Virus record (IMG/VR): IMGVR_UViG_3300003324_000872
Coordinates: 1 to 31,147 of that record
Length of the DNA: 31,147 nucleotides
Origin: a virus
Direction: 5' to 3' (one strand)
In this document: piece after piece, positions 1 through 31,147 of the stretch
How positions within the stretch are numbered: the stretch's first letter is position 1
Layout: every line of letters begins with the position of its first letter
Made by a program: the position numbers and the translations under genes
The notes under the pieces: model-generated
What the model was told of the DNA's origin: nothing
The model's input: the letters and a program-made list of their open reading frames with translations, nothing else
The model's database searches: none

Positions 1-1092
1 GTCGTCGCGATTGCCGAGCGGCGGGATTTCAACGACGCCGATGTGAAGGCGTTGGGACTCCGGCCGTACTTCATCCTCGTCAAAGCCGATGAAGTCTTGC
101 CCGTCTACGAGACCGTGAACGGCAAACGGACACTCGTGCTGCTCATTCGGCGCTCAGTCGCGACGGAACGGAAAGGTCGGTTCGGCCGCACGACGATGAT
201 CCGCTTCGACGTCTACGAGCTGGTAAAGGGAAAGGTGATGTACGAGCGCTGGACGCAGGGTATCGACGGCGGCAAGCCAAAGCTCGATATCCAACCCACG
301 ACGCTCCGCAACCTGACCGCGATTCCGTGGAGCCCGCTCGCATCGGGTCGGAAGCTCGGCGAGAACGAATTCAAGCCGACGCTGATGGACTTGGCGGACT
401 TGTGTCTCGAACATCATCGCATCAAAACGGGGATTCTGAGCCTCGAAGAAGAAGCGATGGTGCCAACGATGGTGCGCGTCGGGGCGCAGCCGGATGAGAA
501 CGGCGAGTACCCGGAAGTGTTCAAAGGCGCCGGCGAAGTGATCGAGGTGCCCGCGACGGTCGGCGTGGCGAATCCCGTCTACTACTGCTCGCCCGACGTC
601 GCCGTCTTGAACCCCGCCATGCGGTCCCTTGAAGTCAATAAGGCCGAGCAGGGCGCGATGGGCGCGGCGTTCCTGACGCCCCAGCCCCAGAACCCCGAGA
701 CCGCCACGGCGGAACGGATGGACGCGAGCGCCGAGACCGCGTCAATTTCGCTCGTCTCGCGCGATACGAAAGACTGCCTGGAATCCGCGTTCGCGTTCGC
801 GGGCCAGTACATCCGGCAGCCCGCAGGCTCCATCACGATGAGCGCCGATTTCGTCGGCGAGGGCATCGACCCCGCCGTGCTGACGGTATTCCTCAAGGCA
901 TACCTGGAAGGCTCGATTTCGCTCGAGGAGTTGCGCCACGTGCTCCAGACGGGCCAGTTGCCGGAGGACTTCAAGTCCGACGACGCGCGCGTGCTGAACG
1001 CGCTCGCGCGACAGGCGGCGCTCAACGCGGCGAAGGACGCGGCCGACGCTGCAGCGAGAGCTGCGAACACCCAAGCTGCTGGAGGGAACTAG
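1..1092 (+). CDS. Phage portal protein, DUF4055-like (5' end outside window)
   Basis: The reading frame is open from the first base to a TAG at 1090-1092, so the gene begins upstream; 363 residues are visible. The GTG at 43 is probably an internal codon. The portal forms the dodecameric ring at one capsid vertex through which DNA is packaged and to which the tail joins. The visible part looks like the C-terminal half of the DUF4055 group: a central mixed alpha/beta part, then an ETATAERMDASAE segment like the conserved helix of this family, and a long C-terminal helical region ending in an Ala-rich tail. Its position directly before minor head, scaffold and capsid genes supports the call. The family match is from recalled sequence pattern, not a search. 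Confidence 0.82.
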   Translation, partial: VVAIAERRDFNDADVKALGLRPYFILVKADEVLPVYETVNGKRTLVLLIRRSVATERKGRFGRTTMIRFDVYELVKGKVMYERWTQGIDGGKPKLDIQPTTLRNLTAIPWSPLASGRKLGENEFKPTLMDLADLCLEHHRIKTGILSLEEEAMVPTMVRVGAQPDENGEYPEVFKGAGEVIEVPATVGVANPVYYCSPDVAVLNPAMRSLEVNKAEQGAMGAAFLTPQPQNPETATAERMDASAETASISLVSRDTKDCLESAFAFAGQYIRQPAGSITMSADFVGEGIDPAVLTVFLKAYLEGSISLEELRHVLQTGQLPEDFKSDDARVLNALARQAALNAAKDAADAAARAANTQAAGGN

Positions 1093-1093
1093 C

Positions 1094-1291
1094 ATGGATG
1101 ACACGACGAACCCGCCCCGCATGGGCGAGCAACACGCGCAACGCGTCGCGGAAGTGGCGTTTTCGAGACCGCCCGGAACGACTGAGGCCGAGATTTGGCG
1201 CGAGATTGCGTCCGTCATCGGGGGCATCGCGCTCGGGCGCTTGCGCGTCTCAGTGGCGGAAGCTCCGAAACAGAGGGATGGTGGCGCGTGA
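1094..1291 (+). CDS. Hypothetical 65-aa protein between portal and Ntn-hydrolase
   Basis: A 65-residue frame begins at ATG 1094, one base after the portal stop; the sequence CTGGAGGGA just upstream (about 1078-1086, inside the portal gene) is a good ribosome binding site. It ends in a GTGA overlap with the next gene (1288-1291), so the two are probably translationally coupled. The protein is mostly polar with one short hydrophobic stretch (IASVIGGIALG, about residues 38-48) too short and too charged at its flanks to call a membrane segment. I do not recognise a family. Tight packing and the overlap are the main reasons to accept it as a gene. Confidence 0.6.
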   Translation: MDDTTNPPRMGEQHAQRVAEVAFSRPPGTTEAEIWREIASVIGGIALGRLRVSVAEAPKQRDGGA

Positions 1292-1719
1292 CGGTGATCG
1301 CGTGGGACGGAACGACGCTGGCGGCCGACAAGCGAGCGGTCGGCCATCACGTCGACACCATCACCAAGATTGCGCGCGTCGGTGAGGTGCTCGTCGGAAT
1401 CTCTGGCCGCGGTGACAAAATCCGAGAATTCCAACACTGGATTGCCGATGGCGGGCAAGCGGCGGCGTATCCGAAACGAGACAACGACGCGAATTACTGG
1501 ACGGCGCTGGTGATTCGCCCCGACGGGACCATCGAACGGTACGAGGAATCTCCCGTGCCGATCATCGTCGAAGGGGGATCGCACGCGATCGGAAGCGGCG
1601 CGCTTGCCGCGGCCGCGGCAATGCTTTGCGGGAAGTCTGCAACCGAGGCCGTATCAATCGCGTGCCAGCTCGAAGAAGGGTGCGGCAACGGAACAGATTC
1701 GCTGGTGCTCGTGCCATGA
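1288..1719 (+). CDS. Proteasome/HslV-like Ntn-hydrolase
   Basis: The start is taken as GTG 1288, which overlaps the previous stop (GTGA) and places Thr as residue 2, so Met removal would leave an N-terminal Thr as in proteasome beta subunits and HslV. This gives 143 residues, shorter than HslV (about 175). Features that match the fold: the N-terminal strand TVIAWDGTTLAAD with the AAD motif of the second strand (Asp17-like), a Lys in TKI (Lys33-like), VGISGRGD like the third-strand glycine motif, AIGSGALAAAA like the Ser129 loop, and a closing GNGTDSLVLV segment like the Asp166/Ser169 region. Members occur in phage genomes, but their job is generally not defined. Here it lies between portal and minor head genes, so a role in head maturation is plausible but unproven. 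A longer frame starting at 1195 is an alternative but would bury the Thr. Confidence 0.75.
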   Translation: MTVIAWDGTTLAADKRAVGHHVDTITKIARVGEVLVGISGRGDKIREFQHWIADGGQAAAYPKRDNDANYWTALVIRPDGTIERYEESPVPIIVEGGSHAIGSGALAAAAAMLCGKSATEAVSIACQLEEGCGNGTDSLVLVP

Positions 1720-2672
1720 CAGACGCCCAGCGCCGCTTTTTCGATAGGGCTCACGACCGAATCGCGCGTCTCTCGCCCGACGTCGCGACCGCGTTTCTCG
1801 CAGCGATCCGGATTCTCTCGACGACGATGAGCGAAGCCGAGCTGGCGCGCCTCATCGCGTCCGGCGCCGTCGCGCGCGTCGTGACGGAACTGCTCGACGA
1901 CCGGGTGCTGGACTCGGCGCTCTCGCGGTTCCGCTCGTCGCTCAGCCGCACGATGGAAAAGAGCTTCAACTTGAACACGCCGTACCTGCCGAAGGGCGGC
2001 AAAGTGCGGGGCGTGGTCGCGGTCCAGTTCGATCACCTGAACCCTCGAGTGCTCGACGCGCTCAGAACGCTCGACAGCCAAGTGATCCCCGAACTCAAGC
2101 AAGCACTCCGCGACGGCGTGACGGAACGGATCGCGCTGGGACTGACGCGCCAAGAATCGCCCGCCGCGATCGCGCGCGGCGTCCGCGAGTTGATCGGTCT
2201 GCCGCCGCGGCTCGTCACGGCCGTCGAGAACTTCCGGACAATGTTGGAATCGAAAGACGCCGAAGCGCTCGCGCGCGAGCTCCGCGATAAGCGCTTTGAC
2301 CGCACGATCGCGAACGCATTCAGCTCGGATGGTGAAGGGCTGACGCGCACGCAAATCGACCGGATGGTCGCCGCGTATCGCCGCCAGGCGCTCGCGTCGA
2401 ACGCCGATAACGTATCGACGACGGCCACCAAAACAGCGTATAAGCTCGCGCAACAAGAAAGCTGGAACGCCGCGATCGAGCGCGGGATCGTGCGCGCGGA
2501 CGCGCTCGAAGTCGAATGGGTCGGCGTCGTCGACGGTCACCAACGGCCCGAACACGAACGCATGACGGGCGAGCGGCGCGCCTTCGATCAGCCGTACTCG
2601 AACGGTGACAGTTACGCGGGCGAGAATGACCCGTGGGGCTGTCGCTGTCTCGATCGCGTGCTCGTCGCCTAA
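1716..2672 (+). CDS. Minor head protein, Mu F / SPP1 gp7-like head morphogenesis protein
   Basis: ATG 1716 overlaps the Ntn-hydrolase stop (ATGA) and gives 318 residues. The C-terminal part carries the pattern of the phage Mu gpF-like domain: a TATKTAYKLAQQESWNAA helix followed by a strand EVEWVGVVDG, then HQRPEHERMTGERR, and a final DPWGCRCLDRVL motif with the paired cysteines common in this family. The N-terminal 180 residues are mainly helical and end with a segment on reading Arg/Ser codon-rich helices (TRQESPAAIARGVRELIG). Such proteins are present in low copy inside the head and are thought to assist assembly or DNA ejection. The location between portal and scaffold is typical. Confidence 0.85.
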   Translation: MTDAQRRFFDRAHDRIARLSPDVATAFLAAIRILSTTMSEAELARLIASGAVARVVTELLDDRVLDSALSRFRSSLSRTMEKSFNLNTPYLPKGGKVRGVVAVQFDHLNPRVLDALRTLDSQVIPELKQALRDGVTERIALGLTRQESPAAIARGVRELIGLPPRLVTAVENFRTMLESKDAEALARELRDKRFDRTIANAFSSDGEGLTRTQIDRMVAAYRRQALASNADNVSTTATKTAYKLAQQESWNAAIERGIVRADALEVEWVGVVDGHQRPEHERMTGERRAFDQPYSNGDSYAGENDPWGCRCLDRVLVA

Positions 2673-2719
2673 TCACTCCCGAATTTCCTTTCACTCCACC
2701 GAGGACCACCGAGGACCAT

Positions 2720-3418
2720 ATGCCCGTCAAGACGTACAAGACGAAGGACGAAATCCCGCAGGCGCAGCGCGACAAAGCGCTCGAATTGAAAGACGGCACA
2801 TTCGCCGTGGACGAACCTGTCGATGTCGAAGCGTTGAAGGCCGAAGGTCAGCGCGCGATCGAGGCCGAGCGGCAGAAGGCGAAGGATGAAGAACGCGCGC
2901 GGAAAGCCGCCGAGAAGGAACGCGACGAGCTGAAACAGAAAAAGGAGGCCGCCGACAAGGGCATTTCGGAAGCCGAGTTGCAGAAGATCAAGGACGCCGA
3001 GGCCGCAGCCCGGAAGCCGATCGAGGAAGAGAACGCGAAACTCAAAGCTGAGAACGACCGGCTCAAGCGGACCGATAAGGTGCGCACGGTCGGACTCGCG
3101 AAAGGACTCATGGAGGACCGCATCGAAGACGCGATGCTCGCGCTCGAATCGCGGACACGGCTCGGCGACCAAGGCAACATCATCGTGCGTGACAAGAACG
3201 GCGTCGACACGACGGAATCGCTCGAGGACTTCCTCGAGAAGACATTCAAGAAAGAAAAGCCGTGGCTGTACAAAGGCCCGGGCGGTTCGGGCGGCGGCGC
3301 CGACTCGTCGAGCGATGGCGGCGGCGGGAAGGGCGGCTACGATCCCGTGGCCGAGGGGAAGAAAATCGCCGAGCAGCAGAAGGGATCAGCCGAGCAACGC
3401 AAGCTCGCGCGCACCTGA
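2720..3418 (+). CDS. Capsid scaffolding protein (coiled-coil)
   Basis: ATG 2720 is preceded by two copies of CCGAGGACC (about 2699-2718), the second giving a GAGGA ribosome binding site; 232 residues. Residues about 40-120 are extremely rich in Glu, Lys, Ala and Arg with heptad-like spacing, a long coiled coil typical of gp20-type scaffolds. A more folded segment follows (VGLAKGLMEDRIEDAMLALE and the DKNGVDTTESLEDFLEKTFK motif), then a Gly-rich flexible linker (GGSGGGADSSSDGGGG) and a basic C-terminal end that could bind the capsid protein. It would be the internal scaffold on which the major capsid protein assembles. Position immediately upstream of decoration and capsid genes agrees. Confidence 0.82.
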   Translation: MPVKTYKTKDEIPQAQRDKALELKDGTFAVDEPVDVEALKAEGQRAIEAERQKAKDEERARKAAEKERDELKQKKEAADKGISEAELQKIKDAEAAARKPIEEENAKLKAENDRLKRTDKVRTVGLAKGLMEDRIEDAMLALESRTRLGDQGNIIVRDKNGVDTTESLEDFLEKTFKKEKPWLYKGPGGSGGGADSSSDGGGGKGGYDPVAEGKKIAEQQKGSAEQRKLART

Positions 3419-3447
3419 GCGGACCAACTGACGAATCACCTGACGAC

Positions 3448-3474
3448 TTGACAGAACGCTCACCGCCATATTAG
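3448..3474 (+). promoter_or_regulatory. Candidate sigma70-type promoter upstream of decoration/capsid genes
   Basis: TTGACA at 3448-3453 is a perfect -35 hexamer in an otherwise GC-rich intergenic stretch. TATTAG at 3469-3474 matches four of six positions of a -10 element, but the 15-bp spacer is shorter than the preferred 17. It would drive the decoration and capsid genes with a long structured leader. Chance occurrence cannot be excluded. Confidence 0.35.
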
Positions 3475-3493
3475 CGTAGCGATTGACGGGCTT

Positions 3494-3578
3494 GGCGCGA
3501 CGCCTTGCCTTGCGGGGGGCATAGCTCAACGGCCCGGTTGGCGCGATGCCTTCCGGTGACCGGCCGAGGCGCGACGCC
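3494..3578. repeat. Three copies of the 11-bp dyad GGCGCGAYGCC
   Basis: The sequence GGCGCGA(C/T)GCC occurs at 3494-3504, 3540-3550 and 3568-3578. Each copy is an imperfect palindrome (GGCG, 3-nt centre, CGCC; the middle copy carries T in place of C). The first two copies lie in a longer direct repeat TTGGCGCGAYGCCTT. All are within the non-coding leader before the decoration gene. They could be protein binding sites or small RNA hairpins; in GC-rich DNA part of this may be chance. Confidence 0.5.
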
Positions 3579-3650
3579 CCGGTGATGCGATTCGAGAATC
3601 CGACACGATGGACGGTCGGGACTCGGCGCATCACCGGGGCGTTTCGTTTT
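3574..3650 (+). terminator. Large stem-loop with T-rich tail before the decoration gene
   Basis: Bases 3574-3589 and 3627-3642 are exact reverse complements (16 bp). Inside the loop, CGAG 3593-3596 pairs with CTCG 3622-3625 and CCGAC 3600-3604 with GTCGG 3615-3619, so the arm continues with internal loops. It is followed by TTCGTTTTT (3643-3651), which is the shape of an intrinsic terminator. It lies 60 bp before the decoration start, so it could end transcription arriving from the portal-scaffold genes, act as partial attenuator, or stabilise the 5' end of the capsid message made from a local promoter. Confidence 0.7.
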
Positions 3651-3710
3651 TCCCCCGCACAGCACCGCGTCGCGCGTGCCGATTTCAAAAACTCTCAGGG
3701 ATTCCGACTC

Positions 3711-4076
3711 ATGCCGATTTCCTTCAGCTCGACGGCGGCGAAAGGCCGATCGTACAGCGACATTCGCATCGGCGAGTGCCAGGTGCACCAGGTGCTGCTC
3801 GACGTCTCGGGCCTCACGTCCGCCGACGACGCCGATGGCGTTCTGCCGGTCGGTCTCCCCATCACGACGGCGGGCATTCCGGTCGCCGCGGGCACCGACG
3901 TGATCGCGGGCCTGATTGGACCCGAGCCCGTCCCGATCGGAACCGCCGATGTGTTCGGCAACATCTTCATGTCCGGCAACTTCAATCGCGACGCGATCGA
4001 AGACAACCTGGGTCGGACGCTCAGCGCGAACGAGCTGGCCGCGATCGCGCTCGTCGGCGCGATCCGCCTCTTCTGA
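3711..4076 (+). CDS. Head decoration protein
   Basis: The frame is open from 3546, but that part lies in the stem-loop region and has no coding character; ATG 3711 with AGGGA about 9 nt upstream is the sensible start, giving 121 residues. The sequence is beta-rich with motifs seen in phage lambda gpD-like and related decoration proteins: VLPVGLPITTAGIPVAAGTDVIAGLIG, then a GNIFMSGNFNRDAI segment near the C-terminus, where decoration proteins describe a version of a conserved Leu/Gly strand followed by Asn. It directly precedes the major capsid gene with a 21-bp gap. Its role would be binding the outside of the expanded capsid lattice. Family assignment rests on pattern and place. Confidence 0.7.
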   Translation: MPISFSSTAAKGRSYSDIRIGECQVHQVLLDVSGLTSADDADGVLPVGLPITTAGIPVAAGTDVIAGLIGPEPVPIGTADVFGNIFMSGNFNRDAIEDNLGRTLSANELAAIALVGAIRLF

Positions 4077-4097
4077 TTTTCCTCCGGAGACTGACCC

Positions 4098-5147
4098 ATG
4101 TCGCGTTTCAGTTGGCTTGACCAGCTCGAGTCGCTCAATCTCACGAACCTGACGATCCGCGAGCAGACGCGATCGGCGGACAACCCGCTGAACCTGCGCT
4201 ATCGCACGCTCTTCCCGCGCGTCCCGACCGACAGTGTCGTCGTCTCGACGATCGAGAAGGTGCAGAATCGCTTCACGGGTGGCCGGCGCGATTGGAACGC
4301 GCAGGGCCGCGAGCTCCCGGACAATCTCGGGCCGACGTCACGCTTCGAGATGGTGCCGATCAATCCGACGAAGCACATGGACGAGCGGTACCTGCAGCGC
4401 TTAGGCGAACGTGGCGCGCAGGACTTGATCCGCGCCGGCATCATGAAGGACGTGAGCGCGTGGGCCACCGAGTTGACCGACGCGACCGAGCGCCAGCTCG
4501 AAGTCGAAGCGTTCGAAGCGTGGCTGACGGGTCTCATCACCGTCATGGATCCCAAGACGGGCGCCACCGTCACGGTTTCACTCGGGTACGGCACGGACGA
4601 GTATCCGACCCCCGGCACAGCCTGGGACGATCCCGCCGAAGACGCGTACGTGAACCTGCTCGCTGGCTTGCAGGCCGCGACGCAGAAATTCGGACAGAAC
4701 GTCGGCGGCGTGCGCGCGCATCGCACCATCTGGTCCGCGATCGTCGCGGACTCGCCCGATGGCGTCGGCGGTCTCCGTCCCACGTTCAACGCGCTGCGTG
4801 ATCGCGTGCGCGAAGAAGGGTTCCCCGACTTCGACATGATCGTCGAAGAGCGCACGTACGACAAATGGGCCGATGGCGGCACCGACACCACGACCGAGTA
4901 CTACCTGCCGGACGGTCTTATCGCGTACCAGCCAGCCGACGACCGGATCGGCAACACGCATGTCGCGCCGGTCGTGCGCGCGTACGACTTCCTCTCGGGC
5001 GGCAATCGCTCGCTCGCGAACGGCGTCGTGATTTTCCGCAGCGAGAAGAACGACGGCAAGACGCTCCTGAACGAAGCGCAACAGAACGCGCTCGTGGTTC
5101 CGGAGCAGAGCAGGGTTTTCGTCGAAGACACCGGCATCGCGCGGTAA
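4098..5147 (+). CDS. Major capsid protein (HK97 fold, lambda gpE-like)
   Basis: ATG 4098 has a CCGGAGA ribosome binding site about 8 nt upstream; 349 residues, close to lambda gpE size. The N-terminal FPRVPTDSVVVSTIEK, the PINPTKHMDERYLQRL segment, the helix ERQLEVEAFEAWLTGLITV, and the C-terminal GNTHVAPVVRAYDFLSGGNRSLANGVVIFRSEKND region resemble the gpE-type HK97-fold capsid proteins. No long cleavable N-terminal delta domain is visible, consistent with a separate scaffold gene upstream. Placement after scaffold and decoration and before connector genes makes the role firm. Confidence 0.88.
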   Translation: MSRFSWLDQLESLNLTNLTIREQTRSADNPLNLRYRTLFPRVPTDSVVVSTIEKVQNRFTGGRRDWNAQGRELPDNLGPTSRFEMVPINPTKHMDERYLQRLGERGAQDLIRAGIMKDVSAWATELTDATERQLEVEAFEAWLTGLITVMDPKTGATVTVSLGYGTDEYPTPGTAWDDPAEDAYVNLLAGLQAATQKFGQNVGGVRAHRTIWSAIVADSPDGVGGLRPTFNALRDRVREEGFPDFDMIVEERTYDKWADGGTDTTTEYYLPDGLIAYQPADDRIGNTHVAPVVRAYDFLSGGNRSLANGVVIFRSEKNDGKTLLNEAQQNALVVPEQSRVFVEDTGIAR

Positions 5148-5199
5148 TCCGCAGACCTACGAACTAGTACACGAACCCGCAGATCGAGGGTGTAGCGAT

Positions 5200-5541
5200 A
5201 TGGCGAACGACAAAGAATCACGAGAGTCCGTCGCGGCCGTTGGCGCGATGCGTGGTCGTCAGCCGAAAAAGCAGCAGTCGGCCGAACGAAAGCAGATCAT
5301 TCAGGACCGCCGCGACCGCGTCGCCGCCGTGCGGGACGACGAAGCGGGCGCGCCGACGCGTCGCGTCCAACGCGAGTCGTCCGACGAGATCGAGCTCCCG
5401 ACGCTCGACAAGCTCGAGCGAAAGCTCAAGCGGATGAAGGACGCCGAGGAAATCCGGACGATGCAGTCGGCCGATGACCGGAAGGGCGCGCAGGAGTTGT
5501 ACGAGGCGCGCTTGGCCGAGTTGTCCGGCGAGGCCGAGTAA
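5200..5541 (+). CDS. Hypothetical charged protein after the capsid gene
   Basis: ATG 5200 is preceded by GAGGGT about 9-14 nt upstream; 113 residues. The protein is highly charged and almost wholly polar, with a basic N-terminal half (RGRQPKKQQSAERKQII) and an acidic/basic C-terminal helix (LDKLERKLKRMKDAEEIRTM) likely to form a coiled coil. No family is recognised. It sits in the slot where some phages carry small head or packaging accessory proteins (for example lambda FI-like), but there is no sequence support for that. Confidence 0.7.
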   Translation: MANDKESRESVAAVGAMRGRQPKKQQSAERKQIIQDRRDRVAAVRDDEAGAPTRRVQRESSDEIELPTLDKLERKLKRMKDAEEIRTMQSADDRKGAQELYEARLAELSGEAE

Positions 5542-5543
5542 CG

Positions 5544-6044
5544 ATGGCCCGCAAAGGCGCCACCGCAACTGCGCGCGAGTACCTGTCGCATTTCAATTCG
5601 CTGCGCACGTACTTGCTCGACGGCGTGCTGCAGGCCGCCGGGCTCGCGATCGATGCCGTGCCGGAGAAGTTCAAGACGACCGCGACCCTCTACTGGCGCC
5701 GGAACGGGATTCAGTTCTCGAAGGCCGCCACGACTGCGATTGCGTTCTCGGCGAGCCACGTCGTCACCGCGTCCAAGTTCGGCGTCGTGCTCGTGCAGAT
5801 CACCGACGCGGGCGTCATCTCGACCAAAGTCCCGGCGTCGCCGCAGGCGTACAACTCGGCCGCTTTGGCGCTCGCTGCGTTGCCCGCGGCAGACGCGAAC
5901 AACACGGTCGTCGGGCATATCGCGATCGCGAACAATGCCGGCGACTGGACGGCCAACACGGACGACCTGACGAACGGCTCCGACCTGACGACGGCGACGT
6001 TCGTCGATGCGACGGTCGTCACCATGCCGGCCGAACTCACGTAG
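5544..6044 (+). CDS. Hypothetical virion protein in head-tail region
   Basis: ATG 5544 lies two bases after the preceding stop, with GAGG about 11 nt upstream inside the previous gene; 166 residues. A helical N-terminus (TAREYLSHFNSLRTYLLDGVLQAAG) leads to a beta-rich, Ala/Thr-rich domain (YWRRNGIQFSKAATTAIAFSASHVV; FGVVLVQIT; NTVVGHIAIANNAGDWTANTDD). The GHIAIANNAGDW stretch and the low-charge beta pattern are common in phage surface or fibre proteins, so a head fibre or decoration role is possible. No named family is recognised. Confidence 0.7.
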   Translation: MARKGATATAREYLSHFNSLRTYLLDGVLQAAGLAIDAVPEKFKTTATLYWRRNGIQFSKAATTAIAFSASHVVTASKFGVVLVQITDAGVISTKVPASPQAYNSAALALAALPAADANNTVVGHIAIANNAGDWTANTDDLTNGSDLTTATFVDATVVTMPAELT

Positions 6045-6063
6045 CCGAAGGCAATGCCACCGG

Positions 6064-6597
6064 ATGCCCAAGGAGCTTCCCGCCGACACCGCCGCGACCG
6101 AATACGCGAGTATCGCTGACCTCGATGCCGCCGCGGAAGCGCGTGGATTGTCGGCGTGGGACGGCTTAGGCGACGAGCAGAAGACCGCGGCGTCGGTCGC
6201 GATGATGCTCGACCTGGAAACGCTCGACTATATCGGCGAGCGTGCCTCGGACGACCAAGAACTCGAATGGCCGAGGACCGGGACGGACTACTCGGACGAC
6301 GCGTGGCCATGGCGACTCGTGCAAGCGTTCATCGAGGGCACGTTCGCGTTGGGGGCAAAGCTCGCGGCCGATCCGACTGCTGATCCACTGAGCGCCGCGA
6401 GTGCGCAGCCCGAGACCAATATCAAACGCGACAAAACGGGCCCGCTCGAAATCGAGTACTTCGCGCCCGTCGTGAAAGCGCCCGACATGGCAACGCTCGA
6501 TCGGTTCCCGGCGATTGTCCAGAATCTCTTGCGACCGCTCATTCGTGTCGCTGTGGTCGCGAATTACGGCTCCGGTAAGGCCGTGAGGGTGTCGTGA
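6064..6597 (+). CDS. Head-tail connector, putative DnaT-like ssDNA-binding (DnaT_2) family
   Basis: ATG 6064 is chosen over the upstream end of the frame because residues before it overlap the previous gene without coding character; 177 residues. The N-terminal YASIADLDAAAEARGLSAW, the helix EQKTAASVAMMLDLETLDYIG, and the SDDQELEWPRTG motif are characteristic of the small phage family labelled 'putative DnaT-like ssDNA-binding protein', which despite its name sits in connector position in many siphophages. A second part with LEIEYFAPV and a helix RFPAIVQNLLRPLIR closes the protein. Likely the adaptor ring below the portal. Confidence 0.72.
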   Translation: MPKELPADTAATEYASIADLDAAAEARGLSAWDGLGDEQKTAASVAMMLDLETLDYIGERASDDQELEWPRTGTDYSDDAWPWRLVQAFIEGTFALGAKLAADPTADPLSAASAQPETNIKRDKTGPLEIEYFAPVVKAPDMATLDRFPAIVQNLLRPLIRVAVVANYGSGKAVRVS

Positions 6598-6607
6598 TGA
6601 GGCGCCG

Positions 6608-6952
6608 ATGACGAGCGTCTACGACCGCACCGCCGAACGCGCGGCAAAAACGATCGCGAAGAAGGGCGCGACCGTCACGTTCCTCGCGGGTCCGTGGTCA
6701 CCCGCGATGACGGCGGACGTCCCTGGCTCCGCGATCCAGATCGAGGACGACCCCGACGCGCTCGCGCGGCTCGGCGTGCTGTCGAATCCAATCACGCTCC
6801 TAATCGCTGCTAAGTCGTTGCCAGCAGGCTTTCGCCCGCAGGCATCGATGCGGTTCACCTGGGCGAGTACCGATCCGTATGCCGTGCGGAGCGCGGAAGC
6901 GCTCGCGCCCGATGGCACGCCGATTCTCTGGACGGTGGTAGGGTCCGCATGA
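6608..6952 (+). CDS. Probable head-closure / neck protein
   Basis: ATG 6608 has GAGGCG just upstream; 114 residues. The N-terminus (YDRTAERAAKTIAKKGATVTFLAG) and following beta-strands (VPGSAIQIEDDPD, ITLLIAAKSLPAGFRPQASMRFTW, PILWTVVGSA) match the general plan of phage stopper/head-closure proteins, in which a short helix leads to a small beta-barrel. The LLIAAKSL strand followed by a statement of allowed value range is typical of this slot. Position between adaptor and tail completion protein supports it. No exact family is assigned. Confidence 0.6.
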   Translation: MTSVYDRTAERAAKTIAKKGATVTFLAGPWSPAMTADVPGSAIQIEDDPDALARLGVLSNPITLLIAAKSLPAGFRPQASMRFTWASTDPYAVRSAEALAPDGTPILWTVVGSA

Positions 6953-6962
6953 GGAACCCGCG

Positions 6963-7367
6963 ATGAGCGCCGCTGAATTCCGCCGCGGTATCGAATCGTG
7001 GGTCGAGTCCGTCGAGACGGACAGTCACGCCGTGTTCGTCGCGGTTGCGACCGAAGTGCATCGATCCGTCACGGTCGGCTCGCCCGTCACGGGTGCGCCA
7101 GGTCAGCCCGTCCAGCGCGGCACTCTCCGCGACTCGTGGATCCCGGAATTCACGTCGCGCTGGACGTTCCAGACGACGACGAACCTGCCGTACGCGCTGC
7201 CGATCGAACTCGGGATCGGACCCTTTGGCCCGCTCACGCTGCGCTCGCAGGTCGGAGGCTTCCACTCGGTCGCGCGTACGCGCGTCGGCTTCCCGTCGAT
7301 TATCGCGTTCGTGATGGCGCAGCCGCGCAGTCGTTCGCCAGGTGGTACCGAAAGCGGTGCGCGATGA
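6963..7367 (+). CDS. Tail completion / HK97 gp10-like neck protein
   Basis: ATG 6963 has AGGAA about 7 nt upstream; 134 residues. The protein has an N-terminal helix (FRRGIESWVESVETDSHAVFVAVATEVHRSV), then GSPVTGAPGQPVQRGTLRDSW, LPYALPIELGIG and VGGFHSVARTRVGFPSIIAFVM. The Gly/Pro-rich 'gives way to residual ligand' loop followed by a YA.PIE strand is typical of gp10-type tail completion proteins. It ends in an ATGA overlap with the next gene, which fits a coupled neck-terminator pair. Confidence 0.68.
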   Translation: MSAAEFRRGIESWVESVETDSHAVFVAVATEVHRSVTVGSPVTGAPGQPVQRGTLRDSWIPEFTSRWTFQTTTNLPYALPIELGIGPFGPLTLRSQVGGFHSVARTRVGFPSIIAFVMAQPRSRSPGGTESGAR

Positions 7368-8029
7368 TCGATCTCGAGCTCGCCCGCACCGCGTTCAACA
7401 CCCGCGCCGCGCAGCTGGTGGTCGCGACCACTGGCAGCACGACACTCGCGGCGACAACCGCGGGCTACACGCGGACGACTGGCTCGTTCGTCACCGATGG
7501 CTTCGCGCCAGGCATGGAAATCACGCCAGCGGGCTTCACGCAGACCGCCCGTGGCGTTGTGCAGGCCGTGACGGCGACGCTCCTCACGATCATCGGCGGA
7601 CGCACGGCAGAAGCGAGCGGCGCAGGTCGGTCGCTCGTGGTATCGCTGCCGGAATTCATCGTTGTGCCGAATGGTCCCGCGCTCCGGCCCGTCGTGAACC
7701 GCCAGTATCTGATCGCGAAAGTGACCGCCGATACGAACCGCGTGACGACGATTCCGGGGAGTCGCGGGCATCTCCTCGAGACGGGTCTCGGCATCTGGTC
7801 CTGGTACTTCGTCGGCAATCTCGGCAGCGCCGCGGTCGACCGCACGGTCCAAAAATTCAAAGCGCTGTTTACGCCCTACACGACGCTCACGCTGAGCGAT
7901 TCGAGCGTGATCAAGATGCGTGGCGACGTTGGCGTGCACGCGTCCGATCCCGTGACGATCGACAGTTGGTCGGTGGTCACGATCGAAGTGCCGTGGATCG
8001 CGGGCACCCGCAACGCGGTGGCGGCATGA
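7364..8029 (+). CDS. Probable tail terminator-region protein
   Basis: ATG 7364 overlaps the preceding stop (ATGA); 221 residues. The N-terminus MIDLELARTAFNTRAAQL and the strands FIVVPNGPALRPVVNRQYLIAKV, then GTRN at the end, match the alpha/beta pattern expected of tail terminator (gpU-like) proteins; a central insertion (TTGSTTLAATTAGYTRTTGSF...GFTQTARGVVQAVTATLLTIIGGRT) looks like a beta-rich domain inserted into the shorter standard fold and repeats the style of virion surface domains. Position directly before the tail tube gene supports the assignment. Confidence 0.58.
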   Translation: MIDLELARTAFNTRAAQLVVATTGSTTLAATTAGYTRTTGSFVTDGFAPGMEITPAGFTQTARGVVQAVTATLLTIIGGRTAEASGAGRSLVVSLPEFIVVPNGPALRPVVNRQYLIAKVTADTNRVTTIPGSRGHLLETGLGIWSWYFVGNLGSAAVDRTVQKFKALFTPYTTLTLSDSSVIKMRGDVGVHASDPVTIDSWSVVTIEVPWIAGTRNAVAA

Positions 8030-8089
8030 ACGCCATGACCAACACCATGAAGAACATCACCCATCTGACTTCTCTTATCGGAGCCTCGA

Positions 8090-9313
8090 ATGCCTGCTAT
8101 CGCTGACGGCACCAGTACGATTGTCGCGATCAAGAAACAGCTCGCGCTCGGCTCGGCCGCGAGTGGCGCCGGCGCGACGGCGATCGAGGTGCGACCCTCA
8201 GCGGGGTTGACTCGCCAGGTCCAGACGATCGAGTCGCAAATCCTTCATCGCTCCGGCTTCCGCCGTCGTGCCCGGCAGGGGTCGGAATCCGCTCAGGCGA
8301 CCTACGCGTCCGAGCTGCTGGTCGGCAATCTCGACGTCGTGTTCGCCGGGATCAATACGCAAGTCGATCCGGCCGTCGATATCGACGAGTCGGACGTCAC
8401 GTCGCTTGCGCTCGCAACGAGTGGCGGCGTTCAGACGGCGACGGTCGCGAGCGGCGATCTCTACGCGCTCGGCCTCTACGCGGGGCGGTTCATCAAGCTC
8501 GCCGGCATGTCGACGGCGGGGAACAACGGCAAGTGGGTGCCGATCCTCTCGGTACCGACCAATCGCACCTTCACGGTGCCGGTCGGCATTCTCACCGACC
8601 AGGCGGCGGACCTCGCGTTCACGATGTCGGTCGCGAAGACGTACCGCGCAGCGGCGACGCGCGTGAAGGAGTATTACTCGCTCGAGGAATACCTCGATAT
8701 CGATCGCTCGAAGCTCGGCGTCGACCAGCGGTTCACCGGCCTCTCGTTCGGCGTTCAGGCCAACCAGATGGCGACGGCGGAATTCACGCTCGCTGGGCTC
8801 CGACGGCAACTCTTGGACGCGGCGGCGAGTCCCAACTTCACGAGCCCGACGTACGGCGCCATCGCGGGCGCCGAGTCGATGACGATGCTCGACGGGGCCA
8901 TCTACATCAACGGCGTCGACATTCTGACGCTCACGAGCCTCACGATGGGCGTCAGTGCGCAATCGAACATCACCCCGCTCCTCCGCAGCCGGTACGGGCT
9001 CTCGGTGAGCGTGCCGTCGTTCGGATTCACCGGACAGTTCTCGGGCGTGCTCACGGATGACGCGACGTTCTTCGAGGACGCGGACGCCGAGACGCCACTG
9101 TTCATCGTGACGCAGTTCCGGCAGTCGTCCGATTTGGGCTCCGACTTCATCGGCGTCGTCATCCCGAACGCAGCGTACGCGAACGCGGACGCGCCGATCG
9201 CGGACGGCGACACGATCGTGAACCTGCCGCTCTACGCAGGGCGCGAAACCCGGCTCCTGACGGAAGGCTGGCCGGAGAATTCGACGCTCGTGATCTCCAC
9301 CAGTTCGCCGTGA
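8090..9313 (+). CDS. Major tail tube protein
   Basis: ATG 8090 is preceded by CGGAGCC about 7 nt upstream; 407 residues, larger than lambda gpV but in the range of the two-domain tail tube family (Phage_tube_2-like). Residues about 1-85 (IVAIKKQLALGSAASGAGATAIEVRPSAGL) form the typical start; a YYSLEEYLDI motif occurs near residue 195, then FGVQANQMATAEFTLAG, GAIYINGVDILTLTSLTMGVSA and SVPSFGFTGQFSGVL strands. The domain around residues 105-185 with a GNNGKWVPILSV motif could be an inserted Ig-like decoration. The tube forms the tail's stacked rings. Confidence 0.82.
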   Translation: MPAIADGTSTIVAIKKQLALGSAASGAGATAIEVRPSAGLTRQVQTIESQILHRSGFRRRARQGSESAQATYASELLVGNLDVVFAGINTQVDPAVDIDESDVTSLALATSGGVQTATVASGDLYALGLYAGRFIKLAGMSTAGNNGKWVPILSVPTNRTFTVPVGILTDQAADLAFTMSVAKTYRAAATRVKEYYSLEEYLDIDRSKLGVDQRFTGLSFGVQANQMATAEFTLAGLRRQLLDAAASPNFTSPTYGAIAGAESMTMLDGAIYINGVDILTLTSLTMGVSAQSNITPLLRSRYGLSVSVPSFGFTGQFSGVLTDDATFFEDADAETPLFIVTQFRQSSDLGSDFIGVVIPNAAYANADAPIADGDTIVNLPLYAGRETRLLTEGWPENSTLVISTSSP

Positions 9314-9340
9314 TCGCAGTGATTGATGTCGTTCGTTCTC

Positions 9341-9424
9341 GTCCCGGCGTTGCGGTGCGCCTCTAGACACCGACAGGGGTGGGCGGTGGCCGAACGAGGA
9401 CACGCCGTGCCGTAACGCCGGGAC
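9341..9424 (+). terminator. Long stem-loop between tail tube and chaperone genes
   Basis: Bases 9341-9355 pair with 9410-9424 over 15 positions, with one G.U pair; four more pairs (two wobbles) extend the stem inward. A nested hairpin CACCG (9368-9372) with CGGTG (9384-9388) sits in the loop. The stem is followed by TCTTTC, a weak T tract. It is likely a partial terminator or RNA-processing element that lowers expression of downstream tail genes relative to the abundant tube protein. Confidence 0.6.
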
Positions 9425-9456
9425 TCTTTCACCACACCAGGGGAGCGTGTACCCAC

Positions 9457-9864
9457 ATGAAACTGAGCCAGCTTCGGAAGAACGTCGAAATGCAGGAGGA
9501 GGGCGTCCCGGTGACGCTCTACGACCCGCTCGGACAGCCCTACACGGCGTCCGATGGGTCCGAGGTGACGGTCACCGTCATTGGGATGCAGACCAAAGCG
9601 CGGCGCGAGGCCGAGAAGGCCGAACAGACGGCCGCCGCGAAAGCCGCCAATATCGACGACGCATTCGTACTGCAGTCGCGCGCGCGAAAAGCGGCGGCGT
9701 GCGTGACGGACTGGCACGGCGTCGAGACCGAGGACGGCCAACCGATCGAGTTCTCGAAGGACAACGTCGTCGCGATGCTCGCAATCGACCAGCGCGTCCT
9801 GTTCCAAGTCGAACAAGCGATCGAGCGGCACGCACTTTTTTTAGCACGGTCGCGGACGAGCTGA
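9457..9864 (+). CDS. Tail assembly chaperone, gpG-like
   Basis: ATG 9457 has AGGGGAG about 12 nt upstream; 135 residues. The frame is open from 9379, but the stem-loop region before 9457 has no coding character. It is a mainly helical, charged protein (LSQLRKNVEMQEEGVPVTLYDPLGQPYTASDGS at the start, an ARREAEKAEQTAAAKAANI helix, and KDNVVAMLAIDQRVLFQVEQAIE near the end). It lies between tail tube and tape measure and ends just after a slippery site, as lambda gene G does. It would bind the tape measure and keep it ready for tube polymerisation. Confidence 0.85.
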   Translation: MKLSQLRKNVEMQEEGVPVTLYDPLGQPYTASDGSEVTVTVIGMQTKARREAEKAEQTAAAKAANIDDAFVLQSRARKAAACVTDWHGVETEDGQPIEFSKDNVVAMLAIDQRVLFQVEQAIERHALFLARSRTS

Positions 9865-10307
9865 TGCAATTCGCCGCGCACCAGGCCCGGCTCAATGCGC
9901 CGTATTCGAACGGCGAGACGATGCGCGATATCAAGGAGCGCATCGTCGCGCTGGGGCCGGGCCGCAGCCGCGCGAAGCTGTACGCGAACGCCGTGAAGAT
10001 TCTCGCGGGCCCGCCGATGCCGGACCAAATGCGCCGGTTGTGGGGCTGGTTCAACGAGCTCCGCGCGACGCAGCGCGTCGGCATGGCGGGCGTCGAGCCG
10101 ATCAGCTACGGCGATATCCGCGACTGGGCGGACTTGACGGCGCGGGAGCCTGAGCCGTTCCACGTCCAGGTGATCGTCGCGCTGGATCACACGATCCGGC
10201 GTGAGTCGGCGCCCAAGAAAGACAACGCCCCGACGAGCGAGGAGCCGGCCATCTCGATCGACCGCGGCAACACCGGCAACAGCGGGAAACGGCGGAAGCG
10301 TGGATAG
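9457..10307 (+). CDS. Tail assembly chaperone fusion, gpG-T-like, made by -1 frameshift
   Basis: The same start as gpG, shifting -1 at 9837-9843 into the frame that continues from 9843 to TAG 10305-10307. The product would be 283 residues: 129 from the G frame and 154 from the T frame. The T part (MQFAAHQARLNAPYSNGE, then MRRLWGWFNELRATQRVG) has no ribosome binding site of its own at a sensible place, although ATG 9864 overlaps the G stop (TGATG) and could allow separate initiation. The C-terminal end is basic (GKRRKRG). In lambda the G-T fusion recruits tube protein to the tape measure complex. Confidence 0.82.
9837..9878 (+). promoter_or_regulatory. Programmed -1 ribosomal frameshift signal
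   Basis: The heptamer T_TTT_TTA occupies 9837-9843 in the correct phase for the G frame (codons CTT TTT TTA). A stem-loop starts 7 nt later: CGCGG 9851-9855 with CCGCG 9874-9878, a bulged A 9856, then CGAG 9857-9860 with TTCG 9870-9873, leaving a 9-nt loop that holds the G-frame stop TGA 9862-9864. Slippery sequence, phase, spacing and structure all agree with a classic signal. Confidence 0.88.
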
Positions 10308-10312
10308 CCGCG

Positions 10313-13300
10313 ATGTCTGATCCGACCGGAGGGGGAACCGGCGGTAACGGCGGAACCATCTCTCGTCTCGGGCTCGTCGTCGACGCGTCTGGGATGGTGA
10401 CGGGTAGCACGCAGGGCAAACAAGCGCTTGACGTGCTGATGGCATCTGCCGATCAGGCCGAGCAGCGGATCCAAGGATTCTCGAAGAGCGCGACCGCCAG
10501 CGTTGGCTCGCTCGGCTCAGCGGTGCGGGAATCCAGCGCCACCGTCCAACGCGACATGGTGGCGGTCGGCAACGCTCTCGGCCAAGGATTCCGTCCCGAT
10601 ACGAACGCTGTGCGTGCCAATGCCATCACCGCGGCGGAACTCTTCGTCAAATCCGCGTCGGCCGAATTCGAGGCCGATCAGGTGCGGATTCGTGAGGGAT
10701 TGGCGCGCGGCTTTCTCTCGCCTGCCGAAGCACAGAAGGCAGGGCGTGAAGCTGCGCAGGCATATAATGCTGGGGTTCTGTCGCAGCTCGATAAGCTCGG
10801 CGCCGTTGGTCTGAACGTCGGAAATAGCGCGACGTACGCACAGCTCGCTGGGTCGATCAAGAGCATCGACAACGCGGCCGGCGGTGCGCACGCGAACGTC
10901 GGGCGGCTCGGCCAAGAGATTACGACGCTGGCGCGACGCACGCTCGATACGTCACCCGTCGTCGGGCAGTTCGGCTACCTCCTCGGGCAGTTCGCAGTCG
11001 GAAGCGTCGCGACGGTCGGCATTCTCGCCGGTGCTGCAGCGATCGGGCTGGCGTGGAATGCATTAACCGAAGACGCGCGCAAGGCGCGAGAAGAGCACGA
11101 GCATTTACTCGTCACGCTCGACGACATCGCCAAGCGGCGCCGAGAGACGACGATTGGCAATACCCAAGCGGCGATTCAGGCGGGACAGGACGAGCTCGAA
11201 AAGCTGCGCCAGAAGCTCAACGTGCAACAGATCCTCGCGCAGGGTGCCGCCGAGGGGGGCGCGCTCCCGTTTGTCAATCCCGACAAGACGAAGAAAGCCA
11301 TCGACGACTTGGTCGGAAAGATTGCGTCGGCCGAGGGGGAATTAAGGAATCTCTCGCAGCGAAGCGCCGAAGAGAGTGACCGCGCAACGACGAATTACCT
11401 GGCCGCGGTTGTAAAGGCCGGGCAGGCGACGACCACTCAGATCAACAACGCCAAGCTCCTTCTCAAAGGCTACCAAGACGCCTTTGCGGCGCTGCAGCGG
11501 CTTCATCCGGGCGATCTCGCGGGGCAGGCTGGCGTTCTCGAATCGATTCGGACGCTGCAAGACGCGCTGAATCCGCCTACAGCATCCAATCGCGAAGCGA
11601 CGCAACAGCGCTCACTCGAAAACTTGCTGGCGTTGGACGTTCAGCGCGTGGACGCGGCGCGCCGGCTCGCGGACGCCGCCGACCGCGGACGGGCGGCGTT
11701 CGATGCGGAGAACCACTCGCAGGAGCTCGCGCGCACGCTCTTGGAAGAACAGCAGCGCATCCTGCAGAGTCATCTCGACGTTCACGGAAAGATCCGAGCA
11801 GGCGAAGAGGCCCAAGTCCGGGCCGAGCAAGCGTCGGCAGCGGCCCGCATCGCTACGGTGGATGCCTTGCAGGCGCACGCACGGGCGGCGTTACAACTCG
11901 AAACCAATAACAGCGCTATCGCGGTCCTTCGGGCGAAAATCGCTGCCTACAACAACGTGGCCACGGCCGCGGACCTCGCAGGCGCGGCTATTCGTGACGC
12001 GGGCGTCGACGAGGAATACGCACGCAACGTCGCCATCGCGAACGCGGCGGCGAACGAGGCGGACCGGCGCGCGCTCCTCGCCAGCGCCGCAGCGCTCCGC
12101 GAGAAGACGCTCCAAGAGCACGCCGCGGCGGAAGCCGCACGCGCGCGGGCCGAGCTCTCGAAGACGATCAGCGAAGAAACCGGCCCAGCATTCTCGCGGT
12201 CGCTCGATCAGTCCATCCGTGAGCTGACGGATCGGCAAGCGCGGTATCAGCAGGACTTGGTCAGCATTTGGCGCGACGGGTTCGAGCGGATGGCGGCGGA
12301 CGCGTCCAAGTCGATGCACGCGCTCGCGGGCGACGTCGCTGATACGCTCGACCGTGCCCGCGCCCGCATTGCGTACGAAGGCAATAATGAGGGTGCGGGC
12401 TACAATGCCCTCGCACTTGGATCAATCGGGCTTGGCGCGGCTGTCTCTGGGTACGGCGTTGGGCGATCACTCGGCGGTGGCGTAGGCTCGGCAGTTGGCG
12501 GCGCCGCCACCGGTGCCCTCATCGGATCGGAGATTCTCCCTGGTATCGGAACACTGGTTGGCGGGCTCGCGGGACTCACCGGCGGGTTGCTCGGCGGAGC
12601 GGACGCCGCCCATCAACGCCAACGCGCGGAAGAACAACTGCGCCAATCGCTCACGCAAACGATCGAGCAGATCAAAGCGCAAGTAGGCGTTATCCCCGAA
12701 ATAGCCGGGCAGATCGCCGCGGTGCACCAGCAATTCGACGCGCTCCGGCATCAGGCCGAGCAGAGCGGCGGATCGTATGCGGACTTTCTCGACACCTTCC
12801 ACACGCTAAACGACCTCGAAATACGACGGATTGCGCAACTCGAAGAGGAAGCCGTAGCGCTCCGCGAATCGACGCGCCTCGGTCTGCAGGAACGCCTCCT
12901 GCGCGCCCAGGGCGATACGACCGGGGCCGATGCGCTCCGGCGCCAAGCGGATCAGCTGAAAGAGATCACCGACATCATCACGAAGTACGGTCCGTTCAGC
13001 GATCTCTTGCAGCTGCTGTTACAGACGCAGGACACCGAGAACGCGGCCGTCGAGAAGGCGAGGGCACTCGCAAACACGCGCGCGATTGAAGACGCCAATC
13101 TCGCCGCGCAGCGGGCGTACGCGAGCGGCCCGAACGGGACACAGCAACTCCGCGATACCGTGGACTTGCAAGCGCTCATCCTGCAGCACCAGCGCGATAT
13201 CGCCGACCTCGAGGCGCAGAAGGCGAGCGCGGAACTCATCGCCGCGACGCTGGCGAAGAACGCTGCCGAGGAAGCGGGGCTCGCGTGGCAACAGATGATC

Positions 13301-13945
13301 GCACAGGTGGATGCCGCCAACTCGGCCATTCAGCAGGACGTCAGATTGGGATTCAAAACACCCCAGCAGGCGTTCGCCGAAGAAGCGCTGAATTACGGCT
13401 TTGGATCGATGTCGATCGAGGATATCAAGAAGTACTACACGCCGTACTCCGGCACGCCGCTGACGGATTTCCAAAAGGAGACGAACAAGCATATCGACCA
13501 GCTCCTCACCGACTGGGAACGCTGGTTCGGCTCGGGGGCGAGTGGTGGCGGACTCGGGTCGTCGATCGGCCCGTCACCGGCCGGGCAGCGCGAAGCGATC
13601 ACGTACGCCGCGCAAGCGATGACGGAAGCGACGGGCAACAGGCTCGCGGACTACGAATCCGCGCAGCTCATTGAAGCACGGAAGCACACCGCGCTCCTCA
13701 CGGACATTGCGGGTGGCCGGCGCTTCGGCGGATCGGTGAACGACATTCGCCCGCTCGTGCCCGTGCCGAGCGTCATTCCCGGCGCAGCGGGTCCGTCGAA
13801 CATCACGATTCGCATCTACCAGCAGCCCGGCGAAGACGGTGGCGCGCTCGCGAAGCGCATCGCGTCTGAGGTTCAGGCGATTCTCGCCTCCGATGCGAAA
13901 GCGGACCTGCTCAGGAACGGTGACCCGCTCAAGGTCGGAGGCTAG
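10313..13945 (+). CDS. Tail tape measure protein
   Basis: ATG 10313, six bases after the chaperone stop; 1210 residues, the longest gene of the window. Long helical, Ala/Gln/Glu-rich segments (about residues 270-650 and 780-1030) are typical of the extended helical bundle inside the tail. Two hydrophobic regions, about 216-250 (VGSVATVGILAGAAAIGLAW) and about 698-763 with repeated GxxxG and GG patterns, look like the membrane-active parts used during DNA passage. At the lambda rule of roughly 0.15 nm per residue the tail would be about 180 nm, an upper estimate. No lytic transglycosylase or peptidase domain is evident. Confidence 0.92.
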   Translation: MSDPTGGGTGGNGGTISRLGLVVDASGMVTGSTQGKQALDVLMASADQAEQRIQGFSKSATASVGSLGSAVRESSATVQRDMVAVGNALGQGFRPDTNAVRANAITAAELFVKSASAEFEADQVRIREGLARGFLSPAEAQKAGREAAQAYNAGVLSQLDKLGAVGLNVGNSATYAQLAGSIKSIDNAAGGAHANVGRLGQEITTLARRTLDTSPVVGQFGYLLGQFAVGSVATVGILAGAAAIGLAWNALTEDARKAREEHEHLLVTLDDIAKRRRETTIGNTQAAIQAGQDELEKLRQKLNVQQILAQGAAEGGALPFVNPDKTKKAIDDLVGKIASAEGELRNLSQRSAEESDRATTNYLAAVVKAGQATTTQINNAKLLLKGYQDAFAALQRLHPGDLAGQAGVLESIRTLQDALNPPTASNREATQQRSLENLLALDVQRVDAARRLADAADRGRAAFDAENHSQELARTLLEEQQRILQSHLDVHGKIRAGEEAQVRAEQASAAARIATVDALQAHARAALQLETNNSAIAVLRAKIAAYNNVATAADLAGAAIRDAGVDEEYARNVAIANAAANEADRRALLASAAALREKTLQEHAAAEAARARAELSKTISEETGPAFSRSLDQSIRELTDRQARYQQDLVSIWRDGFERMAADASKSMHALAGDVADTLDRARARIAYEGNNEGAGYNALALGSIGLGAAVSGYGVGRSLGGGVGSAVGGAATGALIGSEILPGIGTLVGGLAGLTGGLLGGADAAHQRQRAEEQLRQSLTQTIEQIKAQVGVIPEIAGQIAAVHQQFDALRHQAEQSGGSYADFLDTFHTLNDLEIRRIAQLEEEAVALRESTRLGLQERLLRAQGDTTGADALRRQADQLKEITDIITKYGPFSDLLQLLLQTQDTENAAVEKARALANTRAIEDANLAAQRAYASGPNGTQQLRDTVDLQALILQHQRDIADLEAQKASAELIAATLAKNAAEEAGLAWQQMIAQVDAANSAIQQDVRLGFKTPQQAFAEEALNYGFGSMSIEDIKKYYTPYSGTPLTDFQKETNKHIDQLLTDWERWFGSGASGGGLGSSIGPSPAGQREAITYAAQAMTEATGNRLADYESAQLIEARKHTALLTDIAGGRRFGGSVNDIRPLVPVPSVIPGAAGPSNITIRIYQQPGEDGGALAKRIASEVQAILASDAKADLLRNGDPLKVGG

Positions 13946-13950
13946 CCCCG

Positions 13951-14730
13951 ATGGCCATCTGGGACTTCCTCCTCAAGATCAACGGCGTCGATTCCGAGAC
14001 GTACGGCTTCTACCCGGAATCGCTCGGCGGGCCGTGGGATACGCCCGAATTCGCGTATGACGAGCAACAGGTGCCGGAACACGATGGCCCCGTCCGCACG
14101 AGCGACGACCCGGAGCTCCAGCCCAAAGAATTCAAGATCGCGGGCACGCTCCTCAAAGACACCGAGACGAACCTCGAAAATGCGCTCGATGATTTGAAGT
14201 TCGCGCTCTCGGCGCACGACCTGACGATCATCGTGGGGAACCGCGAGACCCGGCAGCGCGTCGGGCGGCTCGTCGGTGCGATCGGTACGGTGACGAACGG
14301 CGATGCGATCACAGAAGTCCGGCTGGAATTCACCGTCCGCTGCGTCGATCCGATCGCGCGCGATACATCGGCGGCAACGCCCATCACCGGCTCAGCGGGC
14401 GTCGATCGCGACATCCCACTCGGCACGTGGCGCTCGTGGCCCGTCATCACGCACACGACCCCGACGTCGCCGCTGACTGAGACGTACAAGGACAAGGACG
14501 GCAACACCAAAGGCACGCCGACCGTCACGTTCCCCGGCTCGCCCACGACGGTCGTGGTCGACCACGGGAATCGCACGATCACCGTCGATGGCGTCCGGCA
14601 CGACGAATACCTGACCGCCGGCGACTTCTTCTGCTACGACCCGCGTGACGGCGACCGCAATACAAACCTGCCGACGATCCGCTGGTCATCGGGGACAGCG
14701 TCGTCCGTCCATACGAACAATTGGCTTTAA
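13951..14730 (+). CDS. Distal tail protein (Dit-like)
   Basis: ATG 13951 has GGAGG at 13937-13941 with a 9-nt spacer; 259 residues. The N-terminal half resembles the Dit ring domain: INGVDSETYGFYPESLGG, then a PVRTSDDPELQPKEFKIAGTLL strand pair, a helix ENALDDLKFALSAHDLTIIVG, and EVRLEFTVRCVDPIARD closing the barrel. The C-terminal half (TWRSWPVITHT, TVVVDHGNRTITVDGV, DFFCYDP) is the galectin-like domain pattern seen in longer Dit proteins. Dit forms the hexameric hub joining the tube to the tail tip. Position right after the tape measure supports it. Confidence 0.82.
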   Translation: MAIWDFLLKINGVDSETYGFYPESLGGPWDTPEFAYDEQQVPEHDGPVRTSDDPELQPKEFKIAGTLLKDTETNLENALDDLKFALSAHDLTIIVGNRETRQRVGRLVGAIGTVTNGDAITEVRLEFTVRCVDPIARDTSAATPITGSAGVDRDIPLGTWRSWPVITHTTPTSPLTETYKDKDGNTKGTPTVTFPGSPTTVVVDHGNRTITVDGVRHDEYLTAGDFFCYDPRDGDRNTNLPTIRWSSGTASSVHTNNWL

Positions 14731-14741
14731 CCGGAGGCGCT

Positions 14742-14918
14742 ATGTCGATCATCGGAATCTTGCTCACCATCGTGCTGATCGTGTTCGTCTGCTGGCTCAT
14801 CGCGACGTACATGCCCGCGCCGTTCAAGACACCCGCGCTCGCGATCGTTGTCCTCGTCGCCGTGGTGTGGTTGCTGACGCTTCTCTTTCCAGCGCTGACC
14901 AGTGCGCGCGTCGGATAA
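14742..14918 (+). CDS. 58-aa two-TM membrane protein, holin candidate (Thivi_2564-like)
   Basis: ATG 14742 has CCGGAGG about 5 nt upstream; 58 residues. Two hydrophobic segments, about residues 3-22 (IIGILLTIVLIVFVCWLIAT) and 33-53, are joined by a short loop with Pro and Lys, and no signal peptide beyond these. The plan and sequence feel close to the small 'Thivi_2564 family membrane protein' group. In this lysis context the best guess is a small class II holin, but other phage membrane proteins have the same shape. Confidence 0.7.
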   Translation: MSIIGILLTIVLIVFVCWLIATYMPAPFKTPALAIVVLVAVVWLLTLLFPALTSARVG

Positions 14919-15375
14919 GCGCGTGCTGTTCCTGCAGTCGCCGCCGTCCGATAACTCGTTCATGCGCATGGCCGAGTGGGCCGCGAGCGCATTGGGCGGG
15001 GCCGTGCTGGGATTCTTGGGCGCCGTGACGACGTTCCGGACGAAGCTCATCCTGAACGACAAAGCGCTCGAAGCCCACAAAGAGAAAGTCGAGTCGGAGC
15101 TCAAGCTCCACGCCGACGCGCTCGCGGGCCACCGGAACACCATCACCGCCGAAGCGATGCGGGCCGAGCGGGCGTTTCGCGATTCGCTCGAAGCGATGCG
15201 GCGCGACAGCGACGAGCGCCACGAAGAAAACCGCGCACAGCTCCGACTCATCAAACGCCAGCAATTCCTGACGCTCAAAGCGTTGGCCGATATCGCACGG
15301 GTGTCGGGCGCCGATAAACGCTTCGACGACGGCATCTGGAAAGCGCTCGCGGAGACGCAAGAAGACCCGAACTAA
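14902..15375 (+). CDS. Membrane-anchored coiled-coil protein in lysis cassette
   Basis: The frame overlaps the previous gene if GTG 14902 is used (157 residues). GTG 14923, with GGATAAG close upstream, or ATG 14962 (137 residues) are possible starts and I cannot choose firmly. A single hydrophobic segment (AASALGGAVLGFLGAVTTF) is followed by an amphipathic charged helix (NDKALEAHKEKVESELKLHADALAGH and RDSDERHEENRAQLRLIKRQQ), so the protein is an inner-membrane anchor with a long coiled coil. Between holin candidates it may be an antiholin, pinholin partner or inner spanin; none is established. Confidence 0.7.
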   Translation: MRASDKRVLFLQSPPSDNSFMRMAEWAASALGGAVLGFLGAVTTFRTKLILNDKALEAHKEKVESELKLHADALAGHRNTITAEAMRAERAFRDSLEAMRRDSDERHEENRAQLRLIKRQQFLTLKALADIARVSGADKRFDDGIWKALAETQEDPN

Positions 15376-15388
15376 GGACTCAGGACTT

Positions 15389-15787
15389 ATGGCGCCACTC
15401 ATTGTGAAACAGGAAGTGACGAAGCCCAACGGCACGACGGTGATGAAAGCCGGCCTCTCGCCGTGGGCGATTGTCGCCGCCGTCATCGCGGGCGTGCTCT
15501 TGGCACTCGCCGGCATCGCGTTCGACGCGATCGACGTCTACACCGCCGTCGCGAACAAGCAGATGCCCCACACCATCCATCTCTCGATCGGCCTGGGCGT
15601 CTTCGTGCTGGGCATCGTGGTCGCCTTCGGGCATTTCGTCCTGAATCCGCTCTATCAGCTCACGGTGATCATCGGCAATAGTTCGCTCCCGGTGATCGGC
15701 GGGCGACGGGCTGGCGATCCGCCAGCGGCGCAGAACAGCCCGCCGAACGAACCGCCGCCGGGCGTGCCCGGAGGGCCGCAGGGATGA
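15389..15787 (+). CDS. Two-TM membrane protein, holin candidate
   Basis: ATG 15389 has AGGAC about 5 nt upstream; 132 residues. Two membrane segments are seen: about residues 25-47 (WAIVAAVIAGVLLALAGIAF) and 63-86 (IHLSIGLGVFVLGIVVAFGHF). The last 30 residues are polar and Pro-rich (DPPAAQNSPPNEPPPGVPGG) and lie in the cytoplasm if the N-terminus does. The stop overlaps the endolysin start (ATGA), which ties expression of the two together as in many holin-endolysin pairs. This is the strongest holin candidate by position. Confidence 0.72.
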   Translation: MAPLIVKQEVTKPNGTTVMKAGLSPWAIVAAVIAGVLLALAGIAFDAIDVYTAVANKQMPHTIHLSIGLGVFVLGIVVAFGHFVLNPLYQLTVIIGNSSLPVIGGRRAGDPPAAQNSPPNEPPPGVPGGPQG

Positions 15788-16290
15788 CGGCGCTGACGCT
15801 CAAACTCCCGCCGCCGCCGCCGGAGCCGCCCGCGAACAAGAGCATCACGTGTCTCGCGCCGCGCTTCGCGGATCGCGTCGCGGCGGTCATCAGATCGATG
15901 CAGGAGCTGGGACTTGAACCCGTGATTGCGGAGGCGTGCCGGTCCGACGAGCGGCAGGCATGGCTCTTTGGGTTTGGCCGCGACTACGACGATGGCCGGG
16001 GCGTGGTGACCAACGCGCCGGACGGCCGATGGAGCTGGCACCGCTTCGGCCTCGCCGTCGATATCGTCGATCGACATCGGGGTTGGGACGCGCCGTCGAC
16101 ATTTTGGAAGACGCTCGGAGCGACCGCGATCGAGCATGGGCTCGCGTGGGGCGGGGCATGGCCGCGCTTTCCTGACAAGCCACATATCCAATGGGGACCG
16201 CCGATGCGCCAGTCGCCGTCGTCGCGTGCGTGGGAACTATTGGAGGCGGGTGGTCTGCAAGCGGTGTGGCGCGAGGTGCACGCCGCGTGA
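15784..16290 (+). CDS. Endolysin, M15-type Zn peptidase (VanY / L-Ala-D-Glu peptidase-like)
   Basis: ATG 15784 overlaps the holin-candidate stop; 168 residues. The active-site pattern of peptidase M15 is clear: SWHRFGLAVDI provides His86 and Asp93, and DKPHIQW provides His134 and the likely base nearby (Asp131, or Glu117 from the preceding helix). The N-terminal part has the family's ERQAWLF helix after VIAEACRSDERQ. It would cut peptide cross-links or stems of peptidoglycan. There is no signal peptide; a Pro-rich N-terminal stretch (PPPPPEPP, residues 9-16) precedes the domain, so release through a holin is expected. No separate cell-wall binding domain is present, as usual for Gram-negative endolysins. 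Confidence 0.88.
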   Translation: MTALTLKLPPPPPEPPANKSITCLAPRFADRVAAVIRSMQELGLEPVIAEACRSDERQAWLFGFGRDYDDGRGVVTNAPDGRWSWHRFGLAVDIVDRHRGWDAPSTFWKTLGATAIEHGLAWGGAWPRFPDKPHIQWGPPMRQSPSSRAWELLEAGGLQAVWREVHAA

Positions 16291-16949
16291 GCGAGATCCC
16301 AGGGATGATGAGCCGCCGCACGGCGACAATCATTGGGGCGATCGTCGCGGCGGTCGTCATCCTTGGCGTGTTCGCGTTCTGCCGCCACGAGCCGACGCCG
16401 CTCCCACCCGCCGAGCAAACGTCGCTCGATTCGCTCGCCGCCTCCAAGCCCGACTATCAGGCGAAACGCGACACGCTCGTCCTTCGGGAAACCACCTTCG
16501 TGCGCCAATCGCGCGAGGATCGCGTGAGAGCGACCCGCGCCGAGCACGCGGCGGATTCGTTGCGCGACCTCGCGAACCGCTGGCAGGCGGCCGCCATCGC
16601 ACAAGGCGATACCGTGACGGCGTGGTACGCCATCGCCACGGTCGAACGGCATGAAGGCGACTCGCTCCGCGCCGCGAATATCGCGCTGCATCGGGCGGCG
16701 ACGGCGGATTCCGTCGCGCGGAGTGCGGCGGATGCGCGCGCCGAGTCTGCCGAGCGGCGGCTGGTGGCGTCCGACGACTTGAACCAACGACTCGCGCGCG
16801 ATCTCCGGCAGGCCTCGCCGCCGTGCCGAATCCTCTGGACGCTCGGTTGCCCGTCCCGAAAAACCTCCTTCGTTGTTGGCGTGGTCGTCGCGAGCGCCGG
16901 CGCCTACGTGGTCACGCATCGCTCGCAGTTCTCAGGGGTGTTGCCATGA
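16287..16949 (+). CDS. Spanin-like membrane protein with coiled coil
   Basis: GTG 16287 overlaps the endolysin stop (GTGA) and has GAGGTG 8 nt upstream; 220 residues. ATG 16305 or 16308 are alternatives. The N-terminal segment (IIGAIVAAVVILGVFAF) is a membrane anchor, then a long polar helix follows (DSLAASKPDYQAKRDTLVL, RVRATRAEHAADSLRDLANRW, ARAESAERRLVASDDLNQRL), and a second hydrophobic stretch (SFVVGVVVASAGAYVVTH) lies near the C-terminus after two Cys residues. The position directly after endolysin and the single-pass plus coiled-coil plan fit an Rz-type inner spanin; the C-terminal hydrophobic segment is unusual and could make it a unimolecular spanin-like bridge. Confidence 0.62.
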   Translation: MSEIPGMMSRRTATIIGAIVAAVVILGVFAFCRHEPTPLPPAEQTSLDSLAASKPDYQAKRDTLVLRETTFVRQSREDRVRATRAEHAADSLRDLANRWQAAAIAQGDTVTAWYAIATVERHEGDSLRAANIALHRAATADSVARSAADARAESAERRLVASDDLNQRLARDLRQASPPCRILWTLGCPSRKTSFVVGVVVASAGAYVVTHRSQFSGVLP

Positions 16950-18664
16950 GCCCGTCCATGATGCGCACGGTCAGATACGTGCTCGGCGCCGCGCTGTTTG
17001 CCTTTCTCGCCATTCCGCTCTCGGCGCAGACCGATACGAGCTCGGCAACGATCCTCAAGGATTTGCGCCGCTTCTGCGCCACGACGACGGGTAAGAAGTA
17101 CAGCTATCTCTGCGACGATACGACATTGGCGAAACGGCTCGTCGTAGCGCCCGCTCCATCACCCTCTCCATCACCAGCTCCATCGCCGACTCCATCGACC
17201 GGCGTCGCCACCGTCGCCGAGCTGCCGCGCGTCGTGCCGCCGAGCCGGGACCCCTACCCTGCGAAGCCCTGCACCGTCACCGTGCCGAGCGGCGACGCCA
17301 ACGCAGCAATTGCCAACGCGCGCGGCGGTTCGGTGGTGTGCCTCACGGCTGGCGCGACCTACGCGCCGATCCGCTTGCCCGTTCGTGCGAGCGGCGATAC
17401 CGGCTGGCTCGTGATTCGCTCGTCGGGCGCGCTGCCGAGCGAAGGCACGCGCATCGCCCGCTCCGCGGTATTGCCGAGAATTGTGACGCCGCTCAACGGG
17501 CAACCCGCGTTGACGATCGCGCCGGGCGCGTCCGGCTACGTCCTTCGCGGGGTGGAGTTCACGACCGCGCCGAGCGTCACGCAGACCTACGCGCTCGTCG
17601 AGCTGGGCGACGGCCAAAGTCCAACGCTCCCGGCGCGGCTCATCGTCGCGCAGTCGTATATCCACGGCTCGGCAACGGGTGAGATGCAGCGGTGTGTGGC
17701 GCTCAACGCCGCCTCGGTCGCCATCGTGGACTCGTATCTCGGCGACTGTCACGGGAAGGGCTACGACAGCCAAGCCATCGGCGGCTGGTCCGGCACCGGT
17801 CCGTATCTCATCGAGAACAACACGCTCGAAGGCGCGGGCGAGAATGTGATGCTCGGCGGCGCGGCACCGGCCGCAGAGGGGTTGGTCGCATCCGATGTGA
17901 CCATTCGACGCAACCACATCCTGACGCCGATCGCGTGGAAAGGCGTGTGGAGTAAGAAGAACCTGCTCGAGCTCAAGACGTGTCATCGCTGCCTCGTCGA
18001 GGCGAATGTGTTGGACGGCTCGTGGACCGACGCCCAGACGGGGTTCGCGTTCGTCGTCAAGTCGTCCACGGACGCGCCGTTCCACGGCATGAACACTGAT
18101 GACGTGACGATCCGCGCGAACCGCGTGACGCACATCGGCGCGGGATTCAGCGTCACGTCGCGCGAAGGCCAGTACCCGCTCGCCTATCCGACCGAGCGTA
18201 CGGCGCGCGTGACCATCGAAGGCAATTACGTCGATTCCGTGAACGTCGCCCCCTTTGTCGGCGCAGGCCGGATGCTCTCGACAGGCGGTGTCTCGAAAGG
18301 CGTCACCGATCTCATCGTGCGCGGGAACACGATGCTGGGCCAGAATCTCGGGCAGTTCATCACACTCTGGGCCGATCCGGGACCAGCGCCCGGCATCGAG
18401 CGGTTCGACTACCAGTCGAATCTCGTGTCGGAAGGCGAGTACGGCATTGGGGGCGACGGCGCGCCGGGATTCGGGAACGCGGCGCTCGACTACCTGACGA
18501 CTCCCTACACGTTCGCGCACAACGTGCTCGTCCACACCTCCGCGAACAGTTGGACGTATCCCGCGACGACGACGCTCGTGTCGTCGCCCGCCCAAGCGCC
18601 GTCCGGCGCGGGCGCTGATCTCGCCGCCGTGCTTTCTGCCACCACAGGAGTGGTCATCCCATGA
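16946..18664 (+). CDS. Exported right-handed beta-helix protein with two-Cys N-terminal module
   Basis: ATG 16946 overlaps the previous stop and has CAGGGG upstream; 572 residues. Residues 7-27 are a signal peptide (basic start, hydrophobic core YVLGAALFAFLAIPLSA, cleavage probably after Ala27). Residues 36-61 hold a module with Cys44 and Cys56 (DLRRFC, KYSYLCDDTTL). A Pro/Ser-rich linker follows (about 67-83). Residues about 100-560 show repeated beta-helix rungs (VVCLTAGATYAPI, VTIRRNHIL, VTIRANRVTHIGAGF, VTIEGNYVDSV, LIVRGNTMLG) as in pectate-lyase-like proteins. It could be a polysaccharide-degrading or -binding protein sent to the periplasm or surface of the infected cell. No catalytic residues can be assigned. 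Confidence 0.75.
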   Translation: MSPSMMRTVRYVLGAALFAFLAIPLSAQTDTSSATILKDLRRFCATTTGKKYSYLCDDTTLAKRLVVAPAPSPSPSPAPSPTPSTGVATVAELPRVVPPSRDPYPAKPCTVTVPSGDANAAIANARGGSVVCLTAGATYAPIRLPVRASGDTGWLVIRSSGALPSEGTRIARSAVLPRIVTPLNGQPALTIAPGASGYVLRGVEFTTAPSVTQTYALVELGDGQSPTLPARLIVAQSYIHGSATGEMQRCVALNAASVAIVDSYLGDCHGKGYDSQAIGGWSGTGPYLIENNTLEGAGENVMLGGAAPAAEGLVASDVTIRRNHILTPIAWKGVWSKKNLLELKTCHRCLVEANVLDGSWTDAQTGFAFVVKSSTDAPFHGMNTDDVTIRANRVTHIGAGFSVTSREGQYPLAYPTERTARVTIEGNYVDSVNVAPFVGAGRMLSTGGVSKGVTDLIVRGNTMLGQNLGQFITLWADPGPAPGIERFDYQSNLVSEGEYGIGGDGAPGFGNAALDYLTTPYTFAHNVLVHTSANSWTYPATTTLVSSPAQAPSGAGADLAAVLSATTGVVIP

Positions 18665-20451
18665 CACGAACACGCTCGCTCGCTCTCATCCTCGTACTCG
18701 CCGCCTGTGCGCCACCGCTCACGCCTGTTGCCGCCCAGCAGCCCGATGTCGCGCGCGCGAAGATCGACTCGGCGCGCGTGGACCTTCGGCAGTACTGCAA
18801 AACGAAAAACGCAGTCAAATACGTCTGTCCCATGGATACGCTCCGGCTCAAGCAGGCGTCCGACGCGCTCGTCGCGCCTGCGCCTGTGCCGCCCAATCCG
18901 ACTCCTACTCCTACGCCGACTCCTACGCCGACTCCTACGCCGACGCCGACCGGCAAGCCATTGGCGATCATCGGCTCGTCCACGGCGACCGTGGGGCGGA
19001 ACACCTACCTCTCATTCGCCGATACCGCGCACGTCATCGGGTTTAGCGGCGTGCTGCGCGTCTCCGGGCTTCCCGCTGGCGTCACGGCGTCCGTGATCGA
19101 GGAAGGGTGCTGCGGCGTGCCGAGCGATGGGCTCTGGACGTTTTACTCCGGCGCGGAAGGCGCGCTCAAACTCTCCGTCAGTGCCTCGACGGTGCCGGGG
19201 AAGTACAGCGTCACGCTCGCCGTGACGGACGCCGCGGCGAACACGGTGAGCAAAACGATCACGCTGGCGGTGCAAGCGATGCCGAGCGCGATCGCGGCCC
19301 AGCCGTACACGACGCCCGCGCCGATTGCGACGCTCGCGCAGTGGGAATCGATCATGGTCACCCAGGGGAAACGCTGGTGCGACCCGCAGTACATCGCCAT
19401 CTGGGACGGCTCGGTCTACTACTACGACGGCACGAAGGTCTATTTCCAAATCGGCGACTACACGCGCGACACCAGCTGGAACCGCTGCGCGCAGATGGTC
19501 CTCACGACCTACCGCGACGGCTACGTGATCGCGTCGAACGGCGTGCCGGGCTATCGCGTGTTCCCGGATGGGCTGGCGTGGGACTTCGCGCGGAATCACG
19601 TCGCGGCCGACACGCAGGCCATGAACGTCCTCGTGCAGCATTCGAGCAAGACGTACACGAAATGGATGGCCTCATGGGCCTACTCGCGCGAAACCGCGTA
19701 CGGTCTCCGCAATCTGCTCTTGTCGAAGGACGCGGGCATTGCGGTCTCTCCGAGCGATATCGAGATCGAGACCGAACTGGCGCTGGGGCATATCGATCAG
19801 TGGTTCGTGAGCAAGACGGCCGATTATCTCCGGCCCTTCATGGTCGCGCTCACCTGCGAAGCGCTAATCACCGCGTACGAGCACACCCCCGACCCGCGGA
19901 TTCCCGCCGCGGTCAAGATGGCGGCGGATTCGATGTTCCCGAAATTCTGGCTCACGGCCGATCAATCGTTCATGTACACGGATCGCGTGGCGAACGATGG
20001 CACGGGCGATACCGGGGCAGCGCCAGATTTGAACCTCCTGATCGCACCGCTGTACGGCTGGGTCTACAAGCAAACGGGCGATCCGAAATACCGCACCGTC
20101 GGCGACTCGGTCTTCAATGCCGGGGTGCGCGCGGGCGATCCATTTCAGGGCAAGCAGTTCAGCCAAGCGTATCGCGACAGCTTTAGTTATCTCGCATGGC
20201 GCGCGGGGGCCAGTGCAGGCGCTAACGCGCCGCTCGTCGCCCAATCGCGCCCGCGGGCCGCGTCGCGCTCGGGTGCTGCGTCGGTGCCAGCGCGCGCCCC
20301 GACTGCGGCCCCGACTACGGCCATGCGGCGCGCGGCGATGCGACCGGAAGTCATCGGCGAGAACGGACGTCGGGTCGTCGTCCCGGCCACGGCGTCGCCA
20401 CCGGGGAAAGGACCAACCAGTACGACGCGCATCAAAGTGAAGAAACCATAA
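18661..20451 (+). CDS. Exported protein: two-Cys module, Ig-like domain, alpha-helical catalytic-like domain
   Basis: ATG 18661 overlaps the previous stop; 596 residues. The N-terminus has a lipobox-type signal (LVLAAC, Cys16), so it may be a lipoprotein; AAQ at 24-26 allows normal cleavage instead. Residues 35-61 repeat the neighbour's two-Cys module (DLRQYC, KYVCPMDTL; Cys46, Cys56). A PT-repeat linker follows (about 79-97), then an Ig-like domain (about 100-207: LSFADTAHVIGFSGVLRVSG, GKYSVTLAVTDAAANTV). Residues about 215-520 are helical with Trp/Tyr-rich strands (LAQWESIMVTQGKRWCD, YSRETAYGLRNLLL, VALTCEALITAYEHTPDPRI, LNLLIAPLYGWVYKQTGDPKY), the pattern of alpha/alpha-toroid glycan-active enzymes. 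The C-terminal tail is basic and Ala/Pro-rich. Function unknown. Confidence 0.72.
   Translation: MTRTRSLALILVLAACAPPLTPVAAQQPDVARAKIDSARVDLRQYCKTKNAVKYVCPMDTLRLKQASDALVAPAPVPPNPTPTPTPTPTPTPTPTPTGKPLAIIGSSTATVGRNTYLSFADTAHVIGFSGVLRVSGLPAGVTASVIEEGCCGVPSDGLWTFYSGAEGALKLSVSASTVPGKYSVTLAVTDAAANTVSKTITLAVQAMPSAIAAQPYTTPAPIATLAQWESIMVTQGKRWCDPQYIAIWDGSVYYYDGTKVYFQIGDYTRDTSWNRCAQMVLTTYRDGYVIASNGVPGYRVFPDGLAWDFARNHVAADTQAMNVLVQHSSKTYTKWMASWAYSRETAYGLRNLLLSKDAGIAVSPSDIEIETELALGHIDQWFVSKTADYLRPFMVALTCEALITAYEHTPDPRIPAAVKMAADSMFPKFWLTADQSFMYTDRVANDGTGDTGAAPDLNLLIAPLYGWVYKQTGDPKYRTVGDSVFNAGVRAGDPFQGKQFSQAYRDSFSYLAWRAGASAGANAPLVAQSRPRAASRSGAASVPARAPTAAPTTAMRRAAMRPEVIGENGRRVVVPATASPPGKGPTSTTRIKVKKP
18901..18950 (+). 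repeat. Tandem 12-bp repeat encoding Thr-Pro linker
   Basis: The unit ACTCCTACGCCG is repeated about three times exactly, with partial and variant units (ACTCCT, ACGCCGACGCCG) at each end. It encodes the Thr-Pro linker between the two-Cys module and the Ig-like domain. Repeat number may vary by slippage without breaking frame, because the unit is a multiple of three. Confidence 0.85.
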
Positions 20452-20463
20452 CGGAGACCTGAT

Positions 20464-21204
20464 ATGTCGATTGCTTCGAGCGACCTCCTCTGCATGGACT
20501 CGGCGAACGTGCCGAGCGATGACGCCTCGACGTCGGGCGGCGCGATCTCAACCACGTCGCGGCCGGACCTCACCCAATTCTCCGCCAACGCCGTCGCCGC
20601 CGTTGTGTCGGATGGGGCCGATACGCGCACGGTGACCGTGACCGGCCGCCTCGCGACAGGCGCCGTCGATACCGAAGTCCTCACGCTCAACGGCACGACG
20701 GAAGTCGTCGGCGCCAAGACGTGGGAGCGGATTCAGAAGATTGTCGCCTCGGCGACGAGCGGCACGCGGACCGTCACGTTCCGTCAGGGCTCGGGCGGTA
20801 CGACGCGCGCGACGATTCTGCCGAACGAAACGACCCGGCATATCAGTTTTCAGAACGCGTCGAGCGATCCGTCGACGGGGAAGACGCGCTACGAAAAGAT
20901 CTTCTGGAAGAACGCGCACGGCACGCTGTCGCTCCTGTCGGCCGCAGTCACGCTGACGACCGATGCCGCCTCGAATATCCAGATCGGTCTCGACACGGCC
21001 GTCGACGCGTCCGTGTCCGTCGCGAACAGGCTCACCGCACCCGGGAGCGTCACGTACTCGGACGACGGGGTCGCGCTCACGGTACCAGGCGCCAATCTCG
21101 CGGCCGGCTCAGCGATCGGCGTCTGGATTCAGCAAACGCTCGCGAGCGGCGCGGCGGCCACGAAATCGACTTACACGACCAAACTCTCGGGCTCGAGCAC
21201 GTGA
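20464..21204 (+). CDS. Probable virion structural protein (tail-tip region)
   Basis: ATG 20464 has CGGAGAC about 8 nt upstream; 246 residues. The protein is beta-rich, low in charge and full of Thr, Ser and Ala (FSANAVAAVVSDGADTRTVTVTGRL, AVDTEVLTLNGTTEVVG, TRTVTFRQGSGGTT, IGVWIQQTLASGAA). This style, without signal peptide, is typical of phage tail or baseplate decoration proteins. It begins a run of structural genes after the exported proteins. No named family is recognised. Confidence 0.7.
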   Translation: MSIASSDLLCMDSANVPSDDASTSGGAISTTSRPDLTQFSANAVAAVVSDGADTRTVTVTGRLATGAVDTEVLTLNGTTEVVGAKTWERIQKIVASATSGTRTVTFRQGSGGTTRATILPNETTRHISFQNASSDPSTGKTRYEKIFWKNAHGTLSLLSAAVTLTTDAASNIQIGLDTAVDASVSVANRLTAPGSVTYSDDGVALTVPGANLAAGSAIGVWIQQTLASGAAATKSTYTTKLSGSST

Positions 21205-21228
21205 CCTCTTGACTCAGGACACATCACT

Positions 21229-21624
21229 ATGACGAAACCCACTGAACCAATCACGCGCGAGCGCGCCATGGAGCTCGCGGCACATCCGGAGCAGGTGACG
21301 ACCCGCGCCGAAGCGGAAGCGGTCGTGCGCTCCACCGGCCGCACGTGCAAAGGCGTGCCGCGTGACGCTGAACGCACGGCCGCGCGCGCGCTGCTCGCTG
21401 AGGGTCGCCATGAGGAGGCGTCGGCGATGGACGACGCCTCCTATCGCCATCCGGCGGGCCACCCGAACGCCGGGCAGTACGCGTGCGGCCACAACATCAA
21501 CGATCTCATCGTCGCGGGGCCGTTCGATGGGCAATCGCACGAAGTCACCTGTCCGACGTGCGGGCGCACCATGCGCTACACCGCGCCGTACTTCACCAAG
21601 GCGACCGTTCAGCCCAACGGATGA
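21229..21624 (+). CDS. Hypothetical protein with putative zinc-binding site
   Basis: ATG 21229 has CAGGACA upstream; 131 residues. The N-terminal half is a helical Ala/Glu/Arg-rich region (RERAMELAAHPEQV, RAEAEAVVRSTGRT). The C-terminal half carries YACGHNIND and, about 25 residues later, TCPTCGRTM, giving Cys-x-His and Cys-x-x-Cys as a possible zinc ligand set. Such small zinc-ribbon proteins occur in phages as regulators or virion accessories; neither is supported here. It sits between two structural genes in the same direction. Confidence 0.65.
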   Translation: MTKPTEPITRERAMELAAHPEQVTTRAEAEAVVRSTGRTCKGVPRDAERTAARALLAEGRHEEASAMDDASYRHPAGHPNAGQYACGHNINDLIVAGPFDGQSHEVTCPTCGRTMRYTAPYFTKATVQPNG

Positions 21625-21653
21625 CATAGTCCAACGGATGACGTACGGATGAC
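21618..21653. repeat. Three copies of CGGATGAC
   Basis: CGGATGAC occurs at 21618-21625, 21635-21642 and 21646-21653, in the short gap between two genes; the first copy contains the stop codon of the upstream gene. The first two sit in a longer copy CCAACGGATGAC. Probably a local duplication or slippage product. Confidence 0.7.
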
Positions 21654-21673
21654 ATACGGGAGCGACTTCGTTC

Positions 21674-22966
21674 ATGGCTGACAACAGTTCACAGGGCGGC
21701 TCTGACACGATCCGCGACAAGGATCGCGCAGGCGTCAAGACGCAGATTGTCGGGCTCGATGTTGGCATTGGCACAGGGACTGAAGCGCTGATGTCGGACA
21801 CGAACCCGCTCCCCGTCAAGGGCGGCTGGCCGACGGCCGTAACGGCCTCGTGGTCCAACGCGACGAGCGCCAACACGCGGGCACAGATCAGTACGAACGG
21901 GATGGCGACCGTCGTCGTCGTCATCACGGGCTCGAGCCTCAACGGCGGGTTAATAAGTTTTCAGAAATCGAACGACAACGGGACGACCTGGTGTGCGGCG
22001 ACGGCGATCCGGGAGTCGGTGGCGGCCGATTTCCCCGGGGCCGGCCCCGCCGCGTCGTTTGTCTACCAAAGCATTTCCGGGACGACGATCGCATCGGCGA
22101 CGTGGATGTTTTTGGTCGATGTCGCGGCGTTCGACAAGTTCGCCGTCATCCTGACGAGCACAATCACGAGCGGTACGGCGGCCCTGACGATTACGGCGAC
22201 GGCGATACCGGGATTGGTCCGCGCGCTGATGTATTGGGACGAGAGTGGCAGCCAAGTCCTGCAGGTGCGGCACGGCGCGGGCGCACTCGGCATCGGCAAG
22301 GCGGAAGACGGCGCGTCTTCTGATGGCGATGTCGGCGCGGCCGTCTTGGCGGTCCGGAAAGCAACGCCGGCCGATACGTCCGGCTCCGACGGCGATTACG
22401 AGTTTCTGCAAATCAAGGATGGCCGACTGTACACGCGGGCCAACTTGGAGATTGGCGGCACGGCGGTCGACGGCAACTCGGGCAACAAATCCGCGCAGAC
22501 CGTTCGCGTCGTCCTCGCGACGGACCAGCCGCAGCTCACCAACGCGCTCAAAGTCGACGGCTCGGCCGTCACGCAGCCCGTATCGGCCGCCGTGGGCGCG
22601 CCGGTGTTCGTCACGCCCACGCCCTCGACGACCGGTGGCTGGACGAAGTGGAACAACTCGAACGCCGCGCTCAAGGCGACGAAAGCCCAGGTCAAGGGTT
22701 CGGCCGGCGTGCTCGGACCGATGATCATCACCAACGAAGACACGACGGTCAATTTCGTCCAGATATTCGACGCCGCGTCCGCCTCGGTGACTGTCGGTAC
22801 CACCGTTCCAGATTGGACGCTCGAGATTCCGCCGCTGTCGGCCATGGTGATCCCTGCCGACTGCGGGATGAACATGGCCAACGGCATCACCGTGGCCGCG
22901 ACGACGACGCGCGGCGGGAACACCGCGAACACCAACGGCGTCACGATCAACGTCGCCTACAAATAG
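21674..22966 (+). CDS. Virion structural protein, tail fibre/baseplate-like
   Basis: ATG 21674 has GGGAG about 12 nt upstream; 430 residues. The N-terminus (DTIRDKDRAGVKTQIVGLDVGIGTGTEALMS followed by DTNPLPVKGG) is similar to conserved starts of phage structural proteins that attach to a baseplate. Then come beta-rich sections: WSNATSANTRAQISTNGMATVVVVITGS with LISFQKSNDNGTTW (a jelly-roll-like pattern), YEFLQIKDGRLYTRANLEIGGT, and a C-terminal beta domain with TVNFVQIFDAASASVTVGTTVPDW and VIPADCGM. It has no signal peptide. Role: probably a fibre-base or receptor-region protein. Confidence 0.75.
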   Translation: MADNSSQGGSDTIRDKDRAGVKTQIVGLDVGIGTGTEALMSDTNPLPVKGGWPTAVTASWSNATSANTRAQISTNGMATVVVVITGSSLNGGLISFQKSNDNGTTWCAATAIRESVAADFPGAGPAASFVYQSISGTTIASATWMFLVDVAAFDKFAVILTSTITSGTAALTITATAIPGLVRALMYWDESGSQVLQVRHGAGALGIGKAEDGASSDGDVGAAVLAVRKATPADTSGSDGDYEFLQIKDGRLYTRANLEIGGTAVDGNSGNKSAQTVRVVLATDQPQLTNALKVDGSAVTQPVSAAVGAPVFVTPTPSTTGGWTKWNNSNAALKATKAQVKGSAGVLGPMIITNEDTTVNFVQIFDAASASVTVGTTVPDWTLEIPPLSAMVIPADCGMNMANGITVAATTTRGGNTANTNGVTINVAYK

Positions 22967-22978
22967 CCGGAGGATCGC

Positions 22979-23650
22979 ATGGCGACGGCGACGTTCGACG
23001 GGCCGACCAACGCGACGTGGCTCGCGCCCTCGGGCGTGACGTCCGTGCAAATCGAGTGTTGGGGCAAGGGCGGCGACGGCGGCTCCCCGAACAACAGCAA
23101 CGGCGCCGGCGGTGGCGGTGGTGGTGGCGGCTATGCCAAGAAGAACACGTTCACCGTCATTCCGCACGGGATCTACACGATCGCCTTCAACACGGGCGGC
23201 GCGGATACCGCGTTCTTGGCGCTCGACGGCTCGACCGTCGTGTGTCGCGCGGCGCCGGGCGTCGCCGGCAATAACACCACGGGTGCAAAAGGGACCGGGG
23301 GCGCTGGCGTCACTGGCGACGTCTTGCACTCCGGTGGCGATGGCGGCGTCGGCACGGTCGGCTCCTTCGGCGGTGGTGGCGGCGAAGCGGGCGGTGTAAC
23401 GACGACCGGCGCCGCAGGGTCTGGCGCGGCGGCCGGATCGGGCGCGAATGCCGATGGCGGCGACGGCGGCGCGGGGAAATCCTCACCACAGGGCAATGGC
23501 ACGGGCGGCACGGGCCCGGGCGGCGGTGGTGGGGGCGGGCTCCGCACGTCGAGCGGCACGCGGACCGGCGGGAGTGGCGCGGCGGGCCGCGTGACGATCA
23601 CGTACACGCTCACCGGGCCGTTTCCGCTGAGCGCGTGCGGGTCCGGCTGA
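22979..23650 (+). CDS. Glycine-rich tail adhesin-like protein
   Basis: ATG 22979 has CCGGAGGA about 6 nt upstream; 223 residues. A short N-terminal beta part (ATFDGPTNATWLAPSGVTSVQIECWGKGGDGG) is the usual opening of the glycine-rich domains found at phage fibre tips and in some bacterial surface proteins. The rest is dominated by Gly runs (GAGGGGGGGGYAKK, SFGGGGGEAGG, GPGGGGGGGLRTS) separated by short variable segments, as in polyglycine-II sandwich adhesins such as that of phage S16, ending in GAAGRVTITYTL. It would be a host-recognition protein. Function is inferred from architecture. Confidence 0.75.
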   Translation: MATATFDGPTNATWLAPSGVTSVQIECWGKGGDGGSPNNSNGAGGGGGGGGYAKKNTFTVIPHGIYTIAFNTGGADTAFLALDGSTVVCRAAPGVAGNNTTGAKGTGGAGVTGDVLHSGGDGGVGTVGSFGGGGGEAGGVTTTGAAGSGAAAGSGANADGGDGGAGKSSPQGNGTGGTGPGGGGGGGLRTSSGTRTGGSGAAGRVTITYTLTGPFPLSACGSG

Positions 23651-23670
23651 CGGTGGTGAGGACGCGTTAA

Positions 23671-26352
23671 GTGTCGCTCCTCCTCTTACTCAGCGGTGGC
23701 GGTGGTGGTGGGGGCGGTGGCTCAGGCTACGCCCTCCCCTTTAAGATCGACCACACGATGCTCCGCACCGGGAGCGCCGATCTCACGGGCTTCTGGTTTG
23801 TCTTCAACAAGACCGCGGACGAGCTCAAGTCGGTCTCGAACGGCGGCAATGTTGTCGACGGGAACGACATTCATTTCACGTCCGATGATGCCGCGACGGA
23901 ATGGTCGTTCCGACTGCTGAAATGGGATGGGACGACCGGACAGGTCATCGCGCTGGTACAAGCCGACATTACCGCCGCTGCCGACGTCCCGTTTCACATC
24001 GCCTTTGGCGACGCGGCGATCACGGTGTCGATGTCGGGCGACATGGACACGTCGTTCGCCGTCGCTGCGCTCGTCGAGGACGACGGTGCTGGCGGGATCA
24101 GCGGCGCCGATCTCTCGGCGAACGGCAATGATGCGTCGAGCGTCAGCGGGACGCTGGCGACAGGCTCGGTCTACAAGGCCGTCAGCCTGAACGGATCGGG
24201 CGATAAGATCACCGTGCCGGACGATGCCACCTTATCGCGGCCCGGCGCGGGGATTCGGCTCGCGGCGAGCGTCAACCGGACGAGCACGGGCCGCACCGGC
24301 GACGGCATCATCCACAAGTACGGCGCGGCTGGCCACGAGTACATCCTCGGCTTTTTCAGCGACGACAAGATCTACGCGTGGGTCTACGATAGTAACGGCA
24401 ACGCGTATCAGGGCCGCACGGCACCATCATCGAGCTATACGACGGGCGCGCTCCACCGCGTCTCAATGGAGTACGACGGCGGACCGTCAACGAGTGCGGT
24501 GCGGATTTTCGTCGATGGGACGCGCGTTGATGATAGCGATTTCGGTCCGGTGGGAGCGTTCGCGCAGTTGCGCGACACGGCGCAAGATGTTCTGATCGGC
24601 GACGGCGGTGAGGGGCTTGGGCCGAACACGTTCCAAGGCACCATCGATACGGTCTTCATCTCCGACTTCCGCGACGCGTCGGGCGACTGGGATTACGCCG
24701 AGTGGAACTCGATCGCGAACCCGTCAACATTCGTCATCGCGAACGGCAGTCTCATCACGTACGGCGGCGGCACTACTGTAGACGCCTCGCAGGGCACCGG
24801 TTCGGAATCCCTCGTCGGCGTCGCGCAAGTGCAAGCCTCGGGCGACGTCAGCCTCGTCGGTATCGCGACGACGACGGATAGCATCGCAGGCGAGTCCACG
24901 GGCGCGGTCTCTCAAACGAAAGCCATCGGTGACGAGACCACGCTCGGGCTCGCGGCGTCGCTCGCCCCAGCGGACGAATCGTTGCTCGCGCTCGCGGTTT
25001 CGGATGGGCTCGCGGGCGAGTCCACGATACCTGCCCAGCAGACGAGCGGTGGCGCCGACGAAAGCCTCATCGGCTCGACGCAATCAGTCGGCACGGCCGA
25101 TGAGCAGCTGCTGGGCATCGCGAACACCGATGCGATTGCCGACGAGACCCTAACGGGTATGGCGGCGAGCGATCTCACCGGAAATGAATCGGCGGGCACC
25201 GTCGCGCAAAGCGTTAGCGTCCCGGACGAGGCGCTGATCGGACTCGACGCGATCGGCAGCGCCGCCGACGAATCCTTGCTCGGCGTGGCCGCCCCTGACG
25301 CGCTCGACGGCGAAGCCCTGGCGGGCATCGAAGCCGTCGACGTGCTCGCGGACGAGCCGGCCGGCGCCGTCACGCAATCCGCGACAACTGGCGACGAATC
25401 GCTCATCACGATTGAAGCCGCTACGCTCGCGGGCGACGAAGTCCTTACGGGGCTCGATGCCAACGCGCTCGCACCCGACGAGAACCTGCTCGGCGTGGCG
25501 TCGACCCTCGTCACAGGGGACGAGTCGCAGGCCGGCGTCGCAGTCGAACAGAGTCTGGCCACCGGCACAGAATCTGTCATCGCGCTCGAACTCGCGACGG
25601 GAGCCGCCGCCGAGTCCCTGGTGGGCTTGGCGTCGTCGCTGGTCGTTCCGGACGAATCGACGGTCGCGGCGGAAGTCACACAGACCCAAAGCACGACGAC
25701 GGAATCCCTCACGGGCGTCGAAAGCGCAGGCGCAGGCGCCGATGAAGTAATCGCCGGCGTCGCGACGCCGAAAGCCTCGGCCGACGAGTCCCTGACGACG
25801 GCCGCGCAGTCCGGTAGTCTCACGGATGAATGGCTCGCGCGCGTCGAGCAAACCGATACCGCGGCCGTGGAATTCCTGCTGGGACTCGCTGCGACGATCC
25901 TCGCGGCCGATGAATCGGCGAGTGTCGTTTCGGTGACGCGCGCGACCGCGGACGAATCGCTTATCGCCGTCCTCTCGACGTCGGATGTCGCGGACGAATG
26001 GCTCCTGGGCATTGCGGCGCAACTCGCGACCGACGCCGAAGGGCTCGCCGGCGTCGCGGCCATTCTCGTGATCAGCGACGAATCGCGACGCACGGTTCAG
26101 GCGATCGTGATCAGTCGCGCGCGCGCGATCGCGCCAGGTCTCGCGCTCACGATCGTTGCGCCGATGAATCCCGTCACCGCCGTTGCACCGGCCCTGTCGA
26201 TCACGGACGTCGGCGCCGAGCAACCCATTCACGCGATCGCGGTCGCACTCGAGGCGCGCGGCATTACCCCGCCGAACGTACTCGATGCTATTGTTGCATC
26301 CAACCCGATGACGCCCGTCACCACGGACATTGACGCTGAGGCACTCGCATGA
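23671..26352 (+). CDS. Large tail fibre-like protein: DUF2341/LamG-like head and 14-residue repeats
   Basis: GTG 23671 has GAGGA 8 nt upstream (23658-23662); no in-frame ATG occurs at a better place. 893 residues. After MSLLLLLSGGGGGGGGGSG, residues about 23-130 resemble DUF2341 (FWFVFNKTADELKSVSNGG, DIHFTSDDAATEWSF, DGTTGQVIALV), and about 150-345 a concanavalin/LamG-like lectin domain (VSLNGSGDKITVPDDATLS, VRIFVDGTRVDD, FQGTIDTVFISDF). Residues about 376-805 are about thirty 14-residue repeats, consensus DESLLGVA followed by six variable residues. A short C-terminal part ends the protein. The N-terminal part is paralogous to the end of the gene at 27448. A long fibre or stalk with a carbohydrate-binding head is a reasonable guess. 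Confidence 0.78.
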   Translation: MSLLLLLSGGGGGGGGGSGYALPFKIDHTMLRTGSADLTGFWFVFNKTADELKSVSNGGNVVDGNDIHFTSDDAATEWSFRLLKWDGTTGQVIALVQADITAAADVPFHIAFGDAAITVSMSGDMDTSFAVAALVEDDGAGGISGADLSANGNDASSVSGTLATGSVYKAVSLNGSGDKITVPDDATLSRPGAGIRLAASVNRTSTGRTGDGIIHKYGAAGHEYILGFFSDDKIYAWVYDSNGNAYQGRTAPSSSYTTGALHRVSMEYDGGPSTSAVRIFVDGTRVDDSDFGPVGAFAQLRDTAQDVLIGDGGEGLGPNTFQGTIDTVFISDFRDASGDWDYAEWNSIANPSTFVIANGSLITYGGGTTVDASQGTGSESLVGVAQVQASGDVSLVGIATTTDSIAGESTGAVSQTKAIGDETTLGLAASLAPADESLLALAVSDGLAGESTIPAQQTSGGADESLIGSTQSVGTADEQLLGIANTDAIADETLTGMAASDLTGNESAGTVAQSVSVPDEALIGLDAIGSAADESLLGVAAPDALDGEALAGIEAVDVLADEPAGAVTQSATTGDESLITIEAATLAGDEVLTGLDANALAPDENLLGVASTLVTGDESQAGVAVEQSLATGTESVIALELATGAAAESLVGLASSLVVPDESTVAAEVTQTQSTTTESLTGVESAGAGADEVIAGVATPKASADESLTTAAQSGSLTDEWLARVEQTDTAAVEFLLGLAATILAADESASVVSVTRATADESLIAVLSTSDVADEWLLGIAAQLATDAEGLAGVAAILVISDESRRTVQAIVISRARAIAPGLALTIVAPMNPVTAVAPALSITDVGAEQPIHAIAVALEARGITPPNVLDAIVASNPMTPVTTDIDAEALA
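24796..26110 (+). repeat. Coding region of about thirty degenerate 14-residue (42-bp) repeats
   Basis: Reading the translation in 14-residue steps gives about thirty aligned units with Asp/Glu-Glu-Ser/Ala-Leu at the start, then Leu/Ile/Val, Gly, a hydrophobic residue and Ala; a few units are 13 or 16 residues. At the DNA level GACGAATC or GACGAGTC recurs but third positions vary, so the repeats are old or under selection at protein level rather than recently copied. Confidence 0.85.
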
Positions 26353-26756
26353 GTACGACGCCAAAACCGCTCGACCTGTCGCCCGACTGCGACCTGAATT
26401 ACACGATGTTCGTTGAAGATGTAGACCCTGCCACGGCGGAGCTCGCGCCCGTGACGGATGGCGAGATTGATGTCTTTCTCGCGGCCGGTCTGGATTCCGA
26501 CGAGCCGGCCGATCCGACATTCGTCGGCACGGCGACGCACATCGGGGTCGATACGCCGACCGGAGACCAAAAGCCGAACGGCACGTGGCTCTTTCGGATC
26601 GATGGTGCCGTGCTCACGCGCTCCGCGTTGCAAGCCGTGTTCAAAGGCACAGGGGCACCAACCCCGTATCTCGTCATTCGGCGCGCTGGCGACTTTCGGC
26701 GCGTCGTGAAGTACAAATACGTGGACGCGATCTTGGCGCAATTCGCGACCGAATAA
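26349..26756 (+). CDS. Hypothetical tail-tip region protein
   Basis: ATG 26349 overlaps the preceding stop (ATGA); 135 residues. It has no signal peptide or membrane segment. An acidic N-terminus (LDLSPDCDLNYTMFVEDVDP) leads into beta-strand-like sections (TDGEIDVFLAAGLDSDE, GTWLFRIDGAVLTRSALQAVF, PYLVIRRAGDFRRVVKYKYVD). This looks like a small all-beta virion protein, perhaps a linker between fibre and baseplate, but no family is recognised. Confidence 0.7.
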   Translation: MSTTPKPLDLSPDCDLNYTMFVEDVDPATAELAPVTDGEIDVFLAAGLDSDEPADPTFVGTATHIGVDTPTGDQKPNGTWLFRIDGAVLTRSALQAVFKGTGAPTPYLVIRRAGDFRRVVKYKYVDAILAQFATE

Positions 26757-26787
26757 CCGCCATAGTCGAATACAGCCGAATACCCCG

Positions 26788-27423
26788 ATGACGCGCGCGA
26801 TTCCTCGCCCAGAGCTCTACACCGCCCTCGGTTGCAACGGGGGTGTCCGCTTGTCGACGGGCGGATTTGTCTGGCCCTGGCATACCGCCGAGTCGACCGA
26901 AGCGGAAGACGCGGAACAATCGCTCGTGTACACCATGCCGCCCTCAGCGGACGCCGCCCAAGTCGTGAAGGAAGGCCACGTCACGCGCTTGTGGCGCTCC
27001 GATACCGATTACGAAGAATGGATTGTGCGCAAGGTGACGAAACGCCGGGCCCGGGGTGGTCTCGTCACCGTCACGTGTGGCCCGGTCTCGTACCTACTCG
27101 CCGAGCACGGCTTCGTCCCCGAGTGGCAGACGACTGACCCCGCGGGCGATCCGTTGCTCGAAGTCAGCGCGACCGGCACGCTCACGGATCTCTGGCAGAC
27201 GTACGTGCTCGACAACCCCAAGGTGAATGCGCGGCTCCCGTTCTTGGGCTTAGGCACGATTGTCCCCACGGTGGAAGTGGCGGTCTCGTGGTCGTTCGCG
27301 ACCGCGAAGCAGTTTATCGACCTCACGATCGCGGCGGCGGAAGCGAAGGCGGGCGTGCCGTACCGATTCAGCCTCGAACGCAACGGCTCGACGTCGTACG
27401 ACCTCACCGTGAAGACCGCATGA
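26788..27423 (+). CDS. Baseplate hub / tail protein, N-terminal part of an apparently split gene
   Basis: ATG 26788; 211 residues with no clear ribosome binding site in the short gap before it. LCNGGVRLSTGG-like opening strands, VTRLWRSDTDYEEWIVRKVTKRR, GGLVTVTCGPVSYLLAEHGFV and a closing FSLERNGSTSYDL match the first part of phage tail-tip (hub/Tal-like) proteins. In many relatives this region runs straight on into a segment like FGRNLTSLEYTLD, which is exactly how the next gene begins. The two frames are the same, separated by TGA 27421 and TGA 27433, so the hub is split into two polypeptides here. Confidence 0.72.
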   Translation: MTRAIPRPELYTALGCNGGVRLSTGGFVWPWHTAESTEAEDAEQSLVYTMPPSADAAQVVKEGHVTRLWRSDTDYEEWIVRKVTKRRARGGLVTVTCGPVSYLLAEHGFVPEWQTTDPAGDPLLEVSATGTLTDLWQTYVLDNPKVNARLPFLGLGTIVPTVEVAVSWSFATAKQFIDLTIAAAEAKAGVPYRFSLERNGSTSYDLTVKTA

Positions 27424-27447
27424 TGCCAAGCATGAGGATTATCTAAC

Positions 27448-30400
27448 ATGGCCGTCGCGCTCCGGTTCGGCCGGAACCTCACGTCGCTCGAGTACACGCT
27501 CGACGTCACGGACCGCGCGACGCGCATCTGCCCGCTCTGCGCGCGCATCGGCGGCCTGCCGACGTATCTCGGGAACGCGCGGTGGAAAGTCACAGGGAAC
27601 GCGTCCGGCACGCTCACGCTCGCCGATCCTGCTGGCGGCGCACCGCCGGTGAAGTTCGACGACCAGTTCAACAACGCCACGGGGGAAACGTGGTACCTCT
27701 ATCGGGAATCGACCGCGAAAGCGTACGCCATCACGGACTCCATGGCGTCGCCATCAACCGTCACGATCACGGGCGACCCCGGCATTGCGGTCGGCGAATA
27801 CGTCCAGTTCCGCACCTCCGCGGCCGCGCTCGATCCGATCGCGCAAGGGCCCGCGGGCGATCTGTCGACGCTCTCGCGGGGCTACGTGCTGCCGCTCCTC
27901 GCGACCGGCAAAGCGTCGAACGTCTTGACGCTCGCGAAAGCGGGCGTGCTGACCGCAGATGATCAGTACGTCGGCGACGATGCGGCGTTCTCGAACTTCG
28001 TGCAGACGTCAGTCGGCGACTTCTCGACGCTGGGCTCCAACACCTGGCCGACGTTCACGGTGGTGCTCGATACGGGAAGCGGCGCCGATACCTCCGGGCT
28101 CGCAGTCGGGGACTGGTGCGTGAGCGGCGATATCTCGGCATGGCGCGGGCTGGGCGGCCAAAGCCCCTCACTGCCGCCGATGACGGTCACGTCCATCATC
28201 GACGCCTCGACGCTTGTCGTGGAGATTCGCGGCAAGGGGCCGACGTTCGTGCAGGGCTTGTCGGTGGTCCCGCTGCAATTCTTCCGGCCGGTCGCGGCCA
28301 ATCTGACCGGGACCGTGACGGATTCCGACGCCACCGCAGCGACGGTGACGGTCGACGACGCGACGAGTCTCACCGCCACGACGAGCGCGCCGCTCGCGAT
28401 CGAGCTGTCGTATACGCCAATGGTGGGAGAAATCCCGTACTACTTGGATCACCCCGTGTATATCGATCCGGCGAACGTCGGGGGATTGGGCGCCAAGTTC
28501 GGGACGATCGACCGCGGCGACGTCTTGGCGCTCGCGAACCTGAGCCCGAACGCGTGGGCGCGCAATTGGACCGGCGGCGCGCCCGATGGCTACACGGCCT
28601 CCGCGGGCGTCACGATGACGGAAGTGACGGACCCGCTCTACACGGAGCTCGGCGGGCATTCGATTCTCGTCACGCCGATCGCGAACGCGCAGTGGCAGTT
28701 CCGCACACCCGTCTTTCCGTGGCGCGCGCCGGCGCCGGGCCAGCGGTTCAGCGTGCGCGCACACCTCATGTTCCCCGAACGGTGGTCGGGCAATCTCGCG
28801 GTCTCGATGCGGTTGGGCTTCGTCACGGCGTCCGGGCAAATCGTCACGTGGAATCAGCCGGACCCCGTGCAATACATGGTGCCGCCCGACAGCACGAGCA
28901 CTGCGGCGTCAAGCCGCGACGTCAGCAAGCCGGCGTCCGGTAGTTGGTTCGACGCGCCAATCTCGGGATTCGACATCACGACTGCGCGCGACTTGACCGT
29001 GCAGCGCATCGGCCCGCAGAACGCCGTGGGGTTCTTCGTCGTGTTCGTGGGTGAGACCGCTGGAGTGCCGCCCTTCATCTTCGACGGCATCGCGATCACG
29101 AAGTCGCACGTGCCTGTTGACGACTTGGCGACGTTCGGCGAATTCGGGCAAGCGAACTTCGCCTGGCAGGAGACCAATAAGGCGCTCTCGCTGATCGCGA
29201 AGCCCTTGCCGACGATCGCGGTCGACGTGCTCGATCTCCAACGCGCCAACCCTGACACTGCCGACGTGATCGACACGCTCGAAAAGTCCGGGGATATTCT
29301 CGCGCACGCGCCGACGCTCGGACTGATGAACGAAACGGCGCACATCACGCAGATCAACCGCGACCACAAGCGGCCGAAGAAAACACGCATCATCGTCGGA
29401 AATCCGCTCGCGCGCTACACGAGCTTCTTCGTCAAGCGATTGCAGCAGGTCACATCGGCGGCGTCGTCCGCGACGGCCGCGCTGGGATCGCAAGGCGGTT
29501 CATCGTCCGGCTCTGGTTCTGGATCGACGACGGGCGGCAGCTCAGGCTCGACGCAGCCGACCGTCGCGCTCTCGATCACCGTAGCGGCAGACGGATCAAC
29601 GGTCATTACGGCCGTGCCGAGCGCCAACGTCACGCACGTGAAGGTCGCGTACTCCACGAGCGCGCCGCCAACGGTCACGGATGTACGGGGCGGAACGGAC
29701 TTAACGACGGGACCATTCACGATGGCGGGCCCGACGCTCACCTCCGGGCAAACCGTGTATGCGTCGGCGTTCGCGTACACCGCACAGGAGGAGGAAAGCC
29801 TGCTCGCGAATCAGACGGCGACAAAGGAATCGGTCGCGGTCGGCATCCTGAATGCGGGCTTCTTCATCACGCGCACCATCGACGCGACCAAACTCGCGGG
29901 GGAAGATCGCACGGACGATCTCGTGTTCATCCTCGACGAGACGTTCCCGGAAATGAAAAGCGTGTCGAATGGTGGCCACGTCATCGACAGCGCGGGAGCG
30001 GATATTCATGTCGTCAACGGCGACGCGAGCGCCGAGGAAACGTTCACCCTCATCGCGTACGATCCCACGACGGGCCATGTCGTGCTTGCGATCAAGCCAG
30101 CTGGGACGACGTCGCACACGACGAACCGCGATTACCTCGTCGCGTACGGCGACCCGGCGATTACATCATCTCTCAGCGATTCGGCAGCCACGTTCCCAGC
30201 AACCTTGTTCGACTTCGCGCACGGCTTTGACGACAACGGCGCGGGCGGCATCAAACTGACGGACCGTTCGGCGAATGGAATCAACGCAACGAATCACAGC
30301 GCGACGCTCGACACAACGTCGGGGCTCATCGCGGGAGGCGCCGCGTTCAACCCGGGTTCGAGCCAATACGTTCAGCTCCCGCACAATGCGACGTTTGACG

Positions 30401-30888
30401 CTGGGGCCTCGAATCCGAAAACGATTCTTGTGCTGTTCATGACGGGTTCGTCGTTCCCGGCGTTCATGGCCCTATTCGAGCAACAGAACGGTAGTGGCGG
30501 CTGGCAGGGGCTTGCTGCACGGACAGACGGAAAGCCGCACGCGTACCTCAACTACAATCTCTCTGGCGTCGATCTCATCGGCTCGACCGTGATGAGTACG
30601 AATACGAAATATGTCGGTGCGCTGCGCATCGCGGACGGAACCAACGGGGCCAAGTTGTACCTCAATGGATCACTCGAAGCACAGGCCAACCTTGGGTTCT
30701 TCGCAGGACTGACGGCAGACTTCAACATCGGCGGCAATCCGTTTAACTCATCGCGCTACTTCAACGGAAAGGTCGGCGAAATATGGCAGTCGCCCGGCGA
30801 CCGATCGGCGGGCTGGGTCGGCGCGTACTCAGTCGCGCTCTATGATCCTTCCACTTTCTCGACCGGCACGACCGAAACGGCGATCTAG
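27448..30888 (+). CDS. Baseplate hub C-terminal part / tail-tip protein with LamG-like module
   Basis: ATG 27448 has GAGGA at 27434-27438 with a 9-nt spacer, so it is independently initiated; 1146 residues. It opens with FGRNLTSLEYTLDVTDRATRICPLC, the part that usually continues the hub protein encoded just upstream; two Cys pairs are visible. A long beta-rich middle follows, with a carbohydrate-binding-like section about 395-545. Near residue 665-700 a helix is followed by a Ser/Gly linker (GGSSSGSGSGSTTGGSSG), then an Fn3-like domain about 700-800. Residues about 809-1146 form a DUF2341/LamG-like module paralogous to the start of the gene at 23671 (MKSVSNGGHVID; AYGDPAI; NGSLEAQ). A tail-tip protein carrying a receptor-binding lectin end fits. 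Confidence 0.8.
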   Translation: MAVALRFGRNLTSLEYTLDVTDRATRICPLCARIGGLPTYLGNARWKVTGNASGTLTLADPAGGAPPVKFDDQFNNATGETWYLYRESTAKAYAITDSMASPSTVTITGDPGIAVGEYVQFRTSAAALDPIAQGPAGDLSTLSRGYVLPLLATGKASNVLTLAKAGVLTADDQYVGDDAAFSNFVQTSVGDFSTLGSNTWPTFTVVLDTGSGADTSGLAVGDWCVSGDISAWRGLGGQSPSLPPMTVTSIIDASTLVVEIRGKGPTFVQGLSVVPLQFFRPVAANLTGTVTDSDATAATVTVDDATSLTATTSAPLAIELSYTPMVGEIPYYLDHPVYIDPANVGGLGAKFGTIDRGDVLALANLSPNAWARNWTGGAPDGYTASAGVTMTEVTDPLYTELGGHSILVTPIANAQWQFRTPVFPWRAPAPGQRFSVRAHLMFPERWSGNLAVSMRLGFVTASGQIVTWNQPDPVQYMVPPDSTSTAASSRDVSKPASGSWFDAPISGFDITTARDLTVQRIGPQNAVGFFVVFVGETAGVPPFIFDGIAITKSHVPVDDLATFGEFGQANFAWQETNKALSLIAKPLPTIAVDVLDLQRANPDTADVIDTLEKSGDILAHAPTLGLMNETAHITQINRDHKRPKKTRIIVGNPLARYTSFFVKRLQQVTSAASSATAALGSQGGSSSGSGSGSTTGGSSGSTQPTVALSITVAADGSTVITAVPSANVTHVKVAYSTSAPPTVTDVRGGTDLTTGPFTMAGPTLTSGQTVYASAFAYTAQEEESLLANQTATKESVAVGILNAGFFITRTIDATKLAGEDRTDDLVFILDETFPEMKSVSNGGHVIDSAGADIHVVNGDASAEETFTLIAYDPTTGHVVLAIKPAGTTSHTTNRDYLVAYGDPAITSSLSDSAATFPATLFDFAHGFDDNGAGGIKLTDRSANGINATNHSATLDTTSGLIAGGAAFNPGSSQYVQLPHNATFDAGASNPKTILVLFMTGSSFPAFMALFEQQNGSGGWQGLAARTDGKPHAYLNYNLSGVDLIGSTVMSTNTKYVGALRIADGTNGAKLYLNGSLEAQANLGFFAGLTADFNIGGNPFNSSRYFNGKVGEIWQSPGDRSAGWVGAYSVALYDPSTFSTGTTETAI

Positions 30889-30903
30889 CGCGGGAGCTCG
30901 CGC
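30888..30903. terminator. Short GC hairpin between convergent genes
   Basis: GCGCG 30888-30892 pairs with CGCGC 30899-30903 around a 6-nt loop in the 19-bp gap between convergent stop codons. There is no T tract on either side, so it is a weak terminator candidate only. Confidence 0.3.
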
Positions 30904-30907
30904 GTAT

Positions 30908-31147
30908 CTATCTCCGCTTGAACACTGGATCGAGCGCGTCGAAGAGCGCCTTCACGGCTTTCGCGGCTGCGACGAGCAGTTCTAAATCCTTCCCTTCCGA
31001 TTCGCCCGCGATCTCGCGCAGCTGTTCGATGAGAAGCAGCGCCACGGGCGGCGTGAGGGAAATCTCGACTTCGTTCGCGACCATGCGGCTCGACGCGTAC
31101 CAGACCGCGTCCCCCGGCACGCCGGCCTCTAATGCCTCACGAACGGC
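30908..31147 (-). CDS. Hypothetical protein on minus strand (start outside window)
   Basis: The minus-strand frame runs from the right edge to TAG at 30908-30910. A GTG codon at 31120 is an internal possibility giving 70 residues, but the frame is open to the edge (79 codons visible), so the start is likely outside. The visible end is mainly helical (PPVALLLIEQLREIAGESEGKDLELLVAAAKAVKALFDALDPVFKRR). No family is recognised. It is the only well-supported minus-strand frame and marks the end of the late operon. Confidence 0.55.
   Translation of the reverse strand, partial: AVREALEAGVPGDAVWYASSRMVANEVEISLTPPVALLLIEQLREIAGESEGKDLELLVAAAKAVKALFDALDPVFKRR

Follow-up and report, generated by a model that had tools for sequence, protein, structure and literature searches.

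Phage depolymerases are mostly familiar as components of the virion, and the beta-helix fold is common to tailspikes. RbmB of Vibrio cholerae cuts Vibrio polysaccharide and thereby disrupts the biofilm (PMC11637428), and two-component spanins consist of an inner-membrane protein paired with an outer-membrane lipoprotein (PMC6139136). The phage locus described here, comprising two adjacent genes that we call P0002 and P0001, bears a partial likeness to each of these systems. P0002 resembles the PL31/PL6 alginate lyases and RbmB in its fold and its export signal and probably in a glycan-acting place, but it differs from them in its low identity (~11%), in matching no CAZy-type family by sequence, in being a gene of a phage lysis/tail operon and in carrying an extra N-terminal two-cysteine segment; we regard the likeness to RbmB as a functional analogy, not as membership. 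The beta-helix fold is also that of tailspike depolymerases, unlike which P0002 and P0001 have export-signal-like N-termini and no virion-attachment domain that we could recognise. With the Rz/Rz1 spanins, the locus shares an upstream gene for a transmembrane and coiled-coil protein placed after the endolysin, as well as a lipobox in P0001, whereas P0001 and P0002 themselves are large multidomain proteins. Among the accessory genes of environmental phages, exported proteins of the beta-helix and helical kinds are found repeatedly.

The phage and its lysis region

The window, that is, the whole stretch of DNA analysed, is one complete IMG/VR record (IMGVR_UViG_3300003324_000872, 31147 bases) and represents a siphophage fragment. 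It begins inside a portal gene (DUF4055, E 5.5e-12), whose counterpart in the related record L003 starts about 185 residues earlier, and continues with a MuF-like gene (E 2.5e-4, below the curated cut-off), capsid E, tail-tube, a long ORF in the tape-measure position (10313-13945), the lysis genes and the tail appendages. The lysis genes, all on the plus strand, comprise a small hydrophobic protein that is a holin candidate by hydropathy and weakly matches only a function-less family (14721-14918), an endolysin of the M15/VanY-like peptidase type identified by family matches (15784-16290) and a protein that appears spanin-like in its sequence features, namely, an N-terminal transmembrane segment, a coiled coil and a C-terminal hydrophobic segment (16305-16949). 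No family match was found for this spanin-like gene, and a search for an embedded Rz1-like lipobox ORF within it returned none.

P0002 and P0001 lie directly 3' of the endolysin and spanin-like genes and before the tail appendages, in the late operon, which agrees with the place given to them by an earlier sequence-only reading of this DNA. The start of P0002 overlaps the stop of the spanin-like gene as ATGA, the start of P0001 overlaps the stop of P0002 in the same manner, and AGGGG/AGGAG-like sites precede both starts. Searches with capsid and portal identified only L003 and L005 as relatives of this phage; both lack the two-cysteine module, and neither contains a pair of the P0002/P0001 type, the L003 record stopping just past its endolysin.

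Several other features of these genomes were observed. In the head operon, an ORF of the window (1195-1719) and its L003 equivalent (6195-6686) have a start resembling that of proteasome/HslV-type Ntn hydrolases (AWDGxTLAADKR); the L003 copy matches Pfam Proteasome below the cut-off (E 0.014) and the window copy gave no match. The closest phage relative (L003/L004) carries an apparent diversity-generating retroelement at 4876-8192 of L004 (reverse complement), with an ORF for a reverse transcriptase (7173-8192), a small accessory ORF (6429-6857) and a repeated NNVRGNSN-type segment, which both terminates a tail protein and occurs within a short ORF preceding the reverse transcriptase; the lysis/tail region of the window, as far as it was read, contains no such cassette. 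Among the tail appendages, the ORF at 23671-26352 contains a long degenerate repeat array (ADESLxGxA..., ~14 residues per unit) at 24780-26110. An S-V-[SA]-N-G-G domain, which we take to resemble DUF2341, is common to this ORF, to the ORF at 27448-30888 and to a protein (18883-22065 of L008) of a prophage in Gemmatirosa, and the second of these ORFs is similar to the prophage protein at E 2e-5.

The two bodies and their relatives

Translation recovered both ORFs where the sequence-only reading had placed them, and the layout it described, of an export signal followed by a two-cysteine segment and a proline-rich linker, is present in both. Signal peptides were called from hydropathy and a lipobox pattern only; the hydrophobic export signals terminate in A-Q in both proteins (...IPLSAQ in P0002 and ...TPVAAQ in P0001).

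P0002 (16946-18664, plus strand; 572 aa) has a predicted signal peptide (16946-17029; probable cleavage ...LSA/QT) that does not fit the PROSITE-type lipobox pattern, and the two-cysteine module is followed by a Pro/Ser-rich linker (17138-17224) and a body (17225-18661) with the motif IENNTLEGAGENVMLGG at 17810-17860. The pattern of this motif, ENNxLExxxENxMxGG, presumably characterises one family of beta-helix proteins that are exported and come from environmental samples, and scanning IMG/VR for it gave three records, two of which contain the same protein. P0002 aligned with the protein of L033 at 30% over 401 aa (E 6e-42) and with that of L031 at 33% over 204 aa (E 3e-20), and an alignment of three P0002-type relatives displayed invariant E, N, K and R residues; the conserved positions of P0002 include K338, E342 and K344. 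The L031 and L033 relatives, like P0002, have signal-peptide-like N-termini and lie in the late region with a small membrane gene adjoining, but both lack the two-cysteine module, and the L031 protein (also in L032) differs further in its He_PIG Ig repeats and long extra C-terminus. The structural model of P0002, built from three sequences, is a right-handed beta-helix (mean pLDDT 60, pTM 0.67; core pLDDT about 70-93 over much of residues 101-300), for which the nearest Foldseek structures were, at the ~11% identity given above, the alginate lyase 6kfn (E 9e-6) and the matrix lyase RbmB 9ozl (E 1e-4). On the strength of this model, P0002 is assigned a pectin-lyase-like right-handed parallel beta-helix fold. 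Searches of Pfam, PHROG and NCBIfam with the P0002 sequence returned nothing at E <= 1. We infer that P0002 is probably a Sec-exported polysaccharide lyase or glycosidase.

P0001 (18661-20451, plus strand; 596 aa) combines a lipobox signal peptide (LAAC, Cys16, by pattern match), the two-cysteine module, a (PT)n linker, an Ig-like domain and a helical body. The Ig-like domain (residues 101-205; 18961-19275, plus strand) is indicated by weak Pfam and PDB sequence matches, by modelled strands and by Ig/cadherin-like fold matches, which were the only matches returned by the fold search. The helical body (19273-20196, plus strand), which was compared with the (alpha/alpha) toroid of barrel-type glycan enzymes, matched no known fold; its model is all-helical over residues 225-517 with pLDDT mostly below 70 (mean of the body model, 44.5), and a profile of the body gave no convincing match in PDB. 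Neither body matched an enzyme family in Pfam, NCBIfam or PHROG. Peptide patterns detected no direct relatives of P0001 or P0002 in IMG/VR, searches of phage records with both proteins recovered no relatives, and a profile of the P0001 body with its homologue gave no match in IMG/VR and related records. P0001 is probably a glycan-binding or glycan-acting protein.

The homologue of P0001 came from a search of 72,556 plasmid records, in which the sole match was plasmid 1 of Gemmatirosa kalamazoonensis (NZ_CP007129.1). The match (22596-24293; 32% over 133 aa, single-comparison E 6e-9; best over residues 393-512 of P0001) sits in a prophage whose portal, MuF-like (E 2e-39) and tape-measure-position genes also match the window. 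Like P0001, the prophage protein has the helical body, a signal-like N-terminus and a place between an endolysin-position gene and a tail-appendage gene, but it has no two-cysteine module, proline-rich linker or lipobox. The relationship to this prophage makes Gemmatimonadota the likely host phylum; thus, the phage of the window probably infects these soil bacteria. A third weak match of P0001 on the same plasmid fell inside an alcohol-dehydrogenase-like gene and was rejected. Genome contigs searched with P0001 and its Gemmatirosa homologue yielded none, and Gemmatirosa itself was not recovered by this search either. Positions 1-100000 of NZ_CP007129.1 (L008, L012) contain two tandem, near-identical prophage copies ~53 kb apart with predicted proteins 99-100% identical, which may represent a genuine tandem lysogen or have arisen in the assembly.

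The export-signal-like N-termini bear directly on the idea that the two bodies are virion tail spikes or fibres and that their hydrophobic N-termini play no part in export. The location of the pair between lysis genes and tail appendages and the beta-helix fold would suit such proteins, and the long extra C-terminal region of the L031 relative could be tail-like. However, signal-like N-termini occur in P0001, P0002 and 4/4 of the relatives examined, and exported proteins could not enter virions that are assembled in the cytoplasm; we consider a virion role improbable.

P0001 is the only ORF within 14000-21300 that has a lipobox, and it may therefore be an outer-membrane lipoprotein tethered to that membrane. 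The same observation could make P0001, or its lipidated N-terminus, the o-spanin partner of the upstream spanin-like protein. Usual o-spanins are far smaller than 596 aa, whereas P0001 has this length and bears further domains, an Ig-like one and a helical body, in addition to its lipobox; moreover, the Gemmatirosa homologue lacks the lipobox, P0002 has the module with no lipobox, and P0001 also has a regular leader-peptidase site (VAA/Q). An o-spanin role for P0001 thus appears highly improbable.

The shared two-cysteine segment

The segment common to both proteins follows the pattern D-L-R-[RQ]-[FY]-C-x6-K-Y-x(1-3)-C. In P0002, the module comprises residues 29-64 (17030-17137, plus strand) and the mature N-terminus reads DLRRFC-ATTTGK-KY-SYL-C (Cys44 and Cys56); in P0001, it comprises residues 27-68 (18739-18864, plus strand) and reads DLRQYC-KTKNAV-KY-V-C (Cys46 and Cys56). 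The cysteines are separated by 11 and 9 residues, respectively, as the earlier reading had counted, and the DTL that it placed after them is exact in P0001 (MDTL) but takes the form DDTTL in P0002. The C-x6-KY spacing is the same in both proteins and the second cysteine is residue 56 in each. Both models draw the module as short helices at low confidence.

Local alignment of the two post-leader segments scored 43 against a shuffle mean of 19.6 (sd 4.1); this score was reached by 4/20,000 shuffles and, in a repeat run with the cysteines kept, by 15/50,000, so the two copies align better than shuffled sequences. These probabilities are optimistic because the module was defined after the data had been seen. 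When the cysteines were masked, the score fell to 31, a value reached by 409 of 50,000 shuffles. The best score against the module was 38 among 813 other ORFs and 33 among the post-leader segments of 49 putative exported or membrane-anchored Gemmatirosa proteins, whereas 3 of 1176 pairwise comparisons of those Gemmatirosa segments reached 43. A degenerate DNA motif of the module, which was derived from the window's own two copies, matches the window at two places and was absent from all 100 shuffles. The match is short and leans on the cysteines, and its strength above chance is modest. The bodies that follow are unrelated, as had been proposed (alignment score 41 against a shuffle mean of 42.9). 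DNA-level similarity between the 5' ends of the two genes is confined to the proline-rich linker; the pair is therefore not a recent duplication, a possibility that we considered and discarded.

It is accordingly worth asking whether the module is an ordinary post-leader sequence, its resemblance in the two proteins being partly chance or partly a linker habit of Gemmatimonadota-type exported proteins. The masked-cysteine score, the Gemmatirosa pairs that reach 43, the choice of the motif after inspection of the data and its absence elsewhere all point in this direction, but the few shuffles that reach the score with cysteines kept, the identical C-x6-KY spacing with the second cysteine at 56 and the lower score of the best other ORF argue against it, and we find this explanation rather doubtful. 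To judge from the sequences, the module is probably real, short and old.

A slightly altered form of the degenerate motif was scanned against 2.9 million viral contigs of IMG/VR and matched 17 places, none of them leader-proximal in an exported protein or behind a signal peptide. All 17 were rejected: most lie in one family, which we take to be sulphur-assimilation-reductase-like, and the others in short or unrelated frames. Module tblastn matches in phage and plasmid records had E >= 2 and were treated as chance, the module had no match in Pfam or PDB, and a module profile search of Gemmatirosa plasmids 1 and 2 and five viral records gave zero candidates. Thus, across IMG/VR (strict motif), phage and plasmid records, Pfam and PDB, we found no third copy and no protein besides P0002 and P0001 that aligns to the module.

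The sequence-only reading had suggested that the module may be an anchor or delivery tag that targets different cargo enzymes to one place. As a targeting tag, it would bind a single partner, which could be peptidoglycan, a protein of the outer membrane or the spanin-like neighbour. The same module stands in the same position, before the same type of linker and unrelated bodies, in genes that are adjacent and coupled at their starts, and it has no DNA-level similarity, so the resemblance has seemingly been kept. Nevertheless, no third carrier was found and homologues of both bodies lack the module, and we judge a targeting tag quite unlikely. The body relatives in other phages look exported without the module, which is therefore dispensable for export there. 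Neither a tag for many cargoes nor a new system, both of which had been envisaged, finds support in these results. Since both bodies recur in exported phage proteins that lack the module, the pair gives the impression of a minor variation at one locus, and a delivery system is not demonstrated; in these data, the variant formed by the shared N-terminus is represented by two genes, both in a single genome.

Proposed role in phage release

We give about an even chance to the proposal that P0002 and P0001 are accessory proteins, late and exported, with which a siphophage acts on the host's own surface glycans at lysis. According to this proposal, both proteins would be translated with the lysis cassette through ATGA coupling and then exported from the cytoplasm. 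P0002 would probably cut, and P0001 would probably bind or cut, the envelope polymers or exopolysaccharide of the host itself, and the loosened surface polymers would allow the progeny to get out and away more easily. We infer that the two-cysteine segment forms a small helical unit, probably with a single closing disulphide, which may serve as a spacer or anchor and, together with the proline-rich linker, would keep the bodies off the membrane or envelope. Against this proposal stand the lack of a Pfam, NCBIfam or PHROG enzyme family for either body, the poor model of the P0001 body, the lack of such a pair in L003 and L005, and the use of beta-helix folds by virion tailspikes as well. A bolder version, in which the segment is a phage-made exported anchor that brings different glycan-acting enzymes to a single site of the envelope, possibly in concert with the spanin-like neighbour, and so couples polymer removal to lysis, seems to us distinctly improbable.

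The public viral collections searched contain next to no relatives of the phage group represented by the window, which probably infects Gemmatimonadota. The shared N-terminal segment would matter only if further carriers appear. Exported proteins that are made with the lysis genes and occupy a matching position in distantly related phages that infect one group of hosts, by contrast with depolymerases carried on the virion, would strip the host's own polymers at release.
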